Assembly (NCBI RefSeq): GCF_016495865.1
Contig: NZ_CP054706.1
Coordinates: forward strand, 496,001-560,000
Source of the DNA: Salicibibacter cibi
Lineage (GTDB): Bacteria; Bacillota; Bacilli; Bacillales; Marinococcaceae
DNA: 64,000 nt
Reading direction: 5' to 3'
In this document: positions 1 through 64,000 of the stretch, piece after piece
Position numbering within the stretch: the first letter of the stretch is position 1
How the letters are laid out: each line of letters starts with the position of its first letter
Made by a program: the position numbers and the translations under genes
Notes under the pieces: model-generated
The model's database searches: none
Told to the model about the DNA's origin: nothing
The model's input: the letters and a program-made list of their open reading frames with translations, nothing else

Positions 1-476
1 CAGGTGATATGGACGAAATCACTACACATTTACTAATTGAGGAAACAGGCCTAGATATCAACTATGTTTCTTTTGAAGGAGCAGGAGATATGCATGCAGC
101 TGCTTTAGGTGGGCATATTGATGCAATGATGGAGGAACCTGGTCCTGCGGTTGAGTATATAGCTTCCGGTGATTTAACACCTCTCCTAGCATTTAATGAT
201 GAGCGATTGGATGATTTTGAAGATGTTCCTACTACTGTAGAAAATGATATTGATCTCACAGATGGTGTTGAAAGAGGTTTCGTCGTACCTGCGGATACAC
301 CGGATGAAATCGTCTCCGCAATTGAGAGTGCTTTACAAAATGTGTATGAAGATGAAGAATATCAGCAACATGCTGAAGATCAATATTTGACATATCGAGA
401 AGGGTGGTTAGGATCGGAAGAATATGCACAAAAATTAGAGGAAGATATCGAAAGAATTTCAGAGGTCGTTGATTAA
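1..476 (+). CDS. tctC: TctC-type solute-binding protein, 3' part only
   Basis: This is the C-terminal 155 or so residues of a periplasmic-type (in Gram-positives, lipid-anchored) receptor of a tripartite tricarboxylate transporter. The frame stays open to the left edge, so the first ATG at 9 is internal and the gene begins outside the window. The segment containing GLDINYV, FEGAGDMHAAALGGHID and VPTTVENDID is closely matched by the complete paralogue at 7742-8689, about 70 % identical by eye. The tctB and tctA homologues follow 31 and 576 bases downstream in the same direction, so the three form one transporter operon for a carboxylate whose identity the sequence does not show. Confidence 0.88.
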   Translation, partial: GDMDEITTHLLIEETGLDINYVSFEGAGDMHAAALGGHIDAMMEEPGPAVEYIASGDLTPLLAFNDERLDDFEDVPTTVENDIDLTDGVERGFVVPADTPDEIVSAIESALQNVYEDEEYQQHAEDQYLTYREGWLGSEEYAQKLEEDIERISEVVD

Positions 477-507
477 AATCATACGTGAGAAATAGGAGGG
501 GATTATA

Positions 508-1014
508 ATGGCTGCTAGTAAGCTAACGCCTATCATATGGATAATCTTTGCCATAACATTTATCGCAGTGGGTTTACCACTCCCATTTTTCGAACCAGGA
601 AGCGTTGGATTAGGACCCGGGGGTTGGCCCATTATTGTCCTTTCAATGATGCTTTTAGCAGCCATGGTCCTTCTGGTACAGGAGACACGTTCCCAAGATA
701 AGCAAGAAGAAACGGAATCAGATGAAGAAGAAAATATGCTAGACGGAGAAGTGATTGATGCAAATAACCATTGGTATTTGCTAAGCGGGTTAGTTGGTTA
801 CTTAATCCTTGTTCCAATATTAGGTTTTTTCTTAATTAGTGTTCTTTTTATCCTTTTTGTGATTAGGAGGATGGGATCAAAGAATTGGCTCGTTAATAGT
901 GGTGTATCACTCATTACGACAGCTCTTTTTGTGTTCATGTTCGGTGTTTTGCTCAACATTCCGTTACCGCGAGGAACTGGAATACTCAATGACCTCAGCT
1001 TTCTATTGTACTAA
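508..1014 (+). CDS. tctB: Small membrane subunit of tripartite tricarboxylate transporter
   Basis: A protein of 168 residues with about four hydrophobic segments (near 10-28, 45-62, 88-118 and 128-155) separated by an acidic loop around residues 68-85. This is the size and layout of TctB. An N-terminal membrane helix followed by GSVGLGPGGWP is typical of the family. TctB forms the small membrane component that works with TctA and the TctC receptor to import a carboxylate using the ion gradient. A good ribosome binding site (AGGAGG) lies 8 bases before the ATG. It sits between tctC and tctA, the usual order. Confidence 0.87.
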   Translation: MAASKLTPIIWIIFAITFIAVGLPLPFFEPGSVGLGPGGWPIIVLSMMLLAAMVLLVQETRSQDKQEETESDEEENMLDGEVIDANNHWYLLSGLVGYLILVPILGFFLISVLFILFVIRRMGSKNWLVNSGVSLITTALFVFMFGVLLNIPLPRGTGILNDLSFLLY

Positions 1015-1052
1015 ATGTTCCGGTAACACCTTTTGATTGGGAGGCGTCTATC

Positions 1053-2555
1053 GTGATTGAAAATTTGCTCATGGGGCTTGAAACGGTGTTTCAACCCCTT
1101 AATATATTAATTTTATTATCAGCCATATTTATCGGTTTTTTGGGTGGAGCGCTTCCGGGTATCAGCGGAACGATGCTTGTCGTGATCTTATTGCCAATCA
1201 CTTATGATTTTGATACCACGAGTGCCTTTCTGTTGCTCACGGCCATCTATGCGGCCACGGTATTTTCAGGAATGATCAGCGCCATCTTATTCCGGACTCC
1301 AGGGACCCCGGAGGCAGTACCCACCGTTTTCGATGGCTATCCGATGGCTAGAAGCGGACATAGTAGTCGTGCGTTGGGGATTGCTATTGTGAGTTCGGGT
1401 ATAGGAGGAATTTTCGGGACATTAGTGCTGATATTTCTAACTCCGGTACTCGCCAGTGTTGCCTTAACGTTTTCTTCTCCGGAATTTTTTGGACTGGCAT
1501 TATTAGGACTCACAGTCGTCGCTTCATTAAGTGCAGGTCAACTATCAAAGGGAATTATTGGCGTCGCTTTTGGGCTATTTATCGCTACAATCGGGATCGA
1601 TCCTCTATCTGGAACTCATCGGTATACCTTCGACATGAATAGTCTAATGGCAGGAGTTGAGTTAATCCCCGTTTTAATAGGGTTATTCGCTGTAGCTGAA
1701 GTATTGAAGAAAGGGCGGGAAAATACAAAGGAAAAGCAACAAGCATCAAGTACGAAAATAACAATATTTGAAAAAGAAATCTTTAGAAAGATCTACGGGA
1801 CGATTACCAGATCTTCATTGATGGGGACATTTATTGGGATTTTGCCTGGTGTTGGTGCCACAACCGCATCCATGCTCAGTTATAGTGAGACTGTACGTTG
1901 GTCAAAAAATCCAAAAAAATTCGGCAAAGGAGCCCCGGAAGGGATTGCGGCGCCGGAATCTGCGAATAACTCGGCTGCTATGGGCGCGTTGGTTCCATTA
2001 CTCGCCCTGGGTATTCCAGGCAGTGCGACAACCGCCGTTTTGATCGGAGCGTTTATTCTACATGGTCTTCAGCCAGGTCCCAATTTGTTACAGTCCCAAA
2101 GCGATTTAGTCTACTCTGTTTTTATCGGGTTACTGATTGTTAATATAGCGATTATCGTTTGTTCCAAGCCATTTATTAAATTATTTACGAAGATCATAAA
2201 TATTCCTTATTACATTTTAGGACCAATTATTCTTATGTTTTGCATCATCGGAACCTTTGCCGTTCGAAACTCTATATTTGATGTATGGGTTATGCTTCTT
2301 TTCGGGGCGTTAGGATATTTGTTTACAAGAATAAACTTCCCCGTCGCCCCCATTGTTTTAGGCGTGGTATTAGGTCCTATTGCAGAAGATGAATTCCGTC
2401 GTTCACTGCAAATGTCCGGAGGTAACTGGTTTGTCTTTTTCGAGCGCCCGGTCAGTGCTACGTTGATAATCTTAGCTGTTTTGTTCCTGGTATATCCGCT
2501 TATTAAGAAATTCTTTAAGAAAAAAGGATCTTCATCTCAAGTACAATCTGGATAA
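1053..2555 (+). CDS. tctA: Large membrane subunit of tripartite tricarboxylate transporter
   Basis: A 500-residue protein with about a dozen hydrophobic segments. The two family glycine motifs are present: GGALPGISGTM near residue 30 and GILPGVGATTAS near residue 265, followed by a stretch around APEGIAAPESANNSAA and LGIPGSATTAVLIGA. These are the signature of TctA, the transport channel of the TTT system. Translation starts at GTG 1053, placed 7 bases after GGGAGG. The C-terminus is basic (KKFFKKKGS). The gene closes the operon and is followed by a strong bidirectional terminator. Confidence 0.93.
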   Translation: MIENLLMGLETVFQPLNILILLSAIFIGFLGGALPGISGTMLVVILLPITYDFDTTSAFLLLTAIYAATVFSGMISAILFRTPGTPEAVPTVFDGYPMARSGHSSRALGIAIVSSGIGGIFGTLVLIFLTPVLASVALTFSSPEFFGLALLGLTVVASLSAGQLSKGIIGVAFGLFIATIGIDPLSGTHRYTFDMNSLMAGVELIPVLIGLFAVAEVLKKGRENTKEKQQASSTKITIFEKEIFRKIYGTITRSSLMGTFIGILPGVGATTASMLSYSETVRWSKNPKKFGKGAPEGIAAPESANNSAAMGALVPLLALGIPGSATTAVLIGAFILHGLQPGPNLLQSQSDLVYSVFIGLLIVNIAIIVCSKPFIKLFTKIINIPYYILGPIILMFCIIGTFAVRNSIFDVWVMLLFGALGYLFTRINFPVAPIVLGVVLGPIAEDEFRRSLQMSGGNWFVFFERPVSATLIILAVLFLVYPLIKKFFKKKGSSSQVQSG

Positions 2556-2624
2556 TAACTTTCAGTATAATCGACGCCATGGAACAAAAAACAAGACTCG
2601 CCATTATATCCCTTTGAGGAATAA

Positions 2625-2662
2625 AAATCCGCCATGATGACTTCTTCATCATGGCAGATTTT
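2625..2662. terminator. Bidirectional rho-independent terminator
   Basis: An inverted repeat GCCATGATGA / TCATCATGGC (2631-2640 and 2646-2655) with a 5-base loop is flanked by an A-run on the left and a T-run on the right. It therefore serves both the tctA transcript and the convergent alcohol dehydrogenase transcript. Confidence 0.85.
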
Positions 2663-2690
2663 TTGCTGCAAGATAAGGCAGTTCTACTAA

Positions 2691-3893
2691 TTAGTAAGCT
2701 CGCTTAAGTAACGCCACTAAATCCTCTTCTCTAGGATTTCTTGGATTGTTACGAATCAAACGTTCAATATGAAGAGTTTTATTGGAAATCTCTTGTAACT
2801 CTTCTTCCTTAATGCCAATTGTTGAAAGTTTAGTGGGAAGCCCAATATCCTTTACAAGCTGTTGGACAGCGTCTGCTGGAGATAACTCCACGTCTTTAGC
2901 TGCATGCTTTCCACCATTCAATTCGAAAACCTGAGCAATTTTTGTCATTTTATTTTTTGAGGTTGAAAGGTTATAGCGCATGACATACGGTAGTAGAAGC
3001 CCTGTAATCTCCCCATGTGGGGATTTAACCTTACCTCCTATAGGATAGGCTAGGGCATGACCCAAAGCATTTCCGGCATTTGAAAAAGCCATACCGGCTA
3101 GCACACTCCCAGCAAGCATACTGGCACGAGCTTCAAGGTTGCTACCTTGATGTACGGCCAGCACAAGATTCTCGTAAATAAGTTCAATCGCTTTTAATGC
3201 CAATGCATCTGTTATAGGGAAAGAACCTTGGAAAAGAATATCTTCTGAAGCCTTTATATGTTTATATTCTAAAGCCGTGTATGATTCAATGGCATGCGAT
3301 AAAGCATCAATGCCTGAACATGCTGTAACATAAGGAGGTAACCCTATTGTTAATTTCGGATCCAGTAAAGCGACAGCTGGTCGTAAATAATTGTCGGAAA
3401 TCCCCACCTTTAAATCATTGTCGGTATCATTCACAACAGCCACTGAAGTAACTTCTGAACCTGTTCCGGCGGTAGTAGGAATGGCTATTAGTGGGGCAAT
3501 GGGTCCCGGTACATTTCCTTCTTCAAAGTAATTTCTTGGATGACCGCCGTGTTCCATCAGTAAAGCAACGACTTTGGCTAAATCTATACTACTGCCTCCG
3601 CCAAGACCAATAATAACGTCTGTATTATTTTCGCCCTGTGCAAAATCGTAGGCTTCCATGACACTGGAAATAGGAGGTTCTGGAGTAGCTTGATCGTATA
3701 CAACACATTGATAACGATGCAATTTCAGGTACTGCAACACTTTTTCCAGAATTCCTGTTTGGACAATGCCTTGATCTGTAATGATAAAAACGTTCTTGGC
3801 ATTAAAACGTCTTAGAATCCCATCAATTTTTTGTATGGCTCCGTTCCCGAAAATGATATTCTTTGTTGAAAAATATTCCCAAGTATTTCTCAC
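2691..3893 (-). CDS. Iron-containing alcohol dehydrogenase
   Basis: A 400-residue group III (Fe-ADH) NAD(P)-dependent alcohol dehydrogenase. The nucleotide-binding motif GGGSSIDLAK lies near residue 97 and PTTAGTGSEVT near 139. The metal-binding histidines are in DALSHAIES and in GNALGHALAYPIGG...SPHGE. Translation starts at GTG 3893 behind AAAGGAAAG. It is the last gene of a minus-strand operon (tctC paralogue, Ldh2-type dehydrogenase, aldehyde dehydrogenase, this gene). This suggests oxidation of a hydroxy acid or diol. The substrate cannot be told from sequence; lactaldehyde/propanediol-type and 4-hydroxybutyrate-type enzymes share these motifs. The gene itself looks intact although two genes upstream in the same operon are broken. 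Confidence 0.9.
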   Translation of the reverse strand: MRNTWEYFSTKNIIFGNGAIQKIDGILRRFNAKNVFIITDQGIVQTGILEKVLQYLKLHRYQCVVYDQATPEPPISSVMEAYDFAQGENNTDVIIGLGGGSSIDLAKVVALLMEHGGHPRNYFEEGNVPGPIAPLIAIPTTAGTGSEVTSVAVVNDTDNDLKVGISDNYLRPAVALLDPKLTIGLPPYVTACSGIDALSHAIESYTALEYKHIKASEDILFQGSFPITDALALKAIELIYENLVLAVHQGSNLEARASMLAGSVLAGMAFSNAGNALGHALAYPIGGKVKSPHGEITGLLLPYVMRYNLSTSKNKMTKIAQVFELNGGKHAAKDVELSPADAVQQLVKDIGLPTKLSTIGIKEEELQEISNKTLHIERLIRNNPRNPREEDLVALLKRAY

Positions 3894-3921
3894 GAGTTCA
3901 CTTTCCTTTCATTTGTGTGAA

Positions 3922-4304
3922 TTATATGTGCATCGTAATGACCTTTTCATTCGTCATTTCTTTAATCGCATTATGCGGTCCCTCTTTACCGATACCACTA
4001 TCTTTTACACCGCCATATGGAAGAGTGTCTGCACGGAAAGTTGACACATCATTAATATTTACGCCACCAAATTCCAGTGCTTGGACAGCTCTCATTGCAA
4101 TGTGTAAGTTAGAAGTAAATACACCTGCCTGTAATCCATATTTTGAATCGTTTACTTTTGTGAAAACGTCATCGATGTCATCAAATGGTACAATACTAAT
4201 CACTGGTGCGAATACCTCTTCGCACATAACTTTCATATTCTCAGTAACATTGGTTAAAATGGTAGGATAAAATAGTGCCCCTTCTCTTTTACCACCTGTC
4301 ACTA
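3922..4304 (-). pseudogene. Aldehyde dehydrogenase, C-terminal fragment cut off by an IS
   Basis: This fragment encodes the last ~125 residues of an NAD(P)-dependent aldehyde dehydrogenase, including LPYGGVKDSGIGKEGP near the end. It joins in frame to the fragment at 5645-6700 once the IS630-type insertion is removed: the N-part ends ...EGANL and this part continues VTGGKREG. The split leaves the C-terminal part without a start of its own, so no working enzyme is expected. Its stop codon is 28 bases upstream of the alcohol dehydrogenase start. Confidence 0.92.
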
Positions 4305-5644
4305 GTGCACGATGGTTGAATTATCCTCTCACCCCAATGTTATCCTGTTCGTAGAATCATAGATACGGGGTGAGTGCCATGATGGTTACTCGACAAGCGG
4401 CAACCATAGAACTCAGTCAAAAAGAACGTCAAATCCTTGAAAAACTGGACAGAGGGACGCATACGCCTCTTCATCTGAAAACACGTGCGCATATCATCTT
4501 GCAAGCCACCGATGGTATGAACAATAAACAAATCTCAAGGCAGAGTCATCTTAACCGAAACCAGGTCAAAAAGTGGCGCAATCGTTGGGCTCATTCAGCC
4601 GAAGCCATCGCTCAAATTGAAACCGAACGGCCGCGGGCGTTAAAAGAAGCGATCCATTCCGTCCTTAGCGATGAACAACGGTCGGGAAAGCCACGTTTCT
4701 TTACAGATGAACAGGTCGCCCAAATATGGACCTTATCTTGTCAGTCTCCGAAAGACAAAGATTTACCGTTTAGCCATTGGACACACGGAAAACTCGCTCG
4801 ACAAGCGAAGGAAGAAGGTATCGTGGAAAGTATTTCAACCAGAAGTGTCTCGCGTTTTTTAAATGCGGCCGACCTAAAACCCCATCAAAGCAACGTATGG
4901 TTGAATCCAAAGATTGATGATCCCGAACAGCATTGAGAAGAAATGGGAGACGTTTGTGACATCTATCAAGAAGCGACGAAGCGAGACGAGTATGTCCTAT
5001 GCACGGATGAAAAAACTGGCATTCAAGCCTTGGAACATGCCCGTGCATTAAAACCGATGAAGCCGGGTTCTCCGGAAAAACGAGAACAAGAATATATCCG
5101 ACATGGAACAACCGGACTGATTGCCTCCCGGGACGTTCAAACGGGAAGAATCGTGGCTCCAATGATTCGACCAACCCGAAAAGAAGAAGACTTTGTTGAG
5201 CACATTGGAAACGTTATAGATCAAGATCCGGAGGCTTCGTATGTTTTTGTGGCAGATCAACTCAATACACATCAATCCGAATCTTTGGTCCGTTTTGTCG
5301 CTGAACAATGCGGTATTCCACAGGATTCGCTCGGTCAAAAAAGACGTTCCGGCATTCTAAAGTCTCAAAAGACCCGAAAGAAATTTCTCAAAGACAAGCA
5401 TCATCGTATCCGGTTTATTTATACACCAAAGCACTGCTCATGGCTCAATCAAATTGAACTTTGGTTTAGCATTCTATCCCGTGATTTAATCAATCCGAGA
5501 GCAAGCTTTCATTCGGTCGAAGACTTGGCTCATCGTTTGGCTCAATACATCGATTATTACAATCGAATTCTAGCCAAGCCGTTTCGTTGGACCTACAAAG
5601 GTCGTCCTTTACAGGTGTGATCGTTTATTTCAGCCATTCTGCAC
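4305..5644. mobile_element. IS630-family insertion sequence, 1340 bp
   Basis: Terminal inverted repeats of about 18 bp can be read directly: GTGCACGATGGTTGAATT at the left end and, on the opposite strand, GTGCAGAATGGCTGAAAT at the right end (14 of 18 match). The element is flanked by the dinucleotide TA at 4303-4304 and 5645-5646. TA is the known target duplication of the IS630/Tc1/mariner group. Removing the element plus one TA restores the reading frame of the aldehyde dehydrogenase. It carries a single transposase gene on the plus strand, interrupted by a stop. Confidence 0.95.
4370..5620 (+). pseudogene. IS630-family transposase with an in-frame TGA
   Basis: Two open segments, 4370-4936 and 4943-5620, lie in the same frame and are separated only by a TGA at 4934-4936. 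The first has the helix-turn-helix region (NKQISRQSHLNRNQVKKWRN, residues ~45-65) and a winged-helix-like second domain. The second holds the DDE nuclease: LCTDEKTGIQA (first Asp), FVADQLNTHQS (second Asp) and HCSWLNQIELWFSIL (Glu). The frame across the stop reads DDPEQH-stop-EEMGDVCDIY, where relatives would simply read on. The stop is therefore most likely a point mutation that inactivates the gene. Read-through, or a separate start at ATG 4943, cannot be excluded. Confidence 0.9.
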
Positions 5645-6700
5645 TAGGTTAGCCCCCTCGTTTAAGGCTTCTTTTATCCAATTCTCCGTCCTTTCGGCTT
5701 CTTCAATACTAATCATCGGACCTATATTTGTCGTTTCTAACTCTGGGTTTCCAACAGTTAAAGATTCTGCTAGTCTTGTAGCCACGTCAATAACTTCTTC
5801 ATATATATCACGATGAACATATACGCGTTGGACAGCAATGCAGGCTTGACCTGAGTATGAGAAACCTTTGGACACAACTAATTGTACCGCTCTCTTTAAA
5901 TCTATAGTATCATGATGAATAACATTCGGAGAATTATTGCCTAATTCAAGTGTCACTTTTCTTATCCCGGATTTATGTTTAATTTCCTTGCCTACATTAG
6001 GGCTTCCTGTGAATGTATACATTGATATTCTGTCATCTTTTAAAAGAACAGAGCCTGTGTCTTGACCATAGCCATTTACGACATTAATAAAACCGCTTGG
6101 TAAACCAGCTTCGAGCAATATTTCAGCCATTTTAATAGCAGTAACCGGAGTTTTTTCAGCCGGTTTTAAAACAATTGTGTTACCGGCAGCGATCGCTGGG
6201 GCAACTTTATGAGCCGTTAAATTAAAAGGAAAATTAAATGGCGTAATGGCACATATGACTCCAACCGGAGCACGAATGGTAAAGGCCATTTTCTCTTCGT
6301 TATGAGGTTGCCCATGAATGGGCAACCCTTGACCGGTTATTTTCTTCGCTTCTTCAGCTGATGCAATAAAGGTTTGAATTCCGCGATCTACTTCAGCTCT
6401 AGCATCATTGATGGTTTTACCTGCTTCACGGCAGATTACAAGAGCGATTTCTTCTTTTTGTTCTTTAAACAATTCAGCAGATCTTGTGAGAATATGGTAA
6501 CGTTCAGTAGCTGTCATCCTTATTTCCCGAAAGGTATTGGATGCATTTGTTATTGCTTTATTAATTATTTGTTTATCTGCTTTACTGACATAAGCAAAAG
6601 GTTCATGGGCATATTTATTTTCAACGACAAAGGTATCGTCATTTTTTATCCATTCACCGTTAACCAGATTTCCATAGTGTTTTGAAGTTTGTGTAGTCAT
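5645..6700 (-). pseudogene. Aldehyde dehydrogenase, N-terminal and catalytic fragment
   Basis: About 352 residues of an aldehyde dehydrogenase of the NAD(P)-dependent superfamily. Visible motifs are TPFNFPFNLTAHKVAPAIAAG and the lysine-containing LKPAEKTP (cofactor binding), TFTGSPNVGKEI, the catalytic Glu in LELGNNSP and the catalytic Cys in GQACIAVQRV. After ...EGANL the frame runs into the right end of the IS and stops within a few codons (near 5630). The truncated product lacks the oligomerisation and C-terminal catalytic segments (found at 3922-4304), so it should be inactive. ATG 6700 has a ribosome binding site (GGGGGAA) just upstream. It was probably co-transcribed with the Ldh2 pseudogene. 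Confidence 0.92.
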
Positions 6701-6724
6701 TGTTCTTCCCCCTTATCAAAACTC

Positions 6725-7708
6725 CTAGGAGTTCAGAAAATCATAAACAGACGATGGTATTGGGATGCCTTTTTCAAATCTTTTTTCAGATAGTATTTGT
6801 TCTGGTTCACCCGGTACGTATACATTCGAAAAGCCCTTAGCGGGTGTAGATGAATGAAGTTCGTCAATCATCTGGTCGACTTGCTGATAGAACATATTTT
6901 GAGGGATAAATAGTCCGGGATCTATGACAAGTATAAAATGACCGAGTTCTCTATTTTGTTCATAGTTTCCATACATAGGTGTAATGTGTGGCCCGAAACC
7001 GGAGCCTGTTAAAATACCTGAGAAAATGTCTACCACCGCCAAACGGGAGCATGGCGAGAACTTCATTTGGATCTGTGACCGGCACCCCTTCAGCATTTAC
7101 ACCCCAATCATCGGGTATATCCACTCCTGATTCTCTTGCTTTTAACACTTTACCAAACGCAGCGCTACTTGTAGCCATATCCAGTACAATTGGTTTGTGT
7201 TGTAACGCCGGCACACCCAATGCGATTGGGTTAGTGCCGAAAAAAGGTTGTGCTCCGCCATAAGGAACGACATATTGATCAGTATGCGTCATCATTATGG
7301 CCAATAAACCCTTTTCAGTCGCCTGTTGAACAAAATAGGAAAGCGCCCCGCAGTGGCTGCTATTTATAACTCCAACTATACCTGTCCCATTTTCCCGGGC
7401 ACTTTCCATGGATAACTCCATAGCTTTTTGAGCAACTACATGACCTAAGCCGTGATCACCATCAAAAAGGAATGTATTGTTGTTCTTATTTTGAGTCGAA
7501 AAATTTGGGTCTGTTTTAATTCCTCCTGCTTTAATACGCTTACAATAGTGTTCTGTTCGCAGTGATCTGTGGGAGTTCACTCCACGTAAGTCAGCATGAA
7601 CAAGCACTTCAGCAGTTATTTCCGCATGTAATTGGGGACCCCTACATTAGATAACTGGTTAGAAATCAGTTGTTTTAAGTCATTATGATGGACTATTTTA
7701 TCTTCCAT
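6725..7708 (-). pseudogene. Malate/L-lactate dehydrogenase (Ldh2 family), two frame lesions
   Basis: Three frames together encode one Ldh2/YlbC-type NAD(P)-dependent 2-hydroxyacid dehydrogenase. The N-terminus starts at ATG 7708 (MEDKIVHHNDLKQLI) and runs to GVP. There, a run of four C at about 7640 seems to have lost one base, because the next frame continues QLHAEITAEVLVHADLRGVNSHR. The middle part carries SSHCGALSYF, FFGTNPIALGVPA and VLDMATSSAA. At about 7028 the expected glycine-rich segment after LPFGG is missing roughly eight codons and the frame shifts again. The C-terminal part then reads VVDIFSGILTGSGFGPH to YDFLNS. The enzyme would oxidise a 2-hydroxy acid; this copy cannot be functional. 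Confidence 0.9.
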
Positions 7709-7741
7709 ATTACCACTCCAGAAGGCGTAATTCATACTAAA

Positions 7742-8689
7742 CTATTGACCAACTATTTCAGTATAGTTTTCTATATCCTCTGCTAATTTCTCGTCATATT
7801 CGTCAGAACCTAACCAACCTTCCCGGTACGTCAAGAATTGATCTTCAACATGTTGTTGGTACTCCTCAGTCTCATATACGTTTTGTAAAGCGTCTTCTAT
7901 TTGTGTCACTATTTCAGTGGGGGTATCTCTAGGTACCATTATCCCCCTCTCGACACCATTAGTAACATCGATATCGTTTTCAACAGTAGTAGGAACATCT
8001 TCAAAATCGTCTAACCTTTCCTCATTCAGCACGATTAGGGGGAGTAGTTCTTCAGATTCAACATAATCAATAGTCGGGCCAATTTCTTCAAAAATGGCAT
8101 CTATATGTCCGCCTAATGCGGCCGCATGCATATCTCCTGCTCCTTCAAAAGCAACATAATTGATATCCAAACCTGTTTCTTCAGCCAATAATTCAACGAT
8201 GACTTCATCATTACCTCCAGCTCCTGTCCCCCCAATCTCGACACCGCCATCTTCAGCCGCCTCCACAAGCTCGTCAAAATTATCATATTGTTCCGGGTTA
8301 GCCATAATGGTAGCGACATCGCTTTGCATTCTAGCCACAGGTCGCAAGCCATCTAAGCCTTCATTGAAATTTCCTAACGCGGTTGTTACGGCAACTGCAG
8401 ATACAGCGATCATTGAATGCCCGTCTCCATCTCGGATAGCCGCTTCGTTTTTAGCTGTTGCTCCACCAGCTCCTTCCATATTGACGACATTTATATTCGC
8501 CCCTAATTCATCTTCTAGTAAATCAGCTACCGTCCTAGCATAAACATCCGTTCCCCCTCCAGGACCATGTCCAACTAACATCTCGATATCTCTTGTTGGA
8601 AAATCCTCCTCACTACCTGAACTCGTTGCTTCACAACCGGCTAACAATGCTGATACACCCACGGCGGCTAATAATACTCTTATGTTCAA
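7742..8689 (-). CDS. tctC: TctC-type solute-binding lipoprotein (second copy)
   Basis: A complete 315-residue receptor of the TTT family. It begins with a lipoprotein signal peptide (hydrophobic residues 4-17 and lipobox LLAGC, Cys19), followed by a Ser/Glu-rich linker and then MLVGHGPGGGTDVYAR, the usual N-terminal substrate-binding segment. The start is TTG 8689, 6 bases after GGAGGG. Its C-terminal half closely resembles the receptor at the left window edge, so the two are recent paralogues. It is the first gene of the minus-strand operon that continues into the broken Ldh2 and aldehyde dehydrogenase genes, and has no membrane partners on its strand. It may use the TctAB pair at 508-2555. 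Confidence 0.92.
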   Translation of the reverse strand: MNIRVLLAAVGVSALLAGCEATSSGSEEDFPTRDIEMLVGHGPGGGTDVYARTVADLLEDELGANINVVNMEGAGGATAKNEAAIRDGDGHSMIAVSAVAVTTALGNFNEGLDGLRPVARMQSDVATIMANPEQYDNFDELVEAAEDGGVEIGGTGAGGNDEVIVELLAEETGLDINYVAFEGAGDMHAAALGGHIDAIFEEIGPTIDYVESEELLPLIVLNEERLDDFEDVPTTVENDIDVTNGVERGIMVPRDTPTEIVTQIEDALQNVYETEEYQQHVEDQFLTYREGWLGSDEYDEKLAEDIENYTEIVGQ

Positions 8690-9147
8690 AATAAACCCTC
8701 CTTGATTTTAAAATTAATTTTAGCTCTAGGACTCATTAGAGGTACGATCACGCGAACATCGTTCTCCCACCCTCAATTGAATAGGTTTTTGGGATTAACA
8801 GGTCGTACTCTGGCTTTATACGACATCTCAAAGCCAGATTTACCGCTTCACATGTCGTACTCCGGTTTTATATGACCTCCACTCTACACTTGGGCGCAAG
8901 ACTGATGACAAATGTCGATGGAAACATAACGAGAGCTTTTTGCGTTGTAACGATTTTTGCGCTTTAGGCGTAAAAACGGGACCAGGTTCACTCCTGGTTT
9001 TTTGTTGAAAACGCCTTAAAATTTCCTTCCACGAACCAAAATCGCTACTATTCGAATATCATTCGTTTTTATACCTCAAAAAAGACACACGTACCCTGTT
9101 ATCCACAAAAACTGTTTTAAAATTCGGTTTCCCACATGTGGATGCTT
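8690..9147. other. Intergenic region with two 23-bp repeats and a terminator-like hairpin
   Basis: No coding region is supported here. It holds two imperfect 23-bp direct repeats, 8802-8824 and 8854-8876 (starting GTCGTACTC and ending in TAYGAC), spaced 52 bases apart; each also has a short inverted repeat at its ends. A hairpin ACCAGG / CCTGGT followed by TTTTTT lies at 8981-9002 and looks like a plus-strand terminator. The left end of the transposon with its gene at 9148-10443 must lie somewhere in or near this stretch, but I could not pair its ends. Confidence 0.5.
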
Positions 9148-10443
9148 TCAGGAAACCAAGCTTCGCATTTTTTCCGGGCGGCCTTCTTGGATATGGCCTA
9201 AAGCCATCGCCAACATCGTGCACAGAGCCAACCCAGTTTTCATTTTCATCTTCTTTTGCCCGCGTGTGGTATGCTGTTCGAAGCCAAAGGAGACGTCAAG
9301 CCGGCTGTTCACACGTTCCACGGCCGTTCGTTTCGCGTATGCCTTCGCCCATGTGTAACTGGCTCGATCGATCGGCGTGAAGATCCGGCGGTCCTCCTTG
9401 AGCGGAATCCGAATTCCTTGGGCAATCGGACACTCCGCTTGTCCTTCACAGGTGATGCCATATTGTTTGGCCGGACAACGCTTTTTGAGGGTGGCTCGAT
9501 CTTTCTCAAAGCCCCCATTCGCCATTTCGCGCTCTTTCCCGGTCAGCGGGCAGTGACAGTACACGGTGCCTTTATAGTCATGCGTGACATTTTCAATGTC
9601 CATCAGTTGGCGCGTGTCCTCGCCATCTTTCCACATGTCCCGGATATCAATGACAGGCTTGGTTTGATGGTCATCCCACAGCCGCTCAAGCATTTTGGTG
9701 TCATCGTAACCGCGATCACCGGCGAGTGTTTCTGCTTGTCCCAAAAGCCAAGGGCGTTCTTTTTCAAGCTCATTGATCATATCATGACCGGCGTTAATAT
9801 CGGGCACCGATGCTTTCGTAACTGAATAAGCCACAGGCAATTCATAGGCCGCGTCGACGATCAGGTGGATTTTATAGCCGAACCATTTGATCACTTTGTT
9901 CCAGATCGTCCCGTCTTTGTGTTTCCCCTTATATTCTTTCTTCCCATAATCGGCATCGGTATCACGGCGTCCGTCAGGATCCTCATCCTTATGTTTTCCC
10001 TTCGCAAAAGAGTCTACTGCCTTACCATCGATCGCAAGGGCCTTCCCGAAATCAGGGAGGAGCTCGCTCAATTGTTCCACCATCGTTTCAAAAATCGCTT
10101 CAACCTTTGATTCGTGCGCCCGCAGCTTTTTTAAAAAGCGCGTATATACATAAGCAGGGGGCACGATCACGGTGAGGCCACACAATTCGCGTAGCTGTCC
10201 ATTGCGGCTCAATTCCCGACGCAATGATTCAATCGATGTGTGCTCAAAGACAACCCCTGCAAGCATCGTATTCCACATCGCGCGAACAGGGTATTCATTT
10301 CGCCCTTTATATCGTTTTTTCTCCAACGTTCGCATCAACGCTTCATCCGGTAAATAATCGAGCACCAAACGTAAGCGTTCCAAATCTCCAAGATCCGCAA
10401 GATCTTCCCATGAAAACAAGCTCATTTGTGGTATAATAGCCAT
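9148..10443 (-). CDS. DDE transposase with DUF772-type N-terminus (IS4/IS5/IS1182-like)
   Basis: A 431-residue transposase. The N-terminal third (residues ~20-110: LVLDYLPDEAL, RNEYPVRAMWNTMLAGVVFEH) is of the DUF772 type found in many IS5- and IS1182-like elements. The catalytic domain follows, with ALAIDGKAVDSF (first Asp), LAGDRGYDD (second Asp) and RTAVERVNSRLD (Glu) near the C-terminus. Between the last two is a cysteine-rich insert (residues ~295-345, CHCP, RCPAK, CEGQAECP). The frame is intact and begins with ATG 10443 behind GGAGGGTC. I did not find convincing terminal inverted repeats or a target duplication, so the element's limits and exact family remain open. Confidence 0.87.
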   Translation of the reverse strand: MAIIPQMSLFSWEDLADLGDLERLRLVLDYLPDEALMRTLEKKRYKGRNEYPVRAMWNTMLAGVVFEHTSIESLRRELSRNGQLRELCGLTVIVPPAYVYTRFLKKLRAHESKVEAIFETMVEQLSELLPDFGKALAIDGKAVDSFAKGKHKDEDPDGRRDTDADYGKKEYKGKHKDGTIWNKVIKWFGYKIHLIVDAAYELPVAYSVTKASVPDINAGHDMINELEKERPWLLGQAETLAGDRGYDDTKMLERLWDDHQTKPVIDIRDMWKDGEDTRQLMDIENVTHDYKGTVYCHCPLTGKEREMANGGFEKDRATLKKRCPAKQYGITCEGQAECPIAQGIRIPLKEDRRIFTPIDRASYTWAKAYAKRTAVERVNSRLDVSFGFEQHTTRGQKKMKMKTGLALCTMLAMALGHIQEGRPEKMRSLVS

Positions 10444-10639
10444 AACAGGTGACCCTCCAGGGTAATAGTTGGTTTTTTGTCTATAACTATTCTAACCCAC
10501 TAGTGGAGCGGTTTCACCTGTTTTTTTATGATTTGGGGTCGATGTATCAGGATCCGTGCTTTTGACCTTCGCCAAGCCTTTAATTCCGTTTGATTTTGGG
10601 AGAAAATATTTTTTTACGTCACTCGCACCCCTTGTGCGG

Positions 10640-10721
10640 CAACGGTTTTGAAACAGCGCAATTAGCTCAACGAATAGATGCTTTTGCAGATGTGACCACT
10701 TATTTCAGCGGTCCTGTACTA
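10640..10721 (+). mobile_element. Relic of an IS630-type right end
   Basis: The last ~45 bases, ending TTATTTCAGCGGTCCTGTAC then TA at 10720-10721, closely resemble the right end of the intact IS630 element (TTATTTCAGCCATTCTGCAC then TA at 5645-5646). The resemblance includes the tract just before it that would encode the transposase C-terminus and its TGA. No transposase or left end is left. The relic abuts the 3' end of the carbonic-anhydrase-like gene and appears to supply its stop codon. Confidence 0.6.
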
Positions 10722-11237
10722 GGACTTAATTTGTTCTTCAAGAAAGCGCTTCCCATTTCTTTTATAAAAATCTGTTCCCGCTTTGACACTTTCTCTTAAA
10801 TTGTTTGAAACTGCTTTTCTTTCTTTTGCAGGAACACCAGCGGCTATCATTTCTTCTTCGATAATTTTATTTTCTCCTACGACAGCACCTGCCGCCACAA
10901 CGGCTCCCTTTTTTATATGGGCACCGTTAAGAATAACGGCACCCATTCCTATCATTGCTCCTTCATCAATCGTACACCCATGTACAACGGCACGATGCCC
11001 GATCGTAACATCTTTATCAATCACAAGAGGATATCCAGGATCGACATGTAGAATACTACCTTCTTGTATATTAGTTCCGGCACCTACGGTGATCGACTCA
11101 TTATCTCCTCTTATGACCGATGTGAACCATACAGAGGTGTTTTCCTGAAGTTCAACTTGACCGATAATATAAGCCCCTGGCGCTAGATAAGTCGTTGGAT
11201 GAATGTTAGGTTTATGTGCGCCCAAATTATAGATCAT
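10719..11237 (-). CDS. Gamma-carbonic-anhydrase-like left-handed beta-helix protein (CaiE/PaaY type)
   Basis: A 172-residue hexapeptide-repeat protein. Repeats run from about residue 10 to 140 and include VWFTSVIRGDNESITVG, SILHVD, VTIGHRAVVHGC and GMGAVILNGA. The His residues of HVD, GHRAVVHG are those that bind Zn in gamma-class carbonic anhydrases. Homologues encoded with CoA-dependent pathways (CaiE of the carnitine operon, PaaY thioesterase of phenylacetate catabolism) are thought to act on CoA thioesters. It follows a crotonase and a CoA-transferase, which supports such a role. The stop codon TAG coincides with the TA target of an IS630-type relic, so the original C-terminus may have been longer. 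Confidence 0.85.
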   Translation of the reverse strand: MIYNLGAHKPNIHPTTYLAPGAYIIGQVELQENTSVWFTSVIRGDNESITVGAGTNIQEGSILHVDPGYPLVIDKDVTIGHRAVVHGCTIDEGAMIGMGAVILNGAHIKKGAVVAAGAVVGENKIIEEEMIAAGVPAKERKAVSNNLRESVKAGTDFYKRNGKRFLEEQIKS

Positions 11238-11264
11238 GGCTCACTTTCCTTTCTTGAGTTAAGT

Positions 11265-12062
11265 TCAGGAGTATTTGAAATGTGCTTTCCTTTTTTCGAG
11301 AAAAGCATTTACGCCTTCTTGATAGTCTTCCGAAACAAAGGAATCGAGGATTAGCTGAGCCGTTTCATCCGAATCTTCAGTAGCACCTTCAAGCACTTCA
11401 TGTACTATACGTTTAGAACCTCGCACGGCAAATTGTGCGTTATTACAAATGGTACCGGCGTAGGCCCCCGTTTCCTCTTGAATATCTTCACTGCTGATAA
11501 CCCGATCAATTAATCCGATTCCGAGAGCTTCTTCTGCCGTTATTAAACGGCCGGTGTATAAAATGTCTTTAGCTTTTGCCGGACCCACAAGGTCAACAAG
11601 GTTTTTTGTGCCAGGTGTGTTATAGACAAGCCCTAACCGAGCGGGAGTAATGCCGAATTTGCCATTTTCATCGCTAAAGCGGAAATCACAGGCCACAGCA
11701 ATTTCACATCCGCCACCTACGCAAAACCCTTGTATCATAGCAATGGTAGGCTTTGAAACATTCATAATGGCTTTTTCAGCTTTCATAGTTACATCATTGT
11801 AATGAGAGGCACTTTCTGCTGTGTAGCGGTGCGTCTTAAACTCACTAATATCTGCGCCCGCTGAGAAAGCTTTTTCATCGACGCTTTGAAAGATAATCAT
11901 TTTTACATTCGGATTATCTTCACATTCTTCAATAATTTTGGGGATTTCTCTCCAAATGTCATAGGTTAGCGCATTTCTTTTGTGGGAGCGATTAAAATAG
12001 ATGGTGGCAATCTCGTCGTTAACTTCGTAATAAATATCCTTTTCAGTCTTTGTTTCTTCCAT
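11265..12062 (-). CDS. Enoyl-CoA hydratase/isomerase (crotonase, CaiD-like)
   Basis: A crotonase-fold protein of 265 residues from ATG 12062; an upstream in-frame GTG at 12074 overlaps the ribosome binding site AAGGAG and is less likely. FSAGADISEF forms the first half of the oxyanion hole, and MIQGFCVGGGCEIAVACDFR with FGITPARLGLVY the second half and active site. Enzymes of this family hydrate, dehydrate or isomerise acyl-CoA thioesters. It lies 9 bases after the CaiB-type transferase and upstream of the CaiE-like protein, so the trio resembles caiB-caiD-caiE of carnitine/crotonobetaine metabolism without a ligase or dehydrogenase. Confidence 0.9.
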   Translation of the reverse strand: MEETKTEKDIYYEVNDEIATIYFNRSHKRNALTYDIWREIPKIIEECEDNPNVKMIIFQSVDEKAFSAGADISEFKTHRYTAESASHYNDVTMKAEKAIMNVSKPTIAMIQGFCVGGGCEIAVACDFRFSDENGKFGITPARLGLVYNTPGTKNLVDLVGPAKAKDILYTGRLITAEEALGIGLIDRVISSEDIQEETGAYAGTICNNAQFAVRGSKRIVHEVLEGATEDSDETAQLILDSFVSEDYQEGVNAFLEKRKAHFKYS

Positions 12063-12083
12063 GGTTGACTTCACTCCTTGGCA

Positions 12084-13304
12084 TTATAAATTTTGGGTAG
12101 AAATTTGCTCGTTATACGAGCGAATGGCTCCCTCATTTTCCATGTGTTTAATGGTTTCTAAATCGTACCCGAAAGTTTGAAGGATCTCTTGTGTGTGCTC
12201 TCCATGTAAGGGGGCAGCGCGACGCACGGCACCTGGTGTTTCTGAGAATTTTGTAGGGATGCCCATCATTTTCATGTTTCCCATGACAGGATGGCTAACT
12301 TCAGTGACCATCTCCCGTTCGATATAATGGGGGTCTTGAACAGCTTCTTCAAAATTATTTATAGGACCTGCTGGAACACCGGCGTCCTCGCATTTATCCA
12401 CCCAATATTGCTTATCCTGTTGAGTGAAAATCGTTTCTAAGTCCCGTTCTAGTTCATCAATATTTTCTTTTCTTAAGGAGTTCGTTTTGTATCGGGGATC
12501 TTGTATCCATTCAGGTTTTTCTATCACGTTCACACACAAATTTTCCCATGTTTTTTGATTTGCAGCACCTAACATCATATACCCATCCCGTGTTTGAATG
12601 GCTTGATAGGGCGCCGAAACCCGATGACGTCCTCCTGTTGGTTTAGGAATTGTCCCCTCAGCGAAATAAGAGGCTGCTTCCCACGTGAACCAAGGTAAAC
12701 CAATTTCAGCAAGGGATAAATCAACATTTTGGCCTTCGCCTGTCTTTAATTTATGAATATAAGCGGCCATGATCGCGTAAGCAGCTGTAATGCCTGCCCC
12801 AATATCATAAACTGCAATCCCGGATTTCATGGGCCTGGAGTCAGGTTCACCCGTCATGCTCATTAAACCGGTCATTCCCTGAGCAACAAGGTCGAATGAG
12901 CCTTTGTGCGAGTAAGGGCCAGTTTGCCCATAACCGGAAATCGAGCAGTAAATAATATCTTCTTTGAGTTGTTTCATTGATTCATAGTCAATTTGTAACG
13001 ATTTAGTAACACCAGGTCTAAAATTTTCCACAATGACATCTGCTTTTTTAGCAATTTTGTAAAATGCTTCAATACCTTCATCATTTTTAAGATTTAGTGA
13101 AATACTCTTTTTATTTCTATTGATTTGAAAAAAGCTGGTGGATTCTCCGTTGACGTAGGGTCCCATTTGTCTTGAATCGTCCCCACCTTGTGTTTTCTCT
13201 ACCTTAATTACCTCGGCACCAAGGTCAGCGAGCACCATCGTGCAATATGGCCCTGCCATAATTTGTGAAGCATCAAGAACGACTAACCCGTCTAAAGGTC
13301 CCAT
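12084..13304 (-). CDS. CaiB/BaiF family (class III) CoA-transferase
   Basis: A 406-residue class III CoA-transferase. The N-terminus, GPLDGLVVLDASQIMAGPYC with DLGAEVIKVE, is the classic start of the family. The catalytic aspartate is expected in KGSFDLVAQGMTGLMS (around residue 142). GGRHRVSAPYQAIQTRDGYMM and GIPTKFSETPG are also typical. Enzymes of this family move CoA between carboxylic acids (carnitine/crotonobetainyl-CoA, formyl-CoA/oxalate, others). ATG 13304 follows AGAGGTG. It heads an operon with the crotonase and CaiE-like genes, and the GntR gene upstream is probably its regulator. The true substrate cannot be read from the sequence. Confidence 0.92.
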   Translation of the reverse strand: MGPLDGLVVLDASQIMAGPYCTMVLADLGAEVIKVEKTQGGDDSRQMGPYVNGESTSFFQINRNKKSISLNLKNDEGIEAFYKIAKKADVIVENFRPGVTKSLQIDYESMKQLKEDIIYCSISGYGQTGPYSHKGSFDLVAQGMTGLMSMTGEPDSRPMKSGIAVYDIGAGITAAYAIMAAYIHKLKTGEGQNVDLSLAEIGLPWFTWEAASYFAEGTIPKPTGGRHRVSAPYQAIQTRDGYMMLGAANQKTWENLCVNVIEKPEWIQDPRYKTNSLRKENIDELERDLETIFTQQDKQYWVDKCEDAGVPAGPINNFEEAVQDPHYIEREMVTEVSHPVMGNMKMMGIPTKFSETPGAVRRAAPLHGEHTQEILQTFGYDLETIKHMENEGAIRSYNEQISTQNL

Positions 13305-13376
13305 TTTTTCACCTCTAATTTCTATAGTTTATACATCTTGACGAATCTGATAAAATATAAGTCTAGGTTATTATCA

Positions 13377-13410
13377 GGAATATCTGTGTTCTGCTCAACA
13401 CAGATATTCC
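13377..13410. terminator. Strong hairpin between gntR and the CaiB operon
   Basis: A perfect 14-bp inverted repeat (GGAATATCTGTGTT and its complement, loop CTGCTC) lies just after the gntR stop and before the CaiB-type gene. No long T-run follows on the minus strand, so it may end transcription weakly or act as an RNA-stabilising stem. Confidence 0.55.
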
Positions 13411-13420
13411 CTTACCCTTT

Positions 13421-14071
13421 TCATAAATCGATAACTTCCCGCCCCCTTTCTACGTCATTGTTAAGATGACTTTCCACTTGTTTAATCACATCTTGAACGT
13501 CCCCCTTTTTTAAACTTTCCAATATTTGGCGATGCTCGTTTATAATTTCTTTATTAGAATCGTAGTTGTATAAAATTTTAGCCCTGTATATTAAAAGGAG
13601 TGATCGAACTTGTTGTACAAATTGAATGGCTCTTTTGTTTGGACATGCCTTTAGTAAAGTGTCATGAAAATCAGTATTTAATTGAAGTAATTGTAAGTAT
13701 TCACGATTTCCCAACGCTTGATCTGCTTCATCGAGAAGCTTTTCGACTCTGTTGATTAGTTCTTGATCCGCTACATTAGTAACCGCTTTCATAACTTCTT
13801 TTTCTAAAGCTACCCTACAGTCGTAAAGATCTTTAAAATCATCAATATTAAGTTCAATGACACGTAGTCCAGGACCATCTTGAACAAGTAAACCTTCATT
13901 TTGTAATTGTCTTAAAGCTTCTCTCATGGGGGTTCGACTAATGTTATACTCCGCAGCCAATTTAGTCACTATAATTTTTGATCCTGATTGGAACTCTCCA
14001 GTTAGGATCGACTTTTTCAATGATTCGTACAGTTGCTGATATAACGGTTGAGAAAAAACCAAATCTTGCAA
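13421..14071 (-). CDS. GntR-family repressor with FCD ligand domain
   Basis: A transcription factor of 216 residues from TTG 14071. This start lies 6 bases after GAGGAGAGG and gives the usual length; the longer frame up to 14251 runs through the operator and has no convincing binding site. Residues ~10-75 form the winged helix (QLYESLKKSILTGEF, ISRTPMREALRQLQNEGLL). The FCD helical sensor domain follows, with metal/ligand residues in DCRVALEKE, NTDFHDTLLKA and EHRQILESL. Such proteins usually sense a small carboxylate. A double palindrome directly upstream suggests autoregulation, and the downstream CaiB-crotonase-CaiE operon is the probable target. Confidence 0.9.
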   Translation of the reverse strand: MQDLVFSQPLYQQLYESLKKSILTGEFQSGSKIIVTKLAAEYNISRTPMREALRQLQNEGLLVQDGPGLRVIELNIDDFKDLYDCRVALEKEVMKAVTNVADQELINRVEKLLDEADQALGNREYLQLLQLNTDFHDTLLKACPNKRAIQFVQQVRSLLLIYRAKILYNYDSNKEIINEHRQILESLKKGDVQDVIKQVESHLNNDVERGREVIDL

Positions 14072-14100
14072 TGCGTTCCTCTCCTCAGGAAATAACATGA

Positions 14101-14122
14101 TGTATCCTGTATCCAGGATACA
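14101..14122. promoter_or_regulatory. Palindromic operator, probably for the GntR protein
   Basis: Two perfect palindromes overlap here. The inner one, 14108-14122, is TGTATCC-A-GGATACA. The outer one, 14101-14122, has 9-base arms TGTATCCTG / CAGGATACA around TATC. The site lies about 30 bases upstream of the TTG start of gntR, inside the likely leader or promoter. GntR/FCD regulators bind short palindromes of this kind; assignment to this regulator is inferred from position. Confidence 0.7.
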
Positions 14123-14263
14123 TATATCATATTTGATCATTTCAGAAATGTCAACATTGTGAGATGGAATTTTTATTATAATTTTATTGGCATAAAAAAA
14201 CTCCATCATTGCTCCAGATGAACAATGATGGATTGCACTTGACTTCTTCAATAGCCGGTTTAC

Positions 14264-15103
14264 TCATTGACCCATTCTTCTCCGATACTGATGGGGCGTA
14301 GCCTGCACATGTTTTCTGAATGTACGGTAGAAATGGGGCATGCTGTTATAACCGCATTTTTTGGCTATGGTTTCAATTTTATCATCAGATTGGCATAGCA
14401 TGTCCTTTGCGCGTTTCATTCGCTTTGTGGTGATATATTCGCCCAAAGTGATTCCGATGGTTTGTTTAAAGATTCTGCTTAAATAGGTAGGGGAGACATT
14501 TGCATGTTGTGCCATTTCTTCCAAATTCAATTGTTGGCATAAGTTATCCTCTATATAAGTTAAAAGCGATCGCACCCATTCCTGCTCCTGACCCGACTGT
14601 CGTGTTTGGGCATGAAAGCAGTGGCGATTCAACATTAACAATAATGTGTGCAGATGCAACGTCAGAAATTCATAACGATCACTCTTAATAAGATGGTTTT
14701 CAGTATTCATTTTTTCCAGGTATGATTCAAATTCCAGCAAAGGGTTCAAGTCCATGCGGTAGCGATATTCTTTCTTTTTTAGGGATTGTGTGTACAATTT
14801 TAGAAAAGTATCTTTTGGATTGAAATGGTGATGTTCTACAGATTCGGTTGAAAAATATAATACTGATGTAATCATATACTTATAGTCGTCTATAATAGCC
14901 CGGTGGATAGTATTGGGAGGCACAAGAATGATGTCTCCTGATTTAAGTTTATAAAAATTTTGATCAATAAAAAACGTACTGTCTCCTTCATGGATATAGA
15001 TTAATTCATACCAATCATGAGTATGATCCGGAAGTTCTTCTTGATTACTTTTCTTAGTTTTGTAAAACAACGATAACGGAGAAAAAGCGTTCTGTGCTAA
15101 CAT
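14264..15103 (-). CDS. AraC-family regulator with cupin sensor domain
   Basis: A 279-residue regulator from ATG 15103; the first ATG, 15112, lies only one base after AGGAG, whereas 15103 has 9-base spacing. Residues ~15-90 make a cupin-like AraC-binding domain (HTHDWYELIYIHEGDSTFFID, GDIILVPPNTIHR). Residues ~175-275 contain the two helix-turn-helix motifs (LNLEEMAQHANVSPTYLSRI and IETIAKKCGYNSMPHFYRTF). AraC proteins with this layout mostly activate sugar or sugar-acid genes. It is divergent from the SDR/TRAP operon with a 135-base shared region, so that operon is the most likely target. Confidence 0.9.
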   Translation of the reverse strand: MLAQNAFSPLSLFYKTKKSNQEELPDHTHDWYELIYIHEGDSTFFIDQNFYKLKSGDIILVPPNTIHRAIIDDYKYMITSVLYFSTESVEHHHFNPKDTFLKLYTQSLKKKEYRYRMDLNPLLEFESYLEKMNTENHLIKSDRYEFLTLHLHTLLLMLNRHCFHAQTRQSGQEQEWVRSLLTYIEDNLCQQLNLEEMAQHANVSPTYLSRIFKQTIGITLGEYITTKRMKRAKDMLCQSDDKIETIAKKCGYNSMPHFYRTFRKHVQATPHQYRRRMGQ

Positions 15104-15198
15104 ATTTTCCATCTCCTAGTGCAAGATTAGCAATATATTGTGCAATATAGGCAATATTTATACCCTTAAATTTATGGTACACTAATAATAACATAATA

Positions 15199-15212
15199 TG
15201 ATAACGTTTACA
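15199..15212. promoter_or_regulatory. Catabolite-responsive element (cre)
   Basis: TGATAACGTTTACA matches every fixed position of the CcpA consensus TGWNANCGNTNWCA. It lies 27 bases before the GTG start of the SDR gene, between the divergent AraC and SDR/TRAP genes. A site at this place usually represses transcription when preferred sugars are present. Confidence 0.82.
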
Positions 15213-15238
15213 TTATATTATTAAAGGGGTTGGATGTA

Positions 15239-16012
15239 GTGAGATTAAAAGAAAAGGTAGCACTAGTAACCGGTGGCGGATCTGGGATTGGTCGCAGTAC
15301 TTGTGAACTTTTTGCAAGGGAAGGTGCGAGCGTCATTGTCAATGACATGAATGATGAAGCGGGAAACGAAACTGTACAGCGTATTGAAGAAAAAGGTGGA
15401 AATGCATTATTTTTAAAAGCGGATGTTACAACTGAAGATGAAGTTCAAAAAATGGTAGAACAAATCCTTCAAAAGTTCGATAGTATTGATATTCTTTTCA
15501 ATAATGCCGGTATCAGTAGGGTAGGGCCGCTTCATAAAATAGACACCGAAGATTGGGAAAGGGTTGTAGATGTCAATTTAAAAGGCGTTTATCTTACAAG
15601 TAAGCATATTCTTCCAAATATGATAGAAAGACAGCAAGGTTCAATTATCAATATGTCTTCTTGTATCGCGGAAATTGGCTTGGCAGATCGAGCTGCTTAT
15701 GCTGCTACTAAAGGTGCGGTGCTCTCACTGACAAAGTCCATGCAAGTGGATTATGCGAGTGACAACATTCGTGTTAATGCCCTTTTACCGGGAACCGTCT
15801 ATACGCCCTTTGTAGAAAGATATCTAAAGGAATCCTATAGTGATCCTGAACAAGCCATTGAAAAGCTTAAGGGAAGACAACTGAGCGGGGAATTAGGTAC
15901 ACCGGAAAAAGTAGCGAAGGCTGCGTTGTTTCTAGCCTCGGATGATTCCGAATTAATGTTCGGGTCCCCTTTATATATCGACGGAGGAGTTACTTTCGGG
16001 AAAAATGCTTAG
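15239..16012 (+). CDS. Short-chain dehydrogenase/reductase
   Basis: A classical SDR of 257 residues. The Rossmann motif ALVTGGGSGIGR is near residue 8, NNAG near 86, the catalytic Ser in INMSSC near 137 and the YxxxK pair in AAYAATKGA near 151. GTG 15239 is chosen as start because it is 9 bases after AAAGGGG, whereas the in-frame TTG at 15230 directly abuts that site. The product should oxidise or reduce an alcohol/ketone with NAD(P). It is the first gene of an operon with a TRAP transporter, so it probably acts on the imported acid. Confidence 0.9.
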   Translation: MRLKEKVALVTGGGSGIGRSTCELFAREGASVIVNDMNDEAGNETVQRIEEKGGNALFLKADVTTEDEVQKMVEQILQKFDSIDILFNNAGISRVGPLHKIDTEDWERVVDVNLKGVYLTSKHILPNMIERQQGSIINMSSCIAEIGLADRAAYAATKGAVLSLTKSMQVDYASDNIRVNALLPGTVYTPFVERYLKESYSDPEQAIEKLKGRQLSGELGTPEKVAKAALFLASDDSELMFGSPLYIDGGVTFGKNA

Positions 16013-16053
16013 GAATTAAATAGTATAGTTAAAAACAGGGAGGGTAAAGATTC

Positions 16054-17073
16054 ATGAAAAAGAATCGGGGAATAAAAAGTGTTTTATTTCTTCTGCCGGC
16101 GGCCCTATTAGCAGCATGCGGGAACGGGGACGCGGAAGAGGGAGCATCCGCGGATGAAGAGGAAGTATATGAAATTAGTATCGCTCATGGTAACCAACCG
16201 GGTGAACCTACGACTGAAGTTGCTGAAAAATGGGCTGAGTTGGCAGAAGAGGAAAGTGACGGGAGACTCGAAGTAACCGTTTATCCGAGTTCACAATTAG
16301 GTGATGAAGGTGACGTGGTTGAGCAAGCAATAGCTGGCAATAATGTTATCATCATGACGGGCTATGATTATTTAATGGATTATGTGCAAGACCTTGGGAT
16401 TCTAACAGCACCTTATCTGACAGAGGATTTTGAGGAACTGATCTATTTAACTACGACCGATTGGTTTGATGGATTACACGATGATCTGAAAGAACAAGGC
16501 CTTGAGATTGTGGCAACCAATAATGTTTATGGTGAGCGCCATTTAATGACAAATGATGAGGTGTTAACTCCGGATGATTTAAACGGGATGGTTATTCGTA
16601 CGCCGGACAACAATATGGCGATTCAATCTTTTGAGGCTATGGGTGCGTCACCAACAGCCCTTCCGCTGGATGAATTGTACACTTCACTTCAACAAGGCGT
16701 TGTGGATGGTGCCGAGAATCCGCTTCCGGTGCTAGAAGGAACGAACGCACATGAAGTTACAAATCACCTTGCTTTGACCGGGCATCAAAAATTTATTACG
16801 CCTTGGGTGGCAGGGACGACGTTTATGGAAACGCTTCCTGAAGATCTGATAACTATCCTGCAAGAAACAGGGGATGAAGCAATGGAAGATTCGGAGCAAC
16901 TAGTTGAAGAGGCAGAGGAAGAAATACTGCAAACATTTGAAGAAGAAGGAATTACCATTAATGAAGTCGATCAAGAACCGTTTGAAGAAGAAGCTATGAA
17001 TTTGTACGATATTACAGACCAATGGTCTGAAGACTTATATGATCATGTTCAACAACTTCTTGAAGAGCGTTAA
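16054..17073 (+). CDS. dctP: TRAP transporter solute receptor, lipoprotein
   Basis: A 339-residue DctP-type receptor. It has a lipoprotein signal (residues 1-22, lipobox LLAAC) and a very acidic linker (EEGASADEEE). Family landmarks are HGNQPGEPTTEVAEKWAEL, YPSSQLGDEGDVVEQ, the arginine-containing GMVIRTPDN near residue 190 that binds the substrate carboxylate, and QQGVVDGAENP near 210. It binds an organic acid outside the membrane and hands it to DctQM. ATG follows GGGAGGG. A hairpin separates it from dctQ, which probably keeps receptor mRNA more abundant. Confidence 0.93.
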   Translation: MKKNRGIKSVLFLLPAALLAACGNGDAEEGASADEEEVYEISIAHGNQPGEPTTEVAEKWAELAEEESDGRLEVTVYPSSQLGDEGDVVEQAIAGNNVIIMTGYDYLMDYVQDLGILTAPYLTEDFEELIYLTTTDWFDGLHDDLKEQGLEIVATNNVYGERHLMTNDEVLTPDDLNGMVIRTPDNNMAIQSFEAMGASPTALPLDELYTSLQQGVVDGAENPLPVLEGTNAHEVTNHLALTGHQKFITPWVAGTTFMETLPEDLITILQETGDEAMEDSEQLVEEAEEEILQTFEEEGITINEVDQEPFEEEAMNLYDITDQWSEDLYDHVQQLLEER

Positions 17074-17092
17074 AGGGCATCGAGCTTGGTAG

Positions 17093-17138
17093 CGAGGGCA
17101 AGTGAATGTTTAACGCACTTGTCCTGCTATTTTTTAAG
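17093..17138 (+). terminator. Attenuator-like hairpin between dctP and dctQ
   Basis: GGCAAGTG (17097-17104) pairs with CACTTGTCC further on, extended by flanking AGC/GCT, and a T-run (ATTTTTT) follows. Its position inside an operon suggests partial termination that leaves more dctP than dctQM transcript. Confidence 0.65.
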
Positions 17139-17164
17139 AGAAAAAACGAGAAGGTGAAATTCTC

Positions 17165-17650
17165 ATGAATTTTGTAAAGCTATTGCGAAACATAGATGAT
17201 TATATCATTACAATTGCGATTGCGGGCACTATTATCGTTGTCAGCTCAAATATTTTCTTCAGATATGTACTAAATAGTCCAATAACATGGACAGAAGAAT
17301 TGAGTATTGCTTTTTTTGTATATGTAACATATTTTGGATTGAGCTCAGCTATGAAGCGGAACAGCCATATAGGAATCGACTACTTCGTTCGTAAACTCCC
17401 TGATCCATTATCATATTTTTTTCAATGGGTTAGACTTATTACGATCTTTGGCATCATACTTTTTGTTTTTGTTTACTTGGGCTTTCAATTGGCGTTAGAC
17501 ACCACCGCACAGACGTCCATCCTGGGAATTAGTTATATATATATTTATTTATCTATCCCGCTCGGAGGCATTTTAGCGCTTCTTCATTTGACGTACGTTA
17601 TTGTAACAAGGAATAAAGATTTTATTAAACACAACAAGGGAGCTTATTAG
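17165..17650 (+). CDS. dctQ: TRAP transporter small membrane subunit
   Basis: A 161-residue protein with four membrane segments (near residues 14-32, 47-64, 88-110 and 128-148). It contains TWTEELSIAFFVYVTYFGLSSAMKR, the conserved second-helix region of DctQ. The subunit helps couple the receptor to the DctM channel. It follows AGAAGGTG and ends 3 bases before dctM. Confidence 0.9.
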   Translation: MNFVKLLRNIDDYIITIAIAGTIIVVSSNIFFRYVLNSPITWTEELSIAFFVYVTYFGLSSAMKRNSHIGIDYFVRKLPDPLSYFFQWVRLITIFGIILFVFVYLGFQLALDTTAQTSILGISYIYIYLSIPLGGILALLHLTYVIVTRNKDFIKHNKGAY

Positions 17651-17653
17651 TCG

Positions 17654-18934
17654 ATGGATCTACTAATTACCATTCTCATCTTACTGGTTAGTATTTTATT
17701 GAACATCCCCGTTGCCTTAGCTCTCATTTTTAGCTCTGCGTATTACGTATTCATGTCTAATATTCCTAATGGCATTATTGTTCAACAAATGGTAGAAGGG
17801 TCTGTATCTTTTACGTTGCTAGCCATCCTTTTTTTCATCACCACCGGTAATTTAATGAACTATACCGGTATTACAACAAGGATCTTGAATTTTGCACAAA
17901 TCATCACCAGGCACACCATTGGCAAGCTTGCCAAAGTTAATGTCCTTCTAAGTACTATCATGGGTGGATTATCGGGCTCAAATATAGCCGATGCGGCGAT
18001 GAATTCGAAGATTCTTGTACCTAGGATGGAAGAAGAAGGATATGATAAAGGGTTTGCAACGGCATTAACCGCCGCAACCTCCCTCATCACACCTATTCTA
18101 CCGCCTGGGGTTGGATTGATTTTGTATGGGTTTGTAGGTAATGTCTCGATTGGAGACTTGTTTATGGCCGGTGTATTACCGGGTCTAGTGTTAGCATTTT
18201 TAATGATGGTGCTCAGTCATTTTATATCCAAACGTCGAAACTTTGAAGTCGAAAACAAACAACCGATGGCTAAGCCCAAAGAGGCGCTTATTGCTTTAAG
18301 GCCTGCATTGCTCGCAATTCTCCTACCGGTTATTATTATTGGAGGCATCCGACTTGGGGCTTTTGGGCCTTCAGAAGCTGGTGTTGTTGCTGTTCTCTAT
18401 GCGTTATTTCTCGGCTTAATTGTTTACCGTGAAATGAAGCTCCCTAAGCTTGCTCATGCATTGTTTGAAAGTGCCCAGTCAGCAGCAACAATCATGCTAA
18501 TCATTGCAGGAGGGTCAGCCTTTGGTTGGGTCCTGACTGTGGAACAAGTCCCACAACAGTTAACGGAATTTGTCAGCAGCTATGTGAATAATCCTTTCAT
18601 GTTTTTTATTGTAGCTTTGATTTTTCTCCTTTTCGCGGGCATGTTTCTTGAGGGGAACGTTTTGATCATGATTTTGACTCCACTTTTTATGCCCATGTTG
18701 GACACCTTCGGCGTTGATCCGGTGCATTTTGGTATATTTTTCGTATTTACGGTGAGTATTGGGACTCTAACACCCCCGGTGGGCACCATTTTGTTCACCA
18801 CCAGTTCCATCACTGGTGTATATATTGAAAAATTAATTAAGGAAATGTTACCTTTTTATGTTCTCCTTATTATCGCTGCTCTTCTTCTCGCTTTTATCCC
18901 TGCCATTAGTCTATGGTTACCGAATATATTATAG
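17654..18934 (+). CDS. dctM: TRAP transporter large membrane subunit
   Basis: A 426-residue DctM homologue with about twelve membrane segments. Typical motifs are the N-terminal NIPVALALIFSSA, GGLSGSNIADAAMNSKILVP near residue 105, TAATSLITPILPPGV near 140, GPSEAGVVAVLYAL near 240 and GTLTPPVGTILF near 375. It moves an organic acid with sodium ions. The operon with dctPQ and the SDR gene ends in the terminator at 18971. Confidence 0.94.
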   Translation: MDLLITILILLVSILLNIPVALALIFSSAYYVFMSNIPNGIIVQQMVEGSVSFTLLAILFFITTGNLMNYTGITTRILNFAQIITRHTIGKLAKVNVLLSTIMGGLSGSNIADAAMNSKILVPRMEEEGYDKGFATALTAATSLITPILPPGVGLILYGFVGNVSIGDLFMAGVLPGLVLAFLMMVLSHFISKRRNFEVENKQPMAKPKEALIALRPALLAILLPVIIIGGIRLGAFGPSEAGVVAVLYALFLGLIVYREMKLPKLAHALFESAQSAATIMLIIAGGSAFGWVLTVEQVPQQLTEFVSSYVNNPFMFFIVALIFLLFAGMFLEGNVLIMILTPLFMPMLDTFGVDPVHFGIFFVFTVSIGTLTPPVGTILFTTSSITGVYIEKLIKEMLPFYVLLIIAALLLAFIPAISLWLPNIL

Positions 18935-18970
18935 GGATCACAATTAATAGACTACATTCAGCAATAAATA

Positions 18971-18996
18971 ATAAGGGGGCCTTATGGGCCCCTTTG
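18971..18996 (+). terminator. Rho-independent terminator after dctM
   Basis: AAGGGGGCC and GGGCCCCTT pair around a TTAT loop and are followed by a T-rich tract (TTTGTTGT). It closes the SDR-dctPQM unit and separates it from the kinase operon. Confidence 0.8.
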
Positions 18997-19069
18997 TTGT
19001 ATTTCTAGTTTAACGATATATTTTTTGCTAATATATAAATAGGTCAATTCTATGGAGGTGCGACTGAAA

Positions 19070-20326
19070 TTGGCTTCCGAGCATCAGAGACTCGTGATGA
19101 TCGCCGATGATCTAACAGGTGCGAATGACAGTGGCGTTCAATTTACGAAAGACGGTTTTGAATCGACGGTACTCTTTCATGTGGATGAGGAAATTTTGCA
19201 GACGACAACAGGGCAAGTGTTGGTCGTTGATACGGATTCCAGGGCGTTGCAAGCCGGTGAAGCATATTCCCATGTGCATAAGGTGACGGAATATGTTAAC
19301 TCAGCCTCTTTCGATGTTTTTTATAAAAAAATAGATTCTACCTTACGCGGCAATATCGGGGCGGAGATTGAAGCGATACAGGTAGCAGGAGGTTTTGATC
19401 TGGTTGTGATTGCCCCGGCTTTCCCGGAAGCCGGACGTGTGACGATCGATGGGTTTCATTATGTGAACGATGTACCCATTGATCAAACATTGTTCGCGAA
19501 GGATCCCCATACTCCGGTTTCGGAGGCTTACATCCCATCTTTAATAAAAAAACAAACAGATCGTGAGGTGCTGGCAGTATCGATAGAAAGTGAATGGCCA
19601 GCAAATGAAGATGGAGTGCCTTGGCTTGTCTTCGATGCCAGAACGAATGAGGATCTGAAACAAATTGTCGAAAATGTCACAAGTGGTGAATACTCGCGAA
19701 TACTTTGGGTTGGCTCGGCCGGACTCGCGATACATGTATCAAAATGGTTTCAACGGATAACCAATAAAAAAGTGCTGACTGTTGCCGGAAGCGCATCGGA
19801 TGTAACTGTGCAACAAGTTCAACGTTTACTGGAAGAGAAAGATGTGGCGGGCATTCCAATTAACCCGGAATTGTTATTGAAGGGTGGATATAATAGTGAA
19901 GAAAAAGAAGAGTTGTTACAATCTATAGCAGCTGGTTACAGCAATAGAAAAGATATCCTGATATATTGTGATGTGAATGCTTACCCAGTTTCCAAGATCA
20001 TCGATATTGGGGATGCCTGCGGCTATTCAGCAAGTCAAGTAAGCGGGAAGATAGCTGAATTCATAGGCGAATTGGCTGCTAATGTGATCACACTTCATGA
20101 CATTGATCGGCTTATTTTAACAGGTGGCGAAACCGCAAAAAATGTAAGCAGAGCACTTTATGTGCAAGGCTTTAACCTCATGGGAGAGGTTGAAACCGGA
20201 ATTCCCATTAGTCAAATGCTCGGGACAAATATTCTTGCGGTCACGAAGGCGGGCGCTTATGGAAATGAGCAGTCCATCGTACGAGCATATGAGTTCTTAA
20301 AACAAGGGGGTGTTCATCATGGATAA
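19070..20326 (+). CDS. Four-carbon acid sugar kinase (DUF1537 family, DtnK-like)
   Basis: A 418-residue kinase. It starts at TTG 19070, 9 bases after GGAGGTG; the in-frame ATG at 19052 lies upstream of that site. The N-terminal motif VMIADDLTGANDSGVQF binds the acid sugar. YKKIDSTLRGNIGAE, APAFPEAGR and the C-terminal ATP-binding LILTGGETAKNVSRAL are family hallmarks. Characterised members phosphorylate threonate, erythronate or related C4 acids at O4. The next gene is a PdxA homologue, the partner known from D-threonate degradation, so D-threonate kinase is the best guess. The start of pdxA2 overlaps its 3' end. Confidence 0.88.
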   Translation: MASEHQRLVMIADDLTGANDSGVQFTKDGFESTVLFHVDEEILQTTTGQVLVVDTDSRALQAGEAYSHVHKVTEYVNSASFDVFYKKIDSTLRGNIGAEIEAIQVAGGFDLVVIAPAFPEAGRVTIDGFHYVNDVPIDQTLFAKDPHTPVSEAYIPSLIKKQTDREVLAVSIESEWPANEDGVPWLVFDARTNEDLKQIVENVTSGEYSRILWVGSAGLAIHVSKWFQRITNKKVLTVAGSASDVTVQQVQRLLEEKDVAGIPINPELLLKGGYNSEEKEELLQSIAAGYSNRKDILIYCDVNAYPVSKIIDIGDACGYSASQVSGKIAEFIGELAANVITLHDIDRLILTGGETAKNVSRALYVQGFNLMGEVETGIPISQMLGTNILAVTKAGAYGNEQSIVRAYEFLKQGGVHHG

Positions 20327-21317
20327 ACCTATTATTGCCATTACGATGGGGGATGCAGGCGGGATTGGCCCTGAAATCATCGTTAAGTTATTCAAGCGTC
20401 AAGACATTTTCAATCACTGTGTTCCTGTAGTCATTGGTGACGAAAAAATATTGAAAAAAGCGGAAAAGGACCTTCAAACAGGCGTTCATATTGATAAAGT
20501 CGATCGGATTGATACGCTTACAAATAAGGCAGGACGTATGCCTTGTTTGGATTTAAACATACTCCCAAATGACTTGCCTAAAGGGGAAGTGTCTGCGTCG
20601 GCAGGAGATGCAGCGTTTCGTTTTATTGAAAAAGCGGTTGAACTTGCCAATTTAGGGAAAATCAATGGTATTTGCACGGCGCCGCTCAATAAAGAGGCAC
20701 TGCATAAAGGAGGGCATCTGTATCCTGGGCATACGGAAATTCTGGCTGATCTGACGGATACAGATGATTTTGCCATGATGTTATCCGCTACGAATCTGAA
20801 AGTGATTCACGTGACAACACACGTCGGATTGTTAGAAGCGGTTCGTAGGATTGATGACAATCGTGTTTATAGTGTTGTGAAAATGGCGCATGAAACGCTT
20901 GTGAGAGCTGGCATCTCACAACCGAAGATCGGTGTATGCGGGATCAACCCCCATGCTGGTGAGAATGGTTTGTTCGGTGAAGGGGAGGAGGAGGAGAAAA
21001 TTGTACCTGCAATTGAACGCGCGAGATCAGGAGGGATAGAAGTAACCGGTCCTTTTCCTGCTGATACGTTGTTTTTTCGGGCAACGCGAGGCGACTTTGA
21101 TATTGTTGTCGCCATGTATCATGATCAAGGTCACGGGCCCATTAAAGTCCTCGGACTGGATAATGGGGTGAACATCACGGTCGGCCTGCCTATTATCCGT
21201 ACGAGTGTTGATCATGGTACAGCTTTCGATATTGCCGGGAAAGGGGTCGCCAGTGAAGATAGTCTTATTGAGGCGTTACTACAGGCTGCCGAGCTCGCAG
21301 GAACGAACGTTAAGTAA
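20319..21317 (+). CDS. pdxA2: PdxA2-type 4-phospho-acid-sugar dehydrogenase
   Basis: A 332-residue PdxA-family protein. ATG 20319 is 8 bases after AAGGGGG and overlaps the end of the kinase gene by 8 bases. Motifs are AITMGDAGGIGPEI at the N-terminus, YPGHTEILADLT, the metal-binding His in VTTHVGLLEA and YHDQGHGPIKVLG. PdxA oxidises 4-phosphohydroxythreonine in vitamin B6 synthesis. The PdxA2 branch, encoded beside DUF1537 kinases, oxidises and decarboxylates 4-phospho-D-threonate to dihydroxyacetone phosphate. Context, not a distinguishing residue, places this copy in the catabolic branch. Confidence 0.88.
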   Translation: MDKPIIAITMGDAGGIGPEIIVKLFKRQDIFNHCVPVVIGDEKILKKAEKDLQTGVHIDKVDRIDTLTNKAGRMPCLDLNILPNDLPKGEVSASAGDAAFRFIEKAVELANLGKINGICTAPLNKEALHKGGHLYPGHTEILADLTDTDDFAMMLSATNLKVIHVTTHVGLLEAVRRIDDNRVYSVVKMAHETLVRAGISQPKIGVCGINPHAGENGLFGEGEEEEKIVPAIERARSGGIEVTGPFPADTLFFRATRGDFDIVVAMYHDQGHGPIKVLGLDNGVNITVGLPIIRTSVDHGTAFDIAGKGVASEDSLIEALLQAAELAGTNVK

Positions 21318-21338
21318 TCACCTACAGAGGAGTCACTT

Positions 21339-22913
21339 ATGAAAACATCAATATCATATATTTTCGTGATTGCTACACTTATGGTCACCACAGGGTGTCA
21401 GCAACAACTCTCTGAAGCAGGCAGCAACAACGAGGATAGCCTTGTGATCTCCTGGCCGCAAGATATAGGTCTTCTGGATCCCCATGGTTATGGCGAGAAT
21501 CAGATGTTTGCCCAAAATCTTGTTTATGAGTCACTTGTGCAACACGACGAAGAAGGAGACATTAAACCCCATTTAGCTGAGTCATGGGAGATATCGGATG
21601 ATGGAAAAACCTATACCTTTTTCTTAAGGGAAGATGTGCAGTTCTCGGATGGTTCCGAATTTAACGCGGAGAATGCCAAAAAAAATTTCGATGCCGTCAT
21701 AGAGGCACCTGAAGACCATGCATGGTTAGAGCTGGCCAATCAAATTAACCGTACGGAAGTGATAGATTCTTTTACTTTTGAAATCACATTAGAAGATACT
21801 TATTATCCGCTACTCGAGGAGTTGGCGCTTGTGCGGCCTTTCCGTTTTCTCGGAGAAGCCGGTTTTAACGAGGATCAGCAATTCAAAGAACCGATCGGGA
21901 CGGGTCCATGGGTTCTACATGAGTACCGAAAGGATGAAGAAGCTGTATTTCATCGCAACGACCACTATTGGGGCGAAAAACCGGAAATGGAAGAACTGGT
22001 TGTGCGCGTGATTCCTGATGGCGATGCTCGTGTGATGGCTTTTGAAAACGGAGAAATTGATATGATTTATGGGAGCGGTTTAATCAGTTTAGATGCATTT
22101 GATCACTTGCAGAATAACGAGAATTATGAAACGGGCACATCCCCACCACAAGCTAACCGTGTAATGGCTTTAAATTCGAATCGAGGAGTTACTGAAGATC
22201 ATCTTGTTCGGCAAGCACTTATTCATGCATTTGATGCCCATAGTTTTATTGAAGATATGCTGTATGAGACCGAGGAGCATGCCACGAGCCTCTTTCCTGA
22301 TGATGCGCCATATCAACCGGATGATTTAGATCCATATGAGTATGATCCTTTGAAAGCTGAATCACTGCTGGAAGAAGCAGGTTGGGAACGGAGAGATGAT
22401 CATGAGATTCGGGAGAAAGACGGGCAACCATTGCAACTCACCTTTGTATTTGATGCGAATGATGAAATTCAAACCATTTTGGCAGAGTACATGCAAAGTG
22501 AACTTCGTGCTTTAGGGGTTGATATTGTTCTTTCCGGCGTGGACAACCAATCCTATCTTGATGCACAAAAAACTGGAGACTTCGATATTATTTACCATGA
22601 AACATGGGGAGCTCAGTATGATCCACATGCAATGCTGTCTTCCATGCGGGTTCCTTCGCATGCGGATTATCAGGCACAGCGGGGGTTGGCTGATAAAGAT
22701 GAGCTTGATGAAAAGATTAGTCAGGTCCTAGTTGAAACAGATGAGCAGCAAAGAGAAGAACAATATGATGATATAATAAGAACGCTGCATGACGAAGCCA
22801 TTTATGTACCGATTTCCAGTCCGTCAACAACCGGTATGTACCATAATGATATTGAAGGTGTTCGGTACTCTCCCATCCCCTATGAATTTTCTCTAGAGCA
22901 CATAAGGAGATAG
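21339..22913 (+). CDS. nikA: Nickel-binding lipoprotein of ABC transporter
   Basis: A 524-residue SBP_bac_5 receptor with a lipoprotein signal (lipobox VTTGC, Cys at residue 20). It resembles E. coli NikA closely over stretches that other peptide receptors lack: WPQDIGLLDPHGYGENQMFA, HAWLELANQI, ELALVRPFRF, GTGPW and SSMRVPSHADYQAQRGLADK. NikA captures nickel, probably as a chelate, and passes it to NikBC. The four remaining Nik genes follow directly, and the lar genes for a nickel enzyme come after them. Confidence 0.92.
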   Translation: MKTSISYIFVIATLMVTTGCQQQLSEAGSNNEDSLVISWPQDIGLLDPHGYGENQMFAQNLVYESLVQHDEEGDIKPHLAESWEISDDGKTYTFFLREDVQFSDGSEFNAENAKKNFDAVIEAPEDHAWLELANQINRTEVIDSFTFEITLEDTYYPLLEELALVRPFRFLGEAGFNEDQQFKEPIGTGPWVLHEYRKDEEAVFHRNDHYWGEKPEMEELVVRVIPDGDARVMAFENGEIDMIYGSGLISLDAFDHLQNNENYETGTSPPQANRVMALNSNRGVTEDHLVRQALIHAFDAHSFIEDMLYETEEHATSLFPDDAPYQPDDLDPYEYDPLKAESLLEEAGWERRDDHEIREKDGQPLQLTFVFDANDEIQTILAEYMQSELRALGVDIVLSGVDNQSYLDAQKTGDFDIIYHETWGAQYDPHAMLSSMRVPSHADYQAQRGLADKDELDEKISQVLVETDEQQREEQYDDIIRTLHDEAIYVPISSPSTTGMYHNDIEGVRYSPIPYEFSLEHIRR

Positions 22914-22918
22914 GGAAC

Positions 22919-23866
22919 ATGGTTGCTTTAATCACTCGACGAATACTGATGCTTTTTCCATCTTTGTTGTTTCTCTCGATGTTCGTATTTTTACTAATGC
23001 ATATGATCCCAGGGGATCCAGCACAAGCTTATTTGACATTATCACAAATTCCGCCTACGGATGAGGCGATCGCAGCCGCTAGAGGGGAATTAGGCTTGGA
23101 TCTCCCCCTTTATGAGCAGTATTGGAATTGGCTCATTTCTGCACTGCAACTTGATTTTGGGACATCCTTTTTGACGGGTGAACGTGTTCTTGAAGAAGTG
23201 TTGTATTATTTTCCTTCAACTTTACAATTGAGTCTCGCCGCTTTTTTATTTACGATAACGATTAGTGTGCTGATCGGTATTTTTTCTGCTCGTTATCAAC
23301 AGCGCTTATTCGATACATTCAGTCGTCTATTCTCCGTGGGAGGTTCCGCAATACCTACTTTCTGGCTTGGTTTTCTTCTTGTCTATTTTTTCTCCTATCA
23401 GTTGGGGTGGTTACCATCAGGGGGAAGAGGGGGTTGGACCAGTTTGGTGTTACCGATGCTCACTCTTTCCATTCCTTACATTGCATTATTTAGTCGTTTA
23501 CTAAGAACAAGCTTGCTGGAAGTGAGCAAGGCTTCATATGTTACGTACAGCCGAGCTCGTGGACTTCGGGAACCATCCATTTTTAGAAGGCATATTCTCC
23601 GTCATGCCCTTTTGCCTCTCCTTACGGTGTCGGGGGTGGCACTAGGGTATCTACTAGCCGGCACTGTTATCGTTGAGAGCGTGTTTTCCTGGCCGGGTAT
23701 GGGCAGATATATGGTAACGGCGATCACCAACCGTGATTACCCTGTGATCCAATTTTACATCGTTTTCATGGCGTTTATTTTTCTGATCGTTAACATGATC
23801 GTTGATTTGTTGCAATTATGGGTGGATCCAAGATTACGTAGCAAAGAAGGATCACCCAATGTTTAG
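22919..23866 (+). CDS. nikB: Nickel ABC transporter permease
   Basis: A 315-residue permease of the DppB/NikB type with six membrane segments. The N-terminal RRILMLFPSLLFLSMFVF and the residues around MIPGDPAQAYL are typical. The ATPase-contacting EAA loop is near residue 215 (YSRARGLREPSIFRRHILRH). FSWPGMGRYMVTAITNRDYPV near residue 260 is very like NikB. It starts 5 bases after the nikA stop, behind AAGGAGA. Confidence 0.9.
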   Translation: MVALITRRILMLFPSLLFLSMFVFLLMHMIPGDPAQAYLTLSQIPPTDEAIAAARGELGLDLPLYEQYWNWLISALQLDFGTSFLTGERVLEEVLYYFPSTLQLSLAAFLFTITISVLIGIFSARYQQRLFDTFSRLFSVGGSAIPTFWLGFLLVYFFSYQLGWLPSGGRGGWTSLVLPMLTLSIPYIALFSRLLRTSLLEVSKASYVTYSRARGLREPSIFRRHILRHALLPLLTVSGVALGYLLAGTVIVESVFSWPGMGRYMVTAITNRDYPVIQFYIVFMAFIFLIVNMIVDLLQLWVDPRLRSKEGSPNV

Positions 23867-24674
23867 GATTTTATGGAAGAAGAAAGCATTAATCTTTAGT
23901 GGTTCTATCCTCTTGCTGGTATTTCTTTTTGCATTGTTGGCGCCTTTTGTTGTTCCCGTTGACCCGTTTGACGGTGACACTTCACATCGTTTGCTGCCTC
24001 CTTCCTTTGAATACTGGTTTGGAACGGATCATTTGGGTCGTGATGTTTTCTCACGTTTATTGTATGGGGCGCGCTATAGTCTTCTCGGAGCTCTTACCGT
24101 GACCATCATTGCAACGATACTCTCTATAGTGATCGGAACATTTGCTGGTTATAAAGGCGGCTGGTTGGATCAAATATTCATGCGTCTCAGTGAATGGATG
24201 CTTGCCTTTCCGAGTCTGATGATTGCTCTCGTCCTGGTCGGTATGTTTGGTCCGGGGATGATTAATTTAATGCTTGCGCTTGTTCTTGTTTTCTGGATGC
24301 CGGAAGCTCGACTTATTCGAAATATGGTTGTGCGTTTAAAAGAAGAACGATATGTACACGTAGCCAAGCTTCATGGAGTCTCTTCGTTCCGGGTCATCAC
24401 GCGTCATCTTTTTCCTTTCGTATTGCCACACGTGCTCGTAATGGCGACGCTTAACGTTGGAAGTGTGCTGTTACATATCGCTGGTTTTTCATTTCTAGGA
24501 CTCGGAATACAACCTCCCCTCCCGGAATGGGGAGCGATGTTAAACGCAAGCAGTGATTATTTTTACAGTGCGCCTTGGTTGATGATCTTTCCCGGTTTAA
24601 TTATTTTCGTGATTGTTCTTTCATTTAATATCCTTTCCGACTATTGGAGAGACACTTTGAATTTACAAAAGTAA
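23859..24674 (+). CDS. nikC: Nickel ABC transporter permease
   Basis: A 271-residue permease of the DppC/NikC type. ATG 23859 overlaps the end of nikB by 8 bases and follows GAAGGA; the longer open frame to 23802 is not needed. HLLGTD-type motif FGTDHLGRDVFSRLLYGAR is near residue 45. The EAA loop MVVRLKEERYVHVAKLHGVS is near 155, and GFSFLGLGIQPPLPEWG near 210. It pairs with NikB to form the nickel channel. Confidence 0.9.
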   Translation: MFRILWKKKALIFSGSILLLVFLFALLAPFVVPVDPFDGDTSHRLLPPSFEYWFGTDHLGRDVFSRLLYGARYSLLGALTVTIIATILSIVIGTFAGYKGGWLDQIFMRLSEWMLAFPSLMIALVLVGMFGPGMINLMLALVLVFWMPEARLIRNMVVRLKEERYVHVAKLHGVSSFRVITRHLFPFVLPHVLVMATLNVGSVLLHIAGFSFLGLGIQPPLPEWGAMLNASSDYFYSAPWLMIFPGLIIFVIVLSFNILSDYWRDTLNLQK

Positions 24675-24685
24675 AGGTGATGAAC

Positions 24686-25465
24686 ATGCTGGACGTCGAT
24701 CGATTAAGTATCTTGGCCCAAAATCAGCACCCACTTCTCAAAAATATATCTTTTTCGCTTTCATCCGGGAAAACATTAGGGGTGATTGGGGAGAGCGGAG
24801 CAGGAAAAACCTTGCTTAGTAATGCGCTCATACGGTTGTTAGATCCAGCGTTTCACGTAAGTGGACAGATTTATTTTCAAGGAAAGGCACTCATGACGTT
24901 ATCAACGAAAGAAATGACTCGTTTACGTGGGAAAGAGATTGGATTTTTAACTCAGCATCCTTTTTCTGCATTTGACCCCATATATACGGTAGAGAAGCAA
25001 ATGATCGACACGATTCGAACGCATTTCACCTGTACGAAAAAAGAAAGTCGCAAAGTGGCCATGCTTATGCTGAACAAGATGGCTTTTGAGGATCCTGAGC
25101 GGTTGTTTCAACGCTATCCTTTTGAGCTGAGCGGTGGTATGATGCAAAGAGTGATGATGGCCTTAATGATGGCATTAAAGCCTAAAATGATGATTGCAGA
25201 TGAGCCGACGACGGCGATGGATACTATAACTCAGCGGGAAGTGCTTCATCAATTTGACTTATTACGAAGTGATGGAACTGAGGCGATGTTGCTCATTACA
25301 CATGATTTAGGTGTATTGGCTAAACTCGCTGATGAAGTTCTTGTATTAAAATCAGGTTCAGTGGTCGAATGGTTGTCTGTCGATAAGTTTTTTAAAAACC
25401 CGGAACATGGTTACACGAGAAGCTTACTTACGTCGTATTTGAAGTTCCATGGAGTGAATGCGTAA
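24686..25465 (+). CDS. nikD: Nickel ABC transporter ATPase
   Basis: A 259-residue ABC ATPase with Walker A GESGAGKT (residues ~35-42), Q-loop at FLTQHP, signature LSGGMMQRVM, Walker B MMIADEPTTAMD and switch His in LLITHD. The start at ATG 24686 lies 6 bases after AAAGGTG; an ATG at 24680 touches that site. Its stop TAA shares a base with the nikE start. It powers nickel uptake together with NikE. Confidence 0.9.
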   Translation: MLDVDRLSILAQNQHPLLKNISFSLSSGKTLGVIGESGAGKTLLSNALIRLLDPAFHVSGQIYFQGKALMTLSTKEMTRLRGKEIGFLTQHPFSAFDPIYTVEKQMIDTIRTHFTCTKKESRKVAMLMLNKMAFEDPERLFQRYPFELSGGMMQRVMMALMMALKPKMMIADEPTTAMDTITQREVLHQFDLLRSDGTEAMLLITHDLGVLAKLADEVLVLKSGSVVEWLSVDKFFKNPEHGYTRSLLTSYLKFHGVNA

Positions 25466-26238
25466 TGGTTGTGGAAGTAAAAAAAGTAGCAAAGCGTTAT
25501 GGAAAAAAGAACGCCACTCAGGTATTACGAGATGTTTCTTTGCAAATCGAACAAGAGACATGTGTAGCCCTGCTGGGGGCAAGTGGTGTAGGCAAAAGTA
25601 CGTTAGGGCGTATAATGGTCGGGTTGGAACGTCCAGATGAAGGTGCTATTTTCGTCCAGGGCGAGCGTTTGCTTGTTGCCAAGCACAAACGTTTTAGAAA
25701 TAAAGTTCAGATGGTATTTCAAGATCCGCAGTCCGCATTTAACCCACGCCTGACGCTAGCTGAAAGTCTGGCCGAGCCTTTATGGGTGGAACGGGTCAGT
25801 AAACGCGAGTGTGATAAACGAATCGGTGCAATGTCAGAAGATGTTCAACTCGATCAGGAATTTTTGGATCGTTACCCTGAGCAATTAAGCGGGGGGCAAC
25901 TACAACGGGCAGCGATAGCTCGTGCCCTGATTTGCCGTCCTTCATTTGTTGTGTTGGATGAAGTTGTTAGTAGTCTGGATGTTATCCATCAACATCATAT
26001 CCTTGACTTACTTCATGGATTGAAAGAAAGGTATGGACTCTCTTACTTATTCATTACGCACGATTTTCAAGCAGCAAAGTATATTGCTGAGCGCATCGCA
26101 GTCCTCTATGGCGGTAAAGTGGTTGATCAGATTAAAAAGAAGGAAAATGAAGGGTGGCAATGTTTTAAGCATCCACATGCGTTACGTTTGCAAAAAGCGG
26201 TGTTGGCACCACACGGAATTTTATCGCGTTTTATTTAA
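25465..26238 (+). CDS. nikE: Nickel ABC transporter ATPase
   Basis: A 257-residue ABC ATPase with Walker A GASGVGKST, Q-loop FQDPQSAFNPR (the DppF/NikE form), signature LSGGQLQRAAIARAL, Walker B FVVLDEVVSSLD and LFITHDF. It is translationally coupled to nikD through a TAATG overlap. It is the last gene of the kinase-pdxA2-nik unit; a new promoter region with a cre-like box follows before the KdgT gene. Confidence 0.9.
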   Translation: MVVEVKKVAKRYGKKNATQVLRDVSLQIEQETCVALLGASGVGKSTLGRIMVGLERPDEGAIFVQGERLLVAKHKRFRNKVQMVFQDPQSAFNPRLTLAESLAEPLWVERVSKRECDKRIGAMSEDVQLDQEFLDRYPEQLSGGQLQRAAIARALICRPSFVVLDEVVSSLDVIHQHHILDLLHGLKERYGLSYLFITHDFQAAKYIAERIAVLYGGKVVDQIKKKENEGWQCFKHPHALRLQKAVLAPHGILSRFI

Positions 26239-26243
26239 TACTA

Positions 26244-26294
26244 TTATACTTTGTTGTATAATTAACATTAGAAAATTGCTTGTAAACGCTTACT
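26244..26294 (+). promoter_or_regulatory. Promoter and operator region before kdgT, with a cre-like box
   Basis: TTATAC and GTATAA (26244-26249, 26256-26261) form an inverted repeat overlapping a TATAAT -10 box (26257-26262). TGTAAACGCTTACT at 26281-26294 matches the CcpA consensus at all fixed positions but the last. A site just downstream of the -10 box would repress by roadblock. The -35 region is weak. Confidence 0.65.
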
Positions 26295-26320
26295 GTTCTA
26301 TCAAAAGGAGGCCAATAGCA

Positions 26321-27412
26321 TTGAGGATTAAAGATACTATTGAGAAAGTGCCGGGAGGTCTAATGGTTGTTCCGCTCATGTTGGGAGCAACGTTAAATAC
26401 GATTGACCAGCTTCAAATTCCTTTTATTGTAGAATTTCTAAGAATTTTGGGCGCACCTGAGCTGGAAAATGGAAATTATGAGTTTTTAAGAATCGGGGGG
26501 TTCACCCAAGATTTATTTAAGGACGGGGCTATGGTGCTGATTGCCTTGTTCCTCTTTTGCGCCGGTAGCCAGATGAATTTAAAGATCGGACGAAAAGCAC
26601 TCAAGATTGGATCTATTTTGTTGGTATCGAAATACCTGTCAGGTCTGGCAGTGGGTCTTCTCTTTGGCTATTTCTTTGATCCAATGGACGGGTTGCTTGG
26701 CTTATCGATGGTTGCCATTATTGCTGGTATGACAAACGGAAATGGTGGGATGTATGCAGCGTTGACAAGTCAATATGGGCGTCGCTCTGATATTGGTGGT
26801 GTGGCTGTGCTATCATTAAATGATGGGCCGTTCTTTACCATGATTTCACTCGGTATTATTGGTCAAAGTTTCCCTTTTATCTCTTTTATAGCCGTGTTGC
26901 TTCCCATTGCCATTGGAATGATTCTTGGGAATTTAGATGAGAAGATGCGTGATTTTCTTAAAGCGGGGGAAATTCTCCCTGTGCCATTCTTTGCGTTTGC
27001 CCTTGGTGCAGGCATGAATTTGACGTTATTTTTTAATATGGATGTCTTGGGAGCAGGCGTTACCATCGGTTTAATGACAACAATTGTCACCGGATTTGCA
27101 GGAATGTTAGCGTTCAAGTTGTTCCGGGAAAGAAGCTATATTGCACCTTGGGCAGAAGCTTCTACAGCAGGGAACGCAACAGCAACTCCAGCAGCGATTG
27201 CATCCGCTGCAGCTGTATCAGGGGGCTCGGGCGCAATGCTTCAAGCAGATGTAGAAATGTATGAAGCCCTTGTTCCAATAGCCACCGCACAAATTTCACT
27301 TGCGGTTATTGTTACTGCGATCCTTTGTCCAATCGCTGTCATTCTTGTGGACCGTTATCAACGTAAGCGCGGCATTGATGGACGTTTAGAAGATGATGAA
27401 GTAGAAAAATAG
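26321..27412 (+). CDS. kdgT: 2-keto-3-deoxygluconate permease family (KdgT)
   Basis: A 363-residue membrane protein. It starts at TTG 26321, 9 bases after AAAGGAGG; the open frame continues upstream to 26033 only through the 3' end of nikE. There are about ten hydrophobic segments. Family motifs include KVPGGLMVVPLMLGATLNT at the N-terminus, AGMTNGNGGMYAAL near residue 140, SLNDGPFF near 165 and the Ala/Thr-rich EASTAGNATATPAAIA near 280. KdgT imports 2-keto-3-deoxy sugar acids with protons. Beside lar and the acid sugar kinase it more likely brings in the pathway's sugar acid. Confidence 0.88.
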   Translation: MRIKDTIEKVPGGLMVVPLMLGATLNTIDQLQIPFIVEFLRILGAPELENGNYEFLRIGGFTQDLFKDGAMVLIALFLFCAGSQMNLKIGRKALKIGSILLVSKYLSGLAVGLLFGYFFDPMDGLLGLSMVAIIAGMTNGNGGMYAALTSQYGRRSDIGGVAVLSLNDGPFFTMISLGIIGQSFPFISFIAVLLPIAIGMILGNLDEKMRDFLKAGEILPVPFFAFALGAGMNLTLFFNMDVLGAGVTIGLMTTIVTGFAGMLAFKLFRERSYIAPWAEASTAGNATATPAAIASAAAVSGGSGAMLQADVEMYEALVPIATAQISLAVIVTAILCPIAVILVDRYQRKRGIDGRLEDDEVEK

Positions 27413-27428
27413 TGAAAGGTGATACAAC

Positions 27429-28694
27429 ATGAAACAAACACTATTGTATGGCCAAGAAGATTTAGATGTTCAGGTTCCGGACGATACAGTCGTTATAGAA
27501 CCATCGAATATTCCAGCACTTGAAAGACAGGAGGAAGCGATTCTTGAAGCCATGAACACGCCCATCGGGACACCACCTCTTAGAGAGGTGGTGACCGAAA
27601 CAGATACAGTGGCGATCGTGATCAGTGATATTACAAGACCAACGCCCAACGATATCCTCGTCCCTACGATTATAAAGACGCTGGACCATGTCCCGCTGAA
27701 AAATATCGTGATTATTAATGGAACCGGCACCCACCGCGACCAAACAAAGGATGAATTTGTGGGGATGCTCGGACAATGGATTGTAGACAACATCCGCATC
27801 GTTAATAACCATTGCCATGAAAAAGATGAACATGTCAAAGTGGGCCATAGTTCTTACGGTTGTGACGTCTATTTAAATAAAGAGTACGTGGAAGCCGATT
27901 TCCGTATTAGCACAGGGTTTATTGAACCGCATTTTTTCGCCGGCTTTTCCGGAGGACCAAAAGGTATCATGCCGGGGATTGCAGGCATTGAAACAATCAT
28001 GACGTTTCACAATGCCCGTATGATTGGTGATCTCCGTTCTACATGGGGGAACATGGAAGATAACCCTTTGCAAAATATGACGCGTGAAATCAATCAGATG
28101 TGCAAGCCTGATTTTATGTTGAATGTAACCCTCAATCGAGAAAAGGACATTACGGAAGTTTTCGCAGGAGAATTGTATGAAGCCCATGATAAAGGATGTG
28201 AGTATGTAAAGGAACACGCAATGGTGCAATGTGACGAACGTTTTGATGTCGTGATCACCTCGAATTCCGGTTACCCGCTTGACCAAAACCTTTACCAAGC
28301 GGTTAAAGGAATGAGCGCCGCACAAAAGATTGTGAAAGAAGGCGGTAGCATCATCGTCGCTTCTGAGTGTTCCGACGGATTACCCGGTCATGGGAATTAT
28401 GCCGACATTCTGAAGATGGCAGACACACCACAGCAATTGTTGGAGATGATCGAGGATCCGGAATTTAAGATGTTTGATCAGTGGCAAGTGCAGAAGCAAG
28501 CCGTTATACAGGTCTGGTCAGATGTATATGTATACTCCGGGCTAAGTGATGAGCAAGTAAAAACAGCGATGCTCAAGCCAAGCCAATCGATTGAAGAGAC
28601 GTTAGCTGAACTTCGTAGAAAATATGGTGAACAGATGTCAGTGGCCATTTTGCCACTCGGACCTTTAACGATCCCGTATGTAGAAGAGAAATAA
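27429..28694 (+). CDS. larA: LarA-family nickel-pincer racemase/epimerase
   Basis: A 421-residue member of the lactate racemase superfamily, which uses a nickel-pincer nucleotide to invert C2 of 2-hydroxy acids by hydride transfer. The key residues of L. plantarum LarA (His108, His174, Lys184, His200) have exact counterparts shifted by six: His102 in GTGTHRD, His168 and Lys178 in EPHFFAGFSGGPKGIMPG, and His194 in TFHNARM. The cofactor genes larE, larB and larC follow. The superfamily includes enzymes for malate, phenyllactate, hydroxyglutarate and gluconate, so lactate is not assured. Neighbours point to a sugar acid. A strong hairpin lies inside the gene at 27571-27593. Confidence 0.92.
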   Translation: MKQTLLYGQEDLDVQVPDDTVVIEPSNIPALERQEEAILEAMNTPIGTPPLREVVTETDTVAIVISDITRPTPNDILVPTIIKTLDHVPLKNIVIINGTGTHRDQTKDEFVGMLGQWIVDNIRIVNNHCHEKDEHVKVGHSSYGCDVYLNKEYVEADFRISTGFIEPHFFAGFSGGPKGIMPGIAGIETIMTFHNARMIGDLRSTWGNMEDNPLQNMTREINQMCKPDFMLNVTLNREKDITEVFAGELYEAHDKGCEYVKEHAMVQCDERFDVVITSNSGYPLDQNLYQAVKGMSAAQKIVKEGGSIIVASECSDGLPGHGNYADILKMADTPQQLLEMIEDPEFKMFDQWQVQKQAVIQVWSDVYVYSGLSDEQVKTAMLKPSQSIEETLAELRRKYGEQMSVAILPLGPLTIPYVEEK

Positions 28695-28707
28695 AAGGGG
28701 AGATAAC

Positions 28708-29526
28708 ATGAAACAAGCAGAAAAGCTACACGCACTCCAAGAGTTGTTGGCAGAATTAAAAACGGTCGTAGTGGCGTATTCCGGTGGTGTAGATAGCACA
28801 TTTTTATTAGCTGTTGCTTTGCAGACATTAGGCAAAGACCATGTGCTGGCGGTGACGGCAAACTCCGAAACGCTTCCTGAACGGGAACTCGCGGAGGCAA
28901 AGGAATTCGCGGCGAGCTTAGGTGCACATCATCAAGTGATAGAAACATCAGAATTAGCCGTTGAAGGCTTTGAGGATAACTTGCAAAATCGTTGCTATTT
29001 GTGCCGTGATAATCTGTTTGAGAATTTACGGCCAATTTTAGAAGCTGAAGGCTTTGAAAATATTGTTTTCGGATTGATTGCTGATGATATGGGTGAGCAC
29101 CGACCCGGTGTTGTTGCAGCCAGAGAACACGGCGTACGCGGTCCTCTTCAAGAAGTAGAGTTATATAAAGACGAGATACGGGCGCTATCACAAGAGATGG
29201 GCTTGAGTACATGGAATAAGCCTTCCTATGCCTGTTTGGCATCACGAATTGCTTACGAAGAAAAGATCACTATCGGAAAATTAGAAAAGGTGGACCAGGC
29301 AGAACAATGCGTACAATCCTTCGGTGTTCGTCAAGTGCGCGTACGTGCTCACGAACAGATCGCCCGCATTGAAGTGGAGCCCGGAGATATGGAAAAGGTG
29401 CTCAATCATCATGATGAGATTACCGGTCAGCTACGTGAACTAGGGTTTGTCTACGTAACACTAGATTTAGCAGGTTACAAAAGCGGCAGCATGAATGCTG
29501 CCTTAGCCACAGAAAAAGCGAACTGA
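28708..29526 (+). CDS. larE: ATP-dependent sulfur transferase for nickel-pincer cofactor
   Basis: A 272-residue PP-loop protein. The ATP-binding AYSGGVDSTFLL is at residues 23-34. Cys176 in SYACLASRI falls at the same number as the sacrificial Cys176 of L. plantarum LarE, which gives up its sulfur to the cofactor. Two more Cys (RCYLCRD, residues 96 and 99) form a second pair. LarE adds sulfur to the pyridinium biscarboxylate mononucleotide made by LarB. It starts 13 bases after larA behind AAAAGGGGA. Confidence 0.93.
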   Translation: MKQAEKLHALQELLAELKTVVVAYSGGVDSTFLLAVALQTLGKDHVLAVTANSETLPERELAEAKEFAASLGAHHQVIETSELAVEGFEDNLQNRCYLCRDNLFENLRPILEAEGFENIVFGLIADDMGEHRPGVVAAREHGVRGPLQEVELYKDEIRALSQEMGLSTWNKPSYACLASRIAYEEKITIGKLEKVDQAEQCVQSFGVRQVRVRAHEQIARIEVEPGDMEKVLNHHDEITGQLRELGFVYVTLDLAGYKSGSMNAALATEKAN

Positions 29527-29536
29527 GAGGGGAAGT

Positions 29537-30220
29537 ATGACAAATTTTGAAGATCTTGGTTTTAGCAAAGTGGATTATGATCGGGAAGAACGTACAGGTT
29601 TCCCGGAAATCGTATATGGCTTGTCCAAAACAAGTGAACAGTTAAAAAAAATTGTCGAAAAGCTCGTTTCGAATCATAACAAAACCCTGGTTACCCGCAT
29701 TAGTAAAGAGAAGGCTACGGATGTGATGGCTTCAGTTCCCGGAGGTGATTACTGTGCACGCTCACAAACCCTTGTTTATGGTGAAAATGAACCGCTAGAC
29801 GAGGGGTACGTATTGATTGCATGTGCGGGCACGTCGGATCTTCCTGTGGCTGATGAAGCTGCACGTACATGTAAATGGATGGGCTGTCGAGTGAAAACAT
29901 TATACGATGTGGGTGTTGCCGGGATCGATCGCTTGCTTGCCCATCGCGAACTCATTCAAGGGGCAAGCGTGGTCATTGTGATTGCAGGCATGGAGGGCGC
30001 GTTGGCAAGCGTGGTCGGGGGATTGGTGAAGCGCCCGGTCATCGCGGTCCCAACATCTGTGGGTTATGGAACGAATCTTGAAGGTCTCACACCACTTTTG
30101 GCTATGCTTAATTCCTGTTCATCGGGCATGAGTGTGGTTAATATTGACAACGGGTTTGGTGGGGCATATCAAGCGACTCTTATAATGAAATTGGCAGTTG
30201 ATGGAGGGCATCCGAATTGA
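29537..30220 (+). CDS. larB: Nicotinate adenine dinucleotide carboxylase/hydrolase
   Basis: A 227-residue LarB. The C-terminal two thirds resemble PurE (AIR carboxylase): ACAGTSDLPVADEAA, VVIVIAGMEGALASVVGGL and VPTSVGYG. LarB carboxylates nicotinic acid adenine dinucleotide and releases AMP, the first step of nickel-pincer synthesis. It begins 10 bases after larE (GAGGGGAAG) and its stop overlaps the larC start. Confidence 0.93.
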   Translation: MTNFEDLGFSKVDYDREERTGFPEIVYGLSKTSEQLKKIVEKLVSNHNKTLVTRISKEKATDVMASVPGGDYCARSQTLVYGENEPLDEGYVLIACAGTSDLPVADEAARTCKWMGCRVKTLYDVGVAGIDRLLAHRELIQGASVVIVIAGMEGALASVVGGLVKRPVIAVPTSVGYGTNLEGLTPLLAMLNSCSSGMSVVNIDNGFGGAYQATLIMKLAVDGGHPN

Positions 30221-31467
30221 AAACCTTATATATCGACACAGTATCTGGTATTGCCGGAGATATGACACTGGCTGCGCTTGCGGATTTGGGGGTAAATCTG
30301 GAGAAAGTTGCTGTTGATTTGCGAACATTACCCATTGATACTTTTGCGATGGATACAAAAAATATCGACAAGAAAGGGATATCGTCAAAGCAATTACTGC
30401 TTACGCTTGATGAGGAACATAGCCATCAACATGGTCACGGACATCACCATAGTCATAACCATGATCATTCACACGACCATCATCACCATCGCAAAGCGTC
30501 TGACATTCTGGCAATGATTGCAGATAGCGAGCTTCCAGAACGGGTGAAAGAAAGAAGTATGAAAATATTTGAAGTCATCGCGGATTCTGAAGGTAAAATC
30601 CATGGGATGGACCCAAAAGATGTCCATTTCCATGAGGTCGGCGCCATGGATTCCATTATTGATATTATCGGTGTTTGCTTGGCGTTAGAGCAATTGGACG
30701 TTGATCAAATTACGGCTTCACCCGTGCCCACCGGATCTGGCAAGTTGCATATGGCACATGGACTTTATCCAATTCCGGCACCGGCAACGGCTGATTTGTT
30801 AAAAGGAATACCATTAGTATCATTTGACGTTACCGGTGAACTCACAACTCCTACAGGTGCCGGGATATTAAAAGCACTAAGTAATCATTTCGGACCGATT
30901 CCCGAGGGAACGATCACTGGCATTGGTTATGGTGCCGGAAAAAAAGATTTCCCCCATCACCCCAATGTTTTACGTGTGCTGCTCATGGAAGGTGTGCAAA
31001 GCCATCAAAACCAGGAAAGGATCCATATCCTGGAATGCCAAGTCGATGATATGACAGGTGAAGTGCTAGGCTATACGATGGAGAAATTGTTTGAAATTGG
31101 TGTACTGGACGCGTATTATACACCTGTTTATATGAAAAAAAACCGACCTGGTGTGTTGATTACGGCACTTACAGACACACTTCATGTGGATGAAGCAGAA
31201 AAATGCCTGTTAGAAGAGACAAGCACATTTGGGGTAAGACGTACAGAGGCAAAGCGACACCCTTTACATCGTAAAGTTGAATCCTTTTCCACCTCACTGG
31301 GTGACGTTAGAGTAAAGATAGGGTATGATAAAAATAAAACGTATCAAACCTCGCTTGAGTATGAAGACATTAGGCAGATTGCACAAAAAGAGGGCAAATC
31401 TTTTGCGCATGTATATGAAAGGGTTTGGCGAGAAATCAGCATTGACGATCAAATAAACCATCAGTAA
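30217..31467 (+). CDS. larC: Nickel insertion protein (LarC1-LarC2 in one frame)
   Basis: A 416-residue LarC that inserts nickel into the pincer cofactor with CTP. Translation begins at TTG 30217 behind GGAGGG, overlapping larB by four bases. The N-terminal IDTVSGIAGDM is typical. Residues 68-91 are almost all histidine (with Asp, Asn, Ser), a likely nickel store. The middle has HFHEVGAMDSIIDI, and the C-terminal CTP/nickel part starts around residue 265 (LECQVDDMTGEVLGY). In L. plantarum the two halves are joined by a programmed frameshift; here they are one open frame, so no shift is needed. Confidence 0.94.
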   Translation: MKTLYIDTVSGIAGDMTLAALADLGVNLEKVAVDLRTLPIDTFAMDTKNIDKKGISSKQLLLTLDEEHSHQHGHGHHHSHNHDHSHDHHHHRKASDILAMIADSELPERVKERSMKIFEVIADSEGKIHGMDPKDVHFHEVGAMDSIIDIIGVCLALEQLDVDQITASPVPTGSGKLHMAHGLYPIPAPATADLLKGIPLVSFDVTGELTTPTGAGILKALSNHFGPIPEGTITGIGYGAGKKDFPHHPNVLRVLLMEGVQSHQNQERIHILECQVDDMTGEVLGYTMEKLFEIGVLDAYYTPVYMKKNRPGVLITALTDTLHVDEAEKCLLEETSTFGVRRTEAKRHPLHRKVESFSTSLGDVRVKIGYDKNKTYQTSLEYEDIRQIAQKEGKSFAHVYERVWREISIDDQINHQ

Positions 31468-31478
31468 AAATGAAAAAA

Positions 31479-31499
31479 CCTCCTACTAGAAGTAGGAGG
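31479..31499. terminator. Hairpin after larC
   Basis: CCTCCTACT and AGTAGGAGG pair around AGA. The A-run precedes and only a short AAACCC follows on the plus strand, so the classic T-run is present only for minus-strand transcripts. It may still protect or end the lar mRNA. Confidence 0.45.
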
Positions 31500-31589
31500 A
31501 AACCCAATAGATGAATCGGATAAATTTATGTTATCTCAGCCTCGTTTAATGCCGAGAGTGTAAAAATCTTACTCAAGGAGAGATTTATA

Positions 31590-31859
31590 ATGAAATATTT
31601 TGCTGTATTGTTACCTACTATTGATGCAGAAAAAAGTGCTGAATATCGTTCCCAGCATTTAGATTATCTGGAGAAGATGAGAAATGACGGACATATTTTT
31701 GCTAATGGACGTTTTACTGACGGATCTGGCGGATTGGTCATTTATACGGCACAGAATTTAGAGCAAGCTGTTCGCTATGTTCAAAATGATCCATTTGTGA
31801 TTCACAAAGCCAGGGGCTATGAGATTCACGAATGGGATATGGTTCTTCCAGGAACTTGA
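31590..31859 (+). CDS. YciI-family protein
   Basis: An 89-residue ferredoxin-like alpha/beta protein of the YciI family. The family His lies in YRSQHLDYL (residue ~24) and the Asp in NDPFVIHKA (residue ~71), both thought to form the active site. Some relatives are dehalogenase-like or muconolactone-isomerase-like enzymes, but the function here is unknown. It starts at ATG behind AAGGAGA. It stands alone between the lar operon and the group II intron. Confidence 0.8.
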   Translation: MKYFAVLLPTIDAEKSAEYRSQHLDYLEKMRNDGHIFANGRFTDGSGGLVIYTAQNLEQAVRYVQNDPFVIHKARGYEIHEWDMVLPGT

Positions 31860-31981
31860 CAATAAAGGATGAACAAAAGAAGTAGCCATGGGTTCCAGTC
31901 AAAATCAGTATTCTTAAGTATAGGATCTTCAGCAGACTTCAGCCTGAAAAGCGACTTTCTGTCGTGAACATTCATGTCCAA

Positions 31982-32005
31982 ATCCACCTGCTTTAGCAGG
32001 TGGAT
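31982..32005 (+). terminator. Hairpin directly upstream of the group II intron
   Basis: ATCCACCTGC and GCAGGTGGAT form a perfect 10-bp stem with a TTTA loop, followed by CATTTA and then the intron. Group IIC introns are known to insert just after terminator-like stems, so this is probably part of the target site. It could also be the end hairpin of a lost IS200/IS605 element. Confidence 0.6.
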
Positions 32006-32783
32006 CATTTAGTGTGCCCCGCAGTCACACAATCTAGGTGGTTAAAATCCACCCGGTAACTTGCCCTTTTGAAGTGCCGTAGCCGAAGCAACGGCCCCCT
32101 CTCTCAGGAGGAAGGTCGGACAGGGTGTCTCTAGAGATAGAGAATCTGAAAGGTCTGCAGGCAAAATCCAGCCCGGAACATGATGTGAACCAGAGGTGGC
32201 GGCGATGGTGGGTGACCCGCCTAAATGACGGGGAAACCTACGGAAGACCGTATCTTGTCGGGAAACATGAAGAAGGGAACGACCGGCAAGGCTCATCGAC
32301 GTGTTTAGGGTCGGGATGGATGGAAAAGAAGGTGTGATGACCGGGGGAAGCACTGTAGGCTCCTTATGGCAAACGCCATAAGGTAGAGGAGGTATAACCC
32401 GAACGGGGAAAGCCAAATCGATGGCACTGCAGGTGGCGGAAGAACCCGTAGTAGTGAGGAAATCCGAGCCAATGAAGCCTGGTGACAGGATGGAGGCGAA
32501 AACTCGGATGAGGAGATGCAAGGAGTTGTCTTGCCCGGTGTAAAGCCAAAAGCTCTGCATCGGAGGTGAAGGGGTTCTACTTTGTCAACGTTGGGAATAA
32601 TCGCGAGTGGGTTACGTAAGCGCCTTAATGAAAAGAGGTGTAACCGAGTGGGTGGCGTCCCTGCCAACCGTTCCTGAACGTGAGGAAAGAAGGGCACCGG
32701 CGACTTGAGTACATCGCCTGGAAGAGGAGCGATTGGAGCATTCCTAGACACGCACTTGTGGGCGGTGGAACGAGCAAAGAATC

Positions 32784-34124
32784 GTGATCTGTAGCGAGCA
32801 TAAGACCAACGTGGTGAGAAGCGCGAAGGTGGTGATAGAGATAAAACAACCAACGCGCAGATACTATTCCATCATTGATAAGGTGTATCGAATGGAAAAC
32901 CTGCAAGAAGCGGTGAAAACCAATAAGGGGAGTGCAGGCATTGACGGGGAAACCATCAAGTGGTTTGAGATTCAGGAGGATCAGAACCTGAGAGAAATCC
33001 AACGATTCCTCCAGGAGAATCGTTACCAACCCAATCCAGCCTTGCGGCACTACATCCCCAAGGATGACGGTAAAAAGAAGCGCCCACTTGGTATCCCAAC
33101 AGTGCGGGATCGCATCGTGCAACAAGCCGTGCGGCAGATGATTGAACCTCTTTTTGATCGAGACTTCTATCGTCACAGTTACGGATTCCGGAAAGAGCAT
33201 TCCCAGCATCAGGCGCTCGATACCGTCGTATGAATACGTGGTGGATCTTGATATCCAGTCATACTTTGACAATATTTCGCACGATACCCTGATGGATAAG
33301 GTACGGGAGAAAATTGCCGATGGGAGAATCTTGGATCTGATCGAGTCCTGGCTAAAAGCCGGGATCATGGAAGATGCGCAGTTCTATGAAACGAACTTAG
33401 GTTCCCCTCAAGGTGGGTTATGCAAAGCTTTGCATAAGGTGGATCCATTAGTATTCTGCTGAGTAACCTTTACCTTCACTATGTACTGGACTTATGGTTT
33501 GAAAAGAGTGTCAAACCAAGGTTGAAAGGAGAAGCATATCTTCTTCGATTCATTGATGATTTCGTTGTATGCTTTCAATATCGTTCGGATGCCAAACGCT
33601 TCCATAAAGCGCTGGAAAACCGATTACAGAAATTCTCGTTAGAGCTGGAGCCTGATAAAACAGGACTTGTCGAATTTGGGCGGTTTGCCCAAAGGCATGC
33701 GAAGGCAGAAGGTAAGAAGGTGGACACCATATACTTCCTAGGTTTCACCCATTTCTGCACAACCAACCAGAAAGGAAATTTCATGGTGGGGCGGAAAACC
33801 GAGAAAAGCAGGCTTAAGCGAAGTATTGGAAACATGAAAGAAACATTAAGACGTATTCGGCATTCACCACTCTATGATCAAGCTGAGATCATCAACAAGA
33901 AACTGCAAGGGCATTATGCGTATTATGGCGTAGCTGGGAATTTTCAATCCCTTGTTAAAGTCTACGAAGCAACCGTCAAGTATTGGCGGAAAATGTTAAG
34001 CAGTCGGAGTCGAAAAGGATATGTCACGTGGGAGAAATTCCATGAGTTGCGGACATTGTTTCCATTATTGCGTCCGAAAATTTCAATTCCGTATCGGAAA
34101 CTGAAATTCTACGCAATGCTGTAA
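32784..34124 (+). pseudogene. ltrA: Group II intron reverse transcriptase/maturase, frame-broken
   Basis: Three frames encode one protein. The first (32784-33233) holds the finger motifs (GSAGIDGETI, KKRPLGIPTVRDRIVQQA, SYGFRKEHSQHQALDTV). At about 33230 some 20 bases are missing, and the next frame gives YEYVVDLDIQSYFDNI, with the first catalytic Asp pair, up to NLGSPQGG. There a 26-base insertion with a perfect palindrome shifts the frame. The last segment begins LLSNLYLHYVLDLWFEK, carries the catalytic RFIDDFVVCFQY (a variant of YADD) and ends with the maturase domain X (KKLQGHYAYYGV). No endonuclease domain follows. Confidence 0.92.
33410..33442. repeat. 26-base palindromic insertion with 7-base direct repeats
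   Basis: A perfect 20-bp palindrome (33418-33437, TTATGCAAAG and its mirror complement) lies between two copies of AAGGTGG (33410-33416 and 33436-33442). Removing one repeat plus the palindrome (26 bases) restores the reverse transcriptase frame. The layout suggests a scar left by a mobile element or a repair event. Confidence 0.75.
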
Positions 34125-34225
34125 AACCATTTCTGAAGAGCCTGGTGCGGGAAATCTGCACGCCAGGTTCTGTGGGGGTTTAGGCCACCAATGGGTGGCC
34201 ATTCTACCCGGAGAAGAAACATAAG

Positions 34226-34420
34226 TCGTAGTTGATCAGCGCATGTTAAGCTTCGTATGATGGTTCTTGGAATTGTCTAAATCATGATGATCTTTTGATT
34301 AGGATATTTCTCAAGCACTTTCAAAATGTGAAGAACACTTTAGCATCATAGCGCCTTCCTTAACACAAAACGTTTCATGATCAAGGGGCTCTAATAACTT
34401 GACGACTTGGTATTTTCCGT
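34226..34420 (-). pseudogene. Relic of an IS630-type DDE transposase
   Basis: Read on the minus strand in three frames, this stretch gives GKYQVVKLLEPLDHETF, then RYDAKVFFTF, KVLEKYPNQKIIMI and DNSKNHHTKLN. These are the region around the second catalytic Asp of IS630-family transposases (usual form: KIVMILDNARIHHAKL). Single-base losses at about 34282 and 34324 and another shift near 34347 break the frame. The rest of the element is missing. It is not the same type as the intact copy at 4305-5644, whose matching segment reads FVADQLNTHQS. Confidence 0.72.
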
Positions 34421-34535
34421 AAGTTGGGGGGGCGTCTTTTGTTGTTCTAATGGAAAAGTCTAATATCAATTGAAACTACCATATCGTTATTTCCAAGTAA
34501 CAGAATAAAAAATAAAATCAATTACTTAATAAGAG

Positions 34536-35210
34536 TTATTCCCGTACAGGCCACCCCTCCCGCTTATATGCCATATCCCAGAACATATACTCATACCGGC
34601 TCGTGTTCAGAAAAATGGCCTCCAGTCGGTCCAGCTCTTCTTTCGTTTTTCCTTTCGCGAGTTCATCCAGTTTCCCGATCAACCATTCGCCAATTTCGCC
34701 GAATTCATCGGAAGCATACATCCGCACCCATTCGCCGTATCGTTCGTGTTCGGTGGCGCCGGGGATTTTCGCGAGTTCAAGGCCGATTTCGTAATAGCTC
34801 CAGGCGCACGGGAGAATAGCTGCGATCAGCTCCGCGATGGACCCCTTTTGGGCTTCCGCCATCATGTAGCCACTGTAAGCAAGGGTGATAGGGCCGGGAA
34901 CAGTTTCTTCAAGATCTTCACGGGAAATGCCCAGACGTTCAGCATAGGAACGATGAAGATCCATTTCCATGTTCAAGGTTTCGTCGAGGGCTTTGGCGAA
35001 TCCGGACATCGTTTTCAAGTCAGGCGCAAGAACGGTGCCCATGGCCATGACGCGGGAATACTCAATTAAGTATTTGTAATCCTGGCACATGAAAAATTTA
35101 AAAGATTCAATGTCCAATGTGCCGTGTCCGATTCCCTGTACAAAGGGATGTTCATGACTTGCTTTCCAGATCGGGTCCGCTGTTTTTCGAATGCGTTTGC
35201 TGAATGTCAT
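34536..35210 (-). CDS. tenA: Aminopyrimidine aminohydrolase (thiaminase II)
   Basis: A 224-residue TenA. ATG 35210 lies 6 bases after GGAGAG and shares a base with the ylmB stop, so the two are coupled. Asp44 (CQDYKYLIEYSR) and Cys135 (LPCAWSYYEIG) sit at the same numbers as the catalytic residues of B. subtilis TenA. The enzyme hydrolyses 4-amino-5-aminomethyl-2-methylpyrimidine to the hydroxymethyl form used for thiamine synthesis, here receiving it from YlmB. Regulated through the TPP riboswitch at 36641-36730. Confidence 0.94.
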   Translation of the reverse strand: MTFSKRIRKTADPIWKASHEHPFVQGIGHGTLDIESFKFFMCQDYKYLIEYSRVMAMGTVLAPDLKTMSGFAKALDETLNMEMDLHRSYAERLGISREDLEETVPGPITLAYSGYMMAEAQKGSIAELIAAILPCAWSYYEIGLELAKIPGATEHERYGEWVRMYASDEFGEIGEWLIGKLDELAKGKTKEELDRLEAIFLNTSRYEYMFWDMAYKREGWPVRE

Positions 35211-36481
35211 TATGATCTCTCCTTTGGTTGATTGCACCACTTAACGATGAAGCGGAGCAGTGTTTTCGTGTAGTCCAGCAATTGATCGATGTTGAGTTGT
35301 TCATTAATGGCGTGCGCATGTTTCAATTTTCCGGGGCCGTAGCAAACCGTAGGGATGCCGGCCTCGGCGAGCCAACCGCCGTCATTGACAGATGGCGACA
35401 TGGATATTTTTGCAGGTTTTGAAAATGTATGCTCATGCGCTTTCATCAAGTCATCGACAGCTGCATGATCTTCATCAACGGTAAAAGACGGAAACACCTC
35501 GCCGCGCTCTTCAATCATCGATGCGCCGCCCCATTGAAACGTTGGGGGGTAATTTTTCATCCAGAGATCTGCGTTTGCCGTTGCCAGTAGGTGTTCTTCG
35601 ATTTCTTTTGCCACGGAATCTGCACTTTCATCCGGATAAAAATGAACAGTGATCCAGAGCCGACATTCGTCTGCTACGAAAGCGGCATGGCGCCCCCCTT
35701 CAATGACAGCGGGGTTAATCGTGTTCGTCCCCGGAGTGAAACCGGGATATGATTTGTTAATCGCCCAATCACGCTCTAATTCTTGTAGGGCGGTAATCAA
35801 CTTGTTCATTTTTTCGATGGCGCTTGCCGCGCGTAATCCACCACCGGCGTGGACCATACGGTGGCGTGTGCCATCATGATGGGTCGTCGGGCTTTTCACC
35901 GTTACCCAGCCTGTGATCACACCGCCTTGTCCGTGAATCTCACAATCGCTTGTGTCGGCGACGATGGCGAAATCCGCATCATAGCCCCGATCGCAACACT
36001 GCTTCGTGCCGGCCTCTCCAACTTCCTCGCCAATCACAGATTGCAACAACATGTCTCCGCGAAGCTCGACGTTATTCTCGTGCAACAGTTGAAGCGCAAA
36101 TAAACAGGCGGCAACACCTCCTTTCATATCCGCTGCTCCACGTCCGAAGAGCGTTCGATCGCGGATAACTGCTTCAAACGGAGGCGTTTCCCAGTCTTCG
36201 TCTTCTTCCACCGAGGCCACATCGATGTGGCCATTCAATATTAGACTATGAAAATTTTCTGAATGGGAGCCTTTACGTGAGCCAACAACATTCGGATCCC
36301 CGAGGTAAACGTCCCAGTGGTCTACATCAAAACCGATCGTTTGGAGTTTGTCGGCTATGTATCTTTGAATCTCATCTGTGTTTCTGGCCGGCGGCGCAGG
36401 TGTGCGAAACGCGATTAAATCCGAAAGCAAGCTAATTAACTCATCTCTGCGCTCTTCCACTTGTTGAATGAGCGTTTCCAT
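35210..36481 (-). CDS. ylmB: Formylaminopyrimidine deformylase (M20 family)
   Basis: A 423-residue M20/ArgE-type zinc hydrolase. Metal ligands are visible in LILNGHIDVAS (HxD, near residue 90), GRGAADMKGGVA, the catalytic EE in VIGEEVGEAGT, the Asp in IVADTSD and the late His in KLKHAHAINE. On motifs alone it could be a deacetylase or succinyl-diaminopimelate desuccinylase. The TPP riboswitch in front and tenA behind identify it as YlmB, which deformylates the pyrimidine from base-degraded thiamine. The usual ThiXYZ transporter is not next to it in this window. Confidence 0.88.
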   Translation of the reverse strand: METLIQQVEERRDELISLLSDLIAFRTPAPPARNTDEIQRYIADKLQTIGFDVDHWDVYLGDPNVVGSRKGSHSENFHSLILNGHIDVASVEEDEDWETPPFEAVIRDRTLFGRGAADMKGGVAACLFALQLLHENNVELRGDMLLQSVIGEEVGEAGTKQCCDRGYDADFAIVADTSDCEIHGQGGVITGWVTVKSPTTHHDGTRHRMVHAGGGLRAASAIEKMNKLITALQELERDWAINKSYPGFTPGTNTINPAVIEGGRHAAFVADECRLWITVHFYPDESADSVAKEIEEHLLATANADLWMKNYPPTFQWGGASMIEERGEVFPSFTVDEDHAAVDDLMKAHEHTFSKPAKISMSPSVNDGGWLAEAGIPTVCYGPGKLKHAHAINEQLNIDQLLDYTKTLLRFIVKWCNQPKERS

Positions 36482-36593
36482 CTTTCTTCACCTCTTAGAA
36501 AATTTGGTTTTTCGTCGCTTTTATGGCGAAAGCCTTCGCCCAACTTATGCAGGTAATAAAGTTGGTTTATACTTTTTTACCTGAAAACAAAAT

Positions 36594-36615
36594 AAAAACC
36601 ACTTCAGGGAAGTGG
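36594..36615 (-). terminator. Expression-platform terminator of the TPP riboswitch
   Basis: On the minus strand CCACTTC and GAAGTGG pair around CCT and are followed by TTTTTATTTT. The left arm region (GCCACTTCCC) can alternatively pair with GGGAAGTGGGC at the 3' edge of the aptamer (36643-36653), giving the expected switch between termination and antitermination. Confidence 0.85.
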
Positions 36616-36640
36616 CAACAACAAACAATATACGTCATCA

Positions 36641-36730
36641 GCCCACTTCCCTCCGCCAGTGCGAACTGGATCAGGTGAATAAGGGTCGAGGCTATGCCTC
36701 TCTCAGCTAATAAAAGCACCCCTAGTGGTT
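36641..36730 (-). ncRNA. TPP (THI-box) riboswitch
   Basis: The minus strand shows the conserved parts of the thiamine pyrophosphate aptamer in order: AGGGGTGC, CTGAGAGAGGC, GACCCTT, ACCTGATCCAGTT and GCGGAGGGAAG. Binding of TPP should favour the terminator at 36594-36615 and shut off ylmB-tenA. Confidence 0.97.
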
Positions 36731-36952
36731 TTAAATATTTTAATTTACTTTATTAAAAGTAACATAAAAAAAGAAAATAATCAAATATTTCCTGCCGGTC
36801 GTTTGATTGGGTATATACAAGGGAAAAGGATAACAATCATTTTCCAAAGGTATAATATGACTGTAGTGATCGGCCACAGGGGCTATTATCAAAAATAAAA
36901 CAAAAGGGAAACTCAAATTTATACTGGCAAGGGAAGGTGAGAAGAGACCTTT

Positions 36953-37687
36953 ATGTCTGCGCAGGCAAAAAAACCGGAACTATACGTGTTATCAGAAACC
37001 GCGATCAATATTGTTTTTGGGACGGAAATTGATCCGGAAATCCATAAACGCACAAAAAAATTGATGGACTTGTTGGAAGAAGCTCCATTCGAATGGTATC
37101 TCGAATGCGTTCCGAGCTATACTGGTCTAACCGTCTTTTACGACCCGATAAAGGTGCTCCGTATCATGGGGAAAAGAGACACCCCGAGTGCATACGTGAT
37201 GGAAAAGTTGCGGGAAAAAGTTCGTGAGATAGGGGAGACGACGGGGGAAGAAGGCGAGAGGGCTGTCGTAACGATCCCCGTTTGTTATGAAGAAGCTTTT
37301 GGTCTCGATTTGTCCCATGTGGCGACGGAGAATGGCCTTTCTGAAGAAGAAGTGATCCGAATTCATACAAGCGGCGAGTATCTGGTATACATGATCGGTT
37401 TTGCTCCCGGCTTTTCTTTTCTTGGCGGTATGTCGCAAAAGATTGCTACGCCGCGCAGGAGTGAACCACGAACAAAAATCCCCGCCGGTGCTGTCGGAAT
37501 CGCCGGCATTCAAACAGGAGTGTATCCGCTTGAGACACCGGGAGGATGGCAACTGATCGGGCAAACACCCCTTAAAATGTTTGACCCTAACCGGGAACAA
37601 CCGAGCTTGCTGAAGTCCGGGGACACGGTTTATTTTAAGGCAATTACGCGCACGGAGTTCGAAGCGTACGAGGAGGGGGACATGTGA
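36953..37687 (+). CDS. pxpB: 5-oxoprolinase subunit B (KipI-like)
   Basis: A 244-residue protein of the KipI/allophanate hydrolase subunit 1 family. Typical are ETAINIVFGTEIDPEI near the start, YTGLTVFYDP, PVCYEEAFGLDL and IGFAPGFSFLGGM...TPRRSEPRTKIPAGAVGIAG spread over residues 140-195. With PxpA and PxpC it forms the ATP-dependent 5-oxoprolinase of prokaryotes, which opens 5-oxoproline (pyroglutamate) to glutamate. KipI of B. subtilis was first described as an inhibitor of the sporulation kinase KinA. The three-gene order here favours the enzymatic role. Confidence 0.92.
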   Translation: MSAQAKKPELYVLSETAINIVFGTEIDPEIHKRTKKLMDLLEEAPFEWYLECVPSYTGLTVFYDPIKVLRIMGKRDTPSAYVMEKLREKVREIGETTGEEGERAVVTIPVCYEEAFGLDLSHVATENGLSEEEVIRIHTSGEYLVYMIGFAPGFSFLGGMSQKIATPRRSEPRTKIPAGAVGIAGIQTGVYPLETPGGWQLIGQTPLKMFDPNREQPSLLKSGDTVYFKAITRTEFEAYEEGDM

Positions 37688-38694
37688 GTTTATCTATCTT
37701 GAAAGCGGGCTTGTTTACGACCGTTCAAGATCGAGGCCGAATTGGCTTTTTGCAGCACGGGGTTTTGGAGAGCGGCGCGATGGATCGTATCGCTTTGCAA
37801 AGCGCAAATGCCATCGTGGGCAATCATGAAAATGAAGCTGTGCTTGAAATGACGATGAACGGTCCGGAGATCAAGGTCGAGAGGGATAGTCTTATAGCAG
37901 TAACAGGGGGCGGAATGGTGCCAACAGTCAATGGTACGGCTTACTCACTTGGGGTACCTCTTTTTGTCCCTGCCGAAAGTACGCTTGCGTTTAAACCGGT
38001 TGCCCTCGGTTATCGCGCTTATCTGGCGGTTGCGGGTAGTATCGATGTACCTGTAGTGATGAATAGTAAGAGTACGTATGTGCGTGCGGGAATCGGAGGT
38101 TTTGAAGGTAGAGCACTTCAAAAAGGTGACCGATTACATATAGGGAAGAAAAATAAAGAAGCGATGAAGCGATTTGATCAAATTGCTCAAAAAGCGGATG
38201 GCGGCGTCTTCGCTGAAAACTGGGGAGCAAATGGCAGTCTGCTCGACCGCGGACAACAAAAAATACGGGCGTTTCCCGGTACCCATTTTAAGCAGTTTAC
38301 AGCGAAGAGTCGGGAACGATTTTTCCAACAAGCGTTTACCGTTTCGACACAATCGGATCGTATGGGGTATCGGTTGCAAACAGAAGAAGACGCTCCCATC
38401 GAACGCCAAGAATCTTTTAGCCTCTTATCGGAACCTGTCGCGTTTGGGACGGTGCAAGTTCCGAGTGATGGCCAACCGATCGTTTTAATGGCTGATCGGC
38501 AGACGACAGGCGGGTATCCGCGTTTTGCACAAGTGGCAGCGGTTGATTTAGGGCGGTTTGCCCAGTTCCGGCCGAATGAACAAGTAATGTTTGAACCGAT
38601 TACCTTTCAAGAAGCTGAAACGCTTTATTTAAAACAAGCCCAAGCAATGCGTGAAAGAAAAATAGGGATTGCTTTAAAATGGAAAGATTATTAG
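37684..38694 (+). CDS. pxpC: 5-oxoprolinase subunit C (KipA-like)
   Basis: A 336-residue protein of the KipA/allophanate hydrolase subunit 2 (biotin-dependent carboxyltransferase-like) family. It shows AGLFTTVQDRGRIGFLQHGV at the N-terminus, ESGAMDRIALQSANAIVGN, an Arg-rich FQQAFTVSTQSDRMGYRL near residue 218 and the late PSDGQPIVLMADRQTTGGYPR. GTG 37684 overlaps the pxpB stop (ATGTGA), so the subunits are translationally coupled. PxpB and PxpC form the ATP-using part of 5-oxoprolinase. Confidence 0.93.
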   Translation: MSLSILKAGLFTTVQDRGRIGFLQHGVLESGAMDRIALQSANAIVGNHENEAVLEMTMNGPEIKVERDSLIAVTGGGMVPTVNGTAYSLGVPLFVPAESTLAFKPVALGYRAYLAVAGSIDVPVVMNSKSTYVRAGIGGFEGRALQKGDRLHIGKKNKEAMKRFDQIAQKADGGVFAENWGANGSLLDRGQQKIRAFPGTHFKQFTAKSRERFFQQAFTVSTQSDRMGYRLQTEEDAPIERQESFSLLSEPVAFGTVQVPSDGQPIVLMADRQTTGGYPRFAQVAAVDLGRFAQFRPNEQVMFEPITFQEAETLYLKQAQAMRERKIGIALKWKDY

Positions 38695-38737
38695 ATATTC
38701 CGGGTGAGGATATTTGCTCATATGGGGAGGATGTAAA

Positions 38738-39496
38738 ATGAAAACCATCGACATGAACTGTGATATGGGTGAAAGCTTTGGCGTTTATACACTTGGAACG
38801 GATGAGGAAATTCTCCCTTACGTTTCTTCCGCCAACATCGCCTGTGGATTTCATGCTGGCGATCCTTCGATCATGCGGAAAACGGTGAAACTGGCGATTG
38901 AAAATGATGTTGCAATCGGTGCGCATCCCGGATTGCCGGATCTCATGGGATTTGGGCGTCGTCACATTGACCTTTTACCCGAGGAAGCGTACGACATTGT
39001 CGCCTATCAAGTTGGCGCGTTATGGGGTGTCGTACAAACGGAAGGCGGACGACTGCGACATGTGAAAGCCCATGGCATGCTCTATAATAGGGCGACGCAG
39101 GACCCGGAACTAGCAGATGCCATTGCCCGGGCGGTTTATGATATTGATCCCGACCTGGTTCTTTTCGGCCTGGCCGGTGGCGAGCTCCTTAAAGCGGGAA
39201 AAAAAATCGGGTTGAAAACGGGCAGTGAGGTATTCGCCGACCGTACGTATCAGGAAGATGGAACACTTACCTCACGTCGTGAGGCGAACGCTTTGGTTGA
39301 GGACGCCGACGTAGCGGGAGATCAAGTCATTCGCATGACTGACGAGGGTAAAGTGCGTTCGCAACAAGGCAAAGACGTGGATATCCTCGCCGAAACCGTC
39401 TGTATCCACGGCGACGGTCCCCATGCATTGGCGTTCGGGAAGAACATTCGGAAAAAAATCGAAAATGCCGATATCGATATTCGGCCAATCGGATAG
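38738..39496 (+). CDS. pxpA: 5-oxoprolinase subunit A (LamB/YcsF family)
   Basis: A 252-residue LamB/YcsF protein from ATG 38738, 7 bases after GGGGAGG; an upstream in-frame TTG at 38714 is not needed. [53 protein letters not shown] and [10 protein letters not shown] are the conserved blocks, with His and Asp residues for metal or substrate binding. PxpA carries out the ring-opening step of 5-oxoproline cleavage together with PxpBC. The operon ends in a strong bidirectional hairpin. Confidence 0.93.
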
Positions 39497-39506
39497 ATGC
39501 ATGCTT

Positions 39507-39540
39507 GAATGCTGTCGTGACATTCGTCGCGACAGCATTC
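39507..39540. terminator. Bidirectional terminator between pxpA and the MFS gene
   Basis: A 15-bp inverted repeat (GAATGCTGTCGTGAC against GTCGCGACAGCATTC, one wobble) with an ATTC loop lies between two convergent genes. Weak T/A tracts flank it. Confidence 0.75.
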
Positions 39541-39561
39541 ATCATAAAATCCTCTTTCAGG

Positions 39562-40824
39562 TCATCCACTTGTCACCTGTTGCTGATTACGGATGCGTTT
39601 GATATTAAAATGCATCAGAATAGCCATCACAAGTGCTATCGCTAACAAAAAGATAAATAAAACAAAGGCATCTGTATAATCAGCGGTAGCTCCAACGATT
39701 GTGGAAACAGCCATTGGCCCGAAAACACCTGCCATTGCCCAGGCGGTTAGTGTATAGCCGTGAATCGCTCCCAACTGTTTCGTGCCAAATAAATCGCCGA
39801 TGTAAGCCGGCAAACAGGCGAAGCCTCCGCCATAGCAAGTCATGATAATAAATAAGAGAATCGCGAAAAAGATTTCATTGGTTGTGAATGGCAAGAGGAT
39901 AAATGCTCCCAATTGTAATGCGAAAAAGATCATATACGTGTTTGTGCGGCCGATATAATCCGAAGCGCTTGCCCAGCCAATTCTCCCGAAACCGTTGAAA
40001 AAACCCATGATGCCGACAATGGTCGCCGCGGCGGCTGAGCTTGTGCCTGTAATCGCCTGCGTCATATTTGAGGCGACAGCGAGCAGCATGATCCCCGCGG
40101 AAATGTTGATAAACATCATCCCCCACAGCAAATAAAAACGGAATGTTTTCAATGATTGTCGGGCATTGAGTTGCGCCAGATCTCCCTGGGTATCTTTTTT
40201 CTTTTCCTTCTTTTTTTGTTCCTGCTTTTTCATGCTTGCCGGTTCCCAACCTTCCGGTGGCGGAGCGATATAGCTGGCACCGGCAAACATGAGGATTAAA
40301 TAGGCAACTCCTAGCGTGTAGAATGTCGCAGGAATACTAATCATGCCCATCAAGCTTTCGGCCACCGGGCTGGTAATGAGAGAACCGGCACCGAAGCCGA
40401 GGACGGCCATGCCTGTTGCGAGTCCGCGTCTGTCCGGAAACCACTTAACGAGGGTGGAAACGGGCGATATGTAACCGATCCCAAGACCGACACCACCGAT
40501 CACGCCGTAAAAAAGAATAAAGAGAGGTAAACTCTCCATCTGTATCCCGAAACCCGCACCTAATGTTCCCGTGCCAAACAGAACGGCAGAGATCATGGCG
40601 GATTTGCTGGGACCGTTACGCTCGACAAATTTTCCGAGAAAAGCGGCGGACATCCCGAGAAAAAATATTGCAGTCGTAAAGGCGAATGTTACCGCCCCGA
40701 TGTCCCAACCAAGCGATTCGTTCAATGGATTTTGGTACACACTATAGGCATAGACGGAACCGATCGACAAATGAATAGCAATGGCTGATACAGCAATTAA
40801 CCAACGATTTTTGTTTGCTTGCAA
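39562..40824 (-). CDS. Oxalate/formate antiporter family MFS transporter
   Basis: A 12-helix MFS carrier of 420 residues. TTG 40824 is 8 bases after AAAGGGG; the GTG at 40833 overlaps that site. Family features of the OFA/OxlT group are AIHLSIGSVYAYSVYQNPL in helix 1, GVIGGVGLGIGYISPVSTLVKWFPDRRGLATGMAVLGFGAG across helices 4-5 read as two blocks, and GFFNGFGRIGWASASDYIGR after helix 8. A Lys/Gln-rich loop (KKQEQKKKEKKKD) separates the halves. Relatives carry oxalate, formate or other small monocarboxylates. Divergent location from a formate dehydrogenase suits formate or oxalate. Confidence 0.88.
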   Translation of the reverse strand: MQANKNRWLIAVSAIAIHLSIGSVYAYSVYQNPLNESLGWDIGAVTFAFTTAIFFLGMSAAFLGKFVERNGPSKSAMISAVLFGTGTLGAGFGIQMESLPLFILFYGVIGGVGLGIGYISPVSTLVKWFPDRRGLATGMAVLGFGAGSLITSPVAESLMGMISIPATFYTLGVAYLILMFAGASYIAPPPEGWEPASMKKQEQKKKEKKKDTQGDLAQLNARQSLKTFRFYLLWGMMFINISAGIMLLAVASNMTQAITGTSSAAAATIVGIMGFFNGFGRIGWASASDYIGRTNTYMIFFALQLGAFILLPFTTNEIFFAILLFIIMTCYGGGFACLPAYIGDLFGTKQLGAIHGYTLTAWAMAGVFGPMAVSTIVGATADYTDAFVLFIFLLAIALVMAILMHFNIKRIRNQQQVTSG

Positions 40825-41009
40825 AATATACACCCCTTTTCACTTATGAAAATATTGAAACATACTCGGTAAGTACCCCACAAGGTGTTGCGGTTGAAAC
40901 ATATATAAAATACACGATTTTAAACAAGTCTATTTCGGCAGCTTGTTTTACATTGTTGTTAAAAAATGATATATATTAGAAAAAGAATACGGTAAGGAGG
41001 TCTTCTAAA

Positions 41010-43955
41010 ATGCCGGATGTAACGGTAAATGGCAAGCGTATACATGCAAAGGAAAAGCAGAACGTACTGGATGTATTGACTGAACATGACATTGAAGTGC
41101 CAAGCCTGTGTTACCACCCAAGCCTTGGTGCTATTGAAACGTGTGACACGTGCATCGTCAGTGTGAACGGAGAATTGGTACGTTCGTGCTCCGCGACGGT
41201 AAAGGACGGAGACGCGATCGCTACGAACGAAGAGGCACATGAAGCACAACTAATCGCGATGGACCGCATTCTCGGTAATCATGAACTGTACTGTACAGTC
41301 TGTGATTACAACAACGGCAACTGCGAGATACATAATGCGGTCAAAGAGATGAGAATGAGCCATCAAGAGACCCCTTTTGATTTCAAGCCCTATGAAGTGG
41401 ACCGCAATGCTTTCTATCGTTATGATCCCGATCAGTGCATTTTGTGCGGGCGGTGTGTGGAAGCTTGTCAAGACGTGCAAGTAACGGAAACGCTAACGAT
41501 CGATTGGGACAGGCAGCGCCCGCGCGTTATCTGGGACAAGGACTCTCCTATCGAAGAATCTTCTTGTGTTAATTGCGGGCATTGTTCGACGGTGTGCCCG
41601 TGCAACGCCATGATGGAAGTGGGCATGGAAGGCGAAGCTGGTTTTTTAACGGGAATTAAAGATTCCTCCATGCGCCCGCTCATCAATATTACCAAAGAGG
41701 TAGAAACGGGTTATGAGCAACTCATGACCATCTCAGATATGGAAGCCTCGATGCGAGAAAATCGCATTGAAAAAACAAAAACCGTATGTACGTACTGTGG
41801 AGTAGGTTGCTCCTTTGATGTCTGGACGAAAGATCGCAAAGTTCTCAAAGTTGAGCCGCAGTCGGAAGCGCCGGCAAACGGAATTTCTACTTGTGTAAAA
41901 GGGAAGTTTGGCTGGGACTTTGTCAATAGTGAGGAGCGGTTGACGAAACCGCTGATTCGGGAAGGAGATGCTTTCCGGGAGGCGGAATGGGAAGAAGCTT
42001 ACGATTTGATCGTCCATAAATTCAAGGAAGAAAAAGAGAAAAACGGTCCCGACTCACTTGCGTTTATTACGTCTTCCAAATGTACGAACGAAGATTCATA
42101 TGTCATGCAAAAGCTCAGCCGCGCGGTGATCGGAACAAACAACGTTGATAATTGCTCCCGTTATTGCCAATCCCCGGCCACGATGGGGCTATGGAGAACG
42201 GTTGGTTACGGCGGCGATTCTGGAAGTATCACAGACATCGAAAAAGCTGAGCTCGTCATTATTACCGGTTCGAATACGGCGGAAGCCCATCCGGTACTTG
42301 CGACAAGGGTGAAACGGTCTCAAAAACTTCATGGACAAAAAGTAATTGTCGCGGATCTGCGTAAACACGAAATGGCCGATCGGGCCGACCGTTTTGTCCA
42401 ACCGAAAGCGGGATCGGATCTCGTCTGGATTTCAGCCGTCACGAAATACATCATTGATAAAGGTTGGCATGACCAGGCGTTTTTAGATGAGCATGTCAAC
42501 GGCTTAAAAGATTATATCAAAAGCCTTGAACCGTACACCCTCGATTATGCCGAGGAAGTTACCGGTTTGACGAAAGAGGAAATGATCGAGATTGCCACAT
42601 CGATCCACGAAGCGGAAACGACGAGCTTTTTATGGGCGATGGGCATCACGCAACATGGCGGAGGCTCTGACACGAGCACGGCCATATCGAACTTGATGCT
42701 CGTGACCGGCAATTACATGAAACCGGGTGCGGGAACGTATCCGTTGCGCGGACATAACAACGTCCAAGGCGCCAGTGACTTTGGCAGCATGCCTGATCGT
42801 TTCCCGGGTTACGAAAAAGTGCACGATGATGCGGTCCGTGAACGTTATGAAAAAGGCTGGGATGTGGATCTTCCGGCAGAACCCGGATTGAATAATCATG
42901 AAATGGTCGCTGCTATCCACGACGGAAATTTAAATGTGATGTACCTAAAAGGGGAAGAGATGGGTATCGTCGATTCCAACGCCAATTATGTGCAAGAAGC
43001 ACTCGAAAAATTGGATTTCTTCGTCGTCCAGGACATCTTTTTTTCAAAAACGGCCGAGTTTGCGGATGTAGTGTTGCCTGCGTCTCCAAGTTTTGAAAAA
43101 GAGGGAACGTTTACGAATACGGAACGCCGTTTTCAGCGTTTGTATCAAGTGTTCGATCCGCTCGGCGATTCAAAGCCTGATTGGAAAATTATTATGGAAA
43201 TCGCCAATCGCATGGGTGCAAACTGGAACTTCGAGCATCCAAGCGAAATTATGGATGAAGCAGCCTCCCTGGCCCCGATGTTTGCAGGCGTCAGCTATGA
43301 TCGCCTGGAAGGGTATAACAGCTTGCAATGGCCGGTAGCCGCAGATGGCACAGATACGCCGCTTCTATTCGAGAATCGGTTCCCGTTTCCGGACGGCAAA
43401 GCAAAGCTTTTTCCTGTGGAGTGGACGAAACCGCTTGAGATGGGTGAAGAATATGACCTTCACGTCAATAACGGGCGTATGCTCGAACATTTCCACGAAG
43501 GAAATCTGACGTATAAATCCGAAGGGATAACGAAGAAAACACCGAGTGTTTTTCTTGAAGTCTCTCCGGAACTTGCGAAAGAACGCGGGCTGGAAGATGG
43601 AACGGTGGTGCGTTTAACGTCGCCTTACGGCAATGTGAAAGTTCCTTGTCTCGTTACGGATCGCGTAAAAGGCAAAGAACTGTATTTGCCGATGAATGAC
43701 TCGGGCGATGGAGCGATTAACTATTTAACGAGCAGCCATGCCGATAAAGATACGGATACCCCCGCTTATAAAGAAGTCTCGGCCAAAATGGAAATTCTGG
43801 AACCGAAAGGAGAAAGCCCATTGCCGAGAATCAACCATCGCAATGGCAACCCGCAACCGCAAATAGGGGTAGCGGTGGAAAAGAAATGGGAACGCAAGGA
43901 TTACACATTTCCAGGCGATCTCGTGAAAGAAAGGAGGTCTCAGCACAATGGCTAA
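41010..43955 (+). CDS. fdhA: Formate dehydrogenase, alpha subunit with fused iron-sulfur domain
   Basis: A 981-residue molybdenum (or tungsten) formate dehydrogenase of the YrhE/FdhA type. Residues 1-80 form a 2Fe-2S domain (Cys34, 45, 48, 60). Two 4Fe-4S clusters use Cys143/146/149/153 and Cys186/189/192/196. The molybdopterin domain begins with another 4Fe-4S motif (Cys260/263/267/295). The metal-binding residue is Cys386 in [13 protein letters not shown], a cysteine rather than selenocysteine. It oxidises formate in the cytoplasm and passes electrons through the clusters, probably to NAD or a partner not seen here. The start follows AAGGAGGT. Confidence 0.94.
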
Positions 43956-44598
43956 AGCGACAAAAGTGATCCATCGCATCGAACCGACCGACGAAGAATT
44001 GCGCAAGCGAGATTGGGATCAAATTGAAGCCACCCTTTTGGAAAACAAAGATGTCATCGCCGATACGTTTGAGCTGATGAAACAGCTTCAGGAAAGGGAA
44101 GTGTTCCATGCGCTGAACGCCCTCCTTAAACAAGGGGATGAAGTGCTGGAAAGACTGACCACAGCCATTGATAACTCTGAAGCCACCCAATCAATGAAAA
44201 ACTCGCTGCTCATGTTTAGCGTACTCGGAAACCTAAATATGGAAGAAATAGAACCGCTTATTTTAAAAGTGAATGCGGCCGTTTCCCAAGTGGCCGAATA
44301 CGAACATTACGGAAAAGAGGGAGGCGGATACCCCGCCCTCCTTCGTACCATGAAAGACCCGGAAGTCGTTGAAGGCATGAATGTGATGATGGCTTTTCTC
44401 AAAGGATTCGGCGCTAATCAAGAACACAAAGAAAAATTGGAGGATCAAGGCGCCCAACTTCAACACGAGTCGGAAAAACCGGTATCCGGAAGCCGTGTAT
44501 CCCGTCGTTCGTCTCCTTCGTCCAACAAATGGTATGTTGCCGCAGCTGGTGTATCTCTGCTTGTTTTGCCTTTTATGTTTAAGAAACAAGGTTCGTGA
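43948..44598 (+). CDS. DUF1641 protein (YrhD-like), formate dehydrogenase partner
   Basis: A 216-residue mostly helical protein. [22 protein letters not shown] and [25 protein letters not shown] (two blocks, residues ~52-75 and ~130-155) belong to DUF1641. A linker and one membrane helix ([17 protein letters not shown], residues ~195-211) close the protein. The homologue YrhD is encoded beside the formate dehydrogenase gene yrhE in B. subtilis. The gene overlaps fdhA by eight bases behind AAAGGAGGT, so tight coupling is likely; a membrane anchor for the enzyme is a reasonable inference. Confidence 0.85.
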
Positions 44599-45404
44599 TC
44601 GCCATGAATGAGCAGACACAAAACGTTCGGTCCATCCTGCGTTTCAATAGTGGGAGTACTGAATGGAAAGAAGACATCGTCGCAGCCGAATATCCCGTGA
44701 CGATAAAAATAAATGGGGAAGAGTTCGTGACGATGGTGTGCAGCCCGGACTACATCGAAGATATGGTGGTCGGATACCTTGCCTCGGAAGGGATCATCGC
44801 TCGTTTTAACGAGATAAAAGAATTAAGAGTCGATGATAAAAACGGTTATGTTCACGTGGCTTTGACGAAAAAAATCGATCATCTGCACCGGCAAATGCAA
44901 AACAAGCGCTACATCACTTCCTGTTGCGGGATGAGCCGACAAGGATTCGTTTTCGCTGCCGATGTGAAAACGACAAAAAAGATGCGCACACGCCAAGTGG
45001 GCATCGCTCCGGAGGATTGTTTTCGTCTAATGGAGGACATGCAACATGCGGCGCAGACGTTCCAAGAAACCGGCGGCGTACATAACGCCGCCTTATGCAC
45101 ACTCGATGGCATTGTTCTTATGCGCATGGATATCGGCAGGCATAATGCCCTCGATAAAATCTACGGGTACTGCCTGAAGCACGGCATTTCCTTGCAAGAT
45201 AAGATTATTGTGTTTAGCGGACGGCTTTCGTCGGAAATCCTCCTGAAAGTGGCAAAAATCGGCTGCGAAGTTGTCCTCTCCAAATCAGCTCCGACCGATC
45301 GCGCCCTGGAATTGGCCGAAGAGCTGGAGATTACAAGCATTGGTTTTATTCGCGCCGGATCGCTGAATGTGTATACGGTACCGGAGCGGGTTGTTATGCC
45401 GTAA
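44595..45404 (+). CDS. fdhD: Formate dehydrogenase sulfurtransferase FdhD
   Basis: A protein of 269 residues (266 if the ATG at 44604 is used; both starts have weak binding sites). YITSCCGMSRQGF near residue 110 contains the CC pair that passes sulfur from the cysteine desulfurase to the molybdenum cofactor. TGGVHNAALC, DIGRHNALDKIYGYCL and SGRLSSEILLKVAKIGCEVVLSKSAPT are the other conserved blocks. Without FdhD the formate dehydrogenase is inactive, which explains its place in the operon. Confidence 0.94.
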   Translation: MIAMNEQTQNVRSILRFNSGSTEWKEDIVAAEYPVTIKINGEEFVTMVCSPDYIEDMVVGYLASEGIIARFNEIKELRVDDKNGYVHVALTKKIDHLHRQMQNKRYITSCCGMSRQGFVFAADVKTTKKMRTRQVGIAPEDCFRLMEDMQHAAQTFQETGGVHNAALCTLDGIVLMRMDIGRHNALDKIYGYCLKHGISLQDKIIVFSGRLSSEILLKVAKIGCEVVLSKSAPTDRALELAEELEITSIGFIRAGSLNVYTVPERVVMP

Positions 45405-45426
45405 ACGCTTTTGGGTTTGGCTGATA

Positions 45427-45464
45427 AAACAGCCGGGAACGGAACAACGTTCCCGGCTGTTTTG
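45427..45464 (+). terminator. Rho-independent terminator after fdhD
   Basis: AAAACAGCCGGGAACG and its complement form a 16-bp stem around GAACAA, ending in TTTT. The core (GCTGATAAAA then GGGAACG...CGTTCCCGG) is repeated at 46028-46062. Confidence 0.88.
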
Positions 45465-45588
45465 CGTTGATTCGAAAACACCGAATAGACTTTATTCTGT
45501 AGGAGAAACGAACAATTCATGGTAAACTAACCATAAGTGGAGGGGTGGACGTGTCATACTACATGATCAAATGGAGAGGATGAAAGCG

Positions 45589-45981
45589 ATGAGTGACAAA
45601 TTGTTAAAAGTCATTCTCGAAAAATTGGATACCCAACAACTAGAATTAAAAGAAATCAAAGCCAAAGTAGGGCAATTGGATAATAAAGCAACTAACCTGG
45701 ATGATAAAGTAAACAATCTGGATAATAAAGTAAATAACCTGGATGATAAAGTAAACAATCTGGATAATAAAGTAAATAACCTGGATGATAAAGTGGAGAA
45801 GATGGATAAAACCCTGGATTATAACACGCAAATGACTAAACAAACATTGGACTACGCGGTGAATGTTGACAAACACCAACAAGAAGATCATCGCTACCTC
45901 ACCGAAAAATTGCTGGTGCATGATAAAGAAATCTTTCATATTAGAGAAAAGATCAAAGAAAAACTCAATACTAATTTTTAA
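45589..45981 (+). CDS. Heptad-repeat coiled-coil protein
   Basis: A 130-residue protein from ATG 45589, 9 bases after GGAGAGG. After a short N-terminus, residues ~36-70 consist of five heptads alternating NLDDKVN and NLDNKVN, encoded by a 42-bp DNA repeat present 2.5 times (45694-45798). The whole chain should be one long helix that pairs with itself. There is no signal peptide or membrane segment. I do not recognise a function. It stands alone between two related terminators. Confidence 0.75.
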   Translation: MSDKLLKVILEKLDTQQLELKEIKAKVGQLDNKATNLDDKVNNLDNKVNNLDDKVNNLDNKVNNLDDKVEKMDKTLDYNTQMTKQTLDYAVNVDKHQQEDHRYLTEKLLVHDKEIFHIREKIKEKLNTNF

Positions 45982-46027
45982 CACTAGCTTAAAGGAAAAG
46001 TTTGGCGGATAAATCGATGGATTCAGC

Positions 46028-46066
46028 TGATAAAATAAACTGGGAACGTGTGCCGTTCCCGGTTGT
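46028..46066. terminator. Terminator between the coiled-coil gene and ggt
   Basis: ACTGGGAACG and CGTTCCCGGT pair around TGTGC, followed by TGTTTACGTT. The sequence, including the upstream GCTGATAAAA, is a diverged copy of the fdhD terminator at 45420-45464. It can serve both converging genes. Confidence 0.75.
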
Positions 46067-46071
46067 TTACG

Positions 46072-48936
46072 TTATTCCCACTCTTCCACTAATGCATTCG
46101 CTTTTTCCTGCAGCGTTTCATGGACGTCATCGGATATCCAGTCTTGTGCTCGTTGGTGGTCAAGCAAATCTTTGAATCCGCCCATATGGTCAATGACTTT
46201 TCCCGCCTCTTCTTGATTTTCGAAATGATCGACGGACGTTAAATGTACGTCCAACGCGCGGACAGCCTCATCGTTTTCAAATTCGCCTTCTTCGGCAAAG
46301 CGATCCACTAATTGTAACAGCACTGCTGCACTAACTTCATCATCTGTTTTGCTTTGCACGAGGGCGCTTCCTCCCCCGCGACGCTCAGGTTCGGTGGCTG
46401 CAGTGACTTGACCGTCATCTGAAAATTCAATGCCGACTGCCGCTCCGATCCCCTGCTCGTTCGTATTGGCCGTAAAGAGATGGGCCATCGCTTCTAGTTC
46501 TTCGATTTGTTGCTCTGTTTCTGCATCCATATAGTTTTCTTCATACTCAGCCAATGCGTTAAAATTGTTTCGTTGCGACAAGCGAGGCTGTTCAATCGCT
46601 TCCGGAAGCGGTTTATCAAAATCCAAGTTGTTCATCATGATTTGTGACACGGTTGTTAAAATCGAATCATTTCCCGGAGCCCCCACTGTTAGGACAGGCG
46701 ACTGATCTTCCATGACAAGGGTCGGGGCCATGCTGCTCAGGGAGCGCATGTCCGGTCGTGGGTAATTAGGATGCGTAGGAGATTCGGTTGGCGTTCGCCC
46801 ATACACGGCGTTATTTAACAAAAAACCATACCCGGGAACGACCATGCCATTGCCGCCGATCGATACAATCGTTGACGTATAGCTCACGACGTTGCCTTCA
46901 TCATCGCTAGCAGCAAGGTGAATCGTCGATTCATCGATAATATCTTCTTCGTCTTTTATGCGTTTTTCTTCATCGGCTTGTACCCCTTGAGTTTCCTCTT
47001 CTAAGGAAGTCGTTTCAGGCGGAGGGGTTGCATCGTTAGCCATTATGCTCGTTTGGCTAGGCTCCGCAAGCGTTTCACTATCTTCGGTTACGGGTTCAGC
47101 TTCAATATGATCAAGGAAAAATGTTTGCGTTTGTTCGTAATCAAAATTAATCACGCTCATCATTAAACGGCCGAGAGGCTCATCCAACTGGTCTTCTTCC
47201 GCTAATTCATGGACGGCTAACCATTCTTCGGGTTCCTCGTCATCCGCTTCCCAGGCACTTATTTTAAGCTCGTTATCTTCTGCCCGGAAACGTAAATCGT
47301 GCCAATCTGTTTCTACGGGATAATCGATACGCTCGAGCGTTGCTAAGTCACCATCGATGACACGCTGAAGAACAAGTTCGCCGGTTTCCGTGTTGATTTC
47401 CAGTCCGTAGCCATTGCTCGGTACGCTGCTGCCTGACTGCCAAACGTCGCCGTTCAGCCATAATCGCAAGCGTTGGTCATATTCTTCTTCATCCGCGCGT
47501 ACTCGCAAGTTTACTTCATTATCTTCCACGGGATTCATGTTAGCAGCGGCCCGTCCGTACGCGCTTCCTCTGCCGTCAATTCTTTCTGCCAATTCAATTT
47601 GTCCGGTGTTATCTTCAATCGTAAAGCTTGCATCAAAAGGATGGCTTTCAGGCCCGGTATCGATTCTGTGAAACTTATGGGCATCCCATTCAGCGCCATC
47701 GTCCTCTGCAAAATCATAGAAGAAGTCTTCGTCATCTTCCGACCGTGGATTGCCGGGAGGAACCTGGCCAATTGATGCACGGTCCGAATCAATATTTGTG
47801 ATCCGTTCTTCGGTGTATTCATCGGAAAGCAATTCATCAACGGGGATTTCCGAATGTGCAGGGTCTCCGGTATACGCCCGCCGATCGGCAAACGCATACC
47901 TCGTTGCTTCCATAAAATGATGCCACGCCTCGGTACCGGACATATTTTCAAGATCATAATGCTCTAACATATTAAACGTTTGTCCAACCGTGAGGCCGCC
48001 ACTGGAAGAAGGAGGCATGCCATAGATGTCGTAGTCACGGTAATCGGTGTGGATCGGATCGCTGGTAACCGTTTCATAGTTTGTAAAGTCTTCCATCGTG
48101 ACATCGCCTTCCAACACCCCGTATTCCGTAAGCCATTCGCTGCTTACGGCTTCAAAGTCCGGGTCGTCCACGACCGGTGGATCGTTAATCGTGTCAACCA
48201 TGGCCTCGGCGATTTCTCCTTCATAGAAAACCTCGCTCCCTTCCTCTGCCAGCAATTGATAAGTATGGGCCATATCAGGGTTTTGAATCACGTCGCCGGG
48301 TTCCGGAGCGGATCCGTCGTCATTGAGGTAAATGTCTCTTGTAGAAGTGAAAAGATCAAAACGTTCTTGATTTTCCGTCGTTTCCCGCACAAAATTTTCA
48401 TCTGCGACGAACCCTTCTTCGGCTACGTCAATCGCCGGTTGCAGCACTTCTGCAAACGTCATCGTTCCATACTCTTCTAAAGCAACTTCCCAATTTTTTA
48501 CCGTCCCGGGAATTGAAAAAGATGATCCACTTGAGATTCTCATCGCTGATGGGAAAATCTCCCCTGTGTCTGGATTTATGTACGTTTCGTCATTAAACGA
48601 AGCCGGCGTAATGGAACGGCTGTCAATTGCGATAGGTTCGTCTTCTTCCGCCAAATGGATGAGCATCATGCCGCCTCCGCCAATGCCGCCGGAGTAAGGC
48701 CTTGTTATCCCTTGTGCAGCCGCAACTGCAATAGCTGCATCAACGGCATTGCCTTCTTGTTCAAGAATTGTCATCCCGGCTTCAGAGGCATGCACATCTT
48801 CGGAGGCTACCGCACCGCCATGGCCGGTCATGTGGGAATCGGCATCGGCAGGTTCCTCTGCATGGATCGATGGTGCGAGCAAAGAGACGATGAGTGTTGC
48901 GCAAATCGAGAATGTGACAATTTTTTTCTTTTTCAT
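46072..48936 (-). CDS. ggt: Exported gamma-glutamyltransferase with inserted beta-sandwich and FIMAH-like domain
   Basis: A 954-residue exported enzyme. Residues 1-26 are a Sec signal ending APSIHA. The large-subunit part of GGT follows (EDVHASEAGMTILEQEGNAV, GGIGGGGMM, DSRSITPASF, YGMPPSSSGGLTVGQ). About residues 415-640 form a concanavalin/LamG-like beta-sandwich placed just before the autocleavage point. The nucleophile Thr is expected in ESTIHLAASDDEGNVVS near residue 670, where the usual TTH is TIH. The small subunit holds PLSSMAPTLV. The last ~83 residues are the FIMAH-like domain. It probably cleaves gamma-glutamyl bonds outside the cell. The N-terminus follows GGAGGGG. Confidence 0.9.
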   Translation of the reverse strand: MKKKKIVTFSICATLIVSLLAPSIHAEEPADADSHMTGHGGAVASEDVHASEAGMTILEQEGNAVDAAIAVAAAQGITRPYSGGIGGGGMMLIHLAEEDEPIAIDSRSITPASFNDETYINPDTGEIFPSAMRISSGSSFSIPGTVKNWEVALEEYGTMTFAEVLQPAIDVAEEGFVADENFVRETTENQERFDLFTSTRDIYLNDDGSAPEPGDVIQNPDMAHTYQLLAEEGSEVFYEGEIAEAMVDTINDPPVVDDPDFEAVSSEWLTEYGVLEGDVTMEDFTNYETVTSDPIHTDYRDYDIYGMPPSSSGGLTVGQTFNMLEHYDLENMSGTEAWHHFMEATRYAFADRRAYTGDPAHSEIPVDELLSDEYTEERITNIDSDRASIGQVPPGNPRSEDDEDFFYDFAEDDGAEWDAHKFHRIDTGPESHPFDASFTIEDNTGQIELAERIDGRGSAYGRAAANMNPVEDNEVNLRVRADEEEYDQRLRLWLNGDVWQSGSSVPSNGYGLEINTETGELVLQRVIDGDLATLERIDYPVETDWHDLRFRAEDNELKISAWEADDEEPEEWLAVHELAEEDQLDEPLGRLMMSVINFDYEQTQTFFLDHIEAEPVTEDSETLAEPSQTSIMANDATPPPETTSLEEETQGVQADEEKRIKDEEDIIDESTIHLAASDDEGNVVSYTSTIVSIGGNGMVVPGYGFLLNNAVYGRTPTESPTHPNYPRPDMRSLSSMAPTLVMEDQSPVLTVGAPGNDSILTTVSQIMMNNLDFDKPLPEAIEQPRLSQRNNFNALAEYEENYMDAETEQQIEELEAMAHLFTANTNEQGIGAAVGIEFSDDGQVTAATEPERRGGGSALVQSKTDDEVSAAVLLQLVDRFAEEGEFENDEAVRALDVHLTSVDHFENQEEAGKVIDHMGGFKDLLDHQRAQDWISDDVHETLQEKANALVEEWE

Positions 48937-49388
48937 TGAACCCCTCCAGTGTCATCATATATTTTCAGCTATTTTACAAAAAATTGCTAGATTTAAAAAT
49001 AGTCATATCCTCCTTTTATAGGAAAATCTATGAAAGTGTATGAAATGTGTAAAGAAAATCCTATTCCATTAAGATTTATAATAATATAAAAAATAAAAAA
49101 GTAATATAGACACATTAACACTAAATGGATAATTAAGAAATAAGTTTCAAAAAATGATAGAAAAACTTTCTATTAACCCAATAAAAAGATAGTGCAAAAA
49201 AACTACTTTTAATATTAAATAATAAATAGTTATATATTTATAAGTATAACTTATTTTTTTCTTTAATGTCATAATGGTAATATTTTGTATGAATATCTTA
49301 AACTTTTGAAAAACTTGTAAAAAAACGAATGGGAGGTAGATTTAACAAGCGGCAGAGAATATAAAATTTTCGAGGAGGATCGCGTGAA
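48937..49388. other. AT-rich divergent intergenic region
   Basis: About 450 bases, some four fifths A+T, between two divergent exported-enzyme genes. I see no open frame of note. A motif at 49010-49036 (CCTCCTTTT, TAGGAAAATCTATGAAA) recurs ahead of the two M14 genes. The AT-rich content would suit promoters for both directions, but I could not choose -35/-10 pairs with confidence. Confidence 0.5.
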
Positions 49389-51353
49389 ATGTGGAAACGC
49401 TCTTTCATTGTTTCGTTAGCAGTCATTTTTATAGGCGGTTCTGTAGGGGCATTGGAAAATAATAACCAAAGTGATGCCCAAGAAAATGAATTCGATACGA
49501 TTATTAAAAACGGCACAGTGATGGACGGGACAGGTCAATCGAGTTATGAAGCAGATGTAGGGGTCCGAGACGGTTACATTAAACAGATTGGAGATTTGGG
49601 TGAAGCCAATGCTGCGCATGAAGTCGATGTTGACGGGAACATCGTTGCGCCGGGTTTTATTGATGTTCACAGCCATGCCGATCTGGAAGCGTTGCAGACC
49701 GCGACTAGCTCGCTCACACAAGGAGTGACGACAGAAATCTTAAGCCCGGATGGCGGTGGACCGGTCGATGTGACGGAACGGCACGAACTGGAAGCTGAAG
49801 GGTTGGCAATTAACATCGGCACGTATATTGGATTTAATTCAGTCTGGGAAGAAGTTGTCGGTGAAGACGATCGCGATGCCACGGAGGAAGAAATTGCAGA
49901 GATGCAAGGATTAGTTGAAACAGGATTGGAAGAAGGAGCGTTTGGCGTTTCGGCGGGGCTCTTTTACACGCCTGGCAATTATGCCGATACCGAAGAAGTG
50001 ATCGATGTTGTCGAGGTTGCTGATCAATGGCGAACAAATTTCCCGCACCATATTCGGGACGAAATGGATGATGTCGTAGAAGCGACCGAAGAAACGATCG
50101 AAATTGGAGAAGAGGCAGGACTCGTTCCGGTCATCACGCACATGAAAGTGATGGGGGCGGATAACTGGGGAGCATCAGAAGAAACGGTTGATCTCATTGA
50201 AGAGGCCAATGAGCGCGGAACATATGCAGCCGCTGATGTTTACCCATATCTGGCCAGTCAGACCGGTTTGACGGCACTCGTCCCGCAATGGGCACAGGAT
50301 GGCGGTTTTGACGCGATGCTGGATCGTTTTGCCGACCCCGAATTACGTCAGCAAATTGAAGATGAAATTGCAGATGTGATGACGAGCCGGGTGGAAACAG
50401 CGGAAGATGTTTATTTTCCTAGTGAAAATGAAACGTTGGCCGACGTTGCTGAGGCAGAGGATGTGAACCCAGGGGAAGCGACAATGCGAATATTGGAGGA
50501 TCAAGGGAGCTTGACGACGATCTATCATTTTGGAAATGAAGATGATTATGAACGAATTCTCCAAAATTCAACAACGGCTGTCGCTTCAGATGGAGGCGCC
50601 ACTTACTCGGACAGTATTCACCCTCGTCGTTATGGTACACAGCCACGGGTGCTTGGCGAGGATGTTCGGGAAGAAGGCCTGCTTTCTTTTGAGGAAGCCG
50701 TGCAGAAGATGACAGGCTTGCCGGCCACGATGATTGGGATGACTGATCGGGGTTTTATCGCGGAGGGCATGGTCGCTGATATTACGGTTTTTGATCCGGA
50801 TACGGTTACGGACAATGCCGAATTCGATGACCCTCAGCAGTATGCGGACGGGATCGAGCATGTGCTCGTGAACGGTGAATTTGCCCTGCAAGACGGTGAA
50901 ACGACCGATGCTCAAATCGGAGAAGCATTGCAACGAACGGGGAATATGCCGAGTCGGCCGATGAGCGTCGATCAGGATGTCAGCGTCGAAGGCTCTGGAA
51001 CATTGCGCAATGTAGATAGTTCCGGTTCCCCGGATGCAGAAGTAGCGGTGGCTGTTGAGCAATCAGCAAGTGATTCATCAGCGACAGGTTATTTCCAATT
51101 TAATCACGAGGGTGAAGATATCGAGATAGAAGCCGAGGAAGTGGGCCAACTGCAGGCGAAAGAAGATTGGGCTAGCGTTACTGGTCTAGGAACGCTTGTA
51201 AACGGTGAAGAACGAGCGTTTGAAGTCATCATAGAAGAAAATGATCCGATGATTGAAGACGATCGCGCCTCCGTTACAGTTCATATCGAAGACGAATTTG
51301 AATATCAGGGAACGCTATCTCCGCAACAAATGGATGTGCAAAGTACGGAATGA
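49389..51353 (+). CDS. Exported D-aminoacylase-like amidohydrolase
   Basis: A 654-residue exported metal-dependent hydrolase. It has a signal peptide (residues 1-21) and then the amidohydrolase fold: FDTIIKNGTVMDGTG, metal ligands His94 and His96 in PGFIDVHSHADLE, TQGVTTEILSPDGGG, SAGLFYTPGNYA, VITHMKVMG and VASDGGATY. HPRRYGTQPRVLG is typical of N-acyl-D-amino-acid deacylases. From about residue 530 to the end is an acidic beta-rich extension not found in the core family. The likely reaction is removal of acyl groups from D-amino acids or D-residue peptides outside the cell. ATG 49389 follows GAGGAGG. Confidence 0.86.
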   Translation: MWKRSFIVSLAVIFIGGSVGALENNNQSDAQENEFDTIIKNGTVMDGTGQSSYEADVGVRDGYIKQIGDLGEANAAHEVDVDGNIVAPGFIDVHSHADLEALQTATSSLTQGVTTEILSPDGGGPVDVTERHELEAEGLAINIGTYIGFNSVWEEVVGEDDRDATEEEIAEMQGLVETGLEEGAFGVSAGLFYTPGNYADTEEVIDVVEVADQWRTNFPHHIRDEMDDVVEATEETIEIGEEAGLVPVITHMKVMGADNWGASEETVDLIEEANERGTYAAADVYPYLASQTGLTALVPQWAQDGGFDAMLDRFADPELRQQIEDEIADVMTSRVETAEDVYFPSENETLADVAEAEDVNPGEATMRILEDQGSLTTIYHFGNEDDYERILQNSTTAVASDGGATYSDSIHPRRYGTQPRVLGEDVREEGLLSFEEAVQKMTGLPATMIGMTDRGFIAEGMVADITVFDPDTVTDNAEFDDPQQYADGIEHVLVNGEFALQDGETTDAQIGEALQRTGNMPSRPMSVDQDVSVEGSGTLRNVDSSGSPDAEVAVAVEQSASDSSATGYFQFNHEGEDIEIEAEEVGQLQAKEDWASVTGLGTLVNGEERAFEVIIEENDPMIEDDRASVTVHIEDEFEYQGTLSPQQMDVQSTE

Positions 51354-51458
51354 ACCTGAAGTCGGGCCGCCGGAAGACCGGAAGAGGAAGCCTATAAGAT
51401 TTTATGTGTCCAGGCAGAAGATCTACTGGAAATATGGAAGTGAAAAGGAGCGGGTGAA

Positions 51459-51734
51459 TTGCGCAAAAAGATAAGCGTTCCTGTCCGACTATTCACGGTG
51501 ACTTATTTATTGTTTTTCATCGGTGTTTTGGGGACGTCGCCGACATCGGCGACGTTTGAAGACGAGGAATCGCTGGAAGGCAAGATTTCATCGACTGATT
51601 CATTTGGAGAAGAGGACGAAGAAGATGTCGAGAGTGATGACGAGGATCACGATGAAGACTCGGAAGAAGATGAAAGCGAACAAGAGCCGGACGATGAGGA
51701 TGAAATGGAGGAGGACGAGGACGAGGAAGAATAA
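51459..51734 (+). CDS. Small exported protein with polyacidic tail
   Basis: A 91-residue protein from TTG 51459 behind AAGGAG. Residues 1-29 make a signal peptide or membrane anchor (RKKISVPVRLFTVTYLLFFIGVLG). The remainder is almost entirely Glu and Asp, particularly residues 53-91, with no hydrophobic core, so it is likely unfolded. It lies directly ahead of the signal peptidase gene. Function unknown; calcium or cation binding at the cell surface, or a role with the matrix proteins, is possible. Confidence 0.7.
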   Translation: MRKKISVPVRLFTVTYLLFFIGVLGTSPTSATFEDEESLEGKISSTDSFGEEDEEDVESDDEDHDEDSEEDESEQEPDDEDEMEEDEDEEE

Positions 51735-51807
51735 TAACATCCCAAGATTTTTAATATAGCCAATCAAGCCAAGGTTACAAAATATGTCATGAGGGTGATG
51801 AATACTT

Positions 51808-52398
51808 ATGTGGCGTGTCACTAGAAAACTTATCAGCGGCTTTACAACAGCTTTGCTGTTTACGTTACTCGTTGTCACCTTATTCGCGGTTATTTCCAGC
51901 CAAGCGGCTGATGGCGAACCGAATGTCTTTGGGTATGAATTGAAAACGGTTTTATCAGGGTCCATGGAGCCGGAGATTCAAACCGGATCGATGATCGCGG
52001 TCCAACCGACGGAGGAAACGACCCAATTTGAGAAAGGAGATGTCATCACTTTTACCAATCCCGATGACAATCTCGTCACCCATAGGGTTCACGAAGTTGA
52101 AAACGATGGCCAGCAGTATATTACCAAGGGCGATAACAATAACTCGACGGATGCAGAACCGGTGCTTGCCGAAAATGTGCTTGGTGAACACACAGGGTTG
52201 ACCGTCCCGTTTCTCGGTTACGCGTTCGTCTTTGCCACCTCGGAGCAGGGAGCGGTGCTGTTATTAATTCTGCCTGGCGTTTTGCTTTTGGCATACTCCG
52301 CGTTCACCGTTTGGCGAGCGTTGCGACAAATCGAATCGTCAAAGAAAAATGAAGAACCGGCCACTGAAGAATCGGTGTCGCCGCCTCGTCAGGAGTAA
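51808..52398 (+). CDS. sipW: SipW-type signal peptidase I
   Basis: A 196-residue signal peptidase of the ER/archaeal type. An N-terminal membrane helix (residues ~10-31) precedes the catalytic Ser52 in VLSGSMEPEIQTGSM. The usual bacterial lysine is replaced by His92 in NLVTHRVHEV. A second helix lies near residues 133-165, followed by a charged tail. SipW cleaves the special signal peptides of TasA/CalY matrix proteins, which are encoded next and again at 57242. Confidence 0.92.
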   Translation: MWRVTRKLISGFTTALLFTLLVVTLFAVISSQAADGEPNVFGYELKTVLSGSMEPEIQTGSMIAVQPTEETTQFEKGDVITFTNPDDNLVTHRVHEVENDGQQYITKGDNNNSTDAEPVLAENVLGEHTGLTVPFLGYAFVFATSEQGAVLLLILPGVLLLAYSAFTVWRALRQIESSKKNEEPATEESVSPPRQE

Positions 52399-52446
52399 CC
52401 CAGAATTTGATGAGGCGTTTCAAAACTTTACAGGGAGGAATCCATA

Positions 52447-53037
52447 ATGGGAATCAAACAACAGCTTGGCATGGGTGTAACGACAGCCGTTCTCGGCTTG
52501 ACGTTAATCGGAGGAGGTACTTTCGCGTATTTTAGCGACAGTGTCGACACGAACAATACGTTCGCGGCCGGATCCCTTGATTTGGACGCGGAACCGACGG
52601 AAGTGATTGACGTGGACAATTTGAAGCCCGGGGATTCGATGGTTCGCGATTTCGAATTGCAGAACAACGGCTCTTTGGACATCGATGCGGTAACATTGGA
52701 AACCGACTACACGGTCATTGATGCAGAAGGCGATAATACGGAAGATTTCGGAGAGTTCATTGAGGTGGAATTTTTGTATAACGCCGATAATTTGGACGAG
52801 GTGATCTTTCAAACGACCTTAAGTGAACTCCAGGATATGGAACCGGAAGCGATCAGTGAGCACGTGTTCTATCCGGAGTTGGGCGATGACGGTCTGCCGA
52901 TCGATGAGTCCCATGATCTCGTCGTGCAATTCAACTTCTTAAGCGATGTTGAAGAAGACTTGAACCAATTCCAGGGCGATTCTTTAGAGATGGAGTGGAC
53001 GTTTACAGCTACGCAAACCGAAGGTGAGGAGTTGTAG
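52447..53037 (+). CDS. CalY/TasA-like matrix protein, copy 1
   Basis: A 196-residue protein of the TasA/camelysin (M73) family. The signal peptide reads LGMGVTTAVLGLTLIGGG followed by TFAYFSDS, the form recognised by SipW. LQNNGSLDIDAVTLETDY is the donor-strand-type core region. The mature protein is very acidic. TasA and CalY form amyloid-like fibres in the biofilm matrix. A nearly identical copy lies 4.8 kb downstream, and even ~30 bases upstream of the gene, including the ribosome binding site, are alike. Proteolytic activity claimed for camelysin is doubtful, so a fibre role is favoured. Confidence 0.9.
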   Translation: MGIKQQLGMGVTTAVLGLTLIGGGTFAYFSDSVDTNNTFAAGSLDLDAEPTEVIDVDNLKPGDSMVRDFELQNNGSLDIDAVTLETDYTVIDAEGDNTEDFGEFIEVEFLYNADNLDEVIFQTTLSELQDMEPEAISEHVFYPELGDDGLPIDESHDLVVQFNFLSDVEEDLNQFQGDSLEMEWTFTATQTEGEEL

Positions 53038-53349
53038 ATGGCTAAAAAATGGACGAGCTGTTTGTCGATGGGTTTAATCGCGTCACTGGCTGTCTCCAGT
53101 GGAGCTTTAGCTAATTCCGAAGTTCTGGAAGAAAATAGTGAAGATTCAAGGATCATTTATCAGGATGATACGGATGTGTCCGCGCAAATGCAGCGTTCTG
53201 TTGAAGATCAGGAAAGCAATGCGGATGCAGCCAAACGATTTTTGGAAGCCAACAACGATTTTTTTGATATGACGGATCCAATCCAGGATATGGAGGTGCT
53301 TGCAGAACAAACCGATGACGAGGGGATGACCCATATTAGATGGATTTGA
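53038..53349 (+). pseudogene. Orphan thermolysin-type (M4) propeptide start, truncated
   Basis: A 103-residue frame with a signal peptide (residues 1-25) that begins right after the calY stop. Residues 60-103 (RFLEANNDFFDMTDPIQDME, DDEGMTHIR) match the FTP region at the beginning of bacillolysin/thermolysin propeptides, which normally continues HIRLQQ...GIPVFG. Here the frame stops after HIRWI and no M4 catalytic domain follows; the next gene is ggt. Most likely the front of a lost neutral protease. A free-standing exported inhibitor-like peptide cannot be ruled out. Confidence 0.68.
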
Positions 53350-53460
53350 TGGGGTGGGGATTGAGTGAAAAACGATCGGTTGCTAAAACAATCTGTCACT
53401 TTCACTCTCATCCTGGTGTTTTTTCCAGAATGAGAGATGCAAACATTGGGAGGTATAGCA

Positions 53461-55473
53461 ATGAAAGAAAAACGTTGGCGTCCGGGGATGGCCATAGCAA
53501 CTTCTTTTATGCTCGTCGCCTCGACGGCAATCGCGGGTCCCGGTACGGATAAAACCGCTGCTTCCGAGGATCCATTGGTTGATGAGGGAGAGGACGGCAT
53601 GGTGTCGACATCCCATGCTCTGGCTTCTGAAGTTGGAGAAGAAATGCTGGCAAGAAACGCGAATGCAGTTGATACGGCCATTGCTGTTCATTTTGCCTTG
53701 AATGTTGCGGAACCGATGATGTCCGGAATGGGTGGCGGCGGTTTCATGATGGTCTATGATGCCGAAGAAGACGATACGACGATCGTGAACAGCCGGGAAC
53801 GAGCTCCCGCCGGTGCCGATCCGGATATGTTTCTGGATGAAGACGGCAATGAAATTCCTTTTGATGAAAGAGTGACCAGTGGTGATTCGGTTGGCGTCCC
53901 CGGCACTCTGGATGGTTTGATGACGGCCAGTGAAAAATGGGGGTCCGTTGATTTCGAAACGCTGATGGAACCGGCGATTGAACTGGCCGATGAAGGCTTT
54001 GAAATCGATGGTCAGTTAGCGAACGCGATCGATAGTAATCAGGATAAATTATCGCAAAGCGCAGCCGAGGATGTTTTTTTGCCTGAAGGTGAGCCTTTAC
54101 AGGAAGGGGATCACCTCGTCCAGGAAGACTTGGCTGATACGATGCAACTCATTCAAGACGAAGGACTGGAAGTTTTTTATGATGGTGAGATTGGACAGGC
54201 CATTGCCGATACCGTCCAGGAGTTCGACGGCAGTATGACGATGGATGACTTTCGCAATTATGAGGCGGACATCGATGAACCGGTTTGGGGAGAGTATCAA
54301 GGATATGACATCGCGAGCATGCCCCCGCCGAGTTCAGGTGGTTTGACGCTTTTGCAGATGCTCGCTCTTCTGGATGATTTTGATATCGGGCAGTATGGCA
54401 CCCAGGATGCGGAGCGTTATCATCTATTGGCGGAAGTAATGCGTCTCGGTTACGCCGATCGGGGTGAGTATATGGGCGATCCCGAGTTTGTGGACGTTCC
54501 TTTTACAGGGCTGTTGCATCCTGAATACATTGAAGAACGCAGCGCTTTGGTCGATCCCGAAGAAGTCAATGAAGACGTGGAGCCCGGAGATCCCTGGGCC
54601 TACGAAGATCAGGAACCGAGCCATGAATCCGGCGAGGTGGAGGTAGAGGAAGACTCGGGGGAGACTACTCATTTTACAGTCACTGATCAATGGGGCAACA
54701 TGGTCAGTTTCACGACCACGATTGAGCAAGTCTTTGGCTCGGGCATTATGGTTCCCGACTACGGGATTATGCTGAACAATGAGTTGACGGATTTTGACGC
54801 AACTCCCGGCGGGGCCAATGAAGTGGAACCGAACAAACGGCCATTGAGCAGCATGACCCCAACGATTATCTTTGATGACGGTGAACCGTATATGAGCGCT
54901 GGTTCACCGGGAGGAACACAAATTATTAACGCAGTATTTAACGTCGTCAATAATGTTATTGACCATGATATGAGTTTACAAGAAGCGATCGAGGAGCCCC
55001 GTATTCATACGATGGACTATCCCGATATCAGTTGGGAGGAAGGGATTCCTCAAGATGCCCGTGACGAACTGGAAGCGCTTGGCCATGAATTTGACGAGAA
55101 CCCCGGCGGGATCGGTAACGTCCAAAGCATCATCGTTGACCCCGGTGAAGGCGTCTATGAAGGAGTCGCGGATGATAATCGCGAGGGAGCAGCCATCGGG
55201 TTTACCCTGGACAGTGCATCCATGATGACGCTCGTGGAACGTTTTGAAGAGGAGGATGAATTTGAGAATGAGGAAGCGGCCGACGACTTGCATCTTCATT
55301 TAACGTCCGTGAATCATTATGAAAATCAAGGAGACTATGAAAAAGTGGTCCAGCACATGGAAGAAGGGTTTAACGATTTGCTGAACCATCAGCAAGAAAA
55401 TGACCTCATTTCCGATGAAGCTTATGACATTCTCGCTGCCCAAGCCGATACCTTGGTTGAAAAACAACCGTAA
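53461..55473 (+). CDS. ggt: Exported gamma-glutamyltransferase with FIMAH-like domain
   Basis: A 670-residue exported enzyme from ATG 53461, 6 bases after GGGAGG. Residues 1-26 are the signal peptide. The GGT core shows ASEVGEEMLARNANAVDTA, MSGMGGGGFMMVYD, NSRERAPAGA and MPPPSSGGLTLLQMLALLDD. The nucleophile Thr402 is in GETTHFTVTDQWGNMVSFT, at which the chain should cut itself into two subunits. PLSSMTPTIIF and SPGGTQIIN complete the glutamate site. Residues ~588-670 are the FIMAH-like domain. In contrast to the paralogue at 46072, there is no inserted beta-sandwich. Probably removes gamma-linked glutamate from peptides or poly-gamma-glutamate outside the cell. Confidence 0.93.
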   Translation: MKEKRWRPGMAIATSFMLVASTAIAGPGTDKTAASEDPLVDEGEDGMVSTSHALASEVGEEMLARNANAVDTAIAVHFALNVAEPMMSGMGGGGFMMVYDAEEDDTTIVNSRERAPAGADPDMFLDEDGNEIPFDERVTSGDSVGVPGTLDGLMTASEKWGSVDFETLMEPAIELADEGFEIDGQLANAIDSNQDKLSQSAAEDVFLPEGEPLQEGDHLVQEDLADTMQLIQDEGLEVFYDGEIGQAIADTVQEFDGSMTMDDFRNYEADIDEPVWGEYQGYDIASMPPPSSGGLTLLQMLALLDDFDIGQYGTQDAERYHLLAEVMRLGYADRGEYMGDPEFVDVPFTGLLHPEYIEERSALVDPEEVNEDVEPGDPWAYEDQEPSHESGEVEVEEDSGETTHFTVTDQWGNMVSFTTTIEQVFGSGIMVPDYGIMLNNELTDFDATPGGANEVEPNKRPLSSMTPTIIFDDGEPYMSAGSPGGTQIINAVFNVVNNVIDHDMSLQEAIEEPRIHTMDYPDISWEEGIPQDARDELEALGHEFDENPGGIGNVQSIIVDPGEGVYEGVADDNREGAAIGFTLDSASMMTLVERFEEEDEFENEEAADDLHLHLTSVNHYENQGDYEKVVQHMEEGFNDLLNHQQENDLISDEAYDILAAQADTLVEKQP

Positions 55474-55540
55474 TGTGGAATAGCTATGTTCTGCGGCCGG
55501 CGATCATAGAGAACAAATTTTTGCTAAAGGAGCGTTAGTT

Positions 55541-57175
55541 ATGAGAATGGTAGTCAGCATTCTATGCATTTTTTCCGTATCCTTTGCCTTTCCCGGAATG
55601 TCTTTGGCCAACGACCAGGGCATTCACTATCAATCTACTGTGGTAGACAGCCATGTCGACACGTTTATGCATGCGTTGGATGAGACGACTTGGTTGCCGG
55701 AAACGGACATCGGGGAAGAAACATCGTTTGACTTCGACATTCCGAAAGGGCAAGAAGGCGGGTTGGATGTTCCATATCTGGCGGCTTATACACCGGGATA
55801 TTATGAAAATACGCCGCGTAGCATTAGCGAGACGCTGGCCAAGATCAACGGCCTTTATTGGACGGAAGCCAACAACCCGGACGAGATTAGCATAAGCCCG
55901 TCCTATGAAGACATCGAACAAGCGGTGCAGGATGAAAGAATAGCTGCCGTGCCAACGATTGAAGGCGGATATTCCATGGAAGAAGAAAATGCGATTGAGC
56001 TTTTGCACCAATACGATGATTTAGGGGTAAAAGCGCTCGGATTTACGTGGAATACTTCCAATGCGCTGGGTGAAGGCGCTGACCGAGTATACGATGATCC
56101 CGATGAAACACCTTCCGAAGGCGGGCTAACAGACCTGGGTGAAGAAGTGGTCGAAGAGATGAATGACATTGGGATGATGATTGATGTCTCGCATATGGCC
56201 AGGACAACGTTCTGGGATGTGATCGAAGTTTCCGAAGAACCGATCATTGCCAGTCATTCGGGTGTGAATGCTTTGCACGACCATCAACGGAACCTTACCG
56301 ATGAGCAGTTGGAAGCTTTGGCTGACAACGGCGGTGTGTTAGGGGTCGTGTTTTACCCTGCATTTTTAACCGATGAATCGGAGGGTTACGTGGATGATAT
56401 CGTCGACCATATCGATCACGCCGTTGATGTCATGGGCGTGGATCATGTCGCGTTAGGGTCGGATTTCGATGGTGCGGACATGCCGGAAGATCTTCAAGAT
56501 GCATCCGAATTCTATAAAATTACCGATGAACTTGAGAATAGAGACTACTCAGAAGAAGATATCGAGAAAATACTGGGCCAAAACCATCTGCGGGTTCTGG
56601 AAGAAGTGGAGCAAAATGAAGAAGATGCCGATACAGGCGTAACCATAACCCCCGCGCTGGAGATGGGCGAGGAGTTGGCAGATAACACTCCAATTTTGCA
56701 GGCAGACATTGAAGGGGGAGAAGCCGATGAGGGCGACTTCCGTATCATCGTTGATGGCATCGATTATGAACCTGATGAGTTTGATGAAGAAACAGGCACA
56801 TTATCGGTGGAACTGGATGGGCCGTTAAAAGAACGCTTCCATGTCGTTACGTTTGAAGGAACAACGGAGGACGGAGAAACGGAAAGAGAGACAAAAATCT
56901 TTTACGTCGATACAAGTGTCGATAACATGAAAACGCTTGTTGAGCATTTTGAAGAAGAAGGTGCATTCGAAAATGATGACGTCGTCCGATCGCTGAATCT
57001 TCACTTGACGACCATGGGGCAATTCGAAGATCAAGAAGAAACAGACAAAGTCATCCAACACACGGAAGGCTTTCAGGATCTCCTCGACCAGCAGCGAGAA
57101 AACGAATTGATTTCCGAGACGGCGTATAGCATTCTTTCGAATGATGCCGATGTGCTTATGGAGGAATGGCAGTAA
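55541..57175 (+). CDS. Exported membrane-type dipeptidase (M19) with FIMAH-like domain
   Basis: A 544-residue exported enzyme with a signal peptide (residues 1-23). The M19 renal-dipeptidase core spans ~30-370: zinc ligands His38 and Asp40 in VVDSHVDTF, bridging Glu141 in PTIEGGYSM, and His residues in MIDVSHMA and ASHSGVNALHDHQRNL. HVALGSDFDGAD also belongs to the site. Residues ~375-460 form a small acidic beta domain, and ~463-544 the FIMAH-like domain. Enzymes of this family split dipeptides, including those with a D-residue at the C-terminus. This fits degradation of cell-wall peptides together with the neighbouring GGTs. Start behind AAAGGAG. Confidence 0.92.
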   Translation: MRMVVSILCIFSVSFAFPGMSLANDQGIHYQSTVVDSHVDTFMHALDETTWLPETDIGEETSFDFDIPKGQEGGLDVPYLAAYTPGYYENTPRSISETLAKINGLYWTEANNPDEISISPSYEDIEQAVQDERIAAVPTIEGGYSMEEENAIELLHQYDDLGVKALGFTWNTSNALGEGADRVYDDPDETPSEGGLTDLGEEVVEEMNDIGMMIDVSHMARTTFWDVIEVSEEPIIASHSGVNALHDHQRNLTDEQLEALADNGGVLGVVFYPAFLTDESEGYVDDIVDHIDHAVDVMGVDHVALGSDFDGADMPEDLQDASEFYKITDELENRDYSEEDIEKILGQNHLRVLEEVEQNEEDADTGVTITPALEMGEELADNTPILQADIEGGEADEGDFRIIVDGIDYEPDEFDEETGTLSVELDGPLKERFHVVTFEGTTEDGETERETKIFYVDTSVDNMKTLVEHFEEEGAFENDDVVRSLNLHLTTMGQFEDQEETDKVIQHTEGFQDLLDQQRENELISETAYSILSNDADVLMEEWQ

Positions 57176-57241
57176 GAAAATGGTGACATCGCCTTGATAA
57201 GGCGTTCACATAATTAAAATTTTACAGGGAGGAATTTCAAC

Positions 57242-57832
57242 ATGGGAATAAAAAAACAGCTTGGCATGGGTGTGACGACAGCCGTTCTCGGCTTGACGTT
57301 AATCGGTGGGGGAACGTTCGCGTATTTTAGCGACAGTGTCGAAACGAACAATACGTTTGCGGCCGGGACCCTTGATCTGGACGCGGAACCGACAGAAATC
57401 ATTGACGTGGACAACTTGCAACCCGGGGATTCGATGATTCGTGACTTTGAATTGCAGAACAACGGCTCTTTGGACATCGATGCGGTAACATTGGAAACCG
57501 ACTACACAGTGATTGATGCAGAAGGTAATAATACGGAAGATTTCGGGGAGTTCATCGAGGTGGAATTTTTGTATAACGCCGACAATTTAGACGAAGTGAT
57601 TTTCGAAACGACATTGAGTGAGCTTCAGGACATGGAACCGGAGGCGATCAGTGAGCACGTGTTCTATCCGGAGTTGGGCGATGACGGCTTGCCGGTTGAT
57701 GAGTCCCATGACCTCGTCGTGCAATTTAACTTTTTAGGTGACGTTGAAGAAGACTTGAACCAATTCCAGGGCGATTCTTTAGAGCTGGAGTGGACATTTA
57801 CAGCTACGCAAACCGAAGGTGACGAGCAGTAA
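57242..57832 (+). CDS. CalY/TasA-like matrix protein, copy 2
   Basis: A 196-residue paralogue of the protein at 52447, differing at only about a dozen positions, mostly conservative. It has the same SipW-type signal (GGGTFAYFSDS) and acidic mature chain. The upstream AGGGAGGAAT context is also shared, so the duplication included the leader. A small hairpin (CGCCTT/AAGGCG) lies 40 bases before it. SipW at 51808 should process it. It sits between the dipeptidase and the carboxypeptidase genes. Confidence 0.9.
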   Translation: MGIKKQLGMGVTTAVLGLTLIGGGTFAYFSDSVETNNTFAAGTLDLDAEPTEIIDVDNLQPGDSMIRDFELQNNGSLDIDAVTLETDYTVIDAEGNNTEDFGEFIEVEFLYNADNLDEVIFETTLSELQDMEPEAISEHVFYPELGDDGLPVDESHDLVVQFNFLGDVEEDLNQFQGDSLELEWTFTATQTEGDEQ

Positions 57833-57841
57833 AGGACGTAG

Positions 57842-57887
57842 AAGAACTGACTCATGAACATACGTTTACGGTCAGTTCTTTTTTCTA
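57842..57887 (+). terminator. Terminator after calY copy 2
   Basis: AAGAACTGAC and GTCAGTTCTT pair around a 19-base loop and are followed by TTTT. It separates the CalY gene from the M14/M28 gene. Confidence 0.75.
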
Positions 57888-57920
57888 GAAATCTATGAAA
57901 ACGATTTTAAGGAGGCTATT

Positions 57921-60278
57921 ATGAAAAACATGAAATGGAAGATGCCCCCCTCTGCTTTATTTTTCGCATTCTTACTCGCCGGAAGCCCGATGGCAGGAGT
58001 CGCTGCCCAAGAAAATGAAAGCGCGGAGGAGCCTCCGACGACCGGATTTGAAGACAGTGATGGTGAGGAGTGGACGAGCCATGAAGATGAATTGACATTC
58101 CTGGAAGAAGTAGCGGAACAATCGGAGCGTATGACGTATTCCGAGGTCGGGACTTCCGTGGAAGATCGACCATTGCATTTAGTGCAAGTGGGAGATCCGG
58201 AACCGCCAGCGGATGAAGCCATCGCCGATAGTCAAAATATGTTGGTGATCGGTTCACAGCACGGAAATGAACCGGCCGGCCGGGAGATGGCGTTACAGAC
58301 GCTGCGAGACTTGGCATTTACTGATGATGCGGAGTTAGAGGAACAGTTGAGTGAAACGACGATTATGTTCATTCCATCGGCCAATCCGGATGGTCGCGAG
58401 GCAAACACGCGTGAAAATGCGAACGGAGTTGATATTAACCGTGATCATCTCAACCTTGAAGAACCTGAAGGGCAAATCATTGGAGATGTTTTAGAGGAGT
58501 TCTCTCCAGATATTACGGTTGATGCCCATGAAAGACCTTCGGCTACCGGTGATCCTGATATGGAAATGTTGTGGCCGCGCAATCTTAACGCGGATGAAGA
58601 TCTCCGCAATTTAAACCAGGAGATGGTGGAAGACTACTTATTTCCTGATGTTGAGGATGCAGGATTTTCGACCGGCTTGTACGGTGAGCCAGGCGGATCC
58701 GGTGGTGGAGATGAACGGATTTCCCGAAACGTTTTAGGTCTTCGGCACGGAGTGGGTTTGTTGACTGAAACTGCAGGTGAACAAGAACCCGAATATCGGG
58801 TGGATGCCCAGATGGAAACAGTCGAATCAGTGTTGGATTTCTATCGCGAACGAATGGACGAGATTGCCATCGAAGTGAATGAAGCTCCAGAACGTAAAGC
58901 GGCTGCGGGTGAGGAACAATCTGAGCCGTTCTATCTTGACGGGGCGGACAATTGGGAGCCAACCGAAATATTAGACCCTCACGCGTGCGGCTACATGCTT
59001 CATACCTCTCAGGCTGACGATATCGACCGCCATATCGATGGTTTCTCCCTGGAAACGGAAGATGTTGGGGAACACGGCGTTTTTGTCACGATGGGTCAGT
59101 CGATGATGACCGTTATTCCTTTTCTAATGGATGGAGAAGCGACTTACAACGAAGTGAGCGCCATGCCACTGGATGATTGTGAAGATCCGCAAGTCACGGC
59201 TTCCGGCTTACAAACGCTCGTAGGGCAATTCGATGAAGATGGAGAATTCGAAGGGGAAGACGCGTCCCATGACTTGGACATTCATTTGGAAACGGTAAGT
59301 CACTACGAAAACCAGGAAGAGACGGAAAAAGTGATTGAGCATATGGGCGGTTTTCATGATCTTCTCAATCACCAGGTGGATAATGAATTGATTTCCGATG
59401 AAGCTTTTGAGATTTTGAGTACGTTCGCGGATGATCTGATTGCAAACGATGAAACAGTATTTGAGGCTGACCGGGTCATGGACCATGTTGAGCATTTAAG
59501 TGTGGATATCGGCCCACGGGTCGCCGGCACTGCCGAAGAAGCGGAGGCTGCCGATTACATCCAGGATGAGTTTGAAAATCTCGGCTATGAAACGTCTATC
59601 CATGAATTTGAAATCGAGGACGGCGACGAATCACAAAACGTCGTAGCGGTGAAAGAAGCGGAAGACGTGGAAGATCCGGAAATCGTTTATCTCACCGCCC
59701 ACTATGATAGCGTCCCGGAATCTCCGGGAGCGAATGACAACGCCTCGGGAACGGGGAGCCTGATAGAACTTGCACACGTGATGCAAGATACGCCGACGGA
59801 TAAGGAAATCAGATTCGTAGCATTCGGTGCCGAAGAAATTGGGCTGGTTGGGGCATCAGAGTATGTAGACCAGTTGTCCGAGGATGAAATTGATCGCAGT
59901 GAAACGAACTTTAACATGGATATGGTCGGAACAGATTGGGATCCGGCTACGCAGCTATATGTGACCACCGTTGACGGGGAGTCGAATGCCGTATGGGAAT
60001 CTGTAGATGCAGCCGCTGAACGATTAGACTATGAAGACGATCAACGAACACTGCACGAAATGGGTAGATCCGACCACGTTCCTTTTCATGAAGCAGGCAT
60101 TGATGCAGCCCTCTTTATCTGGATGGAACCAGGAACGGAACCGGGAGATGCCGGTGTAGAACCTTGGTATCACACGCCGGAAGACACGATTGATCGTGTG
60201 AGCCCGGATAAGATTCAGCATGTTGGCGACCTGATTGATGAGGCGGTTTCTGATTTTGTGAACGCACAAGATTCATAG
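57921..60278 (+). CDS. Exported two-headed peptidase: M14 carboxypeptidase, FIMAH-like module, M28 aminopeptidase
   Basis: A 785-residue exported protein (signal ~1-29). Residues ~45-330 are a zinc carboxypeptidase of family M14: His114 and Glu117 in SQHGNEPAG, His203 in VDAHERP, NPDGR, DINRDH, and the catalytic Glu283 in LLTETAGE. Residues ~430-512 are the FIMAH-like module. Residues ~518-785 are an M28 aminopeptidase with its full set of metal ligands: LTAHYDSVP, GANDNASGTG, FGAEEIGLVG, NMDMVGTD and YHTPEDT. Having two peptidases of opposite end specificity on one chain with the module between them is unusual. M14 relatives include gamma-D-glutamyl-diaminopimelate peptidases. Start behind AAGGAGG. 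Confidence 0.92.
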   Translation: MKNMKWKMPPSALFFAFLLAGSPMAGVAAQENESAEEPPTTGFEDSDGEEWTSHEDELTFLEEVAEQSERMTYSEVGTSVEDRPLHLVQVGDPEPPADEAIADSQNMLVIGSQHGNEPAGREMALQTLRDLAFTDDAELEEQLSETTIMFIPSANPDGREANTRENANGVDINRDHLNLEEPEGQIIGDVLEEFSPDITVDAHERPSATGDPDMEMLWPRNLNADEDLRNLNQEMVEDYLFPDVEDAGFSTGLYGEPGGSGGGDERISRNVLGLRHGVGLLTETAGEQEPEYRVDAQMETVESVLDFYRERMDEIAIEVNEAPERKAAAGEEQSEPFYLDGADNWEPTEILDPHACGYMLHTSQADDIDRHIDGFSLETEDVGEHGVFVTMGQSMMTVIPFLMDGEATYNEVSAMPLDDCEDPQVTASGLQTLVGQFDEDGEFEGEDASHDLDIHLETVSHYENQEETEKVIEHMGGFHDLLNHQVDNELISDEAFEILSTFADDLIANDETVFEADRVMDHVEHLSVDIGPRVAGTAEEAEAADYIQDEFENLGYETSIHEFEIEDGDESQNVVAVKEAEDVEDPEIVYLTAHYDSVPESPGANDNASGTGSLIELAHVMQDTPTDKEIRFVAFGAEEIGLVGASEYVDQLSEDEIDRSETNFNMDMVGTDWDPATQLYVTTVDGESNAVWESVDAAAERLDYEDDQRTLHEMGRSDHVPFHEAGIDAALFIWMEPGTEPGDAGVEPWYHTPEDTIDRVSPDKIQHVGDLIDEAVSDFVNAQDS

Positions 60279-60674
60279 TTAGAGGAGCATTCCTGGATTT
60301 AATTATAGCCTCTCTGCTGTGTGAAAAAAGAAGTAGCCAGCGGGGCTACGGTTTTAGATTTAAATTTTCTTAGTCCTTTTCGGCTCTTCACCAAAATCTA
60401 TGGCTGACAAACTAGGGGCAATTATGATTGGTAGTGACCGCTACGGAAAAAACACTACGCTTTCCGTGGGCACCGAGCTCAGCCTCCTCGGAAAAAAAGA
60501 CGTTCGCTTTTTTCCTGCGGGGTCTTCGCCCTGCGCTTTCCCACAGGAGTCTACGTGTTTTTCCTTCGCTCGCTAGTGGTATAACCATATTTAATCACGA
60601 ATATCAACCATTGATTTTAGTGTTGACCCTCCTTTTCTAGAAAAATATGAAAATCGCTGTTAGGAGAGTTTTGG
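60279..60674. other. Intergenic region with terminator and structured repeat
   Basis: It starts with a terminator for the M14/M28 gene: GTAGCC / GGCTAC around AGCGG at 60334-60350, then GGTTTTAG. From 60453 to 60556 lies a densely folded stretch: outer arms GTGGG (60466) and CCCAC (60540), with inner hairpins CCGAG/CTCGG, GGAAAAAA/TTTTTTCC and GCGGGG/CCCTGC. It resembles dispersed intergenic repeats I recall from alkaliphilic Bacillus genomes. Just before the next gene, 60630-60655 repeats the upstream motif seen at 49010 and 57878. No open frame is supported. Confidence 0.55.
60453..60556. repeat. Multi-hairpin REP-like intergenic repeat
   Basis: Outer arms near CACTACGCTTTCCGTGGG and the opposing CCCACAGGAGTCTACGTG enclose three short hairpins. 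The sequence style (GAGCTCAGCCTCCTCGG, CCTGCGGGGTCTTCG, CACAGGAGTCTACG) is that of a repeat found many times between genes in alkaliphilic Bacillaceae, from memory. Only one copy is present in this window. Confidence 0.5.
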
Positions 60675-62222
60675 ATGAAAGTAGGATATTGGAAGATGAC
60701 TCCTACGGTTTTGTTTTTCTCTTTATTGCTCATCATAAGCCCAATGGCAGGCGTTTCAGCTCAAGAAAATGAATCCGAAAAAAACCTTCCAACGACCGGA
60801 TTCGAAGATAGCGATGGAGAAGAATGGACGAGTCATGAAGATGAATTGACATTCCTGGAAGAAGTAGCGGAACAATCGGAGCGCATGACGTATTCCGAGA
60901 TCGGAACATCATTGGAAAACCGACCATTGCATTTAGTGCAAGTGGGAGATCCGGAACCGCCATCGGATGAACAGATTGCAGATGGAAACAATATGTTGGT
61001 GATTGGTTCGCAACATGGAAATGAGCCTGCCGGTCAGGAGATGGCCTTGCAGTTGTTGAGAGATTTGGCATTTACGGATGATCCAAAACTAGTGGAGCAG
61101 TTGAACGAAGCAACGATCATGTTTATCCCAACGGCAAACCCAGACGGTCGTGCGGCCGACATTCGAGGTAATGCTAATGAGGTAGATATTAATCGTGATC
61201 ATCTCAACTTGGAAGAGCCTGAAGTGCAAGTCATTGCGGATGTCTTAGAAGAGTTCTCCCCAGATATCATGGTTGATGCGCATGAAAGGCCTAGTGCAGC
61301 AGGAGATCCTGATATGGAAATGCAGTGGGTGCGTAATCTAAACGTTGATGATCCATTACGAGAATTAAATGAGGAAATGGTTGAAGATAATTTGCGTCCA
61401 GATGTTGAAGAAGCTGGCTTCTCAACGGGTCTTTATGGCGATGCCACTGAGACTACTCTCGGACTCGAGACTGTATTATCGCAAATGGCAGGATTGCGGC
61501 ATGGGTTAGGTCTGTTGACTGAATCAGCCGGCGAGCAAGACCCGGAATACCGAGTAGAAGTACAGATGGAAACGCTTGAATCCACCTTGGAGTTTTACCA
61601 TGAGCGGATAGAAGATATTACAACTGTTGTCGATGAAGCGCCAGATCGAAAAGCAACGGATGGCGAAACCCAAAATGAGCCATTTTATTTTGACGGGGCA
61701 GATATACGGGAACCGGATGAAGCTGATATATTAAACCCTCACGCGTGTGGCTACATGCTTCATACCTCTCAGGCTGAGGATATCGACCGCCATATCGATG
61801 CTTTTTCCCTGGAAACGGAAGAGGTGGATGAGCACGGGATATTTGTCACGATGGGTCAGTCGATGATGACCGTTATTCCTTTTCTGATGGATGGACAAGC
61901 GACTTACAACGAAGTGAGCGCCATGCCACTGGATGATTGTGAAGATCCGCAAGTCTCGGCTTCCGGCTTACAAACGCTCGTAGGGCAATTCGATGAAGAC
62001 GGAGAGTTCGAGGGGGATGACGCTTCCCATGACTTGGATATTCATTTGGAAGCGGTAAGTCACTATGAAAACCAGGAAGAAACGGAAAAAGTGATTGAGC
62101 ATATGGACGGCCTTCATGATCTTCTCAATCACCAGGTGGATAATGAATTGATTTCCGATGAAGCTTTTGAGATTTTGAGTACGTTTGCTGATGACCTGCT
62201 TGAAAACTATGATGAAGTTTGA
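60675..62222 (+). CDS. Exported M14 carboxypeptidase with FIMAH-like domain
   Basis: A 515-residue paralogue of the N-terminal two thirds of the protein at 57921. It has a signal peptide (residues 1-30), the M14 domain (SQHGNEPAGQEM, NPDGRAADIR, DINRDH, VDAHERP, LLTESAGEQ with the catalytic Glu) and the FIMAH-like module at ~432-513. Stretches of the DNA, such as 61740-62180, are nearly identical to the first copy. The frame stops at TGA 62220-62222, exactly where the M28 domain starts in the paralogue. Remnants of that domain follow out of frame, so this is a shortened copy. It should still have carboxypeptidase activity. Start behind AGGAGAG. Confidence 0.92.
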   Translation: MKVGYWKMTPTVLFFSLLLIISPMAGVSAQENESEKNLPTTGFEDSDGEEWTSHEDELTFLEEVAEQSERMTYSEIGTSLENRPLHLVQVGDPEPPSDEQIADGNNMLVIGSQHGNEPAGQEMALQLLRDLAFTDDPKLVEQLNEATIMFIPTANPDGRAADIRGNANEVDINRDHLNLEEPEVQVIADVLEEFSPDIMVDAHERPSAAGDPDMEMQWVRNLNVDDPLRELNEEMVEDNLRPDVEEAGFSTGLYGDATETTLGLETVLSQMAGLRHGLGLLTESAGEQDPEYRVEVQMETLESTLEFYHERIEDITTVVDEAPDRKATDGETQNEPFYFDGADIREPDEADILNPHACGYMLHTSQAEDIDRHIDAFSLETEEVDEHGIFVTMGQSMMTVIPFLMDGQATYNEVSAMPLDDCEDPQVSASGLQTLVGQFDEDGEFEGDDASHDLDIHLEAVSHYENQEETEKVIEHMDGLHDLLNHQVDNELISDEAFEILSTFADDLLENYDEV

Positions 62223-62345
62223 CGTTGACTGGGCCATGGACCATATCGAATATAGAAGTGTGGATATCAGTCCGCGTGTTGTAGGCAGTGACGAAGAAGT
62301 AAAATGCCAGATTATCTCACAAAAAACGGAATCGAATGCCGGAAA
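62223..62345 (+). pseudogene. Remnant of the M28 domain lost from the preceding gene
   Basis: Read in the shifted frame, the DNA gives DVDWAMDHIEYRSVDISPRVVGSDEE, in short pieces matching RVMDHVEHLSVDIGPRVAGTAEE at the start of the M28 domain of the 785-residue paralogue. The similarity then fades after about 35 codons and the catalytic part is missing. This shows a deletion plus a frameshift after tandem duplication. Confidence 0.8.
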
Positions 62346-62378
62346 TCTGGCACATATTTTTAAAAAGGTGGTCATTCC

Positions 62379-64000
62379 ATGAGATGGCGATCCATTTTGG
62401 CGGTAACATTATTAGTGCCTTTGATGATAAGCCTACATTCACCGAGCGTCGTACAGTTAAATGCTCAGGAAGAAGTTGAACCTAACGAGATCGAATCCAT
62501 TATGGACGATATGACGTTGGAGGAAAAAGTCGGGCAACTTTTTATTGTTCATGTCTATGGAGAAACGCCGACTGACCCGAATTATGAAGAAGAAAATCTA
62601 GAAAATGATCGCGGTGGAGAGAACTTTAAGGAAGTGATTGAAAATTACCATCCCGGCGGTGTGATTTATTTTAACTGGGCCGATAATATCGGCATGCCTG
62701 TGGATACATCGCAGGTGAACGCCCTTTCCAACGGGATTCAGGATATCGCGATGGATGAAGGGTCGTCTATACCCATGTTTGTATCAACGGATCAGGAAGG
62801 TGGCATTGTCGCGCGTGTAACAGAACCTGCCACGACATTCCCGGGTAACATGGCGATTGGCGCGACCGGATCTTCAGCCTACGCGGAACAGTCTGCGGAA
62901 ATCCTGGGCGAAGAGATGAAAAAGTTAGGCATAAATATGAACTTTGCACCGACATTGGATGTAAATGTTAACCCGGACAACCCTGTCATCGGTGTTCGCT
63001 CTTATTCTGAGGATCCCGATTTAGTCTCAGATTTAGGGATTTCCCAAATTCAAGGGTTCCAATCGGAAGACGTAATTTCGACGGCGAAGCATTTTCCCGG
63101 CCATGGAGATACGGATGTTGACTCTCACTACGGACTTCCAATTATTGAAAAAGATATGGATACGTTGCTTGCAGAAGATTTGCCTCCATTTAAAGATGCC
63201 ATTGAGCATGGAGTGGACGCGATTATGCCGGCTCATATTGTTGTTCCTGCGCTGGATGATTCGGAGCTTCCTGCTACGTTTTCCGAACCGATCCTAACGG
63301 ATTATTTGCGTGGCGAGTTAGGTTATGACGGGCTAATTGTGACCGACGGTCTTGATATGGACGGTGTCGACGTCATACCGGAAGAAGAAGTACCGGTGGA
63401 AGCCTTTAAAGCCGGAGTCGATATGCTGTTGGATCCACCGGATATTGATTTGGCATACAACGCGATGCTTGATGCCGTCGAAGATGGTGAAATCAGTGAA
63501 GATCGACTAGATGCGTCTGTTTACCGCATTTTGGACAAAAAAATGGAACAGGATTTGTTCGGTGATCCATACGAAGACCCTGAAGCAGTTGATCAGATCG
63601 GAAGCGACGAAAATCTTCAATTGGCAGAGGACATGACAGACGATAGCATTACCCTCGTTAAAAATGACGATGACGTTCTTCCATTAGATTATGATACAGA
63701 CTTGCTGGTTACCGGTCCTGAATCCGGAAAACCGGATGTGCTCTCGGATCTTTTACCTGAGACTGAAAGCTATGAAACGAGCGACAGCCCAACAGATGCA
63801 GAAATCGAGGAAGCCGTTTCTTTAGCGGAAAATAAAGATATGGTTGTTGTGCCGACGTCTTCCGCCCATTTGGAAGAGGAGCAGCAAGAATTAGTCACTG
63901 CTTTTCAAGAGACAGGCACATCGGTTGTCGTTGCTGCCACGGGCAATCCATATGACATCGCGGAATTTCCTGATGTCGAAGCCTACTTAACGACCTATGG
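62379..64000 (+). CDS. nagZ: Exported GH3 beta-N-acetylhexosaminidase, 5' part
   Basis: The frame from ATG 62379 (7 bases after AAAGGTGG) stays open to the right edge, giving more than 540 residues. A signal peptide (~1-33) ends near LNAQ. The GH3 domain follows with MTLEEKVGQLFIVH, FVSTDQEGGIVARV, NMNFAPTLDVN, the NagZ-type histidine motif KHFPGHGDTDVDSHYGLP near residue 237 and the nucleophile Asp in IVTDGLDMDG near 323. A C-terminal alpha/beta domain has begun (LVKNDDDVLPLDYD). This is the layout of Bacillus NagZ (YbbD), which removes N-acetylglucosamine from muropeptides outside the cell. It fits the peptidase island upstream. Confidence 0.92.
   Translation, partial: MRWRSILAVTLLVPLMISLHSPSVVQLNAQEEVEPNEIESIMDDMTLEEKVGQLFIVHVYGETPTDPNYEEENLENDRGGENFKEVIENYHPGGVIYFNWADNIGMPVDTSQVNALSNGIQDIAMDEGSSIPMFVSTDQEGGIVARVTEPATTFPGNMAIGATGSSAYAEQSAEILGEEMKKLGINMNFAPTLDVNVNPDNPVIGVRSYSEDPDLVSDLGISQIQGFQSEDVISTAKHFPGHGDTDVDSHYGLPIIEKDMDTLLAEDLPPFKDAIEHGVDAIMPAHIVVPALDDSELPATFSEPILTDYLRGELGYDGLIVTDGLDMDGVDVIPEEEVPVEAFKAGVDMLLDPPDIDLAYNAMLDAVEDGEISEDRLDASVYRILDKKMEQDLFGDPYEDPEAVDQIGSDENLQLAEDMTDDSITLVKNDDDVLPLDYDTDLLVTGPESGKPDVLSDLLPETESYETSDSPTDAEIEEAVSLAENKDMVVVPTSSAHLEEEQQELVTAFQETGTSVVVAATGNPYDIAEFPDVEAYLTTY

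Follow-up and report, generated by a model that had tools for sequence, protein, structure and literature searches.

The kdgT-larAEBC genes of Salicibibacter cibi: a LarA of the lactate/glycerate group with genomic ties to glycerate kinase and PdxA2

We are inclined, if only just, to read kdgT-larAEBC of Salicibibacter cibi as a unit that serves the use of small sugar acids under catabolite control, in which LarA would act mainly on glycerate and perhaps on C4 acids, with two outlets, GarK and DUF1537-PdxA2. Glycerate is the better-supported main substrate because GarK, KdgT and LarA are encoded consecutively in 57 of 80 related loci (the best 80 of 177 confirmed LarA loci) and because all 84 aligned LarA proteins carry the active-site signature F,F,W,Q. 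We infer substrates, transport, flux and regulation of the unit as follows: KdgT would import C3 and perhaps C4 aldonates, NikABCDE would provide the nickel that LarB, LarE and LarC build into the nickel-pincer cofactor, and LarA would invert C2 via proton-coupled hydride transfer. Its main reaction would be the interconversion of L- and D-glycerate, the latter being passed to GarK, which is encoded outside the operon here. The DUF1537 kinase and PdxA2 would constitute the second outlet, leading from D-threonate to dihydroxyacetone phosphate, and LarA may also supply this route by epimerizing D-erythronate.

Gene organization and nickel uptake

A first-pass annotation of the window, i.e. the whole stretch of 64,000 nucleotides analyzed, had described a tight block in one direction with the arrangement DUF1537-pdxA2-nikABCDE-kdgT-larA-larE-larB-larC, and gene calls, family assignments and coordinates bear this out (Table 1). 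All named genes are present with open frames, their starts read from the DNA, on one strand and in this order. Genes in the block overlap or are spaced by at most 21 bp, the sole exception being a gap of 82 bp between nikE and kdgT. On its 5' side, a terminator-like hairpin sets the block apart from the SDR-TRAP unit. An origin as a chance cluster is ruled out by the 80 loci and by counts in 299 genomes.

Table 1. Features of the DUF1537-lar block and its 5' flank in the window
Feature	Position	Strand	Remarks
SDR dehydrogenase and DctP-DctQ-DctM TRAP transporter, upstream unit	15230..18934	+	kept with nik-kdgT-lar in nearest relative G007
Terminator-like hairpin closing the SDR-TRAP unit	18968..19000	+	15 pairs, then T-rich tail
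DUF1537-family four-carbon acid sugar kinase	19070..20326	+	TTG start after GGAGGT box
PdxA2-type 4-phospho-D-threonate dehydrogenase (predicted)	20319..21317	+	ATG start
NikA, nickel-binding protein of ABC importer	21339..22913	+	
NikB permease	22919..23866	+	
NikC permease	23802..24674	+	listed with TTG; true start probably later
NikD ATPase	24644..25465	+	
NikE ATPase	25465..26238	+	
Promoter-like pair before kdgT	26235..26262	+	TTAATA-16-TATAAT
cre-like site before kdgT	26280..26294	+	TTGTAAACGCTTACT
KdgT-family sugar-acid permease	26321..27412	+	TTG start; PF03812 292 bits
LarA, predicted nickel-pincer 2-hydroxyacid racemase/epimerase, lactate/glycerate group	27429..28694	+	
LarE, sulfur transferase for nickel-pincer cofactor	28708..29526	+	TIGR00268 357 bits, cut-off 150
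LarB	29537..30220	+	NF033503 288 bits, cut-off 175
LarC nickel insertase (LarC1+LarC2)	30217..31467	+	TIGR00299 and NF052512 over cut-off; PF01969 464 bits

Both a cre-like site and a promoter-like sequence pair stand in the 82-bp gap; kdgT-lar in the window is probably equipped with a promoter and a cre-like site of its own. The promoter-like pair is weak evidence when taken alone because 37 such matches occur in the region compared with 36.7 in shuffled sequences. The cre-like motif has five matches in the 64 kb, one of them the site before kdgT, compared with 0.6 in shuffles. It is present 5' of the lar operon in 38 of 77 loci, as opposed to a mean of 1.8 in 80 at random, not specifically intergenic, places; three of the 80 loci were left out of this count because LarA opened the locus or was missed by ORF calling. 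ORF calling lost LarA in L026, L074 and L081. No strict match is found at the corresponding place in G007, nor in L004, L005 and L048. By appearance, kdgT-lar can be separated from the transcription unit to which the kinase belongs. When the whole window was searched with Rfam at gathering thresholds, one TPP riboswitch and one group II intron were the only matches; no riboswitch for nickel or cobalt turned up 5' of nik or lar.

Among the importer proteins, NikA exceeds the cut-off of TIGR02294 (640 versus 393 bits). NikB and NikC pass the nickel permease model NF045470 (Opp2B, 378 versus 350 bits) and NF045474 (Opp2C, 304 versus 300 bits), respectively, but stay below TIGR02789 (393 versus 447) and TIGR02790 (315 versus 358). 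Neither ATPase passes a nickel-model cut-off: NikD reaches 285, 281 and 246 bits with the CntF, CntD and NikD models, all below cut-off, and NikE 268 bits with TIGR02769 (cut-off 333). The proposal that nickel import is tied to lar holds up among the relatives, since Nik-like genes recur in L022, L073 and L052 and a NicO-type permease is encoded in 17 of the best 80 of 177 loci, the example scored lying only just above the Pfam cut-off.

Active site of LarA and association with glycerate kinase

LarA passes the NCBIfam model for nickel-dependent lactate racemase, NF033504 (553 bits, cut-off 460). The catalytic histidines H102 and H168, the NPN lysine K178, the nickel-ligand histidine H194 and the phosphate arginine R70 are all present and invariant in the 84 aligned LarAs. 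F169, F170, W352 and Q353 correspond to F,F,W,E/Q at LarA1 positions 175, 176, 358 and 359, which PMC11770544 gives as the signature rule of the lactate/glycerate group. Glutamine at position 359 is not diagnostic, because LarAIp has it and yet prefers lactate and 2-hydroxybutyrate, followed by L-glycerate, according to PMC11851776. A hexonate epimerase (GntE) identity was rejected, as the respective putative NCBIfam model gives 33 bits at a cut-off of 500 and the E,V,A,H signature is absent; malate racemase is likewise ruled out by NCBIfam scores and signature.

PMC11770544 describes the lactate-group enzymes studied as promiscuous in vitro and states that the physiological significance remains open. 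LarAH43, which has glutamine at the signature position, shows kcat/KM values of 1.1e5 on glycerate and 8.3e4 on lactate, while LarAH42 of the same group is poor on glycerate (12). The four lactate-group enzymes assayed there epimerize 4-deoxy-threonate/erythronate at 3-170, and the lactate-group LarAs tested also accept 2,4-dihydroxybutyrate; in all, the C4 activities of these four range from 3 to 400 per M per s, compared with 12 to 1.1e5 on glycerate and 200 to 1e5 on lactate.

In the 80 loci, a sample leaning to close relatives because it comprises the best 80 of 177, the constant partner of LarA is GarK. GarK is encoded in 65, a CdaR-type regulator in 67 and KdgT consecutively with LarA in 63 of them; these counts are lower bounds because several loci are cut by contig ends. 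One GarK taken as an example scores as a glycerate kinase (PF02595 488 bits; TIGR00045 482 bits, cut-off 168). The mere presence of GarK in a genome is uninformative because it occurs in 29 of 29 genomes of the family. Counting against glycerate, the window's own locus lacks both GarK and the CdaR regulator, and in G007, L004, L005 and L048 GarK and LarA are not neighbors. The genome of S. cibi has one PF02595 kinase (GarK), at C1:1031372 (1.03 Mb), about 508 kb from the block. Some glycerate kinases take L-glycerate weakly without a racemase, with 30% in T. tenax according to PMC2063504. None of the papers searched names both 'lactate racemase' and 'glycerate kinase'. The repeated occurrence of a GarK-KdgT-LarA operon together with a regulator of the sugar-diacid type would point to glycerate racemization as a specific role for LarA, and such a role would question the automatic label 'lactate racemase' in many Bacillaceae.

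Some further neighbors were noted. Sequence identity to KdgT of the window falls to only 34-36% for the KdgT proteins of certain loci, L009, L010 and L017 among them. A two-subunit UxaA-type dehydratase, considered as a clue to the substrate, resides beside LarA in six or seven loci; NCBIfam offers for it only galactarate dehydratase, below cut-off. By eye, DeoR-like, Tct-like, PrpR-like and enolase-like genes, a permease and a methyltransferase are seen in L096-L104, and the permease of the G027 locus looks CstA-like.

The link between LarA and PdxA2 and competing readings

The association of LarA with PdxA2 is genuine. PdxA2 occurs in 18 of the 20 LarA-bearing genomes of the order but in only 45 of the 279 without LarA (odds ratio 47, p 1e-11; Fisher tests on counts in 299 genomes, uncorrected for kinship). 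A UxaA-type dehydratase, used as control, is found in 12 of 20 versus 78 of 279 (odds ratio 3.9, p 0.005), and the enrichment of PdxA2 holds with this control (10/12 versus 24/78) and without it (8/8 versus 21/201). In LarA-bearing genomes, 13 of the 19 PdxA2 places have LarA within 30 kb. A second nickel-pincer isomerase family, group 22 (NF052515), is an even closer neighbor of PdxA2, being located within 5 kb at 16 of the 30 PdxA2 places present in group 22-bearing genomes. It co-occurs with LarA (14/20 versus 33/279 genomes); as sole cause of the LarA-PdxA2 link it was rejected, for the enrichment persists in genomes with group 22 (13/14 versus 16/33, p 0.007) and without it (5/6 versus 29/246, p 2e-4). 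The copy in S. cibi resides at 0.44 Mb in a different TRAP locus.

These observations allow a bolder reading, which we regard as doubtful: a nickel-pincer isomerase, be it group 22 or a LarA of this clade, may be a regular, swappable front end of DUF1537-PdxA2 in Bacillota. By inverting a C4 aldonate at C2, it would open the way to dihydroxyacetone phosphate for both epimers, and the same LarA would also serve GarK as glycerate racemase. L010, L029, L043 and L056 feature a GarK-KdgT-LarA-DUF1537-PdxA arrangement, and the group 22 isomerase was not found in their genomes (searches for PdxA2 and group 22 covered genomes of 50 of the 80 loci, picked for spread). LarA adjoining DUF1537-PdxA in the absence of group 22 favors a C4 role there, and a single LarA would serve both outlets in these four if this reading were true.

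The first-pass annotation had gone further and assigned to LarA, as its main role, the 2-epimerization of a C4 aldonate, D-erythronate to D-threonate, for the DUF1537 kinase and PdxA2, with nickel delivered by NikABCDE. We consider this unlikely. In its favor, DUF1537-PdxA is the only sugar-acid kinase plus dehydrogenase in the block, LarA, DUF1537 and PdxA are consecutive in 7 of the 80 loci, 12 changes, at least 6 of them forced, are required on the LarA tree for PdxA near LarA, and tested LarAs accept the C4 substrates mentioned above. Together with the co-occurrence, these findings speak for a connection of LarA to the C4 route; against the main role stand the lactate/glycerate signature, the low C4 rates of the four enzymes assayed in PMC11770544 and the lack of any difference between PdxA-linked and other LarAs at the 13 active-site positions checked, which are identical in all 84 rows. 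Other alignment columns differ in frequency between the two sets, most at positions 4 and 258. GarK is also far commoner beside LarA than DUF1537, which is encoded in 15 of the 80 loci by BLAST and 13 by clustering (DUF1537 or PdxA lie within the fetched flanks in 18), and GarK-KdgT-LarA occurs without PdxA2, at the threshold used, in 8 of 50 genomes examined from among these loci, so that lar is largely conserved independently of dtnK-pdxA2, which the first-pass annotation itself had named as counter-evidence. C4 modules, moreover, often have their own isomerase, group 22. G007, the nearest relative, keeps the SDR-TRAP-nik-kdgT-lar order, but its DUF1537-PdxA is separate, located 3' of lar, from which another kdgT gene and one resembling a regulator divide it.

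That LarA is an ordinary lactate racemase which came to lie in a sugar-acid island by chance appears improbable. Family model and signature would agree with it, and lactate-type contexts exist in L041, where LarA is preceded by GlcD/GlcF-like genes and an LctP permease, and in G027, which has a LutA-like gene. However, the block in the window contains no lactate permease or lactate dehydrogenase gene, L041 is the only one with lactate-type genes among the 21 of the 80 loci inspected for them, namely those without GarK or KdgT beside LarA (four genes on each side, by eye), and the prevalence of GarK speaks against it. About as improbable is a neighborhood without biochemical link, in which C3, C4 and nickel genes share an island through common diet and both isomerases share LarBCE, as the enriched control, the co-occurrence of LarA with group 22 and the separability of kdgT-lar might suggest, but against which stand the far higher odds ratio for PdxA2, kept in both control strata, and the seven direct LarA-DUF1537-PdxA runs.

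Comparison with known systems

The D-threonate pathway reportedly described by Zhang and coworkers (PNAS, 2016) consists of a DUF1537 kinase (DtnK) and PdxA2. Both genes are present in the window, overlapping and on one strand. The kinase matches PF07005 (200 bits), PF17042 (97 bits) and PDB 4xfm (144 bits), and its best model is D-threonate kinase DtnK, NF047819, but with 295 bits it stays below the cut-off of 450. PdxA passes the general model TIGR00557 (367 versus 290 bits) and matches PDB 4jqp (445 bits) and 6e85 (298 bits), yet remains below the cut-off of PRK03371 for D-threonate-4-phosphate dehydrogenase (346 versus 583 bits). The window thus differs in that neither protein reaches the D-threonate equivalog cut-off and in the addition of a nickel-pincer isomerase and a nickel importer.

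With the lactate racemase group (LarA1, LarAH43, LarAH51, LarAIp), LarA of the window shares family, catalytic and cofactor residues and adjoining LarBCE, but it is set among KdgT, a C4 kinase, PdxA2 and a Nik importer, and most of the 80 relatives differ by a glycerate kinase and a CdaR-type regulator. GntE (LarAH19/20) are D-gluconate 2-epimerases and thus sugar-acid LarAs, as stated in PMC7583248 and PMC11770544; inversion of C2 of an aldonate with the same cofactor would be shared with them, as predicted for LarA of the window, whereas their signature and model score are not. Group 22, whose function is not named in NCBIfam, is likewise of the nickel-pincer type but a different family, and the fact that PdxA2 is tied to two such families of isomerases suggests that the use of C4 sugar acids includes a step dependent on nickel.

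Gene block, transcription and surroundings

The window, bases 496001-560000 of a single 3.81 Mb contig, carries all the block genes named in the first-pass annotation (DUF1537 kinase, PdxA, NikABCDE, KdgT and LarA-LarE-LarB-LarC), in that order, on one strand and with every frame open, and this observation stands. LarA, LarB, LarC, LarE, NikA, NikB and NikC score above the curated cut-offs of NCBIfam models named for nickel or lactate racemase. For the DUF1537 kinase and PdxA, D-threonate models are among the best NCBIfam matches, yet both stay below those equivalog cut-offs; PdxA has 4jqp as its top PDB match (445 bits) and reaches 298 bits with D-threonate 4-phosphate dehydrogenase (6e85).

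From the DUF1537 gene to nikE, genes overlap or are spaced by at most 21 bp. The nikE-kdgT spacer is 82 bp long and holds a promoter-like pair, which is weak, such pairs being equally common in shuffled sequence, as well as a cre-like site fitting the strict cre pattern applied. Strict matches number five in the 64 kb versus 0.6 expected from single-base shuffling. In relatives, 38 of 77 loci have the motif upstream of the operon, whereas randomly chosen positions in the same loci, coding or not, give on average 1.8 of 80. A strict match at the corresponding place is lacking in the nearest relative, G007, and in loci L004, L005 and L048. Judging from the promoter-like pair, the cre-like site and the recurrence of the motif in relatives, kdgT-larAEBC is probably a separable, catabolite-controlled unit that need not rely on the promoter of the kinase gene; read-through from that promoter is possible.

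Farther downstream, a TPP riboswitch precedes a gene for an ArgE/DapE-family deacylase; the arrangement suggests salvage of a thiamin precursor, not acetylornithine deacetylation, as its role.

Features of the window and of other regions considered (window coordinates unless another locus is named; C1, contig of the window genome)
Feature	Position	Strand	Remark
Strict cre-like match	13778	-	
Strict cre-like match	15199	-	between divergent AraC-type regulator and SDR-TRAP unit
Strict cre-like match	16825	+	
Terminator-like hairpin	18968-19000		15 pairs; ends upstream SDR-DctPQM unit
Promoter-like pair	26235-26262		nikE-kdgT spacer
Cre-like site	26280		nikE-kdgT spacer
ORFs beside the intron match	around 32042-34124		look by eye like reverse transcriptase pieces
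Group II intron match	34136-34213	+	Rfam; just downstream of lar genes
ArgE/DapE-family deacylase	35210-36481	-	PRK08596, 728 bits over 412
TPP riboswitch	36631-36733	-	upstream of deacylase
Group 22 isomerase	L098 8923-10176 = C1:442923-444176 (0.44 Mb)		NF052515; sole copy in genome
Second DUF1537 kinase, then two PdxA paralogues	L096 13887-18473 = C1:491887-496473		runs into left end of window, ~19 kb from block
PF02595 glycerate kinase	C1:1031372		only one in genome
Short frames resembling an enolase-superfamily gene	L099 (G007) 4141-4979		between SDR and DctP; absent from window

Glycerate kinase as neighbor and the LarA active site

A single scan confirmed 177 LarA loci, and the analysis used the best 80 (71-79% identity), including flanks of up to 10 kb per side; neighboring genes were clustered and examples of the commonest clusters then named. 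Among these best 80 of 177, a CdaR-type sugar-diacid regulator occurs in 67, glycerate kinase (GarK) in 65 and KdgT in 64 loci, and 57 have an uninterrupted same-strand run GarK-KdgT-LarA. This common core is partly missing from the window. DUF1537 and PdxA are present in 15 loci each and at least one of them in 18 of the same 80, with LarA-DUF1537-PdxA consecutive in seven (L010, L029, L030, L043, L050, L056, L064); the full run in G006, the genome of L056, is GarK-KdgT-LarA-DUF1537-PdxA-LarE-LarB-LarC. A two-subunit UxaA-type dehydratase (small subunit plus GD_AH_C) is encoded near LarA in L013, L015, L028, L044, L056 and L076, the galactarate dehydratase model staying below its cut-off.

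At the 13 positions checked, which cover catalysis, cofactor binding and specificity, all 84 aligned LarAs (80 loci, window, G007, G026 and G027) are identical; the four specificity positions hold F, F, W and Q. Lactate-group enzymes have F, F, W and E/Q, and the Q-bearing LarAH43 shows kcat/KM values of 1.1e5 for glycerate and 8.3e4 for lactate, the figures for 4-deoxy-threonate/erythronate being 3 to 170 across four lactate-group enzymes (PMC11770544). Threonate and erythronate themselves are absent from the Table 2 reactions of that article, and in the passages searched all five counted main-text uses of each word belong to the abstract or Table 2 or refer to 4-deoxy compounds. The Q does not in itself establish glycerate as a substrate, because LarAIp carries it in our alignment yet prefers lactate and 2-hydroxybutyrate, followed by L-glycerate (PMC11851776). 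Lactate contexts also exist: in L041, LarA-E-B-C is immediately preceded by LctP (361 bits over 341) together with genes that by eye are GlcD-like and GlcF-like, and in G027 a LutA-like gene, its best model below cut-off, diverges from LarA. The clade may therefore be used on different small acids, host by host.

The best-supported reading is that LarA is a lactate/glycerate-group enzyme with glycerate kinase as its conserved partner, coupled in some lineages, perhaps including that of the window, to a C4 kinase-PdxA2 outlet. In the literature searched, with most subscription papers and supplementary files outside its scope, neither 'glycerate racemase' nor 'lactate racemase' together with 'glycerate kinase' gave a match; among 15 listed of the 49 papers that combine at least two of lactate racemase, DUF1537, PdxA2, threonate and erythronate, only PMC11770544 includes lactate racemase.

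Association with PdxA2 and the group 22 isomerase

The first-pass annotation had proposed that LarA is a C4 aldonate 2-epimerase feeding erythronate into the threonate route. The association of LarA with PdxA2 is real. Of the 299 genomes examined in the order, 20 have LarA of the clade (E up to 1e-150) and 63 have PdxA2 (E up to 1e-110); PdxA2 is present in 18/20 LarA genomes versus 45/279 others (odds ratio 47, p 1e-11). The same comparison for UxaA-type PF20629, a sugar-acid enzyme serving as control, gives 12/20 versus 78/279 (odds ratio 3.9, p 0.005), and the link persists in both strata of this control. Of the 19 PdxA2 places in LarA genomes, 8 are no more than 10 kb from LarA and 13 no more than 30 kb. 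On the LarA tree, nearby PdxA (17 of 84 rows) requires 12 changes, at least six forced by well-supported branches, and the label is somewhat clustered (3/500 shuffles as low). PdxA2 is found in 37 of 50 locus genomes picked by us out of the 80; the LarA operon also occurs without it, since eight of the 13 genomes lacking PdxA2 retain GarK-KdgT-LarA (L017, L020, L021, L038, L061, L063, L069, L072).

One gene family from the clustering, noticed at first next to TRAP and PdxA genes, corresponds to NCBIfam NF052515, nickel-pincer isomerase group 22, which exceeds its cut-off in 47 of the 299 genomes. PdxA2 occurs in 29/47 of these versus 34/252 without group 22, is at most 5 kb from it at 16 of 30 PdxA2 places in group 22 genomes, and where PdxA2 is within 10 kb of LarA, group 22 is equally close at five of eight places. 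In L008, L011, L034 and L045 a TRAP-PdxA-group 22-NicO module directly adjoins a CdaR/GarK-KdgT-LarA module. Such a split, assigning C4 to group 22 and C3 to LarA, disfavors LarA as a dedicated C4 epimerase, a reading that is possible and second best, the conserved partner being glycerate kinase. Four of the seven loci with consecutive LarA-DUF1537-PdxA (L010, L029, L043, L056) are from genomes without a group 22 match, and there LarA may serve both outlets; the genomes of the other three (L030, L050, L064) have at least one. Group 22 accompanied by DctPQM and PdxA or DUF1537 (L008, L011, L034, L045, L018, L032, L042) is a candidate C4 acid isomerase family without a named function.

The window genome has a group 22 copy (538 bits versus a cut-off of 400), likely a second user of the LarBCE cofactor. 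It neighbors TRAP and 2-hydroxyacid dehydrogenase genes and, by eye, enolase-superfamily, aldolase-like and aldehyde dehydrogenase genes. Two of the three PdxA genes of this genome sit outside the block, just left of the window; the first is 41% identical to the block PdxA, and their set is accompanied by a tripartite tricarboxylate-type transporter behind a DeoR-like regulator (both by eye). Within the family, LarA is present in 9/29 genomes (1/4 in the genus), glycerate kinase in 29/29 and DUF1537 in 26/29. G007, with a 90% identical LarA, keeps the SDR-DctPQM-nikABCDE-kdgT-larAEBC order, while its DUF1537 (38% identical) and PdxA genes come after lar on the 3' side, with a regulator-like gene and a second KdgT in between: the association is retained, position and kinase differ.

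Nickel supply

Nik-like genes lie near lar in L022 and L073 and, less strongly, in L052, and a NicO-type permease (example 28.2 versus a Pfam cut-off of 27.7) is encoded in 17 of the best 80 of 177 loci. Our search for literature support for a nickel transporter in the Lactiplantibacillus lar operon gave only unrelated matches. A dedicated nickel supply is plausible; the arrangement is not unique, and the lar operon of Lactiplantibacillus likewise carries a nickel transporter.
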